64,000 nucleotides of DNA, from assembly GCF_022227765.1 (NCBI RefSeq), contig NZ_JAJMLZ010000001.1:372001-436000 (forward strand), read 5' to 3'. Under the pieces are notes generated by a model. The model saw nothing but the letters and a program-made list of their open reading frames with translations, ran no database searches and had not been told where the DNA came from. Below are positions 1-64,000 of this stretch, in pieces. The number at the start of each line of letters is the position of its first letter. Position 1 is the first letter of the stretch. The stretch comes from Ectothiorhodospira shaposhnikovii. GTDB lineage: Bacteria > Pseudomonadota > Gammaproteobacteria > Ectothiorhodospirales > Ectothiorhodospiraceae. A program made the position numbers and the translations under genes.

Positions 1-1449
1 ATTGTCAGTTACAGCGATCTGGCTGCCAGCCTGGACCCCAGGATGCTGGCCGAGACCCAGAGTCTGGGCGAGCTGTTACAGGGTGGTCAGCCGCTGGCGG
101 TGGATGATCAACTGCCCGTCAAGGATGTCATGCGCCTGATGGACCTGGGAAAATGTACCGCCACCGTTGCCATTCGTCACGACAGGCCCGTGGGTATCCT
201 GACCCAGCGGGACGTGATTCGCCTGCTGCAATCCGGTGCTGATCTGAACGGGGCTTTGGCGGATTACATGACTCACCCCGTGCTGACTCTGGACGAGCAC
301 GCCACCATCGCCGAGGCACTGACGTTTTGCCGTGAAAGACGGATCAAGCGGGTGGTTGTCGTGGATGCCAAGGGGCGCCTCAGCGGCCTTGTCAGCCAGA
401 AAGATCTGGTCAGCCTCTATTACAACCGCTGGTTCACTCTGCTCAGGAATCATCAGCAAGAACTGGACTTGCTCAACCGCAAGCTTGCGGAAATCAACCA
501 GGCGCTCACGACACTGACCGATGAGGTGCCTGCGGCTTTGGTTGTTGTCGACGGGAAGGGGCTGGTCATCCGGGTCAATCAGGCGGTATCGGCGTTATTG
601 GGCTATGGGGTCGAGGAAATGCTGGGTCGGCCCGTGATGGATTTCTTTCAATGCAGCCACCCTGACGACGCCGAGCCCGGTTTGTCAGGGTGGCTGCATT
701 GCGATCAGACCGATACTTTCATTCCCCGGGGCCAGTGCCGGGTATTGCAGTGCCTGGAGCAGGGGCAGGCCTATCAGGGCGATGAAGTGATGATGCGCAA
801 GGATGGTCTGGGGGTGGCGGTGGAACTCAAGGCAAAGCCCCTGGGCGGATCCGGTCACTTCCTGTTCCTGCTGCAGGACGTCAGTGCCGCGGTCGTTCGT
901 TCCCGGCAGCTGGAGCGGGAGCTGAGGCTGTTTACGGGCGGGCCGGTCATGGTCTGTGTGTGGCATCCCAGACCAGGTTGGCCAATGCGTTATGTGTCCA
1001 GCAATGTTCTGAGTGTGCTTGGCTTTTCGGTCGAGTCCATGTTGGCGCCGAATTTTCTGTTCGCGGATCTGGTCCATCCCGAGGATCTGCCCCGACTGGA
1101 ACGGGACACGGCCATGGAGCTGGCCGGTCGTGCGCCCGCCATCGAGCAGCATTATCGATTGCGTAACAAGGCCGGTCGGTATCAGTGGTTTTATGAATAC
1201 TCGGTGCCGGAGTACGATGATGAGGGCAATCCGCTCATGCTGCGGGGGTACCTGCTGGATCAGACCCAGGAGATCAGGACCCGAAAGGCGCTGGAGGAAG
1301 AGGAGCGCAAGTTTCGCATGCTGTTCGATCTGTATCCGGACGGCGTCTTGCTGCTCGACCCGAAGACCACCTTGCCCCTGCAGTTCAATGCCGCCGCTCA
1401 CCAGACGTTGGGTTATGACGCCGATGCGTTCTCCCGATTGCGTATCTAG
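1..1449 (+). CDS. CBS-PAS sensory part of a hybrid histidine kinase, 5' end outside the window, ended by an in-frame amber codon
   Basis: Sensory N-terminal portion of a multi-PAS hybrid kinase. The frame is already open at base 1 and its first residues (IVSYSDL) look like the end of an earlier CBS domain, so the true start lies upstream; the first ATG inside the window is at 43. From 43 the order is a CBS pair (residues about 10-130), a helical linker (about 130-155), one PAS domain (155-290), a second PAS/PAC domain (295-420), then the first third of a third PAS. The frame stops at TAG 1447-1449 in the middle of that PAS, and the same frame reopens at once and continues to 4215. CBS pairs usually bind adenosine ligands and PAS domains bind small ligands or cofactors; the ligand here is unknown. 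As it stands the product has no kinase domain, so this is most likely one half of a disrupted gene. Confidence 0.8.
   Translation: MVSYSDLAASLDPRMLAETQSLGELLQGGQPLAVDDQLPVKDVMRLMDLGKCTATVAIRHDRPVGILTQRDVIRLLQSGADLNGALADYMTHPVLTLDEHATIAEALTFCRERRIKRVVVVDAKGRLSGLVSQKDLVSLYYNRWFTLLRNHQQELDLLNRKLAEINQALTTLTDEVPAALVVVDGKGLVIRVNQAVSALLGYGVEEMLGRPVMDFFQCSHPDDAEPGLSGWLHCDQTDTFIPRGQCRVLQCLEQGQAYQGDEVMMRKDGLGVAVELKAKPLGGSGHFLFLLQDVSAAVVRSRQLERELRLFTGGPVMVCVWHPRPGWPMRYVSSNVLSVLGFSVESMLAPNFLFADLVHPEDLPRLERDTAMELAGRAPAIEQHYRLRNKAGRYQWFYEYSVPEYDDEGNPLMLRGYLLDQTQEIRTRKALEEEERKFRMLFDLYPDGVLLLDPKTTLPLQFNAAAHQTLGYDADAFSRLRI
1447..1449 (+). other. In-frame amber stop splitting the hybrid kinase
   Basis: TAG in frame 1 separates two reading frames that are in the same phase and together form one continuous PAS domain: the residues before it (LGYDADAFSRLRI) and after it (DYEALETPDEVEAHV) are contiguous PAS sequence. 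A single C to T change from CAG (Gln) would explain it. The local sequence CTAGG would derive from CCAGG. Confidence 0.85.
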
Positions 1450-1479
1450 GATTACGAGGCCCTGGAAACTCCGGATGAG

Positions 1480-4215
1480 GTGGAGGCGCATGTGTCGAAG
1501 ATCATGGCGCGGGGACGAGATGATTTCGAAACCCGGATGCGCCGCGAGGACGGCAGTCTGATCCATGCAAATATTTCCGTGGTTGCCATGGAATTGAGTT
1601 CCGGACCCTGTCTGTTGGTGGTGTTCAGGGACGTCACGGCGCAGAAAAACAATGAAATGCACCTGCTTGAGAGCAGGGAACGGCTCAAGCTCGCCACCGA
1701 GGCGGCCAATATCGGTATCTGGGACTACGACATCGCCAATGACGTGCTGCTCTGGGACGAAGGGATGTTCAGGGTTTATGGCGTGGATCAGCAGATCTTC
1801 GGCGGTCGCTTCAAGGACTGGCAGGCACGGGTCCTGCCCGAATCGCTCCCGACCGTGCTGGGGGCATTCGAGCGCCTGCTGAAGGAGGATGTCCGTTTCG
1901 ACGTGGAGTTCCAGATACAGCGATACCGGGATGGGGCACACAGGACATTGCGTGGTCTGGCCCAGGTCAGGCGCAACGAGGCTGGAGAGGCGGTACGTGT
2001 GGTCGGCGTCAACGAGGACATCACGGGTCGGGTCATGGCCGCCCGGGAACTGGCGGCACAGGAAGCCAAGTTTCGAGGTTTGTTCGAGCTGTCACCGGTC
2101 GGGATCGCCATGAATGATTTCAGGACCGGGCAGTTTCTCGAATTCAATCGGGCGATCAACGAACCTGCCGGCTATACCCCCGGAGAGTTCAGACGACTCA
2201 GCTACTGGGAGCTGACGCCCGCGTCTTACCTGCCCGAGGAAGAAAAGGCTCTGGCCTCCATGGAAGCGACGGGCTTCTACGGTCCCTTCGAAAAGGAATA
2301 CATTCGCAAGGACGGCAGTCGCTACCCGGTACTGCTCCATGGATTCAAGACTACGGATCAGGATGGGCGGGAAGTGATCTGGTCCATCATTCAGGATATT
2401 TCCCACATCAGGCAGGCCCAGGAGGCGGCCGAGCGCGCCAATCGGGCCAAGGGTGAGTTTCTGGCCAACATCAGTCATGAGATCCGCACGCCAATGAACG
2501 CGGTCATCGGCATGACGGAGTTATTGCTCAACACCCCCATGGATGAGCGGCAGCAGGATTATCTTGCGAAGATACGTGATGCTTCACGCATGCTGCTGGG
2601 CATCATCAACGACATCCTGGACTATTCGAAAATCGAGGCCGGCAGGCTGGAACTGGACTGTCATCCTTTCCTTCTCGATGAACTGCTGGATCGCATGCGA
2701 GCCCTGTTTGCCCTCACGGCGGAAACCAAGGGTATCGAGCTGATACTGCAACAGGAAACCGATGGCGGGCTGATGGTGGAGGGAGACTTCCTGCGCCTGT
2801 GCCAGGTTCTGAGCAATCTGTTGAGCAATGCCGTCAAGTTCACCGAACAGGGGCGGGTGACCCTGGCAATTCATCAGCTTGCCTTGGGCGACGAGGGTAC
2901 CTCGGTGCGATTGCGTTTCCAGGTTCGGGATACCGGCATCGGGATCAGCGAGCCGCAACAGACCAAGCTGTTTCTTCCCTTTTCCCAGGCGGATTCTTCC
3001 ACCACCCGCAAATACGGCGGCACCGGTCTGGGTCTGGTGATCAGTCGTCGCCTGGTGGCGCAGATGGGCGGGGAACTGGCGCTTTACTCCGCGCCCGGCC
3101 AGGGCAGTCTGTTCCAGTTCGAACTTCAGCTTCCTCTATCCGGCCACGTCTCCAAGGCAGCAACCACCAACGGTCTGATTCACGGGAAAGGCAGGGTCCC
3201 CACCTTTCCCGGCCAGACCATCTTGCTGGTGGAGGATAATGCCATCAATCAGGAGGTGGCCATGCAGATACTCAAAAATACCGGTGTCGAAGTCATGGTG
3301 GCCTGTAACGGTCTGGAGGCCGTCAATCTGCTGGAGCAGCAGCCTGTCGATCTTGTGCTCATGGATCTGCAGATGCCGGTGATGGACGGTATTGAAGCGA
3401 CACGGCGTATTCGTCAGCGTTTTCCGGAGTTGCCGGTCGTGGCGTTGTCCGCGGCGGCGATGGATGATGACCGGCTACGCGCCCGGGCGGCGGGCGTGAA
3501 CGGCCATCTGGCCAAGCCGATCGATACCCAGGCCCTGTTTGCCATGTTGAGGCGCTGGCTGCATGAAGATACCATGCGGGCCGGTGACACGGCTGCCTCG
3601 TCTCCTGATTGCGCGCTGCCCTCCGACCTGCCGGGGTTCGATCTGGATCGTGGTCTGCGGACCTTCGAGGGCAATGCCTCCTTGTATCTGAACATGCTGC
3701 GTCGTTTCAATCTGGAGCTGCAGACCGGTTTCTCCGATATCGATATGGTTTTGAAGCCACCCCATGCCGAAATGTTGCGGCGCAGCCTTCACACCCTCAA
3801 GGGGCTGGCGGGAACTCTGGGCGCAAATCGTCTGCAGAGACGCGCAAGGGCCATGGAGCAGGCCCTGGAGAAAGATGGCGATGTTCCCCGGCGACTGCGT
3901 GCCTCGTTCATCGAAGCCCTGAACGAAGTGCGTAAAAGTCTGACCACCTTGCCGGTGGCGCCTGTGGTCGAACGGGACACGGTTGATGACCCCGAGTCCG
4001 TGAGGGTGTTGATGCAGAGGGTGCATGCCTCCCTGTTGGCCGGCGAGTGGGTGGCCGCCGATACCATACATCGGGTGACCGACTGCCTGCGGCGACGTGT
4101 CGGCGAGGCCAGGGTGAAGGAGTTGGAGCAGTTACTGGCTGATCTTGAGCACGAGAGGGCCGCTGATCTGTTACGGAAACTGGCATGCGACGCCGGTCTG
4201 GAGATTGAAGTCTGA
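1480..4215 (+). CDS. Hybrid sensor histidine kinase (PAS-HisKA-HATPase-REC-Hpt), C-terminal half of the split gene
   Basis: Kinase portion of the disrupted gene, 911 codons if started at GTG 1480; no convincing ribosome-binding site precedes it, so it is probably not translated independently unless by readthrough or reinitiation. Order: rest of the split PAS (1-60), PAS with PAC (60-195), PAS (195-320), HisKA with the phospho-accepting His near residue 333 (ISHEIRTPMN), HATPase with N box NLLSNAVKF and G boxes DTGIGI and GTGLGL (435-560), a receiver domain with Asp near residue 629 (LMDLQMPVMDG), and a C-terminal Hpt domain with His near residue 771 (LHTLKGLAGTLG). This is a BarA/TorS-like unorthodox phosphorelay architecture, no transmembrane segment seen, so the sensor is cytoplasmic. 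The stop overlaps the ATG of the REC-GGDEF gene by one base (TGATG), suggesting that this is its output partner. Confidence 0.85.
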   Translation: MEAHVSKIMARGRDDFETRMRREDGSLIHANISVVAMELSSGPCLLVVFRDVTAQKNNEMHLLESRERLKLATEAANIGIWDYDIANDVLLWDEGMFRVYGVDQQIFGGRFKDWQARVLPESLPTVLGAFERLLKEDVRFDVEFQIQRYRDGAHRTLRGLAQVRRNEAGEAVRVVGVNEDITGRVMAARELAAQEAKFRGLFELSPVGIAMNDFRTGQFLEFNRAINEPAGYTPGEFRRLSYWELTPASYLPEEEKALASMEATGFYGPFEKEYIRKDGSRYPVLLHGFKTTDQDGREVIWSIIQDISHIRQAQEAAERANRAKGEFLANISHEIRTPMNAVIGMTELLLNTPMDERQQDYLAKIRDASRMLLGIINDILDYSKIEAGRLELDCHPFLLDELLDRMRALFALTAETKGIELILQQETDGGLMVEGDFLRLCQVLSNLLSNAVKFTEQGRVTLAIHQLALGDEGTSVRLRFQVRDTGIGISEPQQTKLFLPFSQADSSTTRKYGGTGLGLVISRRLVAQMGGELALYSAPGQGSLFQFELQLPLSGHVSKAATTNGLIHGKGRVPTFPGQTILLVEDNAINQEVAMQILKNTGVEVMVACNGLEAVNLLEQQPVDLVLMDLQMPVMDGIEATRRIRQRFPELPVVALSAAAMDDDRLRARAAGVNGHLAKPIDTQALFAMLRRWLHEDTMRAGDTAASSPDCALPSDLPGFDLDRGLRTFEGNASLYLNMLRRFNLELQTGFSDIDMVLKPPHAEMLRRSLHTLKGLAGTLGANRLQRRARAMEQALEKDGDVPRRLRASFIEALNEVRKSLTTLPVAPVVERDTVDDPESVRVLMQRVHASLLAGEWVAADTIHRVTDCLRRRVGEARVKELEQLLADLEHERAADLLRKLACDAGLEIEV

Positions 4216-5126
4216 TGTTGAACGAGGTCAAGGCCACGGTGCTGATCGTTGACGATCAGCCCGCCAACATTCATGTATTGGCCAATCTGTTGAGCAGTGA
4301 GTATCGTATTCTGACCGCGACCCGGGCGGAAAAGGCCCTGATCCTGGCCGGCAGGGAACCGGCTCCGGACCTGATCCTGCTGGATGTGCTCATGCCGGAC
4401 ATGGATGGTTATGAGTTGTGCTATCGGCTCAAGGAAGATGCGCGTACCCGGCATATCCCGGTGATCTTCGTGACGGCGCTGGATCATGATGTCAACGAGG
4501 AAAAGGGTTTCAACCTGGGGGCGGCGGATTACATTTCCAAGCCTTTCAATCCGGCCATTGTCCGTGCCCGGGTACGTAATCACATCAATTACAAACTCAA
4601 GGCCGACCAGCTGGAGCGGATATCGCTTCAGGACAGTCTGACGGAGCTTCCGAACCGGCGTCATTTCGACCAGACACTGGCGGAGGAATGGTCACGCCTG
4701 TCCCGTCATGTCCCTTCCTGCCTGTCCCTGCTCATGATCGATGTCGACTGTTTCAAATCCTACAACGATCATTACGGCCATGGCGCGGGAGATGTCATCC
4801 TGCGCCGGGTGGCGCAGGTGCTGAAAGGCAGTATCGCCAGACCTTCGGATTTTGTCGCCCGATACGGGGGAGAGGAGTTCGTTGCCCTGCTACCGGATAC
4901 GGATGCCCAGGGTGCCCGGCACGTTGGGGAGTGCATGGTGGCGGCGGTGAGAGACTTGATGATTCCCCATGAGTATTCCGGCGTCTCTTCCTGCCTGACC
5001 GTCAGTGTTGGTGTTGCCACCCATGCCGCCCCGGCACCGCTGCCGTCCGCGGAAGCACTCAAGCAGGCGGCGGATCAGGCACTCTATCGGGCCAAGTCCC
5101 ATGGGCGCGACCGGGTGATGGAGTGA
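4215..5126 (+). CDS. REC-GGDEF response regulator, diguanylate cyclase
   Basis: Likely converts two GTP to c-di-GMP when its receiver domain is phosphorylated. Residues 8-125 form a receiver with DDQ near the start and phospho-accepting Asp about residue 59 in ILLDVLMPDMDG. The GGDEF domain (about 140-303) keeps the active signature GGEEF near residue 217-221 and an inhibitory I-site RPSD five residues before it, so feedback inhibition by product is expected. The ATG overlaps the stop of the upstream hybrid kinase by one base, so the pair is translationally coupled and probably a cognate phosphorelay. PleD/WspR-like in logic, though with a single receiver. If the kinase is really truncated, this regulator may be orphaned in this strain. 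Confidence 0.92.
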   Translation: MLNEVKATVLIVDDQPANIHVLANLLSSEYRILTATRAEKALILAGREPAPDLILLDVLMPDMDGYELCYRLKEDARTRHIPVIFVTALDHDVNEEKGFNLGAADYISKPFNPAIVRARVRNHINYKLKADQLERISLQDSLTELPNRRHFDQTLAEEWSRLSRHVPSCLSLLMIDVDCFKSYNDHYGHGAGDVILRRVAQVLKGSIARPSDFVARYGGEEFVALLPDTDAQGARHVGECMVAAVRDLMIPHEYSGVSSCLTVSVGVATHAAPAPLPSAEALKQAADQALYRAKSHGRDRVME

Positions 5127-5128
5127 GC

Positions 5129-5156
5129 GCCTGAATGAACGATCCGGCTTTCAGGC
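5129..5156. terminator. Weak hairpin between convergent genes
   Basis: Inverted repeat GCCTGAA (5129-5135) and TTCAGGC (5150-5156) spans the 24-base gap between the REC-GGDEF gene and the convergent ParA gene, reaching into the ParA stop codon. The stem is only seven pairs and there is no clear T run, so termination is a guess from position. Confidence 0.3.
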
Positions 5157-5933
5157 TCGCATGCGTTGTTCGATGACTCCGAAGACTGTCCTGTAATCCT
5201 CATTGCCGCGGCTGCGGGGCGCATACAGCCGGATGGGTCGCCCGGCGGCGAAGGATTCCGCCAGCTTGATGTCGTTGCGAATCCCGCCCAGTACCCGGTC
5301 CTCGCCAAACTGCCGGGCCACCTGATCGCGGACGGTCTGGTGCTGCCGGACCCGCATGTCCAGCATCACCGGCAACACCCCCATCAGACGCAGGTTGGCA
5401 TTGCTGCGCATGGCCACCTTGAAAAAGACCTTCGACAGTTGCTTGACCCCTTCACCGGCCAGGGGGTGCGGCATGAACGGGATGACCGCCCAGTGGGCGG
5501 CCGCCAGGGCATTGAGCAGCAGATGATCCAGGGAGGGCGGCGAGTCGATGACAACCTGATCATAGCGGGATGTCAGTGCCGGATCCGCCAGTGCCCGTGC
5601 CAGCACTTGCTCGTCATCGGGGGCGCTGCCGTGCTGAAAATCCGGATTGGCGGGGGCCAGGTCCAGGCCCAGGCAGCAGGTGGGATAGCGTGCGTCCAGC
5701 AGACCGATGTCGTGGTCCTGAAAGAGATGGTGCACCGTGGGTCGAGTGGGGGAAGGCGTGACCCCAAGGCCCAGGGCGCAGTGCCCCTGGGTGTCCAGGT
5801 CGATCAGAAGCGTGCGACGGCCCGTCGCGGCGAATTCCGCCGCCAGGTTGACCGCCGTGGTGGTCTTGCCGGTACCCCCCTTGCGGTTGCTGACCACCAG
5901 CACGGTGGGCCCCGTTCCCCCCGCCGCGCTCAT
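5151..5933 (-). CDS. ParA/MinD-family ATPase closing the chemosensory operon
   Basis: 260-residue deviant Walker ATPase. Residues 11-30 carry the deviant Walker A loop KGGTGKTT with the signature first Lys; Walker A' is LIDLDTQGH and Walker B is VVIDSPPS. Such proteins dimerise on ATP, bind DNA or a polar scaffold, and segregate plasmids or position protein arrays. No parB follows; its partners are a chemosensory array and a partner switch. The ATG overlaps the stop of the preceding receiver gene (ATGA), so it belongs to that transcript. By analogy with the ParA-like proteins that place chemoreceptor arrays (ParC of Vibrio, PpfA of Rhodobacter), a role in positioning the array encoded upstream is a reasonable inference; plasmid-type partitioning is less likely because of the missing ParB and the chromosomal context. 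Confidence 0.85.
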   Translation of the reverse strand: MSAAGGTGPTVLVVSNRKGGTGKTTTAVNLAAEFAATGRRTLLIDLDTQGHCALGLGVTPSPTRPTVHHLFQDHDIGLLDARYPTCCLGLDLAPANPDFQHGSAPDDEQVLARALADPALTSRYDQVVIDSPPSLDHLLLNALAAAHWAVIPFMPHPLAGEGVKQLSKVFFKVAMRSNANLRLMGVLPVMLDMRVRQHQTVRDQVARQFGEDRVLGGIRNDIKLAESFAAGRPIRLYAPRSRGNEDYRTVFGVIEQRMRA

Positions 5934-6322
5934 GGATGCAGGGTTTCCTCAAGAACCCGGCGCAGTGACTCACGGGTGAAGGGCTTGGGCAGGGTGGCCT
6001 TCACGCCCATCAGTTCGGCGGACTCCAGGTTGAATTCCAGGCTGATGGAACGGCGCCCGCCGGACATGGCAATGATGGGAATGGGGCTGTTGCGCTGATT
6101 GAGGGCATTGATCAGTTCGATGCCATCGCCGTCCGGCATCAGGATGTCGGTCATGATCAGGTCCGGCGAATGGGACTCCAGGAGTGTGAGGGCCTGGGTG
6201 CCGCTGGCGGCGCCGAGTACGCGGAACCCTTCCTTGCTCAGCATTTCCTGCAACATGGTCCGGAAAGTGTTGTCGTCATCAACTACCAGGATTGTGGTCA
6301 TGGTCTTTTCCGTGTCTGTCAT
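5930..6322 (-). CDS. Single-domain response regulator (REC)
   Basis: A stand-alone receiver of about 130 residues: acidic pair VVDDD near residue 15, phospho-accepting Asp in LIMTDILMPDGDG, Thr/Ser switch region IIAMSGG and Lys in TLPKPF. There is no output domain. The stop overlaps ParA and its ATG (6322) overlaps the stop of the histidine kinase gene (ATGA at both ends), so it is sandwiched between them and is the likely target of that kinase. A second start at 6301 is possible (weak GGAAAAG upstream). It could act like CheY on a protein partner, perhaps on ParA or on the partner-switch proteins. Confidence 0.88.
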   Translation of the reverse strand: MTDTEKTMTTILVVDDDNTFRTMLQEMLSKEGFRVLGAASGTQALTLLESHSPDLIMTDILMPDGDGIELINALNQRNSPIPIIAMSGGRRSISLEFNLESAELMGVKATLPKPFTRESLRRVLEETLHP

Positions 6323-7434
6323 GGGGACAGGTCTTTGGGGGGAGCCGTGTGACCCGGACCCGGGGTATGTCCGCCAAGGGCGGGCAGGTCGATGCTGAAC
6401 CGGGTGCCCGCACCGGAGGTGCTCTCCAGGGTGATCGTACCGCCCAGGCTGGTCACCAGGCCATGGATCACCGACAGTCCCAGCCCGGTTCCCCTGCCGG
6501 GGGGCTTGGTGGTGAAGAAGGGATCGAAGATACGTGCCTGGATCTCCGGTGTCATCCCCTCGCCGTTGTCGGTGACGCTCAGGCGGACGATGGGGCCGGG
6601 CTGATCCGATGTCCGCGGCAGGGTATCAATGCCGACCCGTATCATCCCGGCCCGCCCTTGGATGGCATCGGCGGCGTTGATGCAAAGATTCATGACGATC
6701 TGCTGGATCTGGCTGTGCTCTGCCATCACCCAGGCCTGCCCGGGACCCTCGTCCATGACCAGTCGAATGTGCACGGGCAGGGTAGCCCTTAGTAGCTCGA
6801 TGGTTTCGCCGACGACGGGAACCACATTGACGGGCTCAAGGATCTCGGGCATTGAGCGGGCGAAATCCAGCAACCGGGTGGTCAGGTCACGGGCCTTGAA
6901 GCTGGATTTGAGGATATGGCCCAGATACCGGGCGCCGCTGGAGTCGGGCTGTACCTCGTCCGTGAGCAGTTCACTGAAACCGATGATGCTGCCCAATATG
7001 TTGTTGAATTCGTGGGCCACGCCCGAAGCCAGGGTGCCGATGGCCTCCAGACGGCGGAGCTGATCGAGACGGGCGCTCAGGATGGCCTGGGTGCGATGTT
7101 CCAGTTGCTCGCGAAAGGCCAGGCTGTAAGCCATGTAGGCCTCCATGAGCGGGGCCGTGACCTTGTCCGCCACCGTTGCCAGCGTCAGTTCCGGATGTGC
7201 CTGGGCCAGCGCCACCAGGGCGGCATGATGGATCTCGCTGACTTCCTCCAGCGGAAGTTCGCGACTCACCATTTCCCGGCCAAGGGCGGCGGCATCGGTC
7301 AGGGCCTGCTCCGTGGTCAGCGGGTCGTCGGTGAGGACGGCCTGCAGCAGCAGCCGGGTGTAGCGCGCCGTGATGTCGTCATCGCTATCCAAGTCGGCGG
7401 ATTCATGCATGTCGGTAGAGGAGGATGGCGGCAT
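6319..7434 (-). CDS. Histidine kinase with an RsbU-N-like sensory domain
   Basis: About 371 residues from the ATG at 7434; 7410 is an alternative that overlaps the phosphatase stop by eight bases. Residues about 15-110 (ITARYTRLLLQA, then VSEIHHAALVAL and MAYSLAFREQLE) resemble the N-terminal domain of the phosphatase RsbU, which in Bacillus docks the kinase RsbT. This is followed by a HisKA helix with ASGVAHEFNNILGSIIGFSE, the NtrB-like H box, and an HATPase with N box MNLCINAADAI and G boxes DNGEGM and GTGLGLS. No membrane segment is seen. The known RsbU domain normally controls a PP2C phosphatase; here it is joined to a histidine kinase, so RsbT-like proteins encoded just upstream may regulate a phosphorelay. 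The RsbU-N call is by eye and is the uncertain part. Confidence 0.82.
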   Translation of the reverse strand: MPPSSSTDMHESADLDSDDDITARYTRLLLQAVLTDDPLTTEQALTDAAALGREMVSRELPLEEVSEIHHAALVALAQAHPELTLATVADKVTAPLMEAYMAYSLAFREQLEHRTQAILSARLDQLRRLEAIGTLASGVAHEFNNILGSIIGFSELLTDEVQPDSSGARYLGHILKSSFKARDLTTRLLDFARSMPEILEPVNVVPVVGETIELLRATLPVHIRLVMDEGPGQAWVMAEHSQIQQIVMNLCINAADAIQGRAGMIRVGIDTLPRTSDQPGPIVRLSVTDNGEGMTPEIQARIFDPFFTTKPPGRGTGLGLSVIHGLVTSLGGTITLESTSGAGTRFSIDLPALGGHTPGPGHTAPPKDLSP

Positions 7435-7987
7435 CGTCGTTGTCCCGTGCCCAGCGTTGCAACAGTGTCCGGGCGGTCTGGTCCGTCGGCGAGGCATCCT
7501 TCAGGGCATCGGAAATGGGGATATCCTCGCTGATACCGTCGGAAAACATGACCAGCCAGTCACCCGGCCGCAGCAGATGACGCTCTGCGTAGAGACGATG
7601 GAAACCGGCACCGACAATGCCTCGTGCGCCCCCCAGTCTTGTCAGTCGATCCTGTTGCAGCAGCAGGGCGCGGATGTTGCCGACGGCGACGTGGGTCAGT
7701 GTCCCCTGATCATCGATCAGCGCCATGGCCAAGGCAACGCCGCGGGTGCCTCGCAACAGGGTGTCGCACCGGCCGAGGAGTCGGGTGGGCGGCAACGATC
7801 CCAACGCCATCAGATGCTGCATGGTGCTGAGGGCGGCATGGTGAGCCTCCGGGCCGTGTCCCAATCCATCGGCAAGCGCCATGTACAGTGTCTCGCCCTG
7901 CCGCCAGCAGCCGACCTGGTCCCCGCAGAGTGTTTCACCCGGCATCGGCCGGATGGCTCGACCCAGATTGTCGCTGCATGATTTCAT
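7403..7987 (-). CDS. RsbX-like PP2C/SpoIIE-type serine phosphatase
   Basis: A stand-alone phosphatase domain of about 194 residues. Metal-binding motifs of the PP2C/SpoIIE family are present: GDQVGCW near the start, ADGLGHGPEA about residue 45, and FSDGISED near residue 155. In length and lack of extra domains it matches RsbX, which in Bacillus resets the stressosome by dephosphorylating RsbR and RsbS. The ATG at 7987 forms an ATGA overlap with the upstream RsbT-like gene; a longer frame from 8017 has no better signal. Its position directly after two RsbT-like kinases and RsbR/RsbS-like scaffolds supports the RsbX role. Confidence 0.87.
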   Translation of the reverse strand: MKSCSDNLGRAIRPMPGETLCGDQVGCWRQGETLYMALADGLGHGPEAHHAALSTMQHLMALGSLPPTRLLGRCDTLLRGTRGVALAMALIDDQGTLTHVAVGNIRALLLQQDRLTRLGGARGIVGAGFHRLYAERHLLRPGDWLVMFSDGISEDIPISDALKDASPTDQTARTLLQRWARDNDDAAILLYRHA

Positions 7988-8448
7988 GATCTGTCCACGG
8001 GCCGGTGACGGCACCATTTGATGGCCCTGATGCGGGTCCCCTGTCCGAAGGTGGAACTGATGCTGAATTCGTCCATCAAGCGGCTGGCTCCGGGCAGACC
8101 GCAGCCCAGCCGCCTTGCCGTGCTGTACCCTTCAGTCATGGCCAGATCAAGATCCGGAATGCCCGGTCCCTGGTCTTCCGCCCTCATTTCAAGCCCGATG
8201 ATGCTGCCGTCGTTGTCGGTCAGTGGCTGCAGGTGGAGGGTGCCGCCGCCGGCATGTACCGCCATGTTGGCGGTCAGCTCCGAGGCGGCCGTGGCCACGT
8301 GATAGGCTTGCGCCCGGCCGAATCCCAGGTGTTCGGCCATCTGCCGGGCCGCGCGCGCGGCTTGCATGACATCCTGTTCACCGTGGATCGGTATGATCTG
8401 TGCGGGGGCAGTCGTGCAGTGGGTGTGGGGCGGGGGCTGTCGTGACAT
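7984..8448 (-). CDS. RsbT-like serine/threonine kinase, second copy
   Basis: A 154-residue GHKL-fold kinase of the RsbT/RsbW/SpoIIAB group. N box ASELTANMAVHAG, G1 box EDQGPGIPD, and glycine loop LGCGLPGASRLMDEF are visible, as is the FGQGT turn close to the end. The GST-LG-GLPG arrangement is typical of RsbT, which phosphorylates RsbR and RsbS and then binds RsbU. It has an N-terminal extension of about 20 residues compared with its neighbour. It lies between the first RsbT-like gene (one base apart) and the phosphatase (ATGA overlap), so all are made together. Having two RsbT paralogues in one operon suggests two different targets or two outputs. Confidence 0.87.
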   Translation of the reverse strand: MSRQPPPHTHCTTAPAQIIPIHGEQDVMQAARAARQMAEHLGFGRAQAYHVATAASELTANMAVHAGGGTLHLQPLTDNDGSIIGLEMRAEDQGPGIPDLDLAMTEGYSTARRLGCGLPGASRLMDEFSISSTFGQGTRIRAIKWCRHRPVDRS

Positions 8449-8449
8449 G

Positions 8450-8860
8450 TCAGACGGGCTTGCGAATGGCGATGACGATGCGGGTCAGCCCAGGGTTCGA
8501 GCTGATATGAAAACTGTCCACCAGTCTGCGGACCCCGGGCAATCCGGCGCCCAGGCCGCCGCTGGTGCTGAAGCCGTCCTGCAGGGCCAGGGTGAGATCG
8601 GGAATGCCGGGGCCGTGGTCTTCGATGGTGATCCGGATCATGCGTTCGCCCGGGTCCGACAGGTCTTCGATGAGGCAGGAGCCTGCCCCGGCATACTGGA
8701 TCACGTTGCGGGTCAGTTCGGAGACCGCCGTGGCCAGCCGGGTCTGGTGGGCCTTGCCGAAGCCGAGATGGGCACTGAGCTCGCGGGCGGCCTGGCGGGC
8801 GGTGACGATGTCGCTGCTGTTGCCGATGGCAAGCCGTACGGACGGTCGTCGTTCATTCAT
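8450..8860 (-). CDS. RsbT-like serine/threonine kinase, first copy
   Basis: About 136 residues from ATG 8860, whose start overlaps the stop of the RsbS-like gene (ATGAATGA). N box VSELTRNVIQYAG, G1 box EDHGPGIPD and glycine loop LGAGLPGVRRLVDSF fit RsbT closely; it is the more canonical of the two copies in length. The expected reaction is ATP-dependent phosphorylation of a Ser/Thr in the STAS proteins encoded upstream, releasing itself for a downstream partner. A longer start (GTG at 8869) is possible. Confidence 0.88.
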   Translation of the reverse strand: MNERRPSVRLAIGNSSDIVTARQAARELSAHLGFGKAHQTRLATAVSELTRNVIQYAGAGSCLIEDLSDPGERMIRITIEDHGPGIPDLTLALQDGFSTSGGLGAGLPGVRRLVDSFHISSNPGLTRIVIAIRKPV

Positions 8861-9248
8861 CCCCGTCACCGGTGAAACGGATGTCGCCGCGGTGGGCGAT
8901 GCGCTCCCTGAGCATCTCCAGACCCTGATCCAGGTTGAAGGCGCAGTCGGCTCCGATCAGATCCCTGCCCATCTCGATCAGGGTCATGGCGACATAGGGC
9001 TGGATACCGCAGATCACCACTTCCGCGCCCAGCAGGCGCACCATGCTGGCGGTATCGTTGATGACCCGTGCCATGTAGGAGTCCACCACGTCCAGCGCGG
9101 TGATGTCCACGGCCACGCCCAGGGCCTCGATCTCCGCGACCTTGTTGACCAGATCGGACTGGAACTGCATGGCCTCGTTGTCGGTGAGGTCTTCCTGAAT
9201 GGAGACCAGCAGGATTCGCCCCAGACGCAGGATGGGAATTTTTTTCAT
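8853..9248 (-). CDS. RsbS-like STAS antagonist protein
   Basis: A 131-residue single STAS domain. The conserved phospho-acceptor Ser of RsbS is present in the loop DITALDVVDSYMARVI (about residues 48-63), followed by helix and strand EVVICGIQPYVAMTL. In Bacillus RsbS forms the core of the stressosome with RsbR and sequesters RsbT. The start ATG overlaps the stop of the RsbR-like gene (ATGA), with GGAGG about 13 bases upstream. The tail is slightly longer than in typical RsbS. Confidence 0.88.
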   Translation of the reverse strand: MKKIPILRLGRILLVSIQEDLTDNEAMQFQSDLVNKVAEIEALGVAVDITALDVVDSYMARVINDTASMVRLLGAEVVICGIQPYVAMTLIEMGRDLIGADCAFNLDQGLEMLRERIAHRGDIRFTGDGDE

Positions 9249-10117
9249 GGGTGTGCCGGATCCTCCATGGCGGTGATGCGCTTGCCGGTGATCATCAGGG
9301 CTTCGGCAATACCGGCGCGCAGGCTGGCGCGGCAGATGACATCGCCGAAGCGGATGCCCAGCTTGGTCAGGGTCTGGGCGCCTTCCGGACTGATGCCGGT
9401 GAGCACCACCCGGCTACCCAGCAGACGGGCGGCGTCGATGGTCTTCATGATGTGCTGGGCCACGCTGGTATCAATGATGGGGACGCCGGTCAGGTCGATG
9501 ACCGTCACCCGCGCTTCATGACGGGCAATGGCCTCCAGCAGATGATCCGCGATCTGACGGGCCCGTCCGGTATCGATGATGCCCACCAGAGGCAGCAGCA
9601 GGATCTGATGCCACAGGCGCAGCACGGGAGTGGACAGTTCCATCAGTGACAGATTCTGTTCCGAAATATGGCGATCCCGCAGGCTGAGTATGCTGTTGAA
9701 GGCGAACAGTGCAATCCGGTCAAAATAGCGATCCAGCCGAAGCATGGGTTCCGCCATCGAGAGTGTTTCGCTCTTCCGGTCCCAGGCCGTGACATGACGC
9801 AGCAGCAGTTGCCGAAGGCTGAAGAGCAGGCGCAAGGGATCTGTGGCCTGTTCCGGGTTGCGGGCCTGTTCGGCGGCCAGATGTCGCAGATGTACGCACA
9901 GGGGGGCCTGCTCGTCCAGGTCGGGGAGCTGATCCGGCGGGGCCGTCGTCAGCGCCGACAGGATCTGGTCAAACAGCGTCTGCATGATGTGTCGGGTCTG
10001 TGCCGGTGATGCCCAGCCCGGTTGACCGCTGTTATCGGCGGGCAACCACTTGGCGAACCATTCGGCGAGTATCTCATCCCGATGGGTTTGCAGGTGTTGT
10101 GACAGGGAAACGGTCAT
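9245..10117 (-). CDS. RsbR-like stressosome protein (sensor domain plus STAS)
   Basis: About 290 residues from the ATG at 10117 (alternatives 10123 and 10156; the last overlaps the MCP stop by one base but lacks a ribosome-binding site). The N-terminal 170 residues are a helical RsbRD-N-like sensor beginning LSQHLQTHRDEILAEW. The C-terminal STAS domain keeps both threonine positions that RsbT phosphorylates in Bacillus RsbRA: IDLTGVPIIDT and LTGISPE. It should build the stressosome scaffold with RsbS. The unknown is the input; lying directly downstream of a chemoreceptor gene suggests that the array and the stressosome share signals. Confidence 0.86.
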   Translation of the reverse strand: MTVSLSQHLQTHRDEILAEWFAKWLPADNSGQPGWASPAQTRHIMQTLFDQILSALTTAPPDQLPDLDEQAPLCVHLRHLAAEQARNPEQATDPLRLLFSLRQLLLRHVTAWDRKSETLSMAEPMLRLDRYFDRIALFAFNSILSLRDRHISEQNLSLMELSTPVLRLWHQILLLPLVGIIDTGRARQIADHLLEAIARHEARVTVIDLTGVPIIDTSVAQHIMKTIDAARLLGSRVVLTGISPEGAQTLTKLGIRFGDVICRASLRAGIAEALMITGKRITAMEDPAHP

Positions 10118-10155
10118 GGGCATTCTCGTCGGGTCACGGATGCCGATGCGCGGCA

Positions 10156-11424
10156 TCAGAAAAGTTCGATACGCGGTCCCGCATCGGGGGTGGTGGTCTG
10201 GTGGTCGGGGTGGCTGTGACGGGCCTCGTCCTCCAGATAGCGGGCCAGCAGCTGCTGCAACTCCTCCGGGAGGGGCGCAAAACCCGTGGGAGACTGATCC
10301 ACGCCGGCATAGAGCCGGCAACGCTCCGCCAGGGTGTCGGTCATGCGGGTCAACCGCTGTCCCTCCACATCCTGATACTGCATCAGCCCCAGCATGTCGG
10401 CAATCTGTTCCGCCAGTTCGGTATTGTGCCGGGTGACCACCGAGAACAGGGTCTTGTAGAACTGGCGCATGTCCTCGTAACTGTGCTGCAACGCCTGGAA
10501 GGCATCAACCACCTGGGTCGCCTTTTCCAGGTGGTGGTGAGAGTCGCCGAGGTTGCTGTTGGCCAGGCTGTTTTCCACCGCCATCAGGGCCTGATTGAGG
10601 CCGGATTCGATGGTGTCGGCCGCCGTCGAGGCACGATTGGCCAGGGCGCGTACCTCGGTGGCCACGACGGCAAATCCGCGCCCCGAGTCGCCGGCCCGGG
10701 CGGCTTCAATGGCGGCGTTGAGGGCCAGCAGGTTGGTCTGCTGGCTGATCTCCTTGATGGAGGCGGCGAGCCCTTCCAATTGCTTGACCTCCTGGAGGAT
10801 GTGGTGAATCACCTCGGCATCCTGACGGATCTTGTCCGGCAGTTCGCGCACAAAGCTGGCAATCCTGTTCATGTCCTCCACACCCTGCTGGATGTCCACC
10901 GCCATGGTGGCCGCGTTGGTGCTGGAGTGGTGCAGATAGTCCAGCAGCTTTCCGGCCGCCTCGTTGAGCCGGCCGGTGCGTTCGATGATGCCCAGGGTGT
11001 AGGTCTCGCTGTCCTGCAGGTTCTGCCGCAGCGCGTCCTGAAAGGCCTGATCCATATCGGCCGTGGCATGCATGGAATCGCGGCTGGCTGCCAGTTGTGT
11101 CTCGGTCTTGACCAGTTCCTCGTCCAGCGCCTCCAGGGTGCGGCACAGGGAACCGGCGTTGCGGTAGCTGGTGCGAAAGAACACCAGTCCGGCGAGGAAG
11201 TTGGTCCCCAGCAGGGCAATGGCCACCATGATCGCCAGTACCGCGGCTTCACTGATGCCCAGCCATTGCGACAGCCGCGCCGGCCAGGCATGGGTGTGAT
11301 ACACCAGCAGGGACAGCAGCAGGGTGCCCAGCACCGTGGAGACGGCCATGTTGCGACGCAGGGTGCGCGCCTGTTGCAGGGAGGCTTCGGCCAGTTTCCG
11401 GCGCTGCTCGGTCAGGACCGTCAT
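10156..11424 (-). CDS. Methyl-accepting chemotaxis protein with short membrane anchor
   Basis: 422 residues. Two hydrophobic segments near residues 25-45 and 60-85, separated by only a short hydrophilic loop, so there is no real periplasmic ligand domain; the receptor is anchored and probably senses in the membrane or cytoplasm. The signalling hairpin tip is near residues 215-245 ([20 protein letters not shown]) and is followed by [15 protein letters not shown]. The C-terminal half after the tip (about 270-422) is atypical and somewhat short for a standard receptor. GAGGA lies just before the ATG. The gene sits between the cheY and rsbR-like genes of the same operon. Confidence 0.9.
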
Positions 11425-11433
11425 GGGGTGTCC

Positions 11434-11808
11434 TCAGGCGCCGGGCAGGACTTGCTTGATGACCTTGATCAGGTCGGCGCCACTGACGGGTTTGAGCAAC
11501 CAGCCGGTGGCACCCAGTTTCTTGGCCTCGTCCCGCTTGGCCTGCTGGCTTTCCGTGGTCAGGGCCAGGATGGGGATGAAGCGCATGCCCGGCAGGGCGC
11601 GGGCATGACGGATGAAGTCGATCCCGCCCATGCGGGGCATGTTGATGTCGGTGATGATCAGGTCCGGCTTGACGCCGGACTTGAGCTTGTCCAGGGCCTG
11701 CTGACCGTCGTGGGCCGTCTCCACGGTGAAACCGGCGATCTGCAGGCTGGTTTTCAGGCTCATGACCATGGTGACTGAGTCATCCACCACAAGAATGGTC
11801 TTGGGCAT
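11434..11808 (-). CDS. CheY-like response regulator
   Basis: A 124-residue receiver with VVDDS at residue 6-10, phospho-accepting Asp in LIITDINMPRMGG, switch Thr in ILALTTES and Lys in WLLKPVSG. The start at 11808 is preferred because AGAGGA lies nine bases upstream, although an ATG at 11817 overlaps the preceding STAS gene stop. It should be phosphorylated by the CheA of the same operon. It could be a motor-type or pilus-type output, or a phosphate sink; two CheY-like genes flank cheA. Confidence 0.9.
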   Translation of the reverse strand: MPKTILVVDDSVTMVMSLKTSLQIAGFTVETAHDGQQALDKLKSGVKPDLIITDINMPRMGGIDFIRHARALPGMRFIPILALTTESQQAKRDEAKKLGATGWLLKPVSGADLIKVIKQVLPGA

Positions 11809-11813
11809 GGAAT

Positions 11814-12056
11814 TCATTCCTCTTGATTGAGTGCGTGTCTGAGCCAGTCTGCCGGCCGGGCGTCTTCGGGCCAGGCGGTGATCCGGGGGCGGGTGGCCAT
11901 CAGGACCTGCAAGTTGGCGGCATGCAGGTGGGTACAGCCGGCCAGATCCAGGTTGCCCTCGGGATGCTTGAGCAGCCAGTCGAGCAGGATTTCGGCATCT
12001 TCGACGCCAAGCATGTCGGTGACCCGCAAGGTGTTGTCATCGATTTCAATGCCCAT
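11814..12056 (-). CDS. Small STAS-like protein
   Basis: An 80-residue protein, not a standard che gene. The stretch LDLAGCTHLHAANLQVLMA (about residues 37-55) resembles the strand-loop-helix of STAS domains, and a preceding region IDDNTLRVTDMLGV fits the first strands. At the usual phospho-Ser position there is His (THLHAAN), so phosphorylation by an RsbT-like kinase is doubtful. The ATG overlaps the cheA stop by one base (TGATG), with GGGAG eight bases before it. Small STAS-like proteins occur in some chemosensory operons; here it may link CheA to the partner-switch module. Function unknown. Confidence 0.7.
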   Translation of the reverse strand: MGIEIDDNTLRVTDMLGVEDAEILLDWLLKHPEGNLDLAGCTHLHAANLQVLMATRPRITAWPEDARPADWLRHALNQEE

Positions 12057-14713
12057 CACAGCAACTCCCGGGGATTGAGCACCAGCAGAACCGATCCGTC
12101 CCCCAGCAGGGCGGAGCCGGCATAACCCCGCAGGTTGCCGAGGAATCCGGCCAGGGGTTTGAGAATGATGTCCACGGTCTCGCGACAGTCATCCACGATG
12201 ATGCCGAGAAAATCGTTTTCGATGCGCACCACCACCACCGCCATTTCACCATCATCGTTGGGAACCTGGGCTTCGTCCAGGGCCAGCAGGTCATTGAGCG
12301 CCACCAGCGGCACCACGCGGCCGCGCAGAACCGTGGTCATCTGGTGCTTGATGCATTGGATGTCGGTCCGTGCCACCCGTACGGTTTCCGCCACCGCGTC
12401 CATGGAGACGCCGAAACGCTGGCCGGCGGAGACGATGATCATCACGTTGGTCACGGCCATGGACAAGGGCAGGGAGAGCCGCAGGCGGGTTCCTTCGCCC
12501 GGTCGGCTTTTCAGATCGATGCTGCCGTTGACCCGCGCCACCGCCGTGCGCACCACGTCCATGCCCACGCCCCGTCCGGACAGGTCGGACACCTGGGCGG
12601 CGGTGGAAAAACCGGGGGCGAAGACCAGATTCAGTGCCTCCTGATCCGTGAGCCGCTCCAGGGCCTGTTCGTCGATGATACCCTTTTCATAGGCCTTGCG
12701 GCGGATCGCCGCGGGGTCGATGCCGCGACCGTCATCGGCGATCTCGATCACCACCCGGTCTGATTCGGAACGCGCGCTGATGGTGAGCCGTCCCGCCATC
12801 GGCTTGCCGGCGGCGCGACGTTCCTCCGGGGTCTCCAGGCCATGGTCGAGGCTGTTGCGAATGATGTGGACCAGGGGATCGGCCAGGGATTCGATGACGT
12901 TCTTGTCCGCCTCGGTGGATTCTCCTTCCAGTACCAGTCGCACTTCCTTGCCCAGTTTATGGGCGGTATCCCTGACCAGCCGCGGGAAACGCTGGAACAC
13001 GAAGGACACCGGCAGCAGTCGAACCTGCATGATGGCGTCCTGCATTTCATCGGCGATGCGATTGAGTGTGCCGTACTGTCCCTTGATTTCCCGGGATAGC
13101 TCCCGCACGCCGAATACCGTCTCGGCGCGGGCGGCCAGATAGGGCAGGGCATTCTTGGCCACGATCATCTCGCCGATGAGGTTCATCAGTCGGTCGATCT
13201 TGGCCTGATCCACCTTGATGGCGCTGGGGCTGGCATAGTTGTCTTCCAGGCGGCGGCCGAACTTGCGGGCCTCTCCGTTGCCGGTTGTTGCGCCCGGCGT
13301 GGCGGGGGTGGGGGCGGGCTCGGTGGCGACGGTGCTGGGCGCCGCCGGTGCGGGATCGACGCCGACCGGTGCCGGCGTGACATGGTCCGCCAGCCATCGG
13401 GCCAGGGGCGAGGATGCCTTCTGCTCCAGCGCCGCCCGCAGGGCCTCGTCCATGCCTTCAAGGCGGGCCTGCTGTCCCGCTTGAGTGAAGGCTGCCCGCA
13501 GGCTGGCGGCGACGGCCCGCAGGCGGCCGGGGAGCCAGGGCGGTGTATCCTCCAGAGCGAGGATTTCGGCCTGGGTCGAGATGATGTCGGCATCGGGGGC
13601 GGCGGTGTCTTCGAGGACGGGTGCCGTGTCGTCACCGATACCTGCTCCACGGCGGATGTCGTCCAGCAGTTTTTGCTGGAGCCGGGTGTCGTCCGGCTGG
13701 GTGCCCAGTACCAGCAGCAGCCAGCGCAGCGCCGAGGCTACTTTGAGTTCGGGTGATGATAGTTCCAGCAGCAGTCGGCTGGCCCGGGCCAGACCGTCAT
13801 GGTTGCCGGATTCCAGGTGTGACTTCGCGGTCTCAAGGTATTCCGCCACGGGCAGGCCGTCGTGCGTTTCCCCGGTAGGAATGGCCAGCATTGCCGGTTG
13901 AAGGGGGATGATCTCCACCTGGTCCGGGATGTAGCGGAAGTGTTCCGTCAGCTCCCGCGGATCCATGGGAATGACGCACTCGAAATGCAGCAGGCAGCGG
14001 TAGGCATCCAGGGCGTCCGGGGCCGGCCAGGGTTCCCGGGCACTGACTCGGCGCCAGAGGGGGTCGGGCAGCTGGGTGATCTGATAGAACGGGTCTTCCC
14101 CCTTGAAAAAACATTCTTCCTCGGGCCGATAACTGAGCCACGAGCAGGACTGCCCCTGGACCATGCGACGATATGCATCCATGCGCGCGGCTTCAGGTAT
14201 CCGCGTCGTCGGGTCTGTCACGTCGTCGGCCGGGTCATCGGGGCGGGCGTGTGTTGCCGGGGTCGAGGCCGTCAATGGTTCGGCGGCGGTTGTCTCGGGT
14301 TCGTCCTGCTCGGCCCGAGCCGTGATGAGTCGACGCAGGGAATCGGTCAGCGCCACGGCGGCCGCGGTGCGTTCGGCATCGGCGGGCAGGTTGCCGTCGC
14401 CGCCGGCGAGGATCTCGTCGAGCAGGGCCGAGACAAAATCCATCGCCTCGAGCAGTGGATCCGCCAGCGACTGGGAATAGCCGATGCGGCCGTCCCTGAC
14501 GGTGTCCATCAGGTCCTCGGCACCGTGGAGTACACGGGTCATCTCGGGAAAGTCGAACAGTCCGCTATTGCCCTTTAGGGTGTGGACCAGTCGGAACAAT
14601 TCATCCATGAGTTCATGATCATCCGGCGTGTTTTCCAGCTGCATGAGCCGTTCGCCGATGGACTGGATGGCGTCCCTTGATTCACTGATGAACTGATCCA
14701 GTAACGGATTCAT
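12056..14713 (-). CDS. cheA: Chemotaxis histidine kinase CheA
   Basis: 885 residues. P1 Hpt domain with the phospho-accepting His44 in LFRLVHTLKGNSGLF; a long middle region (about 170-500) that differs from the enteric P2, containing EECFFKGEDPFYQITQLP and HFRYIPDQVEIIPL, typical of the type IV pilus/alternative-function CheA proteins; P3 dimerisation helices (about 520-580); P4 kinase with N box VHIIRNSLDHGLE and G boxes ADDGRGID and GRGVGMD (590-740); P5 CheW-like coupling domain (745-885). It is coupled to the upstream cheY by an ATGA overlap, with GAGGGG before the ATG. It should phosphorylate the CheY-like proteins and CheB of the operon. The atypical P2 suggests a dedicated regulator set rather than enteric-type flagellar chemotaxis. 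Confidence 0.93.
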   Translation of the reverse strand: MNPLLDQFISESRDAIQSIGERLMQLENTPDDHELMDELFRLVHTLKGNSGLFDFPEMTRVLHGAEDLMDTVRDGRIGYSQSLADPLLEAMDFVSALLDEILAGGDGNLPADAERTAAAVALTDSLRRLITARAEQDEPETTAAEPLTASTPATHARPDDPADDVTDPTTRIPEAARMDAYRRMVQGQSCSWLSYRPEEECFFKGEDPFYQITQLPDPLWRRVSAREPWPAPDALDAYRCLLHFECVIPMDPRELTEHFRYIPDQVEIIPLQPAMLAIPTGETHDGLPVAEYLETAKSHLESGNHDGLARASRLLLELSSPELKVASALRWLLLVLGTQPDDTRLQQKLLDDIRRGAGIGDDTAPVLEDTAAPDADIISTQAEILALEDTPPWLPGRLRAVAASLRAAFTQAGQQARLEGMDEALRAALEQKASSPLARWLADHVTPAPVGVDPAPAAPSTVATEPAPTPATPGATTGNGEARKFGRRLEDNYASPSAIKVDQAKIDRLMNLIGEMIVAKNALPYLAARAETVFGVRELSREIKGQYGTLNRIADEMQDAIMQVRLLPVSFVFQRFPRLVRDTAHKLGKEVRLVLEGESTEADKNVIESLADPLVHIIRNSLDHGLETPEERRAAGKPMAGRLTISARSESDRVVIEIADDGRGIDPAAIRRKAYEKGIIDEQALERLTDQEALNLVFAPGFSTAAQVSDLSGRGVGMDVVRTAVARVNGSIDLKSRPGEGTRLRLSLPLSMAVTNVMIIVSAGQRFGVSMDAVAETVRVARTDIQCIKHQMTTVLRGRVVPLVALNDLLALDEAQVPNDDGEMAVVVVRIENDFLGIIVDDCRETVDIILKPLAGFLGNLRGYAGSALLGDGSVLLVLNPRELL

Positions 14714-15087
14714 GACGGATGCCCCTCTCCAAGCAGGCCCCGTACCTGAGGCAGTAGCTGTTCGGGCCTGATCGGCTTGACGACGTACAGGTTGGCGCCG
14801 GCGACCAGGGCGGCCTCACGGTCCCGGGGCGACGACTCGGTGGAGATCATGATGGCCGGCGCCTGCGGGATGTCCTTCTCGCGCAGTGCCTTGAGAAAGC
14901 CGTAGCCGTCCAGCTTGGGCATGTTGATATCCACCAGGTAGAGGTCGAAGGGGCCTTCCATCTCCAGTTTTTCCAGGGCTTCCAGTCCGTTGATGGCCTC
15001 GATGACGGCAAAGCCGGCCTGTTCGAGGATTTCACGGTGATAGAGCCGGACCGTGGCTGCGTCGTCTATGACGAGAATGCGTTTCAT
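14710..15087 (-). CDS. CheY-like response regulator upstream of cheA
   Basis: A 125-residue receiver: VIDDA at 6-10, phospho-accepting Asp in LYLVDINMPKLDG about residue 53, switch Ser/Thr in IMISTES, Lys in YVVKPIRP. The ATG at 15087 overlaps the cheR stop (ATGA); the longer frame reaching 15516 is cheR read in another phase. It lies directly before cheA and is the most likely CheY partner of that kinase. Confidence 0.92.
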   Translation of the reverse strand: MKRILVIDDAATVRLYHREILEQAGFAVIEAINGLEALEKLEMEGPFDLYLVDINMPKLDGYGFLKALREKDIPQAPAIMISTESSPRDREAALVAGANLYVVKPIRPEQLLPQVRGLLGEGHPS

Positions 15088-15935
15088 CTCGCCTCCAGGG
15101 GTTTCTGATATACGATGGCTTCGGGAAAGCGCCGGATCTGGAACAGCGAGGAGATGCGGCTCATGGACTCGGAATGCCCAAGGCAGATGAAACCACCGGG
15201 GTTGAGGGCATCGAAAAAGGACTCCGCGGTCTTCTTGCGGGACAGGTCGTCGAAATAGATCAGCAGGTTGCGGCAGAAGATGACATCGAACTGCCGGTGA
15301 CCTCGCATGTCGGCGGCATCGTGGACGTTCACACGGGTGAACTCCACCGCTTCCCGCAGGCTTTGGCTGATCTGGTAATGGCTGCCTGCCCGGTGAAAAT
15401 ATTTTTTCAGCAGATTGGTGGGCAGGTGCTGGATTGCCCGGCTGGCATACAGTCCCTTGCGGGCCTGCTCCAGAACCTGGGTATCGATATCGGAGGAAAT
15501 GATCTCCACGTCCCACTGTTCGAGCAGCGGCCAGTGTTCCAGCAGGTAGATGGCGATACCGTAGGGTTCCTCGCCGGAGGAGGAGGGCACCGACCAGATG
15601 CGGATGGGCCGCGAGGATGAGCGTCGGGCCACGAGTTCGGGGAGAATGGAATCCACCAGACAGCGAAACTGGTACTCCTCGCGGAAGAAGTAGGTTTCGT
15701 TCACCGTCATGGCATTGATCAGGGTCTGCAGTTCGGCCCCGGAGGCCTGGAAGCGCAGCATGGTGAAGTAGTTGCGAAAGCTTTCATTGGCGGTGGCGGC
15801 CATGCGCTCAAGCAGGCGTTTGTCCACGAAATAGCGTTTGCTGTCCTCGAACAGCATGCCGGTCTTGCGATAGAAGAATTCCCGGAATTTCTGAAAATCC
15901 TCGTCGCTGATGACGCTGGGTTTCTGCATGGACAT
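15084..15935 (-). CDS. cheR: Chemotaxis protein methyltransferase CheR
   Basis: 283 residues from ATG 15935, which overlaps the stop of the HEAT-repeat gene by one base. It transfers methyl groups from S-adenosylmethionine to receptor glutamates. The helical N-domain runs to about residue 75; the marker VNETYFFRE is near residue 87, the SAM motif IRIWSVPSSSGEEPYGIA near 115, and FDVIFCRNLLIYFDD near 215. The SAM loop has Ser where most CheR proteins have Cys (SVPSSSGEE), an uncommon but conservative change. Needed for adaptation of the two receptors of this operon together with cheB. Confidence 0.94.
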   Translation of the reverse strand: MSMQKPSVISDEDFQKFREFFYRKTGMLFEDSKRYFVDKRLLERMAATANESFRNYFTMLRFQASGAELQTLINAMTVNETYFFREEYQFRCLVDSILPELVARRSSSRPIRIWSVPSSSGEEPYGIAIYLLEHWPLLEQWDVEIISSDIDTQVLEQARKGLYASRAIQHLPTNLLKKYFHRAGSHYQISQSLREAVEFTRVNVHDAADMRGHRQFDVIFCRNLLIYFDDLSRKKTAESFFDALNPGGFICLGHSESMSRISSLFQIRRFPEAIVYQKPLEAR

Positions 15936-16561
15936 CACCCGGCCCCGATGCGCTTGAGGGCCAGATCGGCGGCGAACTGGATATAGGGTTCCTCCGGAAA
16001 ACGCTGTTTGAGTGCCCGCAGGGCATCCCGGGACTGCGGGCTGCCCACCTCGCCCAGCAGATCCACGGCGGTGGCGCAGACGTTGATGTGTTCGTCCTTG
16101 AGAATGACCTCCAGCAGCCATGCCTCCACCTGGGGATGACGCAGGGATTCGAGCACGTTCACGGCGAAGATGCGCACATCCGGATCGGGATCGTGCAGGA
16201 GCTTTCCCATGTGGGGAGCGACCGGCTCGGGCAGTTCCTTGAGCACTTCAATGGCCGCGTTGCGCAGTAGGGTGTGTTCCGAATACAGACAGTCGATCAG
16301 CCCGCAAATGGCCACCTCGTTGGCGATGCAGCCCAGTGAGGTGACGATCACCTGCAGCACGGTGGCATCCTTTTCGTGGCGAAGCCGTGTGACCAGTGCT
16401 TCCGCCGCCGCCGGATGTTCCGCCAGGTCCCGGGCGGCCCAGCGGCGTTTCATGACATCTTCGTCCAGCAGCGTCTGCAGCAGGGTTTCCAGGTTTCTGG
16501 GCTCCTGACGCTCGCCGGGACTATGGCAGGGGGGGGTGGGCTGTCCCTTTTTCAACGCCAT
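15935..16561 (-). CDS. HEAT-repeat protein of the chemosensory operon
   Basis: 208 residues made of tandem helix pairs of the HEAT type (about residues 40-200), for example LRNAAIEVLKEL, VRIFAVNVLESL and VCATAVDLLGEVG. No catalytic motif or signal peptide; it should be a cytoplasmic scaffold or adaptor. HEAT-repeat genes are known next to cheR and cheB in some alternative chemosensory clusters. AAGGAT lies before the ATG. It lies between cheB (28-base gap) and cheR (one-base overlap), so a role in receptor modification or in array assembly is the best inference. Confidence 0.85.
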   Translation of the reverse strand: MALKKGQPTPPCHSPGERQEPRNLETLLQTLLDEDVMKRRWAARDLAEHPAAAEALVTRLRHEKDATVLQVIVTSLGCIANEVAICGLIDCLYSEHTLLRNAAIEVLKELPEPVAPHMGKLLHDPDPDVRIFAVNVLESLRHPQVEAWLLEVILKDEHINVCATAVDLLGEVGSPQSRDALRALKQRFPEEPYIQFAADLALKRIGAG

Positions 16562-16589
16562 GGTGCAATCCTTGGGTTAAAAGGTTGAG

Positions 16590-17678
16590 TCAGCTGGCAT
16601 GGACCCATTTGATGATCTGTTCCGCAATCCTTTCCACCGGCAGCACGGTGGTGGCGCCACCGCGTTTGATGAGTTCGGCGGGCATGCCGAAGACCACCGC
16701 CGACTGCTCGGATTCGGCGATGGTGCGGCCGCCCCGGCGCTTGAGTTCGGTAAAGCTTTCGGCCCCGTCGTACCCCATGCCCGTGAGCATGACGCCGATC
16801 ACCCGGCGCGGGTTGCAGTGTTGCAGCACCGAGCGTCCCAGCAGTTCCACGGACGGGTGCCAGAGCATCTCCGGCGACTCCGGACGGGCGCTGACCAGAC
16901 GCTTGCCGGCGCGTTGTACGACCACGATGTCGGCACCGCCCCGACCGATATGAATCTGCCCGGGCCTCAGTTCCAGCGGTCGCCGGAGTTCCAGCACCTC
17001 CAGGGCGCAGAGGCTGTTCATGCGTTCCGCGAAGGGGCGGGTGAAACTGGGGGGCATGTGCTGGGCCACCAGGACCGGCCAGGGAAAATCCGCCGGCAGC
17101 AGGGGCAGGATCTCTTCCAGGGTGCGGGGACCGCCGGTGGAAACACCGATGATGACCAGGCCGTCACCGTCCGCTTCTTCCCCCATGGGCAGTGGGCTGG
17201 TGCTTGGCCGGGGAGAAGGCTTGGCCGTTTCGCGGACGGACAGGTTGCCGCGGATGCGGGCCGCCAGACCCCGGGATTTTCTGATGCGCGCCCCGGCGGC
17301 GGCCCGCACCTTGGCGATGATCTCCGCCTCCACTTCGGCGATGGACAGGGAAATGGTACCGCCCGGCTTGGGGATATAGTCCACCGCACCCAGGTTGAGG
17401 GCCTCCAGGGTGGCGATGGCACCCTTTTCGGTGAGGGAGGAAACCATGACCACGGGCACGGGACGTTCCGCCATGAGCAGGGACAGGGCGGTCAGGCCAT
17501 CCATCTGAGGCATGTTGATGTCCAGGGTGATGACGTCCGGCTCGAAGGTGCGGTTGAGTTCCACCGCTTCCTGGCCATGGCGGGCCATTTCCACCTGGAA
17601 ATCGCCTTCCGCCATGAAGATGGCCTTGAGCTGGCGGCGCATCAGCGCGGAGTCATCGACGATCAGCAGCTTGATCAC
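16590..17678 (-). CDS. cheB: Chemotaxis response regulator protein-glutamate methylesterase CheB
   Basis: 362 residues with a GTG start at 17678. Receiver domain (1-125) with VDDSALMR and phospho-accepting Asp in VITLDINMPQMDG; linker of about 45 residues; methylesterase domain (170-362) with catalytic Ser in IGVSTGGPRTL, His in AQHMPPSF and Asp in MLTGMGYDGA. It removes methyl groups from, or deamidates, receptor residues when phosphorylated by CheA. Two CheY-like proteins and this receiver will compete for CheA phosphoryl groups. Confidence 0.95.
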   Translation of the reverse strand: MIKLLIVDDSALMRRQLKAIFMAEGDFQVEMARHGQEAVELNRTFEPDVITLDINMPQMDGLTALSLLMAERPVPVVMVSSLTEKGAIATLEALNLGAVDYIPKPGGTISLSIAEVEAEIIAKVRAAAGARIRKSRGLAARIRGNLSVRETAKPSPRPSTSPLPMGEEADGDGLVIIGVSTGGPRTLEEILPLLPADFPWPVLVAQHMPPSFTRPFAERMNSLCALEVLELRRPLELRPGQIHIGRGGADIVVVQRAGKRLVSARPESPEMLWHPSVELLGRSVLQHCNPRRVIGVMLTGMGYDGAESFTELKRRGGRTIAESEQSAVVFGMPAELIKRGGATTVLPVERIAEQIIKWVHAS

Positions 17679-17721
17679 GGTCTTGTCTTAAGTCTCTGTA
17701 TATTTTGAGGAGAGGCGAAAT

Positions 17722-19335
17722 TCAGGTGCCACTGGTGCCTTGCACATTTTGCTGTTCGTCTTGTTGCTGCTCGGTCAGGCCGGCCAGGACTGCGCGCTGC
17801 TCCCGGGCGAGCAGGTGTGAAGGATCGATCAGCTGGATCAGGCGTTTCTGTTTCTCCATGTTGGCGACCCGGCCGATCAGTCGGGCCTGTTCCTCCGAAA
17901 GCCGGGGCGAGGGTTCGATGGCGGTGCGGGGAATTTTCAGCACCTCGGCCACGGAATCGACGATGAACCCGGTGCGCATGCCGTCCAGCAGGAAGACCAT
18001 GATGCGCTGACGGTCGTTGCGTTCGGTGGTGGGCAGTCCCAGGCGACGACGCTGGTCGATGACCGGCAGCACCGAGCCGCGCAGATTGATGACGCCCTCG
18101 ACGAAGTGGGGGGCCTTGGGGACCCGGGTGAGTTCCTCGGGGACCCGCACGATCTCCTGGATGCTGTCGATGGGCACGCCGAACTCTTCCCTGTCGAGGC
18201 GGAATACCACCACCTGTTCCTCGTCGTCGTCCTGCTCTTCCTGACTGTCCAGGATGGCCGGGTCGTCTTCCTGCATGTCTTTCACGGTATTGATCGCCTC
18301 CTGAATGGATGAATGCCGGAACAGGTGCTCGATGGAAATGATGGAAACCAGGCGTTTGCCGTCCTGTCCCAGGCGGCAGATGCGGGAGATTTCGCCCAGG
18401 TTGCCGGTGCTGGAGAGGATGGCGGGCATGGCTTCCACGGCGCTCAGCGGCACGCGCAGGACCTCATTGACGCTGTCCATGACCAGTCCTACCGTGATGG
18501 TGCCCAGCCGTACCACCACAATGCGGCTCTGTTCATCGGCGCTTCGATCGGGCAGCTCGAACAGACAGCGCAGGGATACCAGGGGCAGCAGACGGTTGCG
18601 CAGGTTCATGACCCCCAGCACATGGGCCTCGGAACGGGGTACTTTCACGATCTGCTCGGGGAATTGGACGATCTCCTGGGTGTGCTCGATGGGAATGGCG
18701 TATTCCTGTTCCGCCACTTCGAAGCTCACCAGCTGGAGTTCGTCCTGTGCATCCTCGCCGTCTTCCTCATCGTCGGAGTGTTCCTGGGCCAGGGCATGGG
18801 CCGCGGTGCCGCGGGCCATCCGGGCGATGTCGGCAAATTCCGCGCTGATCAGACGCTCGAAATCCATCACCATGACCATGGGAAAGCCGCCGACATCCTT
18901 GAGCAGGCCGGACAGCATCTCGGTATTCACCGTGGTGCTCAGGTTGCTGACGTCCTCGATCTGTTCCGGTTCCACCGCCACCACGCTGCTGACCCGGTCC
19001 ACCACGAAGCCCAGGGGCTGACCCAGGTCGATCACCAGGGCACGGGAGGCGTCATCGCTGTCGCGGCGGTCAAAGTCGAACAGACGGCGCAGACTGATGA
19101 TGGGCAGCACCTTGCCGCGCAGGTTGGAGAGTCCCTCCAGGGCGGGGGGACCCATGGGAACGCGGACGACCTCGGGCACACGGATGATTTCCTGTACCGG
19201 GGCCATGTCGACCCCGAACACCTCGCTGCCGCAGATGAAGATCACGAATTGACGAACGTCGGACTCCTGATCCGGGTTCGTTGACTGGGTATCACCCCCG
19301 CCCGGGGGGGACGATGCGACCGTTTCGTTGGTCAT
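17722..19335 (-). CDS. Triple CheW-domain coupling protein
   Basis: 537 residues from ATG 19335 (GGGAG six bases upstream). It consists of three complete CheW domains in a row, about residues 28-170, 200-340 and 370-510, each with the repeated hallmark pattern VQEIIRVPE, TQEIVQFPE and IQEIVRVPE, followed by NLRGKVLPIISLR, NLRNRLLPLVSLR and NLRGSVLPVIDQR. The linkers are acidic (runs of D and E). CheW couples receptors to CheA; three domains in one chain could bridge several receptors or CheA P5 domains and fix array geometry. It is the only CheW in this operon. Confidence 0.93.
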   Translation of the reverse strand: MTNETVASSPPGGGDTQSTNPDQESDVRQFVIFICGSEVFGVDMAPVQEIIRVPEVVRVPMGPPALEGLSNLRGKVLPIISLRRLFDFDRRDSDDASRALVIDLGQPLGFVVDRVSSVVAVEPEQIEDVSNLSTTVNTEMLSGLLKDVGGFPMVMVMDFERLISAEFADIARMARGTAAHALAQEHSDDEEDGEDAQDELQLVSFEVAEQEYAIPIEHTQEIVQFPEQIVKVPRSEAHVLGVMNLRNRLLPLVSLRCLFELPDRSADEQSRIVVVRLGTITVGLVMDSVNEVLRVPLSAVEAMPAILSSTGNLGEISRICRLGQDGKRLVSIISIEHLFRHSSIQEAINTVKDMQEDDPAILDSQEEQDDDEEQVVVFRLDREEFGVPIDSIQEIVRVPEELTRVPKAPHFVEGVINLRGSVLPVIDQRRRLGLPTTERNDRQRIMVFLLDGMRTGFIVDSVAEVLKIPRTAIEPSPRLSEEQARLIGRVANMEKQKRLIQLIDPSHLLAREQRAVLAGLTEQQQDEQQNVQGTSGT

Positions 19336-19364
19336 GACGATCTCCCGCAATACGGTGGCTGGTG

Positions 19365-21287
19365 TCAGGCGCTTTGCAGTTCATCGGCCAGCGAGGCGAT
19401 TTCCTCGATGGCCGCCGCCAGCTCCTCGGCCCCCTGGGCCTGCTGACCGGCCGCCGAAGCCGCCTCGGCGGCCGCTTTTTCCGCCTCTTCGGCGGCGGCG
19501 GCGATCTGCTCGACCCCGGTTTTCACCTGACCGATGGCGGTGGCAATCTCGGTGGCGGCATTGAGAACTTCACGGGCGCTCTTTTGTACGGTGGCCACGT
19601 CGGTTTCCGCCGTCTGCAGGCCGGCGGTGATGCTCCTGGCCTTCTGCGCCTCCGTATTGGCGGCGTTGATGTTTTCCTCCAGGTCGCGCCAGACGGTGTC
19701 GATTTGGTCCTGCACCGCCTTCACCAGATCCTTGATGCGGTCGGCGTTTTCCGCCGAGTCATGGGCCAGGTTGCGGATATCCGTGGCCACCACCACGAAG
19801 CCCTTGCCGAATTCGCCGGCCCGGGCGGCTTCGATGGAACCGTTGACCGCCAGCATGTTGGTCTGGATGGAAACGGTGGTGATGGCATCCACGATCTTGT
19901 CGATGCGCCGTGACACCAGTTCCAGATTCTTGATCTGACGCAGGCTCTCGCGGGAGGCGTCGGCGGATTCGGCAACGCCCCGGATGAGTTCTTCCATGCT
20001 CTGCTGGTTGGTCTTGAGCAGTTGGGTGATGTGGCGGATCTTCTCTTCCGTGGCCGTTGCCCGTTGCTGGGAAATCTCCACGCCCTTTTCGATCTGGATC
20101 ACGGCGGCGGAGGATTCCTCGGTGGCGGAAGACTGCAGCTGGGCGCTCTTGCGGATCTGGTCCAGCGCCGCCATGATCTGCGCCCCGGAGCGGTTGATTT
20201 CCTGTACCGCCGACGACAGCTGCTCGGCGGCCGAGGCGACTTCCTCGGCGCTCTTGCTGATGTCGGTGGAACTGCGCAGCTCCTCCGCCAATTCCGACAG
20301 GCTCTGGGCCGCCTGTTCGCATTCCCCCAGGGCCTGGGTCTGCTCCGCCACGGTCTTGGCGGATTCCTCGGCGGCGGCGGACTGCTCCTCGGCGGCGGTG
20401 GCGATCTCCTCGGTACCCTTGAGGGCCTGTCTGGCAGCGCTTTCGGATTGCTGGGCGCCGGTGGCGATCTCCTGGATGCCGCCGGTGATCACGGCGGTAT
20501 CGTCGCGGATCTGCTTCAGTTGCTGGGTGATCTGCTTGCCGTTTTCCACTTCCTGCTGCACCTTGCCGGCGGAAGTGTTGATGCCTTCGGAGATCTGCTT
20601 GACATCCTTCTGTATCTGGGCGACCAGATCCTGGATCTGCTTGGCGCTCTTCTCCGAGGTTTCCGCCAGGGTGCGAACCTCATCGGCGACCACGGCAAAA
20701 CCCTTGCCGTGCTTGCCGGCCCGGGCCGCCTCGATGGCGGCATTGAGGGCCAGCAGGTTGGTCTGATCGGCGATGCGAGCCACGGCCTTGACGATGTCGC
20801 CGATATTGGCGGCCTGCTGCTCCAACTCGCTGACCATCTTCACCGATTCGCTCTGGCGCTGGGCGCTGATACCCACATTGGTGATGAAACCGTCGATCTC
20901 GCCACCGACCCCGGTGACCAGTTCCTTGAGGGATTCCACCCTGGCCTGGGCGCTATTGGCGTTTTCCAGCTGACGGGACAGGGCGAGGTTGACCTGTTTG
21001 AAGGCGGTAAGGGATTCCTGGGCCGCACCGGAAGCCTCCTCGGCGCCGGAGGCGATCTGATCGGAGGCCCGCTTGAGTTCCTCGGCGGCGGAGGCCGCCT
21101 CATTGATGCCGGAAGCCAACTGGGCGGTGGCCGAGGCGATGCGCTCGGCGGCTTGCTGCTGCTTGGCCAGGGTTCGGGCTCGCTTGCGTTGGGCTTCCGC
21201 TTCGCGGGCCGCGGCGGCGTGGGTGCGGGAATCCTCGCTACCCGGGGATGAGGGCGATGTGCTGGGAGTCTTTTTTACGAGGGCCAT
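19365..21287 (-). CDS. Cytoplasmic chemoreceptor with two MCP signalling tips
   Basis: 640 residues from ATG 21287 (AGGAA upstream). No transmembrane segment or sensor domain is seen; the whole chain is Ala/Glu-rich coiled coil. Two receptor tip sequences are present: [18 protein letters not shown] with [17 protein letters not shown] (about residues 185-225), and [19 protein letters not shown] with [17 protein letters not shown] (about 470-510). Ordinary receptors have one. Either it folds as two hairpins in series or as one very long bundle that can hold two CheA/CheW layers. First gene of the 16-kb operon and followed by the triple CheW gene, so it is probably the specific partner of that coupling protein. 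Confidence 0.88.
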
Positions 21288-21380
21288 GGCGCGTTCCTGG
21301 ACAGGGTGACCAACCAAAGGGGAGGGGCGTATGCAATGACGCTTTAACGAGTCTAGACCCGGTATCGGCAGGAAGGCGCA

Positions 21381-21410
21381 ATTCTGGATAGTCGCGTCAG
21401 GATTCTGGAT
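21381..21410. repeat. Direct repeat pair upstream of the chemosensory operon
   Basis: ATTCTGGAT occurs at 21381-21389 and again at 21402-21410, 21 bases apart centre to centre, which is two helical turns. It lies roughly 95-125 bases before the first ATG of the operon (21287), a usual place for an activator. No known consensus was recognised. Confidence 0.45.
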
Positions 21411-21433
21411 GGACGTACATGGGATTTGCAACG

Positions 21434-21468
21434 CCGTCCGGCCGCATGGATGCCATGCGGCCGGACGG
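21434..21468. terminator. Perfect 16-bp inverted repeat between wrbA and the chemosensory operon
   Basis: Arms 21434-21449 and 21453-21468 are perfect reverse complements with a three-base loop. It lies 40 bases after the wrbA stop (minus strand) and before the next operon. The stem is very stable but there is no T run on either side, so it is a hairpin that may terminate with help, or protect mRNA ends. Confidence 0.6.
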
Positions 21469-21507
21469 GGAGGTGTCAACGGTATTTCGGCGGCCTGGAG
21501 ACCAGGC

Positions 21508-22107
21508 TCAGCCTCGCAGCTTGCCCGCGATTCGCGCCACGTGGCTGCCTTGCAGCCGCGCGATCGTCAGCTCCTTGTCGCTGGGTTGGCGGCTGCCGTC
21601 GCCGCCGGCGATGGTGGCGGCGCCGTAGGGACTGCCGCCCCGCACTTCGGAAATGTCGGTGGTTTCCGGTATCACGTAGGGAACGCCGACGATCACCATG
21701 CCGTGATGGGCTAGGGTATGCCAGAAAGAGGTGATGGTGGTTTCACTGCCGCCACCGGTACCGGTGGACGTGAACACGCTGCCCACCTTGCCCACCAGCC
21801 TGCCCTGGGCCCACAGGCCGCCGGTACGATCCAGAAAGCTGCGCATCTGGGAGGCCATGTTGCCGAAGCGGGTCGGGGTGCCGAAGATGATGGCATCGTA
21901 GTTGGCCAGATCTTCAGGATTGGCCACCGGCGCCGCCTGATCCAGTCTGGCACCGGCGTTGCGGGCATCTTCCTCACTCATCAGCTCCGGCACGCGTTTG
22001 ATGTCCACGGTGGTGCCTTCCACGCTGCGCGCCCCTTCGGCAATGGCCTGGGCCAGGGTCTCGACGTGACCATACATGGAGTAATACAGGACCAGGACCT
22101 TGCTCAT
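21508..22107 (-). CDS. wrbA: NAD(P)H:quinone oxidoreductase, WrbA type
   Basis: 199 residues, the usual length. A flavodoxin-fold enzyme that reduces quinones with two electrons, avoiding semiquinone radicals. The phosphate-binding FMN loop is [14 protein letters not shown] near residues 9-22; the FMN-contact [15 protein letters not shown] is near residues 76-90, and [13 protein letters not shown] about 110. AGGAG precedes the ATG. It is divergent from a LysR-family regulator, the classic arrangement of a regulator with its target. Confidence 0.95.
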
Positions 22108-22161
22108 GGCGATCTCCTTGAAAGATGGGTGTGTGCTTTGATTGAAACCCTTCTACCGTGC

Positions 22162-22189
22162 TTGATAAACCCGGGTATCGGCATAATAT
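22162..22189 (+). promoter_or_regulatory. Sigma-70-like promoter of the lysR gene, possibly leaderless
   Basis: TTGATA at 22162-22167, a 16-base spacer and TAATAT at 22184-22189. The expected transcription start is about 22195-22197, on or next to the lysR ATG at 22196, and no ribosome-binding site is seen before that ATG. The same 88-base region must carry the wrbA promoter on the other strand, so an autoregulatory LysR site is expected within it. Confidence 0.55.
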
Positions 22190-22195
22190 CGATGC

Positions 22196-23110
22196 ATGAA
22201 AAACATCAATCTGCCGGATTTTGATCTTGTGCGCGCCCTACGGGTCTTCGTGACCGTGGTGGAATGCGACGGCTTCAGTGCCGCCTCGGAACGGCTGGGT
22301 CTGGCCCGGGGCCAGCCCAGTCGCTATGTGAGCAAGCTGGAGCGCCATCTGGGTACGCGACTTCTACAGCGTACCACCCGGCGCCAGTCCCTCACGGAAG
22401 CCGGCAGCGCCTTTTATCCGCGGGCGGTGCGCATCCTGCAACTGGTGGACGAGGCGGAGCAGGACCTGGCCCTGGAAACCGGCACGGTACGGGGCCGTCT
22501 GCGTCTTTCGGCGCCGGTCAGTTTCGGGATTCGTCATCTGGCGCCGGCCTTGGCCGAGTTCAAGCGGCAACATCCCCAGGTGTCACTGGACGTGACCTTC
22601 AACGACCGTATCGTGAACCTGGTGGAGGACGGGTTCGACCTGGCGATCCGTGTGGCCTCCCAGCTCAATCCCACCCTGGTGGCCCGGCCGCTGGCCACGG
22701 TGGACCTGGTGCTGTGCGCCGGTCCCGGCTACCTGCGGGAACGGGGCACTCCGGCCCATCCCCGTGACCTGTCGGATCATGAATGTCTGGTATACACCAA
22801 CGATCCCGCCGGCCATGACTGGCGATTTTGCCGTGATGGGGATGAACAGGTGGTCCGGGTGCACGGTTCGGTGCGATCGGACAACGGCGAGGTACTGGTG
22901 GCCGCCGCCGAGGCTGGACTGGGCCTGGTGCTGATGCCCCGCTTCCTGGCCGCCGATGCCCTGGCGCGGGGCCGGCTGGTCACCTGTCTGGATGCCTGGC
23001 ACGCACCGACACTGACCGTATATGCCGTGTATGCCGACCGACGCTGGCTGCCGCCCCGGGTGCGGGCGTTGATTGATTTTCTGGTGGCGCGGTTTGAAGG
23101 TGGGGTGTAG
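22196..23110 (+). CDS. LysR-family transcriptional regulator
   Basis: 304 residues. Winged helix-turn-helix at about residues 8-65 (FVTVVECDGFSAASERLGL, then SRYVSKLERHLGTRLLQRT), and an effector-binding domain with the typical SFGIRHLAPALAEF and DLAIRVASQL. Closest in feel to the CrgA/AaeR-like subgroup. It is divergent from wrbA, 88 bases apart, and probably controls it in response to a quinone or other electrophile. After the stop there is a small GGCCTC/GAGGCC hairpin at about 23126-23141. Confidence 0.93.
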   Translation: MKNINLPDFDLVRALRVFVTVVECDGFSAASERLGLARGQPSRYVSKLERHLGTRLLQRTTRRQSLTEAGSAFYPRAVRILQLVDEAEQDLALETGTVRGRLRLSAPVSFGIRHLAPALAEFKRQHPQVSLDVTFNDRIVNLVEDGFDLAIRVASQLNPTLVARPLATVDLVLCAGPGYLRERGTPAHPRDLSDHECLVYTNDPAGHDWRFCRDGDEQVVRVHGSVRSDNGEVLVAAAEAGLGLVLMPRFLAADALARGRLVTCLDAWHAPTLTVYAVYADRRWLPPRVRALIDFLVARFEGGV

Positions 23111-23159
23111 GGGCGGCGTGAAAGCGGCCTCCGGAGAGGCCGGATCCGAGTGCGGGTGA

Positions 23160-23273
23160 AACATTGAAAAAGCCCACCGCTACAATCGACAACAGTTGAA
23201 AGAGATCGAATTACTTATCGAGGAACACCATCATGAGCTTGTCAGCGCATGGCGCCGTTGCTTCGGCGGTTGA
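23160..23273 (+). pseudogene. 5'-truncated DUF4160 gene
   Basis: Translation of this frame gives about 37 residues ending YNRQQLKEIELLIEEHHHEL, then VSAWRRCFGG and a stop. That is the usual C-terminus of DUF4160 proteins, in which a helix with REIE.LI.EH is followed by LLEAW..FFG. The conserved N-terminal part is missing: an in-frame stop lies at 23157-23159. Its last 41 bases overlap the DUF2442 start. DUF4160 and DUF2442 genes often occur as a pair and have been proposed as toxin-antitoxin-like modules, so this looks like a decayed pair whose left end was lost near the lysR 3' end. Confidence 0.6.
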
Positions 23274-23499
23274 AGTAACAAATATTTCTAGTCATGGAAT
23301 CTGGCTGTTGTCGCATGACCAAGAGTTATTCATGTCCTACGATGATTTTCCGTGGTTTAAGGATCAGCCGGTAAAAGTAATTTTGCATGTCGAGGAGCTT
23401 TCTCCGAGGCATTTCTACTGGCCCGATATTGATGTGGATCTCACGCAAGAAATCATTGAGCACCCAGAACGGTTTCCAAATATGGCAAAGAGAAAATGA
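23233..23499 (+). CDS. DUF2442 protein
   Basis: 88 residues, a complete DUF2442 protein: VEVTNISSHGIWLL (14-27), EELF-like strand QELFMSYDDFPWFKDQ (about 30-45) and LYWP-like FYWPDIDVDLTQEIIEHPERF near the end. The reaction or binding function is unknown; the family is often encoded next to DUF4160. Its start overlaps the end of the truncated DUF4160 gene. The codons are more A/T-rich than those of the flanking genes, which suggests transfer. Confidence 0.85.
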   Translation: MSLSAHGAVASAVEVTNISSHGIWLLSHDQELFMSYDDFPWFKDQPVKVILHVEELSPRHFYWPDIDVDLTQEIIEHPERFPNMAKRK

Positions 23500-23503
23500 T
23501 CGG

Positions 23504-24067
23504 ATGGAAGTGCAATGGAATGGCCCATATGCTTGGCCAAAATTTGAGATAGACGCGGATCTGCCAGCAGTTCCTGTGCATCCTGGCGTCTATCTATGGA
23601 CATTTGAATGTGGGGGTGACTACATTATTTATGCTGCCGGAATTACTCGGCGATCTGTCTCCGTCAGGCTCCGAGAGCACACGAGAAAGTACCTGACTGG
23701 AGAGTATACTATCTTGGATATGTCCGCAATGAGTCGCGGGGTACGCGAAGAGATATGGCATGGCTGGGGTTGGACGTCGGAGAAACGTGAGAATTACGAG
23801 CGTCGCAAGTGTGAGTTGGTTACCGCGGCACGATGTCAGCTCGCTGCATTTCGAGTATTTGTTGCTGATGTTGGCAGTGCTCCTCGACTCCTGGAGCGAA
23901 TTGAAGCCGCAATCATGAATGCCTTGTACGAGCAACAATCACCCTGTTGTGACATTCCGGATAGGGGTATGATGCTTGCACCGCGATGGGGCTCGGAAGA
24001 GTCGATCATGGTACGGATAAAAAGTGAAGTGAAGTTTCTTGGGTTGCCATCAGAGATCGAAATATGA
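23504..24067 (+). CDS. GIY-YIG-like nuclease domain protein
   Basis: 187 residues from ATG 23504, four bases after the DUF2442 stop. The N-terminal part shows the two-strand signature GVYLWTF and IIYAAGIT (about residues 27-53), followed by conserved Arg and His in VRLREH, and a Glu in LLERIEAAIMNALYEQ (about 135-150), the layout of GIY-YIG nucleases with Tyr, Arg and Glu. A tryptophan-rich loop (EIWHGWGWTSEK) lies between. The family call is by eye. The low-GC codon use is unlike the neighbours. Could be a stand-alone nuclease of a small defence or mobile module. Confidence 0.65.
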   Translation: MEVQWNGPYAWPKFEIDADLPAVPVHPGVYLWTFECGGDYIIYAAGITRRSVSVRLREHTRKYLTGEYTILDMSAMSRGVREEIWHGWGWTSEKRENYERRKCELVTAARCQLAAFRVFVADVGSAPRLLERIEAAIMNALYEQQSPCCDIPDRGMMLAPRWGSEESIMVRIKSEVKFLGLPSEIEI

Positions 24068-24144
24068 AGTTGAGAAACGCCATGCATGTGAATGGGGTTG
24101 TCCTGAGCTTCATTCTCTCAGGTTGTGGCCGCGTTAAGCGATAG
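24064..24144 (+). CDS. Possible 26-residue peptide
   Basis: ATG 24064 overlaps the stop of the GIY-YIG-like gene (ATGA) and the frame ends at TAG 24142-24144. The peptide has a hydrophobic stretch (VNGVVLSFILSGC). No ribosome-binding site is obvious and nothing similar is recognised; it may be chance. Confidence 0.2.
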   Translation: MKLRNAMHVNGVVLSFILSGCGRVKR

Positions 24145-24162
24145 ATAGGTAGATTTAATGAA

Positions 24163-24477
24163 ATGGCAAACAACTGGAATATTCCCGATTGGCTGGAGAA
24201 GGTTGTTCGCGAAAGGGATACGGTTTGTGTTTACTGCGGGAGCGAATTTACCTCTGTTAAAGTTTCAAGAAAGTCTGCCGCAAGTTGGGAGCACATCATC
24301 AATGATGCCAGCATCGTTACCAGTGAAAATATCGCTCTGTGCTGCTGTGGCTGCAATGCAAGTAAAGGCCAGAAGCCGCTCTCGGCTTGGCTAAAATCAA
24401 AATATTGCCTGGACCGAGGTATTACACCACAAACAGTGGCGCCAATCATAAAGCGGGCTATTAAGCGTGGTCTATAG
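24163..24477 (+). CDS. HNH endonuclease domain protein
   Basis: 104 residues. CVYCGSEF (about 22-29) and the later Cys pair CCCGCNASKGQK (about 64-75) form the zinc-binding knuckles; SWEHIINDASI (about 40-50) carries the catalytic His, followed by the typical N and K of the HNH motif. Compact single-domain HNH protein without other domains. With the GIY-YIG-like gene 95 bases upstream it forms a small nuclease-rich islet of lower GC. It could be a homing-type, phage-type or restriction-type nuclease; the sequence does not decide. Confidence 0.8.
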   Translation: MANNWNIPDWLEKVVRERDTVCVYCGSEFTSVKVSRKSAASWEHIINDASIVTSENIALCCCGCNASKGQKPLSAWLKSKYCLDRGITPQTVAPIIKRAIKRGL

Positions 24478-24774
24478 GGATCATCCTTAAAACACTCAGT
24501 AATGCCCGGATCGGAGGTTGCGGGTGCTTGCCTGGCCTGAGCCAGGTCGTAGTTCACTTGCAAGGGGAGCCACGCGCGGGCGGTATTTACGCCTGCCATT
24601 TCCAAACGGAGGACAAGGCCAGGGCTGATCGACGCCCGATTTTCCCCGCCACCTGAACGCTTTTCGCTTACACCCTGTCAATAACGGGCCGGAGCCCGTA
24701 CCATGCTCGGTCCGGTTTTCGGGCCCTCATCGCCGTTCGACGGCGACACCATCCTTTTCCCGCAGGACTTTCTT
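24478..24774. other. Non-coding gap between the islet and ybiT
   Basis: 297 bases with no supported gene. GC rises again from about 24500, marking the right edge of the low-GC islet. CGCCGTtcgACGGCG at 24732-24746 is a short hairpin just before the ybiT ribosome-binding site. The ATG at 24703 is not used (see ybiT). Confidence 0.5.
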
Positions 24775-26364
24775 TTGATTTCCACCGCCAATATCACCAT
24801 GCAGTTCGGGGCCAAGCCCCTCTTCGAAAACGTATCCGTCAAGTTCGGCGGGGGTAACCGCTACGGCCTGATCGGCGCCAACGGCTCGGGCAAGTCCACC
24901 TTCATGAAGATCCTGGGGGGCGATCTCGAACCTTCCAGCGGCCAGGTGATGCTTGAGCCGAACGTGCGTCTGGGCAAACTGCGCCAGGATCAGTTCGCCT
25001 ATGAAAAGTACAGCGTGCTGGACACCGTGATCATGGGGCACGAGGCGCTGTGGAAGACGCGTGCCGAGCGCGACCGCATCTATTCCCTGGCGGACATGAG
25101 CGAAGAAGACGGCATGAAGGTGGCCGAACTGGAAACCGAATTTGCCGAAATGGACGGATATACCGCCGAAGCCCGTGCCGGTGAGCTGCTGCTCGGCCTG
25201 GGTATTCCGCTGGCACAGCACAGCGGGCCCATGAGCGAGGTCGCGCCCGGCTGGAAGCTGCGCGTCCTGCTGGCCCAGGCGCTGTTTTCCGATCCGGAAG
25301 TGCTGCTGCTGGACGAGCCGACCAACCATCTGGATATCAACACCATCCGCTGGCTGGAAGGCATTCTGACCTCGCGTAACAGCACCATGATCATCATTTC
25401 CCATGATCGCCATTTTCTCAACAGCGTCTGCACGCACATGGCGGATCTGGACTTCGGTGAACTGCGCCTGTTCCCCGGCAACTACGATGAATACATGACG
25501 GCCGCCACTCAGGCCCGCGAGCGTCTGCTGTCCGACAACGCGAAGAAAAAGGCGCAGATCGCCGAGTTGCAGACCTTCGTCAGCCGCTTTTCGGCCAACG
25601 CCTCCAAGTCCAGGCAGGCCACCAGCCGCGCCAGGCAGATCGAGAAGATCCAGCTGGATGAGGTGAAGCCTTCGAGTCGGGTCAGTCCGTTCATCCGTTT
25701 CGATCAGTACAGGAAGCTGCACCGTCAGGCCGTGATCCTCGACAAGGTCAGCCAGGGTTTCGACGGCGAGCCGCTGTTCAAGAACCTGAGTCTGCACATC
25801 GAGGCCGGTGAGCGCGTGGCGATCATCGGCCCCAACGGCATCGGCAAGACGACATTGCTACGCACCCTGGTGAATGAACTGCCACCGATGACCGGCACGG
25901 TCAAATGGGCTGAAAGCGCTGATCTGGGCTATTTTGCCCAGGAACACGCCGACGACTTCAAGAACGACGAGACCCTGATCGACTGGATGGCGCAGTGGAC
26001 CCTCGGCGGCGACCAGTTGGTGCGCGGCACCCTGGGCCGCATGCTGTTTTCCAACGATGACATCCTTAAATCGGTCAAGGTGATTTCCGGTGGCGAGCAG
26101 GGCCGTATGCTGTTCGGCAAGCTGATCCTGCAGAAACCCAACGTGATGATCATGGACGAACCGACCAACCACCTGGACATGGAATCCATCGAGGCGCTGA
26201 ACCTGGCCCTGGAGAACTACCCCGGCACGCTGATTTTCGTCAGCCATGACCGGGAGTTCGTTTCCAGCCTGGCAACACGCATCATCGAGCTGAACGAAAA
26301 CGGCGTGACGGATTTCAATGGTACCTACGATGATTATCTGCGTGAGTTGGGCGTGGTGGCCTAA
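24775..26364 (+). CDS. ybiT: ABC-F ATPase, YbiT type
   Basis: 529 residues from a TTG start at 24775 with AGGA eight bases upstream; this gives the usual YbiT N-terminus ([18 protein letters not shown]) and the usual length of about 530, whereas the ATG at 24703 would add 24 unrelated residues. Two ATP-binding cassettes: Walker [10 protein letters not shown] and GPNGIGKTT; Walker [12 protein letters not shown] and [11 protein letters not shown]; second signature ISGGEQGR. The first signature is the family-specific VAPGWKLR. The linker between them contains the basic ABC-F P-site tRNA interaction motif region (about 245-320). ABC-F proteins act on stalled ribosomes in the cytoplasm; no membrane segment is present. 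Confidence 0.93.
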
Positions 26365-26610
26365 CAGGCTCTTGAAATCGGACTCACGGCGCGGCAGTTC
26401 AATGCCACCGCCATCCACCTCAAGGGCAAGATCGCCTCGATCAAGGAGCGCCGCCGCAAGCGATTTCGTGCGCAGTTCGATCTGGCAGCCAACGGCTATG
26501 CGTCGCTTGATGAATGGCGCACAGAGTGGCGCCGCGCCCGCTCTGACCAGTTCTTGGTGCTGGGCTCCAAGGGCGAGACCGGCGGTTGTCAGCGTTTGCG
26601 TACCAGCTGA
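26365..26610 (+). pseudogene. Remnant of a TnpB-like (IS200/IS605 OrfB-type) transposase N-terminus
   Basis: Directly after the ybiT stop the same frame stays open for about 80 codons without a start. Its translation includes LTARQFNATAIHLKGKIASI and later FLVLGSKGETGGCQ, which recall the N-terminal ARQFN..R..L.GK..S and the F..GSK.ET.G.Q motif of TnpB-family proteins. Catalytic RuvC residues are absent because only the first tenth or so remains; the reading is cut by the 3' end of narI (stop at 26589). By-eye similarity only. Confidence 0.45.
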
Positions 26611-27266
26611 TAGGTCCGTCCCAGGTACGATACCGGTGCACTCCAGACATGGACCAGACGGGTGAAGGGAAACACCAGGAAGAGGGTGAGTCCCAGGAAA
26701 ATGTGGAGCTTGAAGATCCAGTTGGTATCGGCGATCAGGGCGGCGGCGCCCGACTGGAACGTGACGATGTGCTGGGCCCAGCTTGCCAGTGCGACCATGT
26801 TGGCGCCATCCAGGTGCGTCATGGAGATGGGCAGGGTAATGAGGCCCAGGATCAGTTGTACGTAGAGCAGGATCAGGATGAAGTTGTCCGCCCTGCTACT
26901 GGTGGCCTGGATGCGCGGGTCGGTAAGACGCCGGTGCAGCAGCATGGTCAGACCAATGAAGCAGATGATGCCGAAAATGCCGCCGACAATGATGGCCAGC
27001 AACTGCTTGGTTTCGGTGGACAGGCCCAGGGCATGGTAGACCGCGGGTGGCGTCAGCAGGCCGAACAGGTGGCCGAAGAACAGCAGCAGGATGCCTACAT
27101 GAAAGAGGTTGCTGGCCAGACGCATGTTGGCGGTGCGCAGAAACTGACTGGACTGACTCTTCCAGGTGAACTGATCCCGCTCGAAACGGATCAGGGAGCC
27201 CAGCAGGAAGACACTCAGGGCCACGTAGGGATAGTAACCGAATATGAGTTCGTGCATGTAGTTCAT
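26589..27266 (-). CDS. narI: Respiratory nitrate reductase gamma subunit
   Basis: 225 residues from ATG 27266, overlapping the narJ stop by one base. Membrane cytochrome b subunit that oxidises quinol and passes electrons to NarH. Five hydrophobic segments, with HELIFGYYPYVALSVFLLG as the first, ILLLFFGHLFGLL as the second, and the last near residue 185-205. His residues suited to the two b haems are seen in helices 2 (GHLFG) and 5. Last gene of the nar operon; a transposase remnant lies right behind it. Confidence 0.95.
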   Translation of the reverse strand: MNYMHELIFGYYPYVALSVFLLGSLIRFERDQFTWKSQSSQFLRTANMRLASNLFHVGILLLFFGHLFGLLTPPAVYHALGLSTETKQLLAIIVGGIFGIICFIGLTMLLHRRLTDPRIQATSSRADNFILILLYVQLILGLITLPISMTHLDGANMVALASWAQHIVTFQSGAAALIADTNWIFKLHIFLGLTLFLVFPFTRLVHVWSAPVSYLGRTYQLVRKR

Positions 27267-27988
27267 CACTGCCGTCCTCCAGAGTCGATCGATAACGCAG
27301 TCACGCGGTGCCCGGGATACGGTCGTTGCACCAGGGGGTGCTCGTGGCGGGTGTCCTGATTCCCGCAGGGGGCGGCGCCCATGAATCTCACGGCCTCTTC
27401 CTCCCATGCCCTGTCCATGTTCACCAGACTCTCATCCGGACCTTCCGTGGCCGCCTGGTTCCGAATGTCCCGCAGATCCTCGCGTGCCTCGGTCAAGGTT
27501 TCCAGGGCCTGGAACAACACGTGGTAGGGGCTGTTGAGTTTTTCCAGCCTGGCCCCCACCAGCGTGATCACGGGCAGGGCATCACCCAGCAGCGAGCGTG
27601 CCTGATCCGGCGGCAGGACGGAGAGGAACTCCAGGAACAACGGCAGATAGTCGGGTAGTTCCCTGGCATCCAGCTTCATGCCATGGCGTTCATACAGGTC
27701 CATCAGGTCCACCATGGCCTGTCCCCGGTCCCGGGACTCGCCATGCACGTGTTCGAATAGATGCAGGGACAGTGCACGCCCCCGATCGAACAACGCCACA
27801 TAGCGTTCCTGCAGTGCGTACAGGTCCGTATGCAGGTAGTCGTCCATGAATGTCCGCAGCGCCTCCCGCCGCGCCGGGGGAATGGCCCCCTCCTGATCGA
27901 TGATGGATGTCAGGGTCCCCATGGCTTGCTGCAGCGCCTCGTCGGGGTAGCACAGCAGACAGGAGATGAGCTTGAGTGTCTTTTGCAT
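27266..27988 (-). CDS. narJ: Nitrate reductase assembly chaperone
   Basis: 240 residues from ATG 27988, chosen because AGGAG lies eight bases upstream; an earlier ATG at 28006 overlaps the narH stop (ATGA) but has no such site. All-helical TorD/NarJ-type chaperone, YPDEALQQAM near the start and LPDYLPLFLEFLS about residue 110, the family hallmark. It inserts the molybdenum cofactor and iron-sulfur clusters into NarG before membrane attachment. Not part of the final enzyme. Confidence 0.94.
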   Translation of the reverse strand: MQKTLKLISCLLCYPDEALQQAMGTLTSIIDQEGAIPPARREALRTFMDDYLHTDLYALQERYVALFDRGRALSLHLFEHVHGESRDRGQAMVDLMDLYERHGMKLDARELPDYLPLFLEFLSVLPPDQARSLLGDALPVITLVGARLEKLNSPYHVLFQALETLTEAREDLRDIRNQAATEGPDESLVNMDRAWEEEAVRFMGAAPCGNQDTRHEHPLVQRPYPGHRVTALSIDSGGRQ

Positions 27989-28002
27989 GGGTCTTGCTCC
28001 TG

Positions 28003-29553
28003 TCATGAGCGGGGTGGCTCAACCTTGATCGGCGGCATGCGGCGATCCGTGAGCGGCTTGTTGCCGAACAGGTTGTGACTACTGGCTCCATCGGCACAGC
28101 CGTTGCCGAAGCTGAAGCCGCAACCACCGCGTTCGCCGAGGGCGTCGTAGAGGGTGTCGGCATATTCCCGGTGACTGGTGGGGATGACGTAGCGATCCTC
28201 GTAGTTGGCGAGGGCCAGGAGACGGTACATGGCATCCACCTGGGATTCAGTCAGTTGGGCCACCTCCAGGGCCTCCGGCTCCGGTCTGCCTTCCACGGTC
28301 TTGCTGCGCATCCAGGCCCGCATGGCCAGCATGCGTTTGAGTGCCAGGGTCACGGGGGCCTCGTTGCCGCCCGTAAGCAGGTTGGCCAGGTAGCGCATCG
28401 GGATGCGCAGGGTTTCGACATCGGGGATGATGCCGTTGTGGCCCAGGGCACCGGATTCGCAGGCAGACTGAATGGGCGACAAGGGCGGCACATACCAGAC
28501 CATGGGCAGGGTGCGGTACTCCGGGTGCAGGGGGAAAGCGATCTGCCAGTCCATGGCGAGCTTGTAGATCGGCGAGCGACGGGCGGCCTCCAGCCAGGAT
28601 TCGGGAATCCCTTCCCGGCGCGCCAGGGTCTGGATGTCGGGATCTTCCGGATCCAGGAACATGTCCAGCTGAGCTTGGTAGAGGTCCGCGTGGCTTTCGG
28701 TGGCGGCGATCTCGCCGATGCGGTCGGCGTCGTAGAGCAGTACCCCCAGATAGCGGATGCGGCCGACACAGGTTTCGGCACACACGGTGGGCTGACCGTT
28801 TTCGATGCGAGGGTAGCAGAAGATGCACTTCTCCGATTTGCCGGTATGCCAGTTGTAGTAGATCTTCTTGTAGGGACAGCCGGAGACGCACATGCGCCAG
28901 CCCCGGCATTTATCCTGGTCGATGAGGACAATGCCGTCTTCCTCGCGCTTGTAGAGGGCGCCGCTGGGGCAGACGGCCACGCAGGCAGGGTTCAGGCAGT
29001 GTTCGCACAGGCGGGGCAGATACATCATGAAGGTGTTTTCAAAGGCCCCGTACATGTCCTTTTGCACCTGATCAAAGTTGTAGTCCCGGGAGCGTTTGCT
29101 GAACTCGGTGCCCAGGATCTCCTCCCAGTTGGGCCCCCATTCGATCTTGTCCATGGTCAGGCCGGTGATGGCCGAGTAGGGTCTGGCCATCGGCATGGTC
29201 CCGGACTCGGGCGCGTTTTGCAGATTCGCATAGTGATAGTCCCAGGGCTCGTAGTACTCGTCGATCTGGGGCATATCCGGATTGGCAAAGATATTGGACA
29301 GCACCTTCCAGCGGGCGCCCATCGCCGGGACGATGCCGCCGTCCCGGCGCCGATGCCAGCCTCCCTTCCAGCGCCCCTGGTTTTCCCATTCCCTGGGGTA
29401 GCCGATCCCCGGTTTGGTTTCCACATTGTTGAACCAGGCGTATTCCATGCCGTCCCGGGACGTCCACACGTTCTTGCAGGTCACCGAACAGGTGTGGCAT
29501 CCGATGCACTTGTCCAGATTCAGGACCATGGCGATCTGGGCACGTATCTTCAT
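28003..29553 (-). CDS. narH: Respiratory nitrate reductase beta subunit
   Basis: 516 residues. Electron-transfer subunit with four Cys clusters: CIGCHTCSVTCKNVW near residue 16, CEHCLNPACVAVCP about 185, CRGWRMCVSGCPYKK about 217 (Trp in place of a Cys, as expected for the [3Fe-4S] cluster), and CIFCYPR with CAETCVGR about 245-265. It bridges NarG to the haem subunit NarI on the cytoplasmic side. One base separates it from narG, and AGGAGG lies inside the narG 3' end, eight bases before the ATG. Confidence 0.97.
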   Translation of the reverse strand: MKIRAQIAMVLNLDKCIGCHTCSVTCKNVWTSRDGMEYAWFNNVETKPGIGYPREWENQGRWKGGWHRRRDGGIVPAMGARWKVLSNIFANPDMPQIDEYYEPWDYHYANLQNAPESGTMPMARPYSAITGLTMDKIEWGPNWEEILGTEFSKRSRDYNFDQVQKDMYGAFENTFMMYLPRLCEHCLNPACVAVCPSGALYKREEDGIVLIDQDKCRGWRMCVSGCPYKKIYYNWHTGKSEKCIFCYPRIENGQPTVCAETCVGRIRYLGVLLYDADRIGEIAATESHADLYQAQLDMFLDPEDPDIQTLARREGIPESWLEAARRSPIYKLAMDWQIAFPLHPEYRTLPMVWYVPPLSPIQSACESGALGHNGIIPDVETLRIPMRYLANLLTGGNEAPVTLALKRMLAMRAWMRSKTVEGRPEPEALEVAQLTESQVDAMYRLLALANYEDRYVIPTSHREYADTLYDALGERGGCGFSFGNGCADGASSHNLFGNKPLTDRRMPPIKVEPPRS

Positions 29554-29554
29554 T

Positions 29555-32500
29555 TCAGCGATCCTCCTGCTCGGGCTGTGGTATCCCGGTGGCCTGATCC
29601 ATCCAGTTCACCCGACGCATCTTGCGGATGATGACAAAATCATCCCGGTTGGCCCCCACCGTGCCGTAGTAGTTGAAGCCGTAGCTGAGCTGGGCATAAC
29701 CACCGATCATGTGGGTGGGCTTGAGCACGGTGCGGGTGACCGAGTTGTGAATGCCACCACGGGTGCCGGTGAGTACGGATCCCGGGGTATTCACGATCTT
29801 TTCCTGTGCGTGGTACATCATGCACATGCCTTCCGGTACCCGCTGACTGACCACGGCCCGGGCGGCGATGGCACCGTTGGCATTGAAGGCGTCGATCCAG
29901 TCGTTGTCCTCGATGCCGGCCTTTTGGGCATCCACCTCGCTCATCCAGATGATGGGACCGCCTCGGGACAGGGTGAGCATGAGCAGGTTGTCGGTATAGG
30001 TGCTGTGGATACCCCATTTCTGGTGAGGGGTGATGAAGTTCAGTACCACCTGGGGACTGCCGTCGCCGTATTGGTCTCCCAGGCAATCGATGGTCTTCAT
30101 GTCCACCGGTGGTCGATACACGCACAGGGGTTCTCCGAAGGCCCGCATCCAGGGGTGATCCTGGTAGAAGTGCTGGCGCCCCGTGAGTGTGCGCCACGGG
30201 ATCAGTTCGTGGACGTTGGTGTAGCCGGCGTTGTAGGACACCTTCTCGTCCTCCAGCCCCGACCAGGTGGGGGAGGAGATGATCTTGCGGGGTTGGGCAA
30301 CGATATCCGCGAAGCGGATCTTTTCGTGCTCCTTGGGCCGGGCCAGATGGGTGTGATCCCGGCCGGTGATCCGTGACAGGGCCTCCCAGGCCTTCACGGC
30401 CACATGACCGTTGGTTTCCGGTGCCAGCATGAGCACCGTCTCGGCCGCCTGGATATCCGTTTCGATCCTGGGCATGCCCTGGCTCACGCCGGGCTCCTCG
30501 ACCCGCAGGTTCAGATCGCCCAGTGCCGCCACTTCTGCTTCGGTGTTCCACTGGATTCCCTTGCCGCCGTTGCCGGCCTTGGTCATGAGGGGACCCAGGG
30601 CGGTGAACTTGCGATAGGTGGACGGATAATCCCGCTCCACTTCCACCAGCGCCGGGAGGGTCTTGCCCGGCACCGGATCGCATTCTCCCCGCTTCCAGTC
30701 GGCCACGCTCAGGGGCTGACCCAGTTCGGTGGGGGTGTCGTGGAGCAGGGGCAGGGTGACAATGTCCTTTTCCACCCCCAGATGTCCCTGGCAGACCTCC
30801 GAGAAGCGTTTGGCAATGCCCTTGAAGATGTCCCAGTCCGTTCGGGATTCCCAGGCCGGGTCCACCGCGGCGGTCAGCGGGTGGATGAAGGGATGCATGT
30901 CCGAGGTATTGAGATCGTGCTTTTCGTACCAGGTGGCCGTGGGCAGGACGATGTCCGAGTACATGCAGGTGGTGGACATGCGAAAGTCCAGGGTCACCAG
31001 CAGGTCCAGCTTGCCCTCCATGGGGACATCCCGCCAGGTGACTTCTTCCGGACGCTCCATCGGGTGATCCGGATGGTCTTCCTGCAGGATGCCGTGGCGG
31101 GTGCCCAGCAGGTACTTGAGCATATATTCATGACCCTTGGCGGAGGCACCCAGCAGATTGGAGCGCCAGACGAAGAGGTTGCGAGGCACATTGGCCGGGT
31201 TGTCCGGATCCTCGAAGGCAAAACCCAGTTCCCCGGACTTGAGCTGTTCCACCACATGGTCGGCGCTGCTCCTGCCGGCCGCCTGGGCGTCACGGCAGAT
31301 CTCCAGCGGGTTTTTCGACAGTTGCGGGGCGCTGGGCAGCCAGCCCATGCGAACGGCACGCAGGTTGTAGTCGATCTGGGTGCCGGTCCAGTCCTGGTCG
31401 GAAGCCAGGGGGGAGAGGATCTCGCGCATGGACAGCTTTTCATGACGCCACTGGCTGGAGTGGATGTAGAAGAAGGACGTGCTGTTCATGTGGCGGGGCG
31501 GACGATGCCAGTCCAGGGCAAAGGCCAGCGGTAGCCAGCCGGTTTGCGGGCGGAGCTTTTCCTGGCCCACATAGTGGGACCAGCCGCCGCCGCTCCGGCC
31601 GATGCAGCCGCACATCATCAGCATGTTGATGATGCCCCGGTAGTTCATGTCCATGTGGTACCAGTGGTTCATCGCCGCGCCGATGATGACCATGGAGCGG
31701 CCGTGGGTCCGGTGGGCGTTCTGAGCGAACTGCCGGGCCACGGTGATGACCTGATCCCGCTTCACGCCGGTGATGCGCTCCTGCCAGGCGGGGGTGTAGG
31801 GGATATCGTCATCATAGCTGGACGCTACGTTTTCACCCCCAAGGCCTCGATCGATGCCGTAGTTGGCGCAACTCAGATCGAACACCGTGGCCACCAGGGC
31901 CTCGTCGCCGTTGGCCAGTTTCACCCGCTTGACGGGGACGTGACGGACCTGGATCGGGTCGTGGTCGGTATGGGTGAAATGGGGATGACGGGAGCCGCCG
32001 AAGTAGGGGAAGGCCACCGCCGCGACGTCTTCCCGGTCATTGATCAGGGTCAGGGCCAGGGTGACGTCCTCACCGCTGGCGGCATCCTTGGGTTCCAGGT
32101 TCCAGCGCCCCGCCCCCGGACCCTTTTCACCCCAGCGAAAGCCGATGGAGCCGTTGGGTACCACCAGTGTTTTTCCTGCCGCGTCATAGGCCAGGGTCTT
32201 CCATTCCGGGTTGTTGTCCTGGCCCAGGCCGCCCTTGAGATCCGCGGCCCGCAGCATGCGACCGGCCACATGATGGTCTCCCCGGGATTCGAGCATCACC
32301 AGACAGGGCATGTCGGTCTTTTCCCGGACATACCCGGTGAAATAATCACTGGGATTGTCCAGGTGGAATTCCTTCATGATCACATGGCCCATGGCCATGG
32401 CCAGTGCCGCGTCCGTGCCCTGCTTGGGATGCAGCCACAGGTCGGCGAACTTGGAGGCCTCGGAGTAGTCCGGACAGACCACGACGATCTTGGTGCCGCG

Positions 32501-33319
32501 GTAGCGCGCCTCGGTCATGAAGTGGGCATCCGGGGTACGGGTCTGGGGAACATTGGAGCCCCACATCATCAGGAAGCCGGCGTTGTACCAGTCTGCGGAT
32601 TCCGGCACATCCGTCTGTTCACCCCAGGTCTGGGGCGAGGAGGGGGGCAGGTCGCAGTACCAGTCGTAGAAGCTGCCGCAGGCACCGCCGATGAGGGACA
32701 AATAACGGGAGCCCGCCGCGTAGGACACCATGGACATGGCGGGGATGGGGGAGAAGCCGTAGATGCGGTCGGGGCCGTAGGCCTTGATGGTGTAGATGTT
32801 GGCGGCGGCGATCAGGGTGTTCACTTCCTCCCAGCGGCTGCGGACAAAGCCGCCCATGCCGCGGGCGGTCTTGTAGGCTCGGGCCTTGTCGGGATCTTCC
32901 ACGATGCTGCGCCAGGCCTCCACCGGATCGGCATGCTCCGCCAGGGCTTTACGCCAGAGCTGCAGCAGGCGGCTGCGGATCAGTGGGTATTTCACCCGGT
33001 TGGCGCTGTAAAGGTACCAGGAGTAACTGGCGCCGCGGGCACAGCCGCGGGGCTCATGATTGGGCAACTCGGCACGGGTTTGCGGGTAATCCGTCTGCTG
33101 GACCTCCCAGGTCACCAGACCGTTCTTGACATAGACCTTCCAGCTGCAGGATCCGGTGCAATTGACGCCGTGGGTGGAGCGCACCACCTTGTCATGTTGC
33201 CAGCGTTTGCGATAACCGTCTTCCCAGCGCCGGTCTTCCCGGGTCACGCTGCCGTGTCCTTCGGAAAACGTGCTTTCGACTTTCTTGAAAAAGGTCAGCC
33301 TGTCCAGCAAATGACTCAT
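29555..33319 (-). CDS. narG: Respiratory nitrate reductase alpha subunit
   Basis: 1254 residues, a full-length membrane-type NarG. It reduces nitrate to nitrite at a bis-molybdopterin guanine dinucleotide centre in the cytoplasm. The N-terminal FS0 cluster ligands are seen in HGVNCTGSCSWKVY (about 50-63), where His replaces a Cys as in NarG; EVQQTDYP and EPRGCARGASYSW follow. The Mo ligand region LIGGACGSFYDWYCDLPPSS is near 205-225. No Tat signal, only the short NarG-type leader. AGGAGG lies eight bases before the ATG. Together with NarHJI it makes a quinol:nitrate oxidoreductase. Confidence 0.97.
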   Translation of the reverse strand: MSHLLDRLTFFKKVESTFSEGHGSVTREDRRWEDGYRKRWQHDKVVRSTHGVNCTGSCSWKVYVKNGLVTWEVQQTDYPQTRAELPNHEPRGCARGASYSWYLYSANRVKYPLIRSRLLQLWRKALAEHADPVEAWRSIVEDPDKARAYKTARGMGGFVRSRWEEVNTLIAAANIYTIKAYGPDRIYGFSPIPAMSMVSYAAGSRYLSLIGGACGSFYDWYCDLPPSSPQTWGEQTDVPESADWYNAGFLMMWGSNVPQTRTPDAHFMTEARYRGTKIVVVCPDYSEASKFADLWLHPKQGTDAALAMAMGHVIMKEFHLDNPSDYFTGYVREKTDMPCLVMLESRGDHHVAGRMLRAADLKGGLGQDNNPEWKTLAYDAAGKTLVVPNGSIGFRWGEKGPGAGRWNLEPKDAASGEDVTLALTLINDREDVAAVAFPYFGGSRHPHFTHTDHDPIQVRHVPVKRVKLANGDEALVATVFDLSCANYGIDRGLGGENVASSYDDDIPYTPAWQERITGVKRDQVITVARQFAQNAHRTHGRSMVIIGAAMNHWYHMDMNYRGIINMLMMCGCIGRSGGGWSHYVGQEKLRPQTGWLPLAFALDWHRPPRHMNSTSFFYIHSSQWRHEKLSMREILSPLASDQDWTGTQIDYNLRAVRMGWLPSAPQLSKNPLEICRDAQAAGRSSADHVVEQLKSGELGFAFEDPDNPANVPRNLFVWRSNLLGASAKGHEYMLKYLLGTRHGILQEDHPDHPMERPEEVTWRDVPMEGKLDLLVTLDFRMSTTCMYSDIVLPTATWYEKHDLNTSDMHPFIHPLTAAVDPAWESRTDWDIFKGIAKRFSEVCQGHLGVEKDIVTLPLLHDTPTELGQPLSVADWKRGECDPVPGKTLPALVEVERDYPSTYRKFTALGPLMTKAGNGGKGIQWNTEAEVAALGDLNLRVEEPGVSQGMPRIETDIQAAETVLMLAPETNGHVAVKAWEALSRITGRDHTHLARPKEHEKIRFADIVAQPRKIISSPTWSGLEDEKVSYNAGYTNVHELIPWRTLTGRQHFYQDHPWMRAFGEPLCVYRPPVDMKTIDCLGDQYGDGSPQVVLNFITPHQKWGIHSTYTDNLLMLTLSRGGPIIWMSEVDAQKAGIEDNDWIDAFNANGAIAARAVVSQRVPEGMCMMYHAQEKIVNTPGSVLTGTRGGIHNSVTRTVLKPTHMIGGYAQLSYGFNYYGTVGANRDDFVIIRKMRRVNWMDQATGIPQPEQEDR

Positions 33320-33335
33320 GGGATATTCCTCCTGT

Positions 33336-33364
33336 GGCCGATGCCGTGATGGCGTTCATCGGCC
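33336..33364. other. Hairpin in the narK2-narG gap
   Basis: GGCCGATG at 33336-33343 pairs with CATCGGCC at 33357-33364 within the 70-base gap between narK2 and narG. Without a T run; more likely an mRNA processing or stability hairpin that separates transporter from reductase message than a full terminator. Confidence 0.4.
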
Positions 33365-33389
33365 CATTGCTGTGAAGCGTCCATGGCTT

Positions 33390-34994
33390 TCAAGGATTCT
33401 TCACATAGGCGTTGCGACGCAGGTAGAACCACCAGTTGAGCACCATGCACAGGGCATAGAAGACGGCGAAGCCGTACATGGCATTCTCGGGGGTGCCGGC
33501 GCGGATCTGCTCACCGATCACCATCGGGGCGACGAAGGCGCCGTAGGCGGCCACCGCCGAGGTCCAGCCCAGTACCGGACCGGCCTGTTCACGGTTGAAG
33601 ATGATGCCGATGCTGCGGAAGGTGGAACCGTTACCGATGCCGGTGGCGGCGAAGATCAGGATGAACAGCAGCAAAAAGGGCAGGAAATACTGTTCCGGCG
33701 TGGGTGACTGATAGGCCAGCATCATGATGTAGCCTGCAGCCACCGAGGCCGCCACCATCACCCCGGCGATGATCTGGGTGACGATGGACCCGCCCATCCT
33801 GTCCGAGATCCAGCCGCCGACCGGGCGTACCAGGGCACCGACGAAGGGCCCCATCCAGGCATAGGTCATGGCCGAGGGTGCATTGGGATTGGCCACCCGC
33901 ACCATCACGCCGTCGATCTCCACGGCACTGAAGCCGAAGATCACCGTGATGGACAGGGGCAAGGCCATGGAAAACCCGATGAAGGAACCGAAAGTGACGA
34001 TGTAGAGGATCGTCATGGACCAGGTGTGCCTGTCCTTGAAAATGGCGAACTGGCGGGCCGAGTTCTGGCCGATCCGCCCCGGCGTGGCCCGCATCAGTCC
34101 CAGGGTGAGCAGGATGATGAGCAGCATGGCCAGCCACATGTTGAGGATGCCGAGCCCCGTGGGAGGCGGCAGATAGAGCCACAGCCCGATCCCGGCGGTG
34201 ACAAAACCGATGGCATACAGCCCCAGAATGCGACTGAAGGCCGCCAGTGGGTGCCCCGGCTCGGGGGTGATGGGGCGCAGGTTGTTCATGCCGAACCAGG
34301 CGGCCATGACCAGGGGGGCGAGGATCACCACCCAGATGAAACCGGCATTCTGGATCCAGGTCTCGGTGCCGGCGGGGATACGCCCGATGAGGGTCCCGCT
34401 GTCGGACAGCAGGGTCATGGATCCCCCGGCGCCGATGAAGCCGAATAGGCCCACGGTCATGACCACCGGTATCAGGATCTGGGTGGTGGTGACGCCGAAG
34501 TTGCCCAGACCGGCATTCATGCCCAGGGCCAGCCCCTGACGGCTCTTGGGGAAGAAGGTGCTGATGTTGCTCATGGAGGCGGCAAAATTGCCGCCGCCGA
34601 TGCCCGACAGGAAGGCCAGCAACTGGAATGCCCATAACGGGGTATCCTGGCTTTGCAGGGCCAGACCGGCGCCCAGGGCCGGCAGGATCAGCAGTGCCGA
34701 GGTCAGGAACAGGGTATTGCGTCCGCCCGCCAGGCGAATCATGAACGATGCGGGGATGCGCAGGGTGGCGCCGGTGAGACCGGCGATGGCGGTCAGGGCG
34801 AAGAGTTCGGCGGGTTCAAAAGGAAAACCCAGGTTGATCATCTGCACCGTGATCATGCCCCACATGGTCCAGATGGCGAAGGCACAGAGCAGATTGGGTA
34901 TGGAGATCCAGAGATTTCGGTTGGCGATCCGTCGGCCCCGGGAGTCCCAGAAGGCCTTGTCTTCCACATTCCATTCCTTGATGTCGGCAGCCAT
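33390..34994 (-). CDS. Nitrate/nitrite transporter, NarK2 type
   Basis: 534 residues, major facilitator with about 12 membrane segments and a hydrophilic N-terminus (MAADIKEWNVEDKAFW) longer than that of the first porter. The nitrate signature FAASMSNISTFFPKSRQG followed by LGMNAGLGNFGV is near residue 140-170, and a second copy of the G-rich motif in the other half. NarK2 proteins exchange nitrate with nitrite. GGGAG precedes the ATG; 18 bases separate it from narK1. In several bacteria NarK1 and NarK2 are fused; here they are separate tandem genes. Confidence 0.92.
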   Translation of the reverse strand: MAADIKEWNVEDKAFWDSRGRRIANRNLWISIPNLLCAFAIWTMWGMITVQMINLGFPFEPAELFALTAIAGLTGATLRIPASFMIRLAGGRNTLFLTSALLILPALGAGLALQSQDTPLWAFQLLAFLSGIGGGNFAASMSNISTFFPKSRQGLALGMNAGLGNFGVTTTQILIPVVMTVGLFGFIGAGGSMTLLSDSGTLIGRIPAGTETWIQNAGFIWVVILAPLVMAAWFGMNNLRPITPEPGHPLAAFSRILGLYAIGFVTAGIGLWLYLPPPTGLGILNMWLAMLLIILLTLGLMRATPGRIGQNSARQFAIFKDRHTWSMTILYIVTFGSFIGFSMALPLSITVIFGFSAVEIDGVMVRVANPNAPSAMTYAWMGPFVGALVRPVGGWISDRMGGSIVTQIIAGVMVAASVAAGYIMMLAYQSPTPEQYFLPFLLLFILIFAATGIGNGSTFRSIGIIFNREQAGPVLGWTSAVAAYGAFVAPMVIGEQIRAGTPENAMYGFAVFYALCMVLNWWFYLRRNAYVKNP

Positions 34995-35012
34995 GACTTG
35001 ATCTCCCGAGGT

Positions 35013-36293
35013 TCATGCCTGGTCCGGTTGTGTGTCCGTCCGGGGGGGTGAGTGCCTTTCGGCAGTGCTTGTCGCCATGGGTTTGCGTTCGGTCCACCAC
35101 ATCCAGATCAGGGAGACGGCGGTGACGCCGAAGCAGAGCCACCAGACGATCTCGTTGAACTTGAAGATGTCCACCAGGACACCGAACATGATGGGCAGCA
35201 GAAAACCGCCTAGACCACCCACCAGGCCGACGGTGCCGGAGATGACGCCGATGTTGTTCGGGTATTCGTTGGAGATGTACTTGAACACGGAGGCCTTTCC
35301 CACGCCCCAGGCGATGCCGACGACGAACAGCAAGGCGGTGAACACCCACATGTCCAACTTGAGGGTCACATCCCATGCCTCGCCGTCGGTGCGGGGGATC
35401 ACCATGCGGGTTTCGGGATAGGCCATGAAGAACAGACAGATCAGGCTGGACCACATGACCCACCAGGTGACCCGGTGGGGACCGAAACGGTCGGAAAGCC
35501 AGCCTCCGGCGGCCCGTATTACCCCGGAGGGCAGCACGAAGATGGCCGCCAGCAGGGCGGCCAGTTGGATCCCGACGCCGTATTCACTGATGTAGTAGCG
35601 GGTCATCCACAGCGATACACCCACATAGCCACCGAAAACCAGGGAGTAGTACTGGCAGTACTTCCAGACCTTGGGATCCTTGAGTGCGGAGAGCTGTTCA
35701 CGGATGGTGATGGTCTTGGGGGCCAGGTGTTCCCTGGGTTCCCGGTAGGTGAGCAGCCAGTAGAGCAGGGCCATGATGGTCATCAAGATCGCGTAGACCT
35801 TGGGCACCATGGTCCAGCCGTAGATCACCACCAGGGTCGGGGCCACAAATTTGGTCACCGCGGCACCGGCGTTGCCGGCACCGAAGATGCCCATCGCAAA
35901 CCCTTGGTGTCGACGGTCGAACCAGCGGGCGGTGGCGGAGATGCCCACCGCAAAGGAGCCGCCGGCCACGCCCACGAACAGCCCGGCAACGAGCATGGCC
36001 CAATATTGCTCCAGGGTGGACACCATCCATACTGGAACAATGGTGGACAGCATGAGCAGGGTGAACACGATCCGCCCACCGAAGCGGTCGGTGAGCATGC
36101 CCAGGGGCAGGCGGATCAGGGCACCGGTGAGGATGGGAGTAGCCACCAGAATGCCGAACTGCGTGTCGGTCAGTCCCAGTTCCTGCTGGATGGGGACACC
36201 GATCACCGAGAACATGGTCCACACCGCGAAGCACACGGTGAAGGCCATGGTATTCATGGTGACGGCGGAGATCTGCTGTCGAGACAAGGCCAT
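35013..36293 (-). CDS. Nitrate transporter, NarK1 type
   Basis: 426 residues from ATG 36293 (GAGGGG just upstream). Major facilitator, about 12 membrane helices. The nitrate-binding pattern AGGSFAVGISATARWFDRRH with GIFGAGNAGAAV is near 105-145, and GLGGFLLPIMFG in the second half. NarK1-type porters are thought to import nitrate with protons, complementing the antiporter encoded next. First gene of the narK1-narK2-narGHJI operon. Confidence 0.93.
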   Translation of the reverse strand: MALSRQQISAVTMNTMAFTVCFAVWTMFSVIGVPIQQELGLTDTQFGILVATPILTGALIRLPLGMLTDRFGGRIVFTLLMLSTIVPVWMVSTLEQYWAMLVAGLFVGVAGGSFAVGISATARWFDRRHQGFAMGIFGAGNAGAAVTKFVAPTLVVIYGWTMVPKVYAILMTIMALLYWLLTYREPREHLAPKTITIREQLSALKDPKVWKYCQYYSLVFGGYVGVSLWMTRYYISEYGVGIQLAALLAAIFVLPSGVIRAAGGWLSDRFGPHRVTWWVMWSSLICLFFMAYPETRMVIPRTDGEAWDVTLKLDMWVFTALLFVVGIAWGVGKASVFKYISNEYPNNIGVISGTVGLVGGLGGFLLPIMFGVLVDIFKFNEIVWWLCFGVTAVSLIWMWWTERKPMATSTAERHSPPRTDTQPDQA

Positions 36294-36370
36294 GGAGCAC
36301 CCCTCATCCATGAACCATCGGGCGCGGAAACGGCATCCGCGGGGAAGAGGCTTGCAGGCGCCATAAGCTC

Positions 36371-36385
36371 ATGACGCTGTGTCAT
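36371..36385. promoter_or_regulatory. ATGAC-N5-GTCAT palindrome before narK1
   Basis: A perfect five-base inverted repeat with five-base spacer, about 80 bases before the narK1 ATG and next to an A/T-rich CTATAT stretch that could be a -10 element on the minus strand. Could be an operator; regulator unknown. Confidence 0.3.
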
Positions 36386-36444
36386 ATAGGCTAGATGCCC
36401 CAGGTACTGTTTCAAGGGCGATCGGGATTCCCCGTGCGGAGAGA

Positions 36445-36458
36445 TTGCCCTGAATCAA
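36445..36458 (-). promoter_or_regulatory. Candidate FNR box of the nar operon
   Basis: On the minus strand the sequence is TTGATTCAGGGCAA; against the consensus TTGAT-N4-ATCAA one half is perfect and the other matches three of five. It is 150 bases before the narK1 ATG. An oxygen-responsive FNR/ANR-type activator is expected for nar genes. Confidence 0.4.
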
Positions 36459-36654
36459 CTCAGTATGCTTTTGTCTTGAAAATGGTTTTTCGTGTTCTAG
36501 AATCCTTGGCTGGGCTTGCCTTCATATGAGGTGACGAAAAGACAGCCTCTCAAAGAGCGCGGGGGGACGGGGTATCGGCGCAGGTGTTTTTCCAGGCAGG
36601 CCTGCAGTCTATACGATCTTGAACTCCTGACCTTTCCGGGAGGGCAGGGATGTT

Positions 36655-36957
36655 TCAGCAGCAGGCCTCCTCCACCCAGGTGAGCAGGGCCTGGGCGTCT
36701 TCATCGCCGCATGCCTCGAACAGTTCGCGGATCTGGTTGATGTTGGCGTGGATCAGGAACAGGTCGTCCGGTTTGGGGCCGGATTTCGGGTTGCGTTTGC
36801 CCAGGAAGTAGTCCCAGAAGGGAGACTGTTGGGCCGGATCGGCGGTGTATTCCTCGATCAGGCTCATGACCCGGCGGGCGTTGCCGTCGCAATCCAGGTC
36901 CTTGAAGCTGATGTAGCGGGCGTTGGCGGCGTCGGGGTGGAGATTGGGACGGGTCAC
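36655..36957 (-). CDS. cowN: N2-fixation sustaining protein CowN
   Basis: 100 residues from a GTG start at 36957 with AGGAG seven bases upstream; the longer frame from TTG 36999 has none. The family core is clear: RYISFKDLDCDGNARRVM (about 15-32), FWDYFLGKRNP, LFLIHANINQIRELFEACG (about 65-83) and the C-terminal acidic EEACC. CowN protects nitrogenase from inhibition by carbon monoxide and allows growth on N2 in its presence. A sigma-54 type promoter and a NifA-type site lie just upstream. Its presence implies that the organism fixes nitrogen, although no nif gene is in the window. It is the same orientation as the nar operon but separately promoted. Confidence 0.92.
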   Translation of the reverse strand: MTRPNLHPDAANARYISFKDLDCDGNARRVMSLIEEYTADPAQQSPFWDYFLGKRNPKSGPKPDDLFLIHANINQIRELFEACGDEDAQALLTWVEEACC

Positions 36958-36994
36958 GAACGGGCTCCTTGAATCGGTATTGTGCTGAGTATCA

Positions 36995-37010
36995 AGCAAG
37001 GAGCGAGCCA
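36995..37010 (-). promoter_or_regulatory. Sigma-54 (-24/-12) promoter of cowN
   Basis: Minus-strand sequence TGGCTCGCTCCTTGCT against the consensus TGGCACG-N4-TTGCW: only the fifth base differs, and GG and GC have the required ten-base separation. The start of transcription would be near 36984, 27 bases before the cowN GTG. Confidence 0.8.
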
Positions 37011-37082
37011 GTTTCTATGGATTTGTAAGTGCCTGTTAATATGACGGAATTGCCGGGGCAGGGCACAGGATGCGCGGGGGAT

Positions 37083-37098
37083 TGTAGGGAATATGACA
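37083..37098 (-). promoter_or_regulatory. NifA upstream activator site of cowN
   Basis: Minus-strand TGTCATATTCCCTACA fits TGT-N10-ACA exactly, and its centre is about 105 bases before the predicted start of transcription, the normal distance for a NifA enhancer. Confidence 0.75.
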
Positions 37099-37129
37099 GG
37101 TTTTGGGCTTTTTGAGGCCCTCACCCCAG

Positions 37130-37161
37130 CCCCTCTCCCGCAGGCGGGAGAGGGGGTTTTT
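37130..37161 (+). repeat. C/G-rich hairpin repeat with T run
   Basis: CCCCTCTCCCGC (37130-37141) pairs with GCGGGAGAGGGG (37144-37155), then GTTTTTC. A CCCTCACCCCAG lead-in precedes it. The T run is only right for the plus strand, although flanking genes are on the minus strand. It lies between the valS stop and the cowN enhancer and belongs to the same type of C-rich intergenic hairpin as those at 49447 and 56164. Confidence 0.6.
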
Positions 37162-37174
37162 CGGCGCGACGGCC

Positions 37175-39937
37175 TCACAGCCGCCGGATCTTCTCCAGCT
37201 GGGTTTCCAGTTCCCGCAGGGTCGTTGCCATTTCGGCCACCCGCTCCCGCTCCTTGGCCACGACTTCGGCCGGGGCACGCTCCACGAAGCCCGCGTTGGC
37301 GAGCTTGCCCTCGCACTGGGCCAGGTTCTTCTGCACCTTGGCGATCTCCTTTTCCAGACGGGCGATTTCCGCGTCCTTGTCGATCAGGCCCGCCAGGGGG
37401 ATCAAAAGGCGCATTTCACCCACCAGGGTCATGGCGGATTCCGGGGCCTCGGTGCCTTCCAGCCACTGTACCGACTCGGGCCTGGCCAGGAACCGGATGA
37501 AGCCCTGGTTGGCGGTGAAGCGGGCCTGGTCTTCCGGTTTCCAGTTGTCCAGCAGCACCGGCAGGGGCTTGCCGGGGGAGATGTCCATCTCGGCGCGGAT
37601 GCGGCGCATGCCCAGGATGAAGGTCTTCACCCACTCGATTTCCTGTTCCGCGCCGGCATCCTTCAGGGCTTCCTCCACCACCGGGTAGGGGCGGTGCATG
37701 AGGGTGTCGCCGGTCACGCCGGCCAGCGGGGCCACCTGGCGCCAGATGGCCTCGGTGATGAAGGGCATCACCGGGTGCATCAGGCGCAGCAGGGTTTCCA
37801 GGACTTGCACCAGGGTACGGCGGGTGCCGCGGCGGGCGGCCTCGCTGCTGTCCTCGCCGGTGAGCACCGGCTTGCACAGCTCCAGGTACCAGTCGCAGTA
37901 GTCGTACCAGGTGAACTCGTACAGGGCCTTGGCCGCCAGGTCGAAGCGGTATTCCCCCAGTTGGCGATGGGTCTCGGCGATGGTGTCCTGCAGACGGGAG
38001 GTGATCCAGCGATCCGCCAGGGACAGTTCCACCGCGCCGCCGCAAAGGCCTGTGTCCTGGCCCTCGGTGTTCATGAGCACATAGCGGGCGGCGTTCCACA
38101 GCTTGTTGCAGAAGTTGCGGTAGCCTTCGATGCGGCCCAGGTCGAACTTGATGTCCCGGCCGCTGGAGGCCAGGGCCGCCAGGGTGAAGCGCAGGGCGTC
38201 GGTGCCAAACGCGGGGATGCCGTCGGGGAACTGTTTTTTGGTGGCCTGGGCGATGCGCTTTTCCATCTGCGGCTGCATCAGCCCGGTGGTGCGCTTGGCC
38301 AGCAGGTCTTCCAGGCTGATGCCGTCGATGAGGTCGATGGGGTCGAGCACGTTGCCCTTGGACTTGGACATCTTCTGGCCTTCCGCATCACGGATCAGGC
38401 CGGTGACGTAGACTTCCCGGAACGGCACGTCGCCCATGAACTTGAGGCCCATCATGATCATGCGGGCCACCCAGAAGAAGATGATGTCAAAGCCGGTGAC
38501 CAGTACCGCAGTGGGGTAGAAAGTCTTGAGTTCCGGGGTCTGCTCCGGCCAGCCCAGGGTGGAGAAGGGCCACAGGGCGGAGCTGAACCAGGTATCCAGT
38601 ACGTCCGGGTCCTGGGTCAGGCGTACCTCGTCCCCCAGCCGGTGCTTGCGGCGCACGGCGGCCTCGTCCTCGCCCACGTAGATGTTGCCGGCCTCGTCGT
38701 ACCAGGCGGGGATGCGGTGACCCCACCAGATCTGGCGGGAGATGCACCAGTCCTCGATGTTGCGCATCCACTCGAAGTAGGTCTTGCTCCAGTTCTCGGG
38801 CACGAAGCGGATGCGGCCGTCCTCCACCGCCCGGATGGCGGGTTCGGCCAGGGGCGCGGCCTTCACGTACCACTGGTCGGTGAGGAAGGGTTCGATGACG
38901 GCACCGCTGCGGTCACCCCGGGGCACCATGAGCTTGTGATCGTCGATGCGCTCCAGCAGGCCCTGGGCCTCCAGGTCGGCGATGATCTGCCGACGGGCAT
39001 CGAAGCGATCCAGGCCGCGGTAGGCTTCGGGCGCGGCATCGTTGATGCGGGCATCCACGGTGAAGATGTTGATCATGGGCAGATCGTGCCGGCTGCCCAC
39101 GGCGTAGTCGTTGAAATCGTGGGCGGGGGTGATCTTCACGCAGCCGGAACCGAATTCCGGGTCCACGTAGTCGTCGGCGATCACGGGGATCTCGCGGCCG
39201 GTGAGGGGCAGGGTGACGGTTTTGCCGATGAGGTGGCGATAGCGCTCATCCTCCGGATTCACCGCCACGGCGGTATCCCCCAGCATGGTTTCCGGGCGGG
39301 TGGTGGCCACCACCAGATGACCGGAGCCGTCGCTCAGGGGGTAGCGCAGGTGCCAGAGCTTGCCCTGTTCTTCCTCGGAGATGACCTCCAGGTCGGAAAC
39401 GGCGGTGTGCAGCACCGGGTCCCAGTTCACCAGGCGCTTGCCGCGATAGATCAGGCCTTCCTCGTACAGGCGCACGAAGACCTCGGTCACCGCCCGAGAC
39501 AGGCCGGCATCCATGGTGAAACGCTCCCGGTGCCAGTCGATGGAGGTGCCCAGGCGACGCAGCTGTTGCTGAATCTGGTTGCCGGAGTGGTCCCGCCATT
39601 CCCAGACCTTGTCGAGGAATGCCTCCCGGCCCAGATCATGGCGGGACTGGCCGTTCCGGGCCAGCTGGCGTTCCACCACCATCTGGGTGGCGATGCCCGC
39701 ATGGTCGGTGCCGCCCTGCCAGAGGGTGTTGTCGCCCCGCATCCGGTGGTAGCGGATGAGGGTATCCATCAGGGTGTCCTGGAAGGCGTGCCCCATGTGC
39801 AGGGTGCCGGTGACGTTGGGCGGCGGCAGCATGATGCAGTAGGGCGTGCCCTCGCCCGCGGGAGCGAACCAGCCGCGGCCCTCCCATTCCTGGTAGATGG
39901 CTTGCTCGATGGCGTGGGGGTCGTAAGTCTTGTCCAT
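37175..39937 (-). CDS. valS: Valyl-tRNA synthetase
   Basis: 920 residues from ATG 39937 (the earlier start at 40003 adds 22 unrelated residues). Class Ia synthetase that charges tRNA-Val in the cytoplasm. The HIGH-type motif is [15 protein letters not shown] near residue 42-56, the KMSKS loop [10 protein letters not shown] near 530, the editing domain lies between (about 190-340), and the anticodon-binding domain and a C-terminal coiled coil ([20 protein letters not shown], about 850-870) follow. Same order valS-holC-pepA as in many gammaproteobacteria. Confidence 0.97.
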
Positions 39938-39999
39938 GGTGCCTGTGTCTGGGTGCGGGCGAAAGTGGCGGATTATATGATGCTTTTCGGTGGGAGTGG

Positions 40000-40422
40000 T
40001 CATCCCAGCGGGTGGTGGTGCAGGTCGCAGCCGTGTTCCCGGTAGTAGCGGAAACGGTCGCGCCCGGCCTGTTTCACCACGGGGTCCTCGTTGACGATTT
40101 CCGCCACCCGGGCAAAGCCTTCGTAGCCTTCGGGCACGGTGTCGGCCAGGTTCAGCAGCAGATCCCGGGCCGTGGGTGGGACCCGGTCATGGCCGATGCT
40201 CACCGGCATGTCCGGATCCTGGGGGTTGATCCCGTGGGGGATGAAGGCATCGTCCCGGAAGGTCCACAGCAGCTCATCCAGTTGCCGTGACAGGCCGGGG
40301 GAACCGGTATGCACGTGCACCCGGTGCCCCAGCCCGAAGGCCTTTTGGATCAGCCGGCAGGTGATGGCCAGGCGGGCCTGGGGCTGGTCGCTCTTGATGG
40401 TGTAAAAATCGACTCGGGTCAT
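40000..40422 (-). CDS. holC: DNA polymerase III chi subunit
   Basis: 140 residues. Begins with the family sequence [36 protein letters not shown] (about 47-62) is the usual chi signature. Chi joins the clamp loader to single-strand binding protein. It is placed between pepA and valS, the conserved neighbourhood. Confidence 0.94.
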
Positions 40423-40444
40423 GGTGTGAGCCGCGGGGCGCCGT

Positions 40445-41938
40445 CTAGTCCTTCACCCGGCTGGCCAGGAACTGCATCAGCAGCGGCACCGGACGTCCGG
40501 TGGCCCCCTTTTCCTTGCCGCTCTTCCAGGCCACCCCGGCGATGTCCAGGTGGGCCCACTTGTACTTCTTGGTGAACCGGGACAGGAAACAGGCCGCGGT
40601 GATGGTGCCGGCCGGTCGGCCGCCGATGTTGGCCATGTCGGCGAAGTTGCTCTTGAGCTGTTCCTGGTATTCATCCCACAGGGGCATTTCCCAGGCCCGA
40701 TCGCCGCTGTGCCTGCCCGCGGCCAGCAGTTCATTGATCAGCGGACCATGGTTGCCCAGTACCGCCGAGGCCTGATGGCCCAGGGCGATGATGCAGGCGC
40801 CGGTGAGTGTGGCCAGGTCCACCACCACGTCCGGATCGAAGCGTTCCACATAGGTCAGGGCGTCACACAGCACCAGACGGCCCTCGGCGTCGGTGTTGAG
40901 AATCTCCACCGTTTGTCCCGAGAGGGTGGTGACGATATCGCCGGGCTTGGTGGCCTTGCCGTCGGGCATGTTTTCGGCGGCGGCGATGACACCGATGATG
41001 TTCATGGGCAGGCGGAGTTCGGCCACGGCCTTCATGGTGCCCATGACCGCCGCCGCGCCGCCCATGTCGAACTTCATCTCGTCCATGGCCTCGCCGGGTT
41101 TGATGGAGATGCCGCCGGTGTCGAAGGTGATGCCCTTGCCCACCAGGACCACCGGCTTGTCGCCCTTTTTACCGCCCCGGTAGTCCATGACGATGAGTTT
41201 CGCCGGCTGTTCGGACCCTCGGGAGACCGCCAGCAGGGCGCCCATGCCCAGCTTCTCCATCTCTTCCTCGTCCAGCACTTCCAGCTTCAGGTCCTTGTAG
41301 GCCTTTTTGAGCTGTCGGGCCTGTTCCGCCAGGTGGGTGGGGGTGCAGACGTTGCCGGGACGGTTGGCCAGATCCCGGGTCAGGGCCATGCCCAGGGCGG
41401 TGGCCGAGGCCCGGGCCATGGCATTGGCGCCGGCTTCCAGGTCCTTGGCGTCCGCCACGTTGAGGACCATGCGCTTGAGGGCGAGCGGGTCGGACTTCTT
41501 GCCGCTCTTGAATTCGTCGAATCGGTAAAGGCCGTCTTCCACCACCAGCACGCTCTGTACCAGCTTCCATTCCAGGTCATGTCCCTTGACCGGCAGATCC
41601 GTGAGATAATTATGCACTTGGTCGGCACCGGTCCGGCGCAGGGCGCCCACCATGGCGGCGGTGACCTGGCGGAAGGCGGCTTCGCCGAACTCCCGTTCCT
41701 TGCCGCAGCCGATCAGCAAAATCCGGTCCGCCAGATCATTGGGGACATGATGCAGCCACAGGCACTGCCCGCGCTCGCCGTCCATGTCGCCCCGCTTGAC
41801 CAGGGCGCTGATGGCGCCGCCGGTGGCCTCGTCCAGGGCCTTGGCGGCGGCGGAGAGCTTCCGGCGCTCGAACACCCCTGCGATGATGCAGGCGCTGCGC
41901 TGTTGTGCGGGATGGGTGCTTTCGACTGTGAATTCCAT
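40445..41938 (-). CDS. pepA: Leucyl aminopeptidase PepA
   Basis: 497 residues from ATG 41938 (GAGGAA directly upstream); the longest frame from 42031 is not needed. M17-family dizinc aminopeptidase: metal-binding and catalytic stretches VLVGKGITFDTGGISIK (about 255-271), DMGGAAAV and NTDAEGRLVLCDAL (about 340-353), the M17 signature. In Enterobacteria PepA also binds DNA for Xer site-specific recombination and carAB control; xerD is in this window. Divergent from lptF. Confidence 0.96.
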   Translation of the reverse strand: MEFTVESTHPAQQRSACIIAGVFERRKLSAAAKALDEATGGAISALVKRGDMDGERGQCLWLHHVPNDLADRILLIGCGKEREFGEAAFRQVTAAMVGALRRTGADQVHNYLTDLPVKGHDLEWKLVQSVLVVEDGLYRFDEFKSGKKSDPLALKRMVLNVADAKDLEAGANAMARASATALGMALTRDLANRPGNVCTPTHLAEQARQLKKAYKDLKLEVLDEEEMEKLGMGALLAVSRGSEQPAKLIVMDYRGGKKGDKPVVLVGKGITFDTGGISIKPGEAMDEMKFDMGGAAAVMGTMKAVAELRLPMNIIGVIAAAENMPDGKATKPGDIVTTLSGQTVEILNTDAEGRLVLCDALTYVERFDPDVVVDLATLTGACIIALGHQASAVLGNHGPLINELLAAGRHSGDRAWEMPLWDEYQEQLKSNFADMANIGGRPAGTITAACFLSRFTKKYKWAHLDIAGVAWKSGKEKGATGRPVPLLMQFLASRVKD

Positions 41939-42093
41939 GCCGTTCCTCGGGAGAAACTGGGTGGGGGATGGTGAGGGCAGGGCAAGGGCCGTGCTCATCA
42001 GCCTGCCCATGACTGACAAGAGTTTATCCATTCTATGGAAAATCCGTTCTCTTCACCAACAGGCGCCCGGGGCGCCGGGGCCGCGGTGACGGC

Positions 42094-43203
42094 ATGCGCC
42101 TGAAGGTGCTCGACCGTTATCTGGTCCGGGAGATGCTGTTCACCCAGCTTGCCGTGACCCTGGTGCTGCTGCTGATCATCATGGGCGGCGTGCTGGCCCG
42201 GCTGCTACGGGAGGCGGCCGAGGGCCGCATTCCCGGCGATGTGCTGCCCCCCATCCTGATCCTTGGCACGTTCAACGGGCTAATCCTGCTGTTGCCCGTC
42301 TCGTTGTTCCTGGCGCTGATGCTCTCCCTGGGACGACTCTACAAGGACAGCGAGATGGCCGCTCTGATGGCCTCCGGGGTGGGGTACGGGCGCCTGTACA
42401 GGACCATTCTCATCCTGGCCCTGCCGCTGACCCTGATCCTGGCCTTCCTGTCCCTGTTCGTGTCGCCCCAGACCTCCCTGATGGTGGACCAGATCCGTGC
42501 CGAAGCGAGTCAGCGCTCCGACCTCATGGGTGTCACGCCGGGCCGGTTCACCCGCGCCGGTTTCGGCGGTGTGGTGCTGTTCGTGGAGTCCTTCGCCGAT
42601 GAGCGCCGCACCATGAACAACGTTTTCATCCAGCGCCGCATGGGTGACCGGACCGAGGTGGTGGTGGCGCGCACCGCCACCCAACAGGTGGACCCGGTGT
42701 CGGGACAGCGTTTTCTGGTCCTGCGGGATGGTTATCGCTACGAGGGCAGTCCGGGGGATCTGGATTTTCGCATCATCGAATTCAAGACCCATGGGGTGAG
42801 GATGCCCGAGCCCGATGCCGTGTCGGTGCGCAACCGCACGGATAACGTGCCCACCCTGACGCTGCTGGGTTCGGAGCGTCTGGATTACCGGGCCGAACTG
42901 CAATGGCGGCTGGCCGCGCCCATCTCCATGCTGCTGCTGGCCCTGGTGGCCCTGCCGCTGTCCTATACCTCGCCCCGTCAGGGGCGCTTTGCCAAGCTGG
43001 CCCTGGGGGTGGCGGTTTATGTGGTGTATGCCCAGTTGCAGATCATGGCCCAGTCCTGGTACGCGGACGGGGTTTCCCCACCCTGGTTGGGGATGTGGTG
43101 GGTACATGTCCTGGTGGGGATATTGCTCATTTATCTGCTGGTGCATCGCTACGGCCTGCGCTGGCTGATGATCGCCTGGCGCCGCCGGGAGGTGCCGGCA
43201 TGA
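42094..43203 (+). CDS. lptF: LPS export ABC permease LptF
   Basis: 369 residues. Inner-membrane part of the LptBFG transporter that extracts lipopolysaccharide and sends it to the outer membrane. Three N-terminal membrane helices (about 13-35, 60-80, 100-125), a periplasmic beta-jellyroll domain (about 130-270), and three C-terminal helices. LDRYLVREMLFTQLAVTLVL is the usual start. Its stop overlaps the lptG ATG. Shows the cell is a Gram-negative with LPS. Confidence 0.95.
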   Translation: MRLKVLDRYLVREMLFTQLAVTLVLLLIIMGGVLARLLREAAEGRIPGDVLPPILILGTFNGLILLLPVSLFLALMLSLGRLYKDSEMAALMASGVGYGRLYRTILILALPLTLILAFLSLFVSPQTSLMVDQIRAEASQRSDLMGVTPGRFTRAGFGGVVLFVESFADERRTMNNVFIQRRMGDRTEVVVARTATQQVDPVSGQRFLVLRDGYRYEGSPGDLDFRIIEFKTHGVRMPEPDAVSVRNRTDNVPTLTLLGSERLDYRAELQWRLAAPISMLLLALVALPLSYTSPRQGRFAKLALGVAVYVVYAQLQIMAQSWYADGVSPPWLGMWWVHVLVGILLIYLLVHRYGLRWLMIAWRRREVPA

Positions 43204-44261
43204 TGATCCTGCGTCTGTACATCGCCCGTCAGGTGATCGGCGGCACCCTGCTGGCCTTGTTGGTGCTGACCGCGCTGGATGTGGCTTTCACCTTCATCGG
43301 CGAACTGGATGACGTGGGGCAGGGGGCCTATGGCTGGATCCAGGCGGTGACCTATACGGCACTCACCATCCCCCGCCGTCTCTACGAACTGTTTCCCACC
43401 GCGGTGCTGCTGGGCACCCTGCTGAGTCTGGGCACTGCCGCCGAGAACAGCGAACTCACCGCCATGCGGGCGGCCGGGCTGTCCGTTTACCGCATCGTCA
43501 TCGCCGTGTTGCAGGCCGGACTGGTCATGATGCTGGCGGCGGTGCTGCTGGGAGAGGTGGTGGCACCGGCCGCGGAGCGTCAGGCCCAGAGCCTGCGCAC
43601 CTTCTCCCATTCCGACCAGGTTCATGTGGGCAGTGGCGGCCTTTGGGCCAGGGATGGCGACCGCTTCCTGAATGTCCGCACCATCATGCCCGGATTGCGG
43701 CTGCAGGATCTGCGCATCTACCGGTTCGACGACACCGGACGCTTGGTGGAGTCGGTCCAGGCCGGCCAGGCCCGCTACCGGGAAGGTGTCTGGGTCATGG
43801 AGGACGTGGTGCGCAGTCGCATCTCGTCCACGGGCATCCAGGCGGAACGGGTGGCCATGGAACGGTGGGAGCGGTTGCTGGCCCCCGAGCTGTTTGACGT
43901 CATCGTGGTGGAGCCCAGGCAGATGTCCGCCTGGGCGCTGGCCCGCTACATCACCTATCTGCGGGAGAATAACCTGGAGTCGGCCCCCTACGAGCTGGCC
44001 TTCTGGTCCCGCTTCACCACCCCGTTGTCCAGTCTGGTGATGCTGCTGCTGGCGATACCTTTCATCTTCGGTTCCCTGCGCACCGGCGGTGCGGGGCAGC
44101 GACTGTTCATCGGCATCCTGATCGGGGTGGGATTCCACCTGCTCAACCGGACCCTCAACCATATGGGGCTGGTGTACGGGATTCCCCCCTTCCTCAGCGC
44201 CGTGCTGCCGCTGACGGTATTCCTGCTGGTGGCCCTGTGGGCCTTGCGACGGGTGCGTTAG
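43200..44261 (+). CDS. lptG: LPS export ABC permease LptG
   Basis: 353 residues from ATG 43200 (ATGATG overlapping the lptF stop; a second ATG follows at once). ILRLYIARQVIGGTLLALLV opens the first helix; TAAENSELTAMRAAGLSVYR (about 80-99) is the conserved coupling-helix region contacting LptB; C-terminal helices from about residue 275. Partner of LptF. The adjoining RDD gene is convergent, four bases away. Confidence 0.95.
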   Translation: MMILRLYIARQVIGGTLLALLVLTALDVAFTFIGELDDVGQGAYGWIQAVTYTALTIPRRLYELFPTAVLLGTLLSLGTAAENSELTAMRAAGLSVYRIVIAVLQAGLVMMLAAVLLGEVVAPAAERQAQSLRTFSHSDQVHVGSGGLWARDGDRFLNVRTIMPGLRLQDLRIYRFDDTGRLVESVQAGQARYREGVWVMEDVVRSRISSTGIQAERVAMERWERLLAPELFDVIVVEPRQMSAWALARYITYLRENNLESAPYELAFWSRFTTPLSSLVMLLLAIPFIFGSLRTGGAGQRLFIGILIGVGFHLLNRTLNHMGLVYGIPPFLSAVLPLTVFLLVALWALRRVR

Positions 44262-44265
44262 CCGT

Positions 44266-44787
44266 TCAAACCCCGGTTTTCTTGTGATCCGGCAGGCGCA
44301 CCAGGCGGGTGTCCGACAGCAGGTCGTGCAGCATCAGCTTCTGCGGGTGGCGCCAGGTCCAGACCAGACCGGCGGCCACCACCACCAGCACGCCCAGCGC
44401 CACCGGCCACAAGCCGGTGCGCCAAGCCTGGAGACCGACGAGGATCACCACCCACTGCAGCAGGGCCACCAGGAAACGGCGCATGGCGTGCATCCAGGTC
44501 ACGGCCTGCCCCCGCCGGCCCACCAGCTGAATGCGCCAAGTCTGCATGGCCAGGGACACACCTCCCCGGGTCCAGAACCAGCCGAAATAGAGAAAGGCCA
44601 CGCACAGGGTGAACAGGGTGAACAGCGGGAACAGGGGGTGTTCCTCGGTGAGACCGGTCAGCAAGGTGGCGCCCAGCGCGGTCAGCATGAGTACGGCCAG
44701 GAGCAGCATGCTCTCATAGACGATGCAGGCCAGGCGGCGCAGGATGCCGATGGGCTGGAGGGGGGCGGATGTCTGGGCGTCGGTCAT
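44266..44787 (-). CDS. RDD-family membrane protein
   Basis: 173 residues with three or four membrane helices (about 15-45, 55-75, 110-150). RDD proteins carry conserved Arg and Asp residues near helix ends: here RRLACIVYESMLLLAVL in place of the R, and TRGGVSLAMQTWRIQLV. Function of most members is unknown; some are Na+(Li+,K+)/H+ antiporters. A neighbour of lptG in many gammaproteobacteria. Confidence 0.88.
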   Translation of the reverse strand: MTDAQTSAPLQPIGILRRLACIVYESMLLLAVLMLTALGATLLTGLTEEHPLFPLFTLFTLCVAFLYFGWFWTRGGVSLAMQTWRIQLVGRRGQAVTWMHAMRRFLVALLQWVVILVGLQAWRTGLWPVALGVLVVVAAGLVWTWRHPQKLMLHDLLSDTRLVRLPDHKKTGV

Positions 44788-44960
44788 GGCAAGTTCCGGC
44801 TGCGTCGGTGCGTGTCTTGGGGGATGGATGAAGCCGCGGGATGGGCGGGCATTATAGCCCCGGTCGCGGGCTTTTCAGCAAAGCACCCGGCGCGGTCTTA
44901 TACTCGTGGGAGGTCGGTGGATGACCGGATCCCCCGCCATTGGCATGCGATGAGGACCCC

Positions 44961-45347
44961 ATGAGCGAAGAACAGAGTCAGGAACGGCGTCATTTTCATC
45001 GGGTCAGCTTCAAGGGCGTGGCCTACATGACCCTGGAGTCGCCGGACGAAACCCCGGTGGAACTGGTGGATCTCTCCCTGCAGGGGGTGCTTGTGCGAAC
45101 TGCCCGGCCCATGCCCCAGCGGCGCCTGGGTGAATATGCCTATCTGCGGGTGCCCCTGGCCGAGGAACTGGACATTCTGCTCATGGTGCAATTGCAGCGT
45201 ATCGAAGGTCGGGATCTGGGGCTTAGGATCACCCAGATGGAACTGGAGAGTGCCCAGCACCTCAAACGTCTGGTAGAGCTCAATTTGGGTGACCAGTCTC
45301 TATTGGAGCGTGACCTGGCCGCACTGTACGAGGTCCATTCGTCGTGA
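44961..45347 (+). CDS. PilZ-domain c-di-GMP binding protein
   Basis: 128 residues from ATG 44961 (GAGGA upstream). Single PilZ domain with both ligand motifs: RRHFHRV (RxxxR, about 9-15) and DLSLQGVLV (D-x-S-x-x-G, about 41-49). The C-terminal helix has RLVELNLGD, as in the YcgR-like short PilZ proteins. Should respond to c-di-GMP made by cyclases such as the REC-GGDEF protein at 4215. Its stop overlaps the start of the NfeD gene (GTGA), an unexpected coupling. Confidence 0.9.
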   Translation: MSEEQSQERRHFHRVSFKGVAYMTLESPDETPVELVDLSLQGVLVRTARPMPQRRLGEYAYLRVPLAEELDILLMVQLQRIEGRDLGLRITQMELESAQHLKRLVELNLGDQSLLERDLAALYEVHSS

Positions 45348-46855
45348 CAACCATGATCCGATCCTTCCGTTCGTCCCGATCATTCCCGGCCCGGCTGATG
45401 CTGTGGTTTCTGCTGCTGTGCCTGGGGGGCGGGCTGGCCTTCGTGACTCAGGCACAGGAGGGACGGATCGCCCTGATCCTGAATGTGGAGGGCGCCATCG
45501 GGCCGGCCACCAGCGATTATTTCGTGCGTGGACTGGAGAAGGCACGGGAGCGCAATGCCGAGGTGGTGGTGGTTCGCATGGACACCCCCGGCGGTCTGGA
45601 TACCGCGATGCGCGACATGATCAAGGGCATTCTGTCCTCGCCCGTTCCCGTGGTCACCTATGTGTCGCCTTCCGGTGCCAGGGCGGCCAGCGCCGGCACC
45701 TATCTGCTCTATGCCAGCCACATTGCCGCCATGGCCCCCGCCACCAATCTGGGTTCGGCCACGCCGGTGCAGGTGGGCGGGATGCCGGGCATGCCCGACG
45801 AGCCCCAGGAGCGGCCTGGGGGCGAGTCCGACCAACGCCTGGATGTGACGGCAGACGACGGGACCGCGGATGAGGTACGGGAATCGGATGCCGCGGAGAC
45901 CGAGGCCAAGGAGGAAGCCAAGCCGCAGCCGCGCCGTGGCGCCACGGCCATGGAGCGCAAGGTGCTGGAGGACGCGGTGGCCTACATCCGCGGACTGGCG
46001 GAGCTGCGGGGGCGCAATGCGGACTGGGCCGAGGAGGCCGTGCGCGAAGCGGTCAGCCTGACCGCCAGCGATGCCCTGGAAAAGAACGTCATCGACGTGG
46101 TGGCCGAAAGTCTGGAGGATCTGCTCGGCCAGATCCATGGCCGGGTGGTCAAGCTGGAGGTGGGCGAACGTGAGCTCAACACCGAAAACCTGCAGCTGGT
46201 GGAGCTGGAACCCGACTGGCGCACCCGCCTGCTGGCAGTGATCACCAATCCCAATATTGCCTATATCCTGATGTTGGTGGGCATCTACGGCATCATCTTC
46301 GAGCTGGCCAACCCCGGCAATATCTTCCCCGGGGTGGTCGGGGCCATCTGTCTGGTACTGGCCCTGTACGCCTTCCAGGTACTGCCCATCAATTATGCCG
46401 GTCTGGCCCTGATCTTCCTGGGCATCGTCTTCATGATCGCCGAGGCCTTCCTGCCCAGTTTCGGCATTTTGGGCTTCGGTGGCATCGCCGCCTTCGTGGT
46501 AGGGTCCATCATCCTGGTGGACGAGGCCAACCTGCATATCTCCTTGCCCCTGGTGGGCGGCACCGCCCTGGTCTCCGCCGCCTTCCTGATGTGGGTGCTG
46601 GGCAAGCTGGTGGGTATCCGCAGCCGTCAGGTCACCACCGGCCGGGAAGAGCTCATCGGCGCCACCGGCACCGTCATGAAGCATTTTTCCGGCGGCAGCG
46701 GCCGGGTCTGGGTGCATAGTGAATCCTGGCTGGCTCGTTGCGATGTGCCCCTGGCCAAGGGAGACACCGTCCATGTCAAGTCCATCGACGGACTGACGCT
46801 GACCGTCGAGCCCGTCTCCGACAAGACCATCACGACAGGAGCTGTTACATCATGA
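45344..46855 (+). CDS. NfeD-family membrane serine protease (ClpP-class)
   Basis: 503 residues (GTG 45344, or ATG 45353). Signal peptide at about 10-35 ([19 protein letters not shown]). A ClpP-like protease domain (about 38-260) with catalytic Ser in [14 protein letters not shown] and the oxyanion-type loop [14 protein letters not shown] charged insertion of about 60 residues ([14 protein letters not shown] onward) interrupts this domain, longer than usual. Three to four membrane helices at about 300-400 and a C-terminal OB-fold NfeD domain. These proteases act on stomatin-type partners; the next gene encodes one. Confidence 0.92.
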
Positions 46856-47643
46856 TCACCGCGCTATTGGTCCCGCTGGGCCTGATTCTCGGCTTTCTGG
46901 TGATGTCCATCCGGATTCTTCCGGAGTATGAACGGGGCGTCATCTTCTTTCTGGGACGATTTCAGTCGGTCAAGGGACCGGGTCTGATCATCGTCATTCC
47001 CGGCATTCAACAGATGGTCCGGGTGGACCTTCGGGTCATCACCCTGGACGTGCCCAGCCAGGACGTGATCTCCCAGGACAACGTCACGGTGCGGGTGAAC
47101 GCGGTGCTCTATTTCCGGGTGGTGGACCCGGCCAAGGCCATCATCCAGGTGGAGGATTATTACAACGCCACCAGCCAGCTGGCCCAGACCACGCTGCGTT
47201 CCGTGCTGGGCAAGCATGATCTGGATGAAATGCTGTCGGAGCGGGACAAGCTCAACGACGACATCCAGAGCATCCTGGATTCCCAGACCGATGCCTGGGG
47301 CATCAAGGTGGCCAACGTGGAGATCAAGCACGTGGATCTCAACGAAACCATGATCCGTGCCATTGCCCGGCAGGCGGAGGCCGAGCGTGAACGTCGGGCC
47401 AAGGTGATCCACGCCGAAGGGGAACTGCAGGCGGCGGTGAAGCTGACCGAGGCCGCCGACATCATTGCCCGCAGCCCTCAGGCCCTGCAGTTGCGCTATC
47501 TGCAGACCATGAGCGACATGACCAACAAGAACGCCTCCACCGTCATCTTCCCGTTCCCGATGGACCTGGTAAGCGCCTTCAAGGATCTGCTGGGGGATGG
47601 ACTTCCCCGGGTGGTGGAGAAGAAAACCGAGGACAAGGGTTGA
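46852..47643 (+). CDS. SPFH/slipin family membrane scaffold protein
   Basis: 263 residues from ATG 46852, overlapping the NfeD stop (ATGA), with AGGAG nine bases upstream. One N-terminal membrane helix (about 1-20) and an SPFH domain: [13 protein letters not shown] (about 24-36), [20 protein letters not shown], then a coiled helical tail with [19 protein letters not shown]. Membrane microdomain scaffold of the slipin/stomatin branch. The NfeD-SPFH gene pair is widely conserved and indicates physical partnership. Confidence 0.95.
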
Positions 47644-47646
47644 TTC

Positions 47647-48552
47647 GTGGCGGAAGGACTCAAGGATCAGCCGGTCATCGACCGGTTTCTCGACACACTA
47701 TGGATGCAGGAAGGCCTGAGTCAGCACACCCTGGCGGCCTACCGGGCCGATCTGAGCGGTCTGGCCCGATATCTGGAGATGGAAGGTATCTCCCTGGCCG
47801 ACGCGGACCGGGGGCGATTGCTGGCCTATCTGGCCCTGCGCCTGGAGGCCGGGGCCAAGCCGCGGAGCCTGGCGCGGTTGCTGTCCACCCTGCGTCGTTT
47901 CTACGGCTCTTTGCTCCAGGCCGGCCAGATCCGGGATGATCCCACCGCCCGTATCGATGCCCCCCGGCTGGGGCGGCCGTTGCCCGATACCCTGACCGAG
48001 GCGGAGGTGGAGGCCCTGCTGGCCGCCCCGGACGTGGAGGACACCAACGGTCTGCGCGACCGGGCCATGCTGGAGGTGCTTTACGCCACCGGGCTGCGGG
48101 TCTCGGAGTTGGTGGGGCTGCGGCTGGGACAGGTGAGCCGTCGTCATGGGGTGGTACGTACCCTGGGCAAGGGCGGCAAGGAGCGGCTGGTCCCCCTGGG
48201 GGAGGAATCCATGGACTGGCTGGAACGTTATCTGGCGGAGGGCAGGCCGGCACTGATGCAGGGCCATGGTCAGTCGGAGGCCCTGTTCGTCACCCGTCGG
48301 GGCGAGGGCATGACCCGGCAGGCCTTCTGGTACCTGATCAAGCGCCATGCGCAAAGCGCGGGCATCCGTAAGCACCTCTCGCCCCATACCCTGCGTCACG
48401 CCTTTGCCACCCACCTGCTCAATCATGGGGCGGATCTGCGGGTGGTGCAGATGTTGCTGGGCCATTCCAGCCTCTCCACGACCCAGATCTATACCCATGT
48501 GGCCACGCAGCGGCTCAAGGATCTGCACGCCGTCCATCATCCCAGGGGGTGA
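47647..48552 (+). CDS. xerD: Tyrosine recombinase XerD
   Basis: 301 residues, GTG start at 47647. Resolves chromosome dimers at dif together with XerC at the divisome. SAM-like N-domain (about 8-95) and catalytic domain with Arg in YATGLRVSELVGL, Lys in GKGGKERLVPL, His-x-x-Arg in HTLRHAFATHLL, His in LLGHSSLSTTQIY and Tyr in that same IYTHV. The lack of attachment sites or phage genes argues against a phage integrase. dsbC follows, as in other gammaproteobacteria. Confidence 0.95.
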   Translation: MAEGLKDQPVIDRFLDTLWMQEGLSQHTLAAYRADLSGLARYLEMEGISLADADRGRLLAYLALRLEAGAKPRSLARLLSTLRRFYGSLLQAGQIRDDPTARIDAPRLGRPLPDTLTEAEVEALLAAPDVEDTNGLRDRAMLEVLYATGLRVSELVGLRLGQVSRRHGVVRTLGKGGKERLVPLGEESMDWLERYLAEGRPALMQGHGQSEALFVTRRGEGMTRQAFWYLIKRHAQSAGIRKHLSPHTLRHAFATHLLNHGADLRVVQMLLGHSSLSTTQIYTHVATQRLKDLHAVHHPRG

Positions 48553-48695
48553 ACCCACCACCGGTTCCCGTTACCATGGCCCCCCTTTGATGAATCTCAT
48601 GTCTTGCCAGGGGATCGAATGGCGCCGTGCCTTGTCTTACCCTGACAGCGTTGCGATTTGCAGTGATCGCCAAACACCACCAAAGAGTCATCTAC

Positions 48696-49433
48696 ATGTA
48701 CAGATACGGTCTTTCGCTTGTCCTCGTTATCCTGCTGGCGGTGCCGGCCATGGCCGGTGCCGACGCCCAGATCCAGCGACAGCTCAAGGAGCGGGTCTCC
48801 CTGCTGGTGCCCAATGCCGAACCCACCAGCATCCTGGAAACGCCGGTGAAGGGACTCTATGAGGTGAGATACGGGGCTCAGCTGTTCTACATCAGCGCGG
48901 ATGGCCGGTATGTCCTGGATGGTGAGCTGGTGGAACTGGACACCCGGCGCAGCCTGACGGCGGCATCCCGCTCCTTGGGGCGGCGCGAGATGCTGACCGA
49001 AATGGATGAAGCCGGCATGGTGGTCTATGCCCCCAAGGGCAGGACCGAGCATGTCATCACCGTGTTCACCGATGTGGATTGCCCCTATTGCCGCCGCCTG
49101 CATGAAGAAGTGCCGGCGCTGACCGAGCAGGGGGTCAAGGTGCGTTATGCCATGTTCCCCCGTTCCGGCGAGGGCAGCCCCACCTTCCGCAAGATGGTGG
49201 GTATCTGGTGTGCCGATGACCGCGCCAAGGCCATGGATCAGGTCAAGGACGGCAAGAATGTCACGGAAAAGACCTGTGACACGCCGGTCATGGAACACGT
49301 CATCATGGGGCAGATGATGGGCATCAACGGCACTCCGGCCATCCTGCTGGAAAGCGGCGACCTGATCCCCGGCTATCGTCCGGCCGGCGACATCATGGAA
49401 ATGATCCGGCACGTGAAAGCCGCGGCCCAGTGA
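48696..49433 (+). CDS. dsbC: Thiol:disulfide interchange protein DsbC
   Basis: 245 residues from ATG 48696. Signal peptide GLSLVLVILLAVPAMAGA (about 4-21), so periplasmic. N-terminal dimerisation domain (about 25-85) and a thioredoxin fold with active site DCPYCRRLHEE (CPYC, about residue 129-132). A second Cys pair CADD and CDTPVM near 175 and 195 stabilises the fold. DsbC isomerises wrong disulfides. It lies after xerD, the conserved order. Confidence 0.95.
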   Translation: MYRYGLSLVLVILLAVPAMAGADAQIQRQLKERVSLLVPNAEPTSILETPVKGLYEVRYGAQLFYISADGRYVLDGELVELDTRRSLTAASRSLGRREMLTEMDEAGMVVYAPKGRTEHVITVFTDVDCPYCRRLHEEVPALTEQGVKVRYAMFPRSGEGSPTFRKMVGIWCADDRAKAMDQVKDGKNVTEKTCDTPVMEHVIMGQMMGINGTPAILLESGDLIPGYRPAGDIMEMIRHVKAAAQ

Positions 49434-49446
49434 TCCTTTTCTCATC

Positions 49447-49477
49447 CCCACCCATCTCCACGGGGGAGATGGGTGGG
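49447..49477. terminator. Bidirectional hairpin between dsbC and cnoX
   Basis: A perfect 13-bp stem, 49447-49459 with 49465-49477 and a five-base loop, lies between two convergent genes. C-rich on one strand, no T run. Probably ends both transcripts. Confidence 0.55.
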
Positions 49478-49499
49478 TGTGGGAGCGGTCCTGCCGGGA

Positions 49500-50363
49500 T
49501 CAGTACATCAGCGCCATCATCCTGCGCCGATACTCGTTCACCAGTGGGTGTCTTGCCCCCAGCAGTTCGAATGCCGCCAGCAGGCCCTTGTGGCCGGCAT
49601 CGTCACCATACTTGCGGTGCTTGCGCATGAGCTGGAGCAACTTCTCCAGTCCGGCCTGATGCTCTCCCTTGAGGATCAACGCGCAGCCCAGTCGATGTAG
49701 GGCGTCCGGGTCATCCGGATCGGTTGCCAGTCTTTTTTCCAGCGCCGACAGGGTTTCCGGTTGCCCGACCGCCCGCGCAAAATGGAGTCGGGCTTCCAGC
49801 AAGCGCACCGCCTCCTGTTCATACAGATCCATGGGCAGGGTCTTGATGGCGGTTTCCGCCTCATCCGCCCGTCCGGCCTGCATCAGGGCGTCAGCCAGGT
49901 CGATCTTCAGTGCCTGCCGGTCAGGATGACCTTGCAGCGCCTCCTCCAGCAGAGTCACCGCCCGGGTCGCGTCCCCCGCCGCCAGGGCTGCTTGCGCCGC
50001 CTCCCGCTCGGCCGCCTCGGGGCCGGGCAGGTATTTTTCCAGTTGGGCACGAATGGCGGATTCGGGCTGCATGCCCATGAACTGATCCACCGGCCTGCCG
50101 TCCCGGTAGAAGATCACCGTCGGGATGCTGCGCACGCCGTGCTCCATGGCCAGTCCCTGTTCCCGGTCACTGTTCACCTTGGCCAGCACGAACTTGCCGC
50201 CATATTCCTCCGCCAGTCCCGAGAGCAGGGGCAGCAGCATCTTGCAGGGCTGGCACCAGTCGGCCCAGAAGTCCACCAGCACCAAGTGTTCGCGGGAACC
50301 TTCGATCACCACTTGCTGGAAGTCGGCTTCCGTGACATCGACGATGAAGGGAGAAAGGCTCAT
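49500..50363 (-). CDS. Thioredoxin-TPR co-chaperone, CnoX (YbbN) type
   Basis: 287 residues from ATG 50363. Thioredoxin domain (about 5-110) with active-site CQPC in DFWADWCQPCKMLLP and the cis-Pro loop SIPTVIFY; then TPR-like helices (about 120-287) with repeats such as RALADAL-type LADALMQAGRADEAE and RLGCALILKGEHQAGLE. CnoX protects proteins from oxidation and hands them to DnaK and GroEL. The CQPC instead of CGPC or a degenerate site distinguishes subgroups; here both Cys remain. Confidence 0.9.
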   Translation of the reverse strand: MSLSPFIVDVTEADFQQVVIEGSREHLVLVDFWADWCQPCKMLLPLLSGLAEEYGGKFVLAKVNSDREQGLAMEHGVRSIPTVIFYRDGRPVDQFMGMQPESAIRAQLEKYLPGPEAAEREAAQAALAAGDATRAVTLLEEALQGHPDRQALKIDLADALMQAGRADEAETAIKTLPMDLYEQEAVRLLEARLHFARAVGQPETLSALEKRLATDPDDPDALHRLGCALILKGEHQAGLEKLLQLMRKHRKYGDDAGHKGLLAAFELLGARHPLVNEYRRRMMALMY

Positions 50364-50447
50364 GGGTAGAAGATCCTGTGGTTGTAGGTAGGGGGTGACC
50401 CATTGTGATGAGGTTTCCAGGCTGACAGACCCATCGGCTGTCACGTC

Positions 50448-50510
50448 ATTCCCGCGTAAGCGGGAATCCAGTTAAGGACTGAAAGCGCTGGGCTCCCGCT
50501 TTCGCGAAAG
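50448..50510. repeat. REP-like repeat, intact copy
   Basis: ATTCCCGCgtaaGCGGGAAT at 50448-50467 and the palindrome CTTTCGCGAAAG at 50499-50510 form a two-part element that starts GTCA and ends TGAC. It resembles the common TCATTCCCGCGAAAGCGGGAATCC repeat of many proteobacterial genomes. It sits in the gap between cnoX and parE; a degenerate copy is at 58463. Confidence 0.7.
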
Positions 50511-50594
50511 TGACGGCAAAGGCTTTGGTCACTGCCTCCTTCCCATTGTTGGGGCTCCCGCCGTCCCGTTTCAAGGGGTGTTCCCGCCGCGCGC

Positions 50595-52547
<1,953 letters not shown>

Positions 52548-52601
52548 GTGATTCAGAGTGCCGCACCCAGTGCGGGACTCACACGGAAACAGGAGCTTGA
52601 A

Positions 52602-52835
52602 ATGGCAACACCCATCGGATTCGGAAAGCGTCTGGCGCTGGTCCTGCTCAGTTTCGCGGGCATCATCATGGCCATGGTGGGCATCATGGAACTGGCCACC
52701 GCCGGCATGGGGGGACTCTATCCTCCGGCCTGGCGCTTCCCGGGTTACGCCTGGATACTCACCGTGGGCGGCTATCTGCTGATGATCCCCATGGGCTGGC
52801 TGTACCTGCGGGACATGAAGTCCGAAGAGGACTGA
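52602..52835 (+). CDS. Small membrane protein between parE and parC
   Basis: 77 residues, with AGGAG six bases before the ATG, so translation is well supported. Two hydrophobic segments at about 9-32 ([19 protein letters not shown]) and 45-68 ([19 protein letters not shown]), and a short charged tail. No recognised family. It is in the same direction and tightly spaced between parE and parC. Confidence 0.75.
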
Positions 52836-52872
52836 AGCTTCCCGATTCCTTGCCCGCAATCGACGGACATTC

Positions 52873-55125
52873 ATGAGCCATTACGATCTGAACCTGGAAG
52901 GCGTCGAACGCCTGCCGCTCAAGACCTTTACCGAAAAGGCGTACCTGGACTACTCCATGTACGTCATCCTGGACCGTGCCCTGCCCCACGTGGGGGACGG
53001 GCTCAAACCCGTGCAGCGACGCATCATCTACGCCATGAGCGAGCTGGGCCTGTCCGCCGTCTCCAAGCACAAGAAGTCCGCCCGTACCGTGGGGGACGTG
53101 CTGGGCAAGTTTCATCCCCATGGGGATTCTGCCTGCTATGAGGCCATGGTGCTGCTGGCCCAGCCCTTCTCTTCCCGCTATCCCTTCGTGGACGGCCAGG
53201 GCAACTGGGGGTCGCCGGACGATCCCAAGTCCTTTGCCGCCATGCGCTATACCGAGGCGCGATTGTCCCCCTATGCCCAGCTGCTGCTGTCGGAACTGGG
53301 GCAGGGGACCGCCGACTGGGTGCCCAACTTCGACGGCACCCTGGAAGAGCCCCGGGTCCTCCCCGCCCGTCTGCCCAACGTGCTGCTCAACGGCGGCACC
53401 GGCATCGCCGTCGGCATGGCCACGGACATCCCGCCCCATAATCTCAGGGAAGTGGCCGCCGCCTGCATCCACCTGCTGGCCCATCCCGAGGCCTCGGTGG
53501 AGGATCTGTGCCGCCATGTCCAGGGGCCGGACTTTCCCACCGAGGCGGAGATCATCACCCCCCGCCGGGAACTGGTGGCCCTGTACCGCACCGGTAACGG
53601 CAGTCTGCGCATGCGTGCCCGTTATGAACGGGAAAACGGCGACATCATCATCACGGCCCTGCCTCATCAGGTCTCCGGGGCCAAGGTACTGGAACAGATC
53701 GCCGCCCAGATGAACGCCAAGAAACTGCCGATGGTGGAGGATCTGCGGGATGAGTCGGACCATGAGCATCCCACCCGACTGGTGATCACACCCCGCTCCA
53801 ACCGGGTGGACATCCCGGGTCTCATGGCCCACCTGTTCGCCACCACGGATCTGGAGCGCAGTTATCGGGTGAACCTGAACGTCATCGGTCTGGACGGTCG
53901 GCCCCAGGTGAAAAACCTGGTCCAGCTCCTGACCGAGTGGCTGTCCTTCCGTACCGAGACCGTGCGTCGCCGCCTGCAGTGGCGCCTGGACAAGGTGGAA
54001 AAGCGGCTGCACATCCTGGCGGGGCTGTTGATCGCCTATCTGAATATCGACGAGGTGATCCGCATCATTCGCGAGCACGACGAGCCCAAGCCGGTGCTGA
54101 TGGAACGCTTCGGACTCACCGATGCCCAGGCCGAAGCCATCCTGGAACTCAAGCTGCGCCATCTGGCCAAGCTGGAGGAAATGAAGATCCGCGGTGAGCA
54201 GGACGAGTTGTCCCGGGAGCGTGACCAGTTACGGGCCATCCTGGGCTCCGGCGAACTGCTCAGGAACCTGGTGCGTGACGAGATCGCCGCCGACGCGGAG
54301 AAGTTTGGTGATGATCGTCGCTCCCCCATCGTCGAGCGGGCCGCCGCCCAGGCCCTGGACGAGTCGGCCCTGATCCCCTCGGAGCCATTGACCGTGGTGC
54401 TCTCCCGCATGGGCTGGGTGCGCGCCGCCAAGGGCCATGAAGTGGATGCCGCCGGACTCAGTTACAAATCCGGTGACGGCTTTTTGTCCGCTTCCCCCGG
54501 ACGCAGCAATCAGCAGGCGGTGTTCATCGATTCCACCGGTCGCACCTATGCCCTGGCCGCCCATACCCTGCCGTCGGCGCGAGGGCAGGGGGAGCCCCTA
54601 TCCGGGCGTCTGTCCCCACCGGACGGTGCCCGCTTTGTCGGCGTGATGATGGGGGCGCCGGACGATCTCTACCTGCTGGCCACCGATCACGGCTACGGCT
54701 TCATCTGCACCTTGGAAGACATGATTTCCCGCAACCGGGGAGGCAAGGTGGTGCTGATGGTACCGGAGGGGGCCAACGTGCTGCCGCCGGTCCGGATTCG
54801 GGATCTGGAGCGTCAGCGTCTGGCGGCAGCCACCAGTGATGGCTATCTGCTGGTCACGGTCCTGTCGGACCTGCCCCGGATGGCCCGGGGCAAGGGCAAC
54901 AAGATCATCAGCATCCCCCCGGCCCGTCTCAAGGCGAGGGAGGAATGGATGGTGGAACCGGCCCTGGTAGCGGAGGGCGAGGTGCTCAATGTGGTGGCCG
55001 GCAAAAAGTTCAAGGCGGTGAAGGGACCGGAGCTGGAGGAGTACCTGGGAGAGCGGGGCCGTCGGGGCCGGAAGCTGCCCCGGGGGTTCCAGAAGGTGGA
55101 TGCCCTCAATGCCGTGATTCCATAG
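52873..55125 (+). CDS. parC: DNA topoisomerase IV subunit A
   Basis: 750 residues. DNA-cleaving subunit, partner of ParE. The family-typical N-terminus [20 protein letters not shown], the quinolone-resistance region [13 protein letters not shown] (Ser at the usual position, Glu four later), and the active-site Tyr in [13 protein letters not shown] (about residue 125). The C-terminal part (500-750) is a beta-pinwheel with fewer blades than in GyrA, agreeing with ParC. Confidence 0.96.
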
Positions 55126-55259
55126 CGGTCCAGTGAAAGCCGGGTAATGCCCTGCACGTGGCGGACTGACGCTTTGTGCTTGAATTTTTCATGCCAAACC
55201 CCATCTAATACGCCGGACCTTTCATTGACAAACCCCAACCTTCAGATCATGGAGACAGC

Positions 55260-56150
55260 ATGAAGCGCATCGCCCTGTTCCTGGCCACTAACCTGGCCAT
55301 CATCGTGGTGTTAAGCATCACCCTGCGGATTCTGGGAGTGGAGCGCATCCTGGATGAATCAGGGACCAACCTGAACCTGAGCAACCTGCTGGTCTTCGCC
55401 GCCGTCTTCGGCTTTGGCGGCTCCTTCATCTCCCTGGCCATTTCCAAGTGGATGGCCAAGAAGACCATGAACGTGCAGGTCATCGAGCAGCCCGGCAACG
55501 AGACCGAGCGTTGGCTGGTGGACACCGTGCGCCGTCAGGCCCAGCAGGCCGGTATCGGTATGCCGGAAGTGGGCATCTTCGATTCACCGGACCCCAACGC
55601 CTTTGCCACCGGCATGAGCAAGAACAATGCCCTGGTGGCCGTGAGCACCGGCCTCATGCACAACATGAACCGGGATGAAGTGGAGGCCGTGCTGGGACAC
55701 GAAGTGGCCCATGTGGCCAACGGCGACATGGTCACCCTGGCCCTGATTCAGGGAGTGATCAACACCTTCGTGATCTTCCTGGCCCGCGTCATCGGTCACT
55801 TGGTGGACCGGGTGGTGTTCAAGAACGAGGAAGGCCATGGCCCGGCCTTCTGGGTGACCACCATCGTGGCGGAAATCATCCTGGCCATCCTGGCCTCCAT
55901 CATCGTCATGTGGTTCTCCCGTCAGCGGGAATTCCGTGCCGACGAAGGGGGTGCCAAACTGGCCGGCCGCGAGAAGATGATCGCCGCCCTGGAGCGCCTG
56001 CGTGCCGCCCAGGGGCAGCCCAGCCAGATGCCCGATCAGATGCGTGCCTTCGGTATTCGGGGTGGCATGGGTGACGGCATCAAGAAGCTGTTCATGACCC
56101 ACCCGCCGTTGGAAGAGCGCATCATGGCCCTCAAGGCCGGCGGCCGCTGA
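55260..56150 (+). CDS. htpX: Membrane metalloprotease HtpX
   Basis: 296 residues. M48-family protease of the inner membrane, active on damaged membrane proteins. Two N-terminal membrane helices (about 4-25, 38-58), zinc motif HEVAH (about 143-147) and a third ligand Glu in [12 protein letters not shown] (about 222-233), with further helices between; the C-terminal [10 protein letters not shown] is the family end. In Escherichia coli it is under CpxR control; no Cpx box was sought. Confidence 0.95.
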
Positions 56151-56163
56151 TCTTCAGTGCCCT

Positions 56164-56188
56164 CCCTTCTCCCCTTGGGGGAGAAGGG
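56164..56188. terminator. Hairpin between htpX and the fimX-like gene
   Basis: CCCTTCTCCCC (56164-56174) pairs with GGGGAGAAGGG (56178-56188) in the 43-base gap between convergent genes. Same C-rich type as the repeats at 37130 and 49447. Confidence 0.5.
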
Positions 56189-56193
56189 CAGGG

Positions 56194-58293
56194 TCACCCC
56201 ATGGACGAGAAGTCGTATTCCAGGGCACCGGAGGGCGCCTGCAGGAAATTCCCCTGAATGAAGTTCACGCCCAGGCCCCAGAGCACCGAGAGTGTGGCGG
56301 CGTCTTCCACCTGCTGGGCAATGATCATCTTGCCCTGGGTATGGCCTGTGTTCGTGAGGTGCTTGAGCACTTCCTGGTCTTCGTGACTTTTGACCAGGTT
56401 GCGGGTATAGGAGGCATCCACCTTCAGGTAATCCACCGGAATGTGCTGCAGTATCTGGAAGGGGTTGATTCCGACGCCGAAGTCGTCCAGAACGAACTGG
56501 CAGTGAATGCTCTTGAGCGACTTGACCAGATCCCGGGCCTGTTTGAGATGAGCGATCACGGTGGCCACCTTGATCTGGAACACCACGCATTCGGCCGGGA
56601 TGCGGTGCTCCTTGAGCCGCTCGGCAATCCAGGGAACCATGCCCGGGTCGTGGAGGGTGCCGCCGGTGATCTTGATGAAAAATACCGTGTCATGTCCGGC
56701 TTTGCGCCGTGCCGCGAGAGTCACGAGAGCCTGTTCGATGACCCATTGATCCAGCTGCCGTGCCAGATCGGTACGTTCCGCGCTGGGCATGAAGTGACTG
56801 GGGCTGATGGCCTCGCCCCCCTCGTTGAGAAGTCGCATGAAGACTTCGTAGCGTTCCCCGGCCTCGCCGTGGAGGCTGATGAGAGGTTGGAACAGCAGAA
56901 TCAGTCGGTTGCCCTTCATCGCCTCATGGATGCGCCTGGACCAGGTCTCATCCAGTTGCTTCTGGGTCATCTCCCCTTCCTTGGGCTGATAGATGATCGT
57001 CCGGTTGCCGCCCGATGCCGCCGCCTCCTCGCAGGCCTTGTGTGATCGGGACAGCAGTTCATCGATATCGGGTGCATTTTCGTCGATCTGCACGGCCCCG
57101 ATGGAGGCGGTGATGCTGATGGAGCGCCCTTCCACTTCGCAGATGTGTTCTGATATCCGGCTGAGCAGATCCCGGGTGAACTGCAGGATGTCCTGCATTT
57201 CCCAGTGTTGACTGAGGATGCCGTAGGCCTGCCCTTCAAGTCGGGCCACGATATCGGATTGGCCGCAGGCCTCTTCCAGTAGTTTGCCCAGGTCGCTGAG
57301 CACCAGATCCGCGCCGGCCACACCCACCAGTTCCCTGATGTTGCTGAACTGGTCAACGGCCAGTTCGATCAGCGTGGCATTGGACTTGCCCTGGGTGGCC
57401 TGTCCCAGGGACTTTTGCAGGCACTCCAGAAAATACTGCCGATTGTAAAGGCCGGTGATCAGGTCGCGCTGCGACAGATAGTTGAGCTTCTTTTCCAGTT
57501 CCCGGGTGTTTCCGCCCGCCTCGGACCGGATGAGTATCTGAATGCAGGGTTCGCCGTCGACGATGGCACTGCTGAATTCCATGTCTGCCGAAAAGCTTTC
57601 TCCGGAAATGGACTTGAGTTGCAGTTCCTGGGTCTGGGTGGTGGTGTCGGCGGGCACGTCCTCGGTCTGGCTGTGGTCATGCTGTCGCAGACATTCCTTC
57701 AGCTTTTGCTGGTCCTCGCGTACCACCATGTCCATGATGGGGATGCCTTCAATCTCCTCGATGTCGGCAAATCCGAACAGTCCCAGGTAGGCAGGATTGG
57801 CGTAAAGATGCATGCCCTCGTGGACATAGGCAATGGCATCCCGGGCATTGTCCAACAGCATCTTACAGCGTCGCTCCGTTTCTCTCAGCGAAGACTCCAG
57901 GGACTTCAGGGAGCGCCACTGCTGCTGAAAGGTCAGGGCTCGGGTGATCACCAGGCGCAGATGATCCAGGTGACCCTTGCGTACCATGTCGTGAGCACCG
58001 GACTCCAGGCATTCCACGACATCGGTATCGGGATTCGTGGCCACGGCGACCACGGGGGCATGACGCCCCATCTGGCGACTGGCCTGAATGACTTTTTCAA
58101 GGGAGAGGGAAGGGTGCCCGAGGGTACAGACAATGACATCCGGGGGGTGCTGCTTCAGCTTGGCCAGCAGGTCTTCTTCGTCTTCTGCGCGCTCGGGTCT
58201 GACGGCCAGGCCGGCGGACTTGAGCGTGCTCACCATCATCTCGGCGTCGTTTAGGTTGTCATCAATGATCAGTAGGCGTAGAAGGTTGTCCAT
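56194..58293 (-). CDS. FimX-like degenerate REC-PAS-GGDEF-EAL protein
   Basis: 699 residues from ATG 58293. Receiver-like domain (5-125) that keeps the acidic pair IIDDN but lacks the phospho-accepting Asp (CTLGHP where LD..MP is usual); PAS (150-270); GGDEF domain (280-450) in which the signature is replaced by RLEGQAYGIL; and EAL domain (465-699) with EVF in YEVFMRL and the catalytic Glu of the next motif replaced by Lys (FQIKVATVI). It should bind but not make or cleave c-di-GMP. P. aeruginosa FimX has the same domains and degeneracies and controls type IV pilus assembly; the C-terminal VNFIQGNFLQAPSGALEYDF also fits. In a genome with a type IV-like chemosensory operon it is a plausible partner of it. 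Confidence 0.85.
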   Translation of the reverse strand: MDNLLRLLIIDDNLNDAEMMVSTLKSAGLAVRPERAEDEEDLLAKLKQHPPDVIVCTLGHPSLSLEKVIQASRQMGRHAPVVAVATNPDTDVVECLESGAHDMVRKGHLDHLRLVITRALTFQQQWRSLKSLESSLRETERRCKMLLDNARDAIAYVHEGMHLYANPAYLGLFGFADIEEIEGIPIMDMVVREDQQKLKECLRQHDHSQTEDVPADTTTQTQELQLKSISGESFSADMEFSSAIVDGEPCIQILIRSEAGGNTRELEKKLNYLSQRDLITGLYNRQYFLECLQKSLGQATQGKSNATLIELAVDQFSNIRELVGVAGADLVLSDLGKLLEEACGQSDIVARLEGQAYGILSQHWEMQDILQFTRDLLSRISEHICEVEGRSISITASIGAVQIDENAPDIDELLSRSHKACEEAAASGGNRTIIYQPKEGEMTQKQLDETWSRRIHEAMKGNRLILLFQPLISLHGEAGERYEVFMRLLNEGGEAISPSHFMPSAERTDLARQLDQWVIEQALVTLAARRKAGHDTVFFIKITGGTLHDPGMVPWIAERLKEHRIPAECVVFQIKVATVIAHLKQARDLVKSLKSIHCQFVLDDFGVGINPFQILQHIPVDYLKVDASYTRNLVKSHEDQEVLKHLTNTGHTQGKMIIAQQVEDAATLSVLWGLGVNFIQGNFLQAPSGALEYDFSSMG

Positions 58294-58462
58294 TCGGTGC
58301 CTGGCCTGAGTGCGCGGGATGGGGCCGGGCTGGGTGCCGGCGGAGGTCACTGGCCTCGATTATATAGACAAGCGCCCCGATATCGCCAATCAGGGATGTG
58401 GCCCCGAAGGGTCCGGATGTCCTCGGGCAAGGGCAGGCAATACCACTGGATATTCTTGTCAG

Positions 58463-58519
58463 GTCATGCCCCAGCAGGTGGGAATCCGGTCACGGACGGG
58501 AAATTCCGGACTCCCGCTT
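58463..58519. repeat. Degenerate REP-like repeat
   Basis: GTCATGCCCCAGCAGGTGGG, then AATCCGGTCACGGACGGG and CTCCCGCTT, follows the order of the intact copy at 50448-50510 with substitutions. It lies in the 235-base gap between the fimX-like gene and its upstream partner. Confidence 0.5.
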
Positions 58520-58528
58520 CAATATTTT

Positions 58529-60292
58529 CTAGATACTGGACCAGATCGCCGGGCTCGCCAACGTCGGGTCGCTGTCTTCGCGGTCTTGAGGCAAGTCTTT
58601 GAGGGGTTCATAGGCGAACTGTTCGAAGCGGCTGGAGTGCGCCAGCTTGCGGGTAAGCCTTACGGACAGAGTGCGTCCCGCCAAAATCACGGCCACTTCG
58701 TCATCGACCTGGAAGGCACCGGCGGGACAGAACAGGCTGGTGGCCTGTTGCAGTACCTGAATGGTGGGGGACATGAGTCCCTCCAGCGGTTGCCCATGGG
58801 CCAGCCGCCGCTTGGCGCGTCTTAACATGATCGGCAGACTGCGCGGGGCCAGAATCTGAACCCCGATTTCCAGACCGGTTGCGGGATGAAACATCATCCA
58901 GCGCACGATGCCCAGTTGCCAGCCGGCCCCGGCGCCCTCATGGCTGCTGCGCAGGCCGACCAGCTCTCCCACCTGGACACGTCCTGCCTGAGGTTGCTCC
59001 CAACGCAGGCGAAAACCGCCGGCACTGCTATCCACCAGCTGCCATGCCTGCGGGGTCGGAGTCTCAGGACTCGGCGGCGCGGTTCCGTTGTCCGGGAGGG
59101 TGGTGCTGGTTACCAGATTGCCCTTGGCAATGCTGTCCCAGGCGGAAGATCCCAGGTCTTTGGGCATGTCAGCCAGATAACGTACCGAGATGCCCATCTC
59201 CATGGAGCGGAGGTTGTAATCGATCTCTTGCAGCGACAGTTGGGTCAAGTCCGTGTCCGTGGAGCGCTTGCCCAGGTCGGCATCGACCTTCCGAGTGATG
59301 CAATGATGGATGTCGGCCAGGCCGGTGGTCACATCGATCCGACCGGCGCGTCCGGTGCGGTTGAAACGCCGCCGAGCCGTGTTCGTCCAAGCAATCAGGG
59401 CTCTGTGGATCAGGTCGTTGTCCAGTGGCCGGCTGTTTTCCTGACGCACCAGGTCGCGGAGTTGACGAATCAGTGGCGCGATCCGCAGGAACCGGCTGGT
59501 TGCCGTGTTGTCCAGTTCATCCGGTGTGATGTAGTCCGGCGCGCGGTCGCTGCGCAGATCGATCCGGTAGAGCATGCCGGCATGATCGGGCAGGGCGTCC
59601 GATCCGATATGGCAGGTTGCACAATGGGCTTCCAGATGGCGATGCAGCCGGTCCGATTCACCTTGACGCAGGGTCAGTGGAGCGGCCAGGGCCAGAAGGG
59701 CCGCTTGCAGGTAGGCCTGAGCGGGGGTGCGCTGTTTCGACTGCTCGTCCGTCAGTTCCTGGTGCAGAATGCCATGATATTCCGCATCGGCCAGGAGTTC
59801 ATGCATGGCCTGCCAGGTTCCCGGTGGGGCGGGCAGATACAGGCGTGCGGCGTGTCTCTGCTGGGCTCCCAGCATGTTCAGACCCTGGTAGATGGCCGTC
59901 GTCAGCTGTCTGGTGGAGAGTCCTGTTTTCTTGATGCCCCTTAAATCCCTGAGAACCCGCAGATAGCCGGTGCTGGTTTCCGCCAGCAGTTCTCCCGCGA
60001 TATGGGCAATTTGAAGGCCTCGCGGCGGCAGGGGAAGGGAGCGATTGATGAAGTGGCGTCCCAGGTGATCCTGCACCATGAGCAGGGAGGGATGCAGGAG
60101 TTCCATGATCTCAAGACGCTCTGCCGGGGGCAGTGATCGTCCGTTCAGTGCTTGGAGCGCCTGCAGCAATCTGCGGGTTGTCTCCCCCATGTCCGCCATG
60201 GGCAGCGCCTTCAGCCAGCGTTTGACCTTCCTTGGTTGTAAAGGGAGGGCATCATCGCCTTGAAGCTGCACCATGGGGGTTCCGACCAGCAT
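58529..60292 (-). CDS. Conserved 587-residue protein next to fimX, possible PilZ-type C-terminus
   Basis: 587 residues, mostly helical, without signal peptide or membrane segment. A Cys motif HCATCHIG near residue 228-235 reads CxxCH; without an export signal, haem attachment is unlikely and zinc is possible. The C-terminal region (about 430-587) is beta-rich (VQVGELVGLRSS, GLEIGVQIL, DEVAVILAGRTLSVRLT) and could be a divergent PilZ domain. In Pseudomonas the gene beside fimX encodes a conserved protein of this size class, so the neighbourhood is conserved. Role probably in type IV pilus or c-di-GMP control; function unknown. Confidence 0.7.
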   Translation of the reverse strand: MLVGTPMVQLQGDDALPLQPRKVKRWLKALPMADMGETTRRLLQALQALNGRSLPPAERLEIMELLHPSLLMVQDHLGRHFINRSLPLPPRGLQIAHIAGELLAETSTGYLRVLRDLRGIKKTGLSTRQLTTAIYQGLNMLGAQQRHAARLYLPAPPGTWQAMHELLADAEYHGILHQELTDEQSKQRTPAQAYLQAALLALAAPLTLRQGESDRLHRHLEAHCATCHIGSDALPDHAGMLYRIDLRSDRAPDYITPDELDNTATSRFLRIAPLIRQLRDLVRQENSRPLDNDLIHRALIAWTNTARRRFNRTGRAGRIDVTTGLADIHHCITRKVDADLGKRSTDTDLTQLSLQEIDYNLRSMEMGISVRYLADMPKDLGSSAWDSIAKGNLVTSTTLPDNGTAPPSPETPTPQAWQLVDSSAGGFRLRWEQPQAGRVQVGELVGLRSSHEGAGAGWQLGIVRWMMFHPATGLEIGVQILAPRSLPIMLRRAKRRLAHGQPLEGLMSPTIQVLQQATSLFCPAGAFQVDDEVAVILAGRTLSVRLTRKLAHSSRFEQFAYEPLKDLPQDREDSDPTLASPAIWSSI

Positions 60293-60393
60293 CTCGTTTC
60301 ACTCTCTGAGGGGGCCTATGTCTCGGCCTTGAGACTGGTTTTCTGTGATGGGGTTCACTATTTTAACGTCTATAGACCTTATTTTTCCAGTTT

Positions 60394-61434
60394 TCAAACC
60401 GCGGAATCACTCACGGTTTGAAACGTGCGAACCAGAGGGGTCTTGCTGTCCCGCCCGGAGATGTCCTGGACCAGGCGCGGTATCAGGTAACCGGGAAGCT
60501 GCCGGTTCAGATGGTCCAGGATGGCCAGGGCCCGCTCCTCGGTGACGGCAAAGTGTGCGGCACCTTGCACTGGATCCAGCATGTGCAGGTAATAGGGCTG
60601 CACGCCGCTGTCGAACAGGGCATGACTGAGTGCCGCCAAGGTGTCCGGGTCATCATTGATGCCCTTGAGCAGGACGGTCTGGTTGAACAGACGTACGCCG
60701 GCCAGTTCCAGGCGTTCCATGGCCGCCCGGGTGGTACCGTCCAGTTCACGGGCGTGATTGGCATGGATGACCATGATCGGGCGCAGGCGGGTGCCGGTCA
60801 GCCAGCTCAGCAGCGCATCGTCGATCCGCTCAGGCAGCACCACCGGCAGGCGGCTGTGCAGGCGCAGGGTGCGCAGATGGGGAATGCCGGCCAGATCCGA
60901 AACCATCGCCGCCAGCTTGTCATCGCTCAGGGTCAGCGGGTCGCCGCCGCTCAGGATCACCTCGCGTACCTCTTCATGGGCGCGCAGATAGCAGAGTATC
61001 CGTGGCCAGGCTTCCCGGATGGCGGAGGCGTCCCGATAGGGAAAATGCTGCCGGAAGCAGTAACGGCAATGGATGGCGCAGGCGCCGGAGGTGACCAGCA
61101 GCACTCGACCATGATACTTGTGCAACAGCCCCGGGATCGGCATCGACTCCAGATCTCCCACTGGATCACACTGAAAGCCGGGGATTTCCAGGCATTCCTC
61201 GGCCAGGGGCAGGACCTGTCGCAACAAGGGATCCGCGGGATCTCCGGGGGTCATGCGCCCCAGGTAACCCAGGGGCACCCGCACCCGGAAGCGTTCCGCG
61301 GCCTTCAGGGCGGCGGGCAGCAGGGCCGGGTCCAGCCCCAGGCGCTTGAGCAGATCTTCCGGATCGGTCACGGCCTGGGCAAGGGCGCGTTGCCAATCCG
61401 CCGACTGACGGTGGACATTTAATCGCGTTATCAT
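60394..61434 (-). CDS. epmB: EF-P beta-lysylation protein EpmB
   Basis: 346 residues from ATG 61434; the longest frame begins at 61824 but runs back into efp. Radical-SAM lysine 2,3-aminomutase-like enzyme that converts alpha-lysine to beta-lysine for EF-P. Cluster motif CAIHCRYCFRQHFPY (C-x3-C-x2-C, about 110-124); GGDPLTLSDDKLAAM (about 155-170). Divergent from efp, so all three genes of the pathway are adjacent. Confidence 0.95.
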   Translation of the reverse strand: MITRLNVHRQSADWQRALAQAVTDPEDLLKRLGLDPALLPAALKAAERFRVRVPLGYLGRMTPGDPADPLLRQVLPLAEECLEIPGFQCDPVGDLESMPIPGLLHKYHGRVLLVTSGACAIHCRYCFRQHFPYRDASAIREAWPRILCYLRAHEEVREVILSGGDPLTLSDDKLAAMVSDLAGIPHLRTLRLHSRLPVVLPERIDDALLSWLTGTRLRPIMVIHANHARELDGTTRAAMERLELAGVRLFNQTVLLKGINDDPDTLAALSHALFDSGVQPYYLHMLDPVQGAAHFAVTEERALAILDHLNRQLPGYLIPRLVQDISGRDSKTPLVRTFQTVSDSAV

Positions 61435-61575
61435 AGGCGGATTTTTCAGGGTGGATCGTGGCAGGCCAGCCCATTGTGCCGGTTTTGACCGACTGTTTGC
61501 CAGATTCCCCGCCCACCCGGGATTGTCCCTGTTGGAAACCCCTTCGAGCCCTGCTCGATCCGGAGATGCATCGTT

Positions 61576-62139
61576 ATGGCAATGTACAGTACCAATGAAT
61601 TCAAGAGCGGGCTCAAGATTCTGCTGGATGGTGATCCGTACGCCATCGTGGAAAACGAGTTCGTCAAGCCCGGCAAGGGGCAGGCCTTCAATCGCGTGAA
61701 GATGCGCAACCTCAAGACCGGTCGCGTGCTGGACAAGACCTTCAAGTCCGGCGACTCGGTGGAAGCTGCCGACGTGATGGACACGGACATGCAATACCTC
61801 TACGCCGACGGCGAGTTCTGGCACTTCATGATGCCGGAGAGTTTCGAGCAGTATGCCGCCAACGAGGCAGCGGTCATTGATGCCATGAAGTGGCTCAAGG
61901 AGCAGGACATGTGCACCGTGACCCTGTGGAACAACGTACCCCTGTCGGTCAGCCCGCCCAATTTCGTGGAATTGAAGATTACCCAGTGTGATCCGGGCAT
62001 CCGCGGCGACACCGCCACCGGCGGCACCAAGCCGGCCACGCTGGAGACCGGGGCCGTGGTCAAGGTGCCCCTGTTCGTGAACGAAGGGGACGTGATCCGC
62101 GTGGATACCCGCACCGGCGACTACGTCTCCCGCGCGTGA
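61576..62139 (+). CDS. efp: Elongation factor P
   Basis: 187 residues. Relieves ribosome stalling at proline runs. Modified Lys is Lys34 in [10 protein letters not shown]. Full-length three-domain protein; [12 protein letters not shown] (about 130-142) and GDYVSRA at the end. Its stop overlaps the GTG of epmA (GTGA), and epmB is divergent, so the modification enzymes are co-encoded. Confidence 0.97.
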
Positions 62140-63086
62140 GTTGGTTTCCCTCCGCCGCTCCGGCGATGTTGCGTCGTCGGGCGGATCTGCTTCGGTCGAT
62201 CCGCCACTTTTTCCATGCGCGGGGGGTGCTGGAAGTGGAAACCCCCTGCCTGTCCCGGGCGGGGGCCACGGATCCCGCCATCGAGAGCCTGACCGTGACC
62301 CTGCCGGAGGCTACCCTCTGGCTGCATACCTCCCCTGAGTTTCCCATGAAGCGCCTGTTGGCCGCCGGGTCGGGGGATATCTATCAGATTGCTCGGGTCT
62401 TTCGTGCCGGGGAAGCCGGTCGCTTTCACAATCCGGAATTCACCCTGCTGGAATGGTATCGGGTCGGGTTCGACCACCATCGGCTGATGGCTGAAGTCGA
62501 TGATCTGGTGCGTGGTCTGGCCGGTGACCGGCTATCCCGTCCGACCATCTGGCTGAGTTACCGGCAGGCCATGCTCGATCATGCCGGTATCGATCCCCTG
62601 CATGCCGATGTCGGGGAACTGGCCGACAGGGCGCGGGCGCTCGGGCTGGATGTGCGGGGTGAACTGGATCGGGATGGCTGGCTGGACCTGATCATGTCCA
62701 TGGTGGTGGCACCCGCGCTACCCGCGGATGGTCTGACTTTCATCCATGATTATCCTGCCAGCCAGGCCGCGCTGGCCCGGATCTGTCCGGAGAATCCGGC
62801 GGTGGCCGAGCGCTTCGAGCTGTATTGGGGTGGGGTGGAACTGGCCAACGGTTTTCATGAGTTGGGGGATGCGGTGGAGCAGGGCGCCCGTTTCGAGGCG
62901 GACAACCGCCGCCGCCGGGCCGCCGGGCAAGCGGCGGTGGCGGTGGACCATCATCTTCTGGCGGCCCTGGCCGAGGGTTTGCCGGACTGCGCCGGCGTGG
63001 CCCTGGGCGTGGACCGGTTGCTCATGTGCCTGAGTGGTTGCGACCACATCCGGCAGGTGCTGGCCTTTGACTGGGAGCGGGCCTGA
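62136..63086 (+). CDS. epmA: EF-P--(R)-beta-lysine ligase EpmA
   Basis: 316 residues with GTG 62136 overlapping the efp stop. A class II lysyl-tRNA synthetase-like enzyme without the anticodon-binding domain; motif 1 [18 protein letters not shown] (about 29-46), motif 2 [19 protein letters not shown] (about 87-105), motif 3 [13 protein letters not shown] (about 286-298). It attaches beta-lysine to Lys34 of EF-P. With epmB and efp it completes the pathway. Confidence 0.95.
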
Positions 63087-63106
63087 AAACAGGGCCTTTT
63101 GTCTCT

Positions 63107-64000
<894 letters not shown>

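Follow-up and report, generated by a model that had tools for sequence, protein, structure and literature searches.

Does a Ser/Thr partner switch of the stressosome type reach a two-component system through a histidine kinase that carries the RsbT-docking domain of the phosphatase RsbU? The question is raised by one gene in the window, the whole 64,000-nucleotide stretch of Ectothiorhodospira shaposhnikovii DNA analysed here. The kinase is encoded on the minus strand in an open reading frame of 371 aa (7434 to 6319). The ATG at 7410, which is kept in relatives and overlaps the rsbX stop codon as ATGCATGA, is probably the start; the congener at locus L105 keeps the Met of this ATG but lacks the one at 7434. 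An alternative in-frame ATG upstream, at 7497, would give a product of 392 aa. The predicted protein comprises the following parts:

6319-7434, minus strand: 371-aa histidine kinase that begins with an RsbU_N domain; probable start 7410 (Pfam domains)
7099-7380, minus strand: RsbU_N-like four-helix domain, residues 19-112 (Pfam, PDB profile match to RsbU, four helices in AF2)
7039-7098, minus strand: helical linker, residues 113-132, with R114 aligned to RsbU R91 (alignments, AF2)
6853-7038, minus strand: HisKA domain, H141 in AHEFNN (Pfam)
6379-6714, minus strand: HATPase_c domain (Pfam)

Pfam recognizes both kinase domains (HisKA, residues 133-194, 40.8 bits; HATPase_c, residues 241-352, 86.2 bits), and the H, N, G1, F and G2 motifs are intact as read from the sequence (AHEFNN with H141, NLCINAADAI, DNGEGM, FDPFFTTK and GTGLGLS). 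With both domains and all five motifs, the protein is a member of the HisKA histidine kinases, and the predicted gene product is a soluble histidine kinase fronted by an RsbT-docking-type domain. Elsewhere in the window, a gene for a CBS-PAS-hybrid histidine kinase-Hpt protein (43-4215) is split by an in-frame TAG at 1447-1449 on the plus strand, inside the PAS region; its two halves otherwise share one frame.

The initial annotation placed an RsbU N-terminal-like domain ahead of HisKA and HATPase, and profile comparisons, orthologue scores and the AF2 helices confirm this. First, in the Pfam scan of the protein, RsbU_N (PF08673) matches residues 41-84 with 23.0-23.2 bits (E about 7.9e-5 to 8.8e-5), just below the curated cut-off of 25.5 bits, whereas the same N-domain reaches 26.3 bits in a six-frame scan of the genome, above the cut-off. 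The genome scan gave one RsbU_N, one RsbRD_N and four SpoIIE-type phosphatases. RsbU_N is matched in all three members of the close kinase family, and two orthologues exceed the cut-off, i.e., L086 (32.3 bits; 42% identity to the window kinase) and L106 (51.9 bits, E 8.7e-14; 38.6% identity across residues 18-355). The low score of the window protein is in keeping with a short insertion that separates helix 1 from helix 2 in the alignment of the close family. Second, the L106 kinase as a single-sequence query finds solved RsbU (2j6z, E 7.8e-6, residues 5-90), a profile built from three close N-domains has RsbU as all of its top four among 177,635 PDB sequences (best E 0.0065), and a profile-profile comparison (hhalign) with B. 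subtilis RsbU and other RsbU_N kinases gives 97.9% (E 6e-13, 90 columns). Third, the AF2 model of the N-domain (pLDDT 85) has four helices (6-22, 26-45, 50-67 and 73-112), the last of which continues into the linker; the full-length model, built on three sequences, is poor (pLDDT 64.5) and supports no statement on linker geometry. A structural comparison with the PDB by Foldseek and VIA-align 2 recovered the RsbU entries 1w53, 2j6z and 2j70 at Z 5.9-6.0 amid many generic helical bundles and is not decisive alone because helical bundles match one another widely. Of the two checks proposed initially, the PF08673 profile holds for the orthologues and the genome scan but falls slightly short for the protein scan, and the structural check holds for helix architecture; the fold matches, among which generic bundles dominate, do not decide it either way. 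The dN/dS values of the N-domain against three relatives are 0.23, 0.15 and 0.34, with constraint about equal to that of the kinase part; the N-domain, like the kinase, is under purifying selection. Because the orthologue scores, the PDB profile, the profile-profile comparison and the four predicted helices agree, we consider the RsbU_N assignment safe, borderline for the window protein itself and clear for its family.

In RsbU, the residues that contact RsbT are E24, Y28, I74, I78 and, in the linker, R91 (PMC12143880); we checked the RsbU sequence and numbering against solved RsbU chains. In the alignment, the counterparts of E24 and R91 in the kinase are E42 and R114, both invariant in five close relatives, and M97 and M101 occupy the positions of I74 and I78 with hydrophobic character kept. 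The position of Y28, which RsbU needs for RsbT binding in B. subtilis, is Thr in the window kinase, is not conserved in relatives and varies in other RsbU_N kinases. E109 and the phospho-acceptor H141 are 32 residues apart in the window kinase, and this distance is the same in its orthologues, which would fit a constant helical register. We considered using the salt bridge between D92 of RsbT and R91 of RsbU to tell which RsbT is the partner but rejected it as not diagnostic because D92 varies in RsbT proteins adjoining strong RsbU_N kinases.

Directly upstream of the kinase gene and co-directional with it lie rsbR-rsbS-rsbT-rsbT2-rsbX, and a lone REC gene followed by a ParA gene lies downstream:

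9245-10168, minus strand: RsbR-like protein, RsbRD_N sensor plus STAS, both Thr sites kept (Pfam, PDB match)
8853-9248, minus strand: RsbS (STAS), phospho-Ser conserved (PDB RsbS, E 2.6e-32)
8450-8869, minus strand: RsbT1, canonical RsbT-like switch kinase (Pfam, alignment)
7984-8448, minus strand: RsbT2, second RsbT-like ATPase, lacking RsbT R19 (Pfam, alignment)
7403-8017, minus strand: RsbX-like PP2C phosphatase (SpoIIE, 43 bits)
5930-6322, minus strand: response regulator consisting of one REC domain, probable partner in phosphotransfer (Pfam; adjacent in relatives)
5151-5933, minus strand: ParA-type ATPase (Pfam; found inside chemosensory clusters lacking a stressosome)

RsbS keeps the phospho-serine position (VDSYMA), and RsbR, aligned to solved RsbR, keeps both threonines (GIIDT, IIDTS); in the PDB search its closest solved relative is the Vibrio RsbR entry 7o0i. 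RsbT1 retains R19, R23, D92 and the ATP-site residues in the alignment. RsbT2 retains the ATP-site residues and has A, C or M at the R19 position, where the copy in genome G411 has R. The numbering of the B. subtilis RsbT sequence used for comparison agrees with the residues named in PMC12143880. Because RsbR, RsbS, RsbT and RsbX stand in one row with conserved phosphosites and ATP-site residues, a complete predicted Ser/Thr partner switch adjoins the kinase.

The B. subtilis stressosome releases RsbT, which then binds the N-domain of RsbU and orders the RsbU linker (PMC12143880). We suggest that the window encodes a soluble histidine kinase gated by a stressosome, in which released RsbT would dock and gate phosphotransfer to REC, and give this reading a probability of about 0.72. 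The docking protein would most likely be RsbT1, else RsbT2. In this model, RsbR and RsbS would form a stressosome holding RsbT1. Upon a signal, RsbT1 would phosphorylate RsbS and RsbR and be released to dock on the dimer formed by the RsbU_N domains of the kinase, where docking may order the helical linker and alter autophosphorylation or phosphatase activity. The phosphate of H141 would pass to the adjacent REC protein, and RsbX would reset the switch by dephosphorylating RsbS and RsbR. The domain, the gene row and the conserved sites are observed, whereas the docking of RsbT, the direction of control, the REC partner and the output are inferred. This reading is favored by the RsbU_N homology, by helix 4 running into the linker, by E42, M97, M101 and R114, by the retained residues of RsbT1 and by the phosphosites of RsbS and RsbR. 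It is also favored by an analogue in Moorella and by five other loci in which the neighbors are the same, T1-T2-X-HK-REC (L002, L003, L089, L104 and L105); more distant loci have the arrangement R-S-T-X-HK. Counting against it are the Thr at the Y28 position, a genome with kinase and REC but no convincing RsbT (G199), one in which the row is split (G411) and the undetected binding of VvRsbT to VvD1 in Vibrio, although that kinase lacks RsbU_N. The initial proposal that a Ser/Thr switch controls a two-component relay is supported at the level of wiring, with RsbU_N, adjacent RsbR, RsbS, RsbT and RsbX with conserved sites, and kinase and REC all in one row.

The split row bears on which RsbT docks. 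In G411, which is of the same family as the window organism, one locus has CheY2-MCPz-RsbR-RsbS-RsbT1, and the other (L106:3625-9430) has RsbT2-RsbX-photoactive yellow protein-ligase-aromatic amino acid lyase-RsbU_N kinase, the ligase being assigned by reading the sequence. Because the kinase there adjoins RsbT2-RsbX, away from RsbR-RsbS-RsbT1, RsbT2 could be its partner; RsbT1 would then serve the stressosome, while RsbT2 and RsbX would form a separate switch docking on RsbU_N. We regard this as unlikely: the ATP-binding residues of RsbT2 are kept and tandem RsbT genes recur, but A, C or M replaces the RsbU-contacting R19 (the G411 copy has R), and L084 and L088 have one RsbT yet still an RsbU_N kinase. 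In this one case, photoactive yellow protein might signal through the G411 kinase; no further case was found above the family cut-off in the phylum sample.

Alternatively, the N-domain could be a mere dimerization or ligand-sensing bundle that has lost RsbT binding, leaving the kinase independent of the stressosome. Y28 is not conserved, and the fold matches include other four-helix bundles, e.g., KaiA and chains of the AppA complex. In addition, G199 (L090:14157-15566) has an intact kinase and REC while RsbR, RsbS, RsbT1 and RsbT2 are absent, and a search of this genome for RsbT-like genes elsewhere gave weak matches inside long proteins only, none convincing. G199 reflects either recent loss of the Rsb genes or RsbT-independent kinase activity. 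However, an rsbX remnant lies between MCPz and the kinase, so that the locus resembles a deletion; moreover, RsbT adjoins the kinase in most relatives and the E24 and R91 counterparts are invariant in the close family, and we consider an independent kinase quite improbable. That a helical N-domain unrelated to RsbU_N gave a chance Pfam match, as the score slightly below the cut-off and a fold search without a clearly best hit might suggest, is very improbable and already largely refuted by the L106 matches to RsbU_N and solved RsbU and by the profile-profile result.

A link between RsbU_N and histidine kinases, initially thought undescribed, has precedents. Heinz et al. (2022) reported signaling proteins with RsbU_N-like N-termini downstream of rsbRSTX in alpha-, beta- and gammaproteobacteria, inferred that RsbT targets them and reported HisKA/REC phosphorelays as outputs downstream of rsbRSTX (PMC9237108). 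Baral et al. (2025) stated the RsbU_N link explicitly for histidine kinases and modelled one, named NreB (PMC12143880). Among 369 genomes of the class sample, eight have RsbU_N, in all eight on histidine kinases (domain make-up read from the sequences). Because of these reports and counts, the RsbU_N kinase of the window is known in kind. Like the proteobacterial kinases described (PMC9237108, PMC12143880), it has RsbU_N before the kinase, lies downstream of rsbR-S-T-X and adjoins a receiver; it differs in that RsbR has an RsbRD_N sensor rather than a globin, two RsbT genes stand in tandem and the row extends into a chemosensory operon and ParA. Compared to NreB, the window kinase is of the HisKA type with AHEFNN. 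It shares with B. subtilis RsbU (1w53, 2j6y, 2j6z, 2j70) the N-terminal four-helix RsbT-docking-type domain and helical linker, but the output of RsbU is a PP2C phosphatase rather than a kinase, helices 1 and 2 of the window protein are separated by a few additional residues, and Thr replaces Y28. Moorella thermoacetica MtG (3zta) likewise has an RsbU_N-type domain moved to another output enzyme, in its case GAF-GGDEF; its 108 aligned residues give Z 7.6, within the range of unrelated bundles. In Moorella, RsbT and the RsbU_N domain control the GGDEF enzyme (Quin 2012, as cited in PMC12143880). The Vibrio vulnificus RsbRSTX-VvD1-VvD2 genes also combine a stressosome operon with two-component genes; however, VvD1 lacks the RsbU_N domain, and VvRsbT-VvD1 binding was not detected (PMC9237108).

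What is unusual is that the stressosome-kinase block lies inside one row with a full chemotaxis-type system. Chemosensory genes, Rsb genes, kinase, REC and ParA form a co-directional minus-strand row of 18 genes (5151-21287), of which the chemosensory part is:

19365-21287, minus strand: soluble methyl-accepting protein, two signaling domains (two MCPsignal stretches)
17722-19332, minus strand: triple-CheW protein (three CheW stretches)
16590-17678, minus strand: CheB
15935-16561, minus strand: HEAT-repeat-like protein (assigned by reading the sequence)
15084-15935, minus strand: CheR
14710-15090, minus strand: CheY1
12056-14713, minus strand: CheA
11814-12059, minus strand: small STAS-like protein, 81 aa, no Pfam match
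11434-11817, minus strand: CheY2
10156-11424, minus strand: MCPz, methyl-accepting protein with a CheZ-like C-terminal stretch

The MCP signaling domain of MCPz is followed by a CheZ-like stretch that is conserved (QYQDV..QR) and by IELF at the C terminus; the Pfam CheZ match is weak (E 0.0016). The 81-aa STAS-like protein follows CheA in every locus seen and is present in 9 of the 369 class genomes.

Within the extent of the fetched DNA, the order of the row is kept in two congeners (L104, L105), Marichromatium gracile (L002), Halochromatium (L003) and G249 (L089), with protein identities mostly of 35-86% in the latter three, which are more distant; ParA was seen in the fetched DNA of L003, L104 and L105 only. 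L161-L163 have the chemosensory part without a stressosome, and there ParA separates the STAS-like gene from CheY2; in G232 (L160:4110-9468) transposase-like genes occupy the place of the Rsb-kinase genes while REC and ParA are kept. The conservation of gene order at such divergence suggests that the stressosome and chemosensory genes are co-regulated. It is a tentative further step that the partner switch and the CheA array would form one integrated pathway, controlling each other or sharing outputs such as CheY2, MCPz or the lone REC. We found no description of an operon linkage between stressosome and chemosensory genes, or of such wiring, in the open-licence literature.

Altogether, the sequence confirms that RsbT-docking domains have been swapped onto HisKA-type kinases. 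Relatives with one RsbT, with two, or with RsbRST lost and the kinase kept are good material for testing, and the chemosensory linkage would make crosstalk between the stressosome and the CheA array testable.
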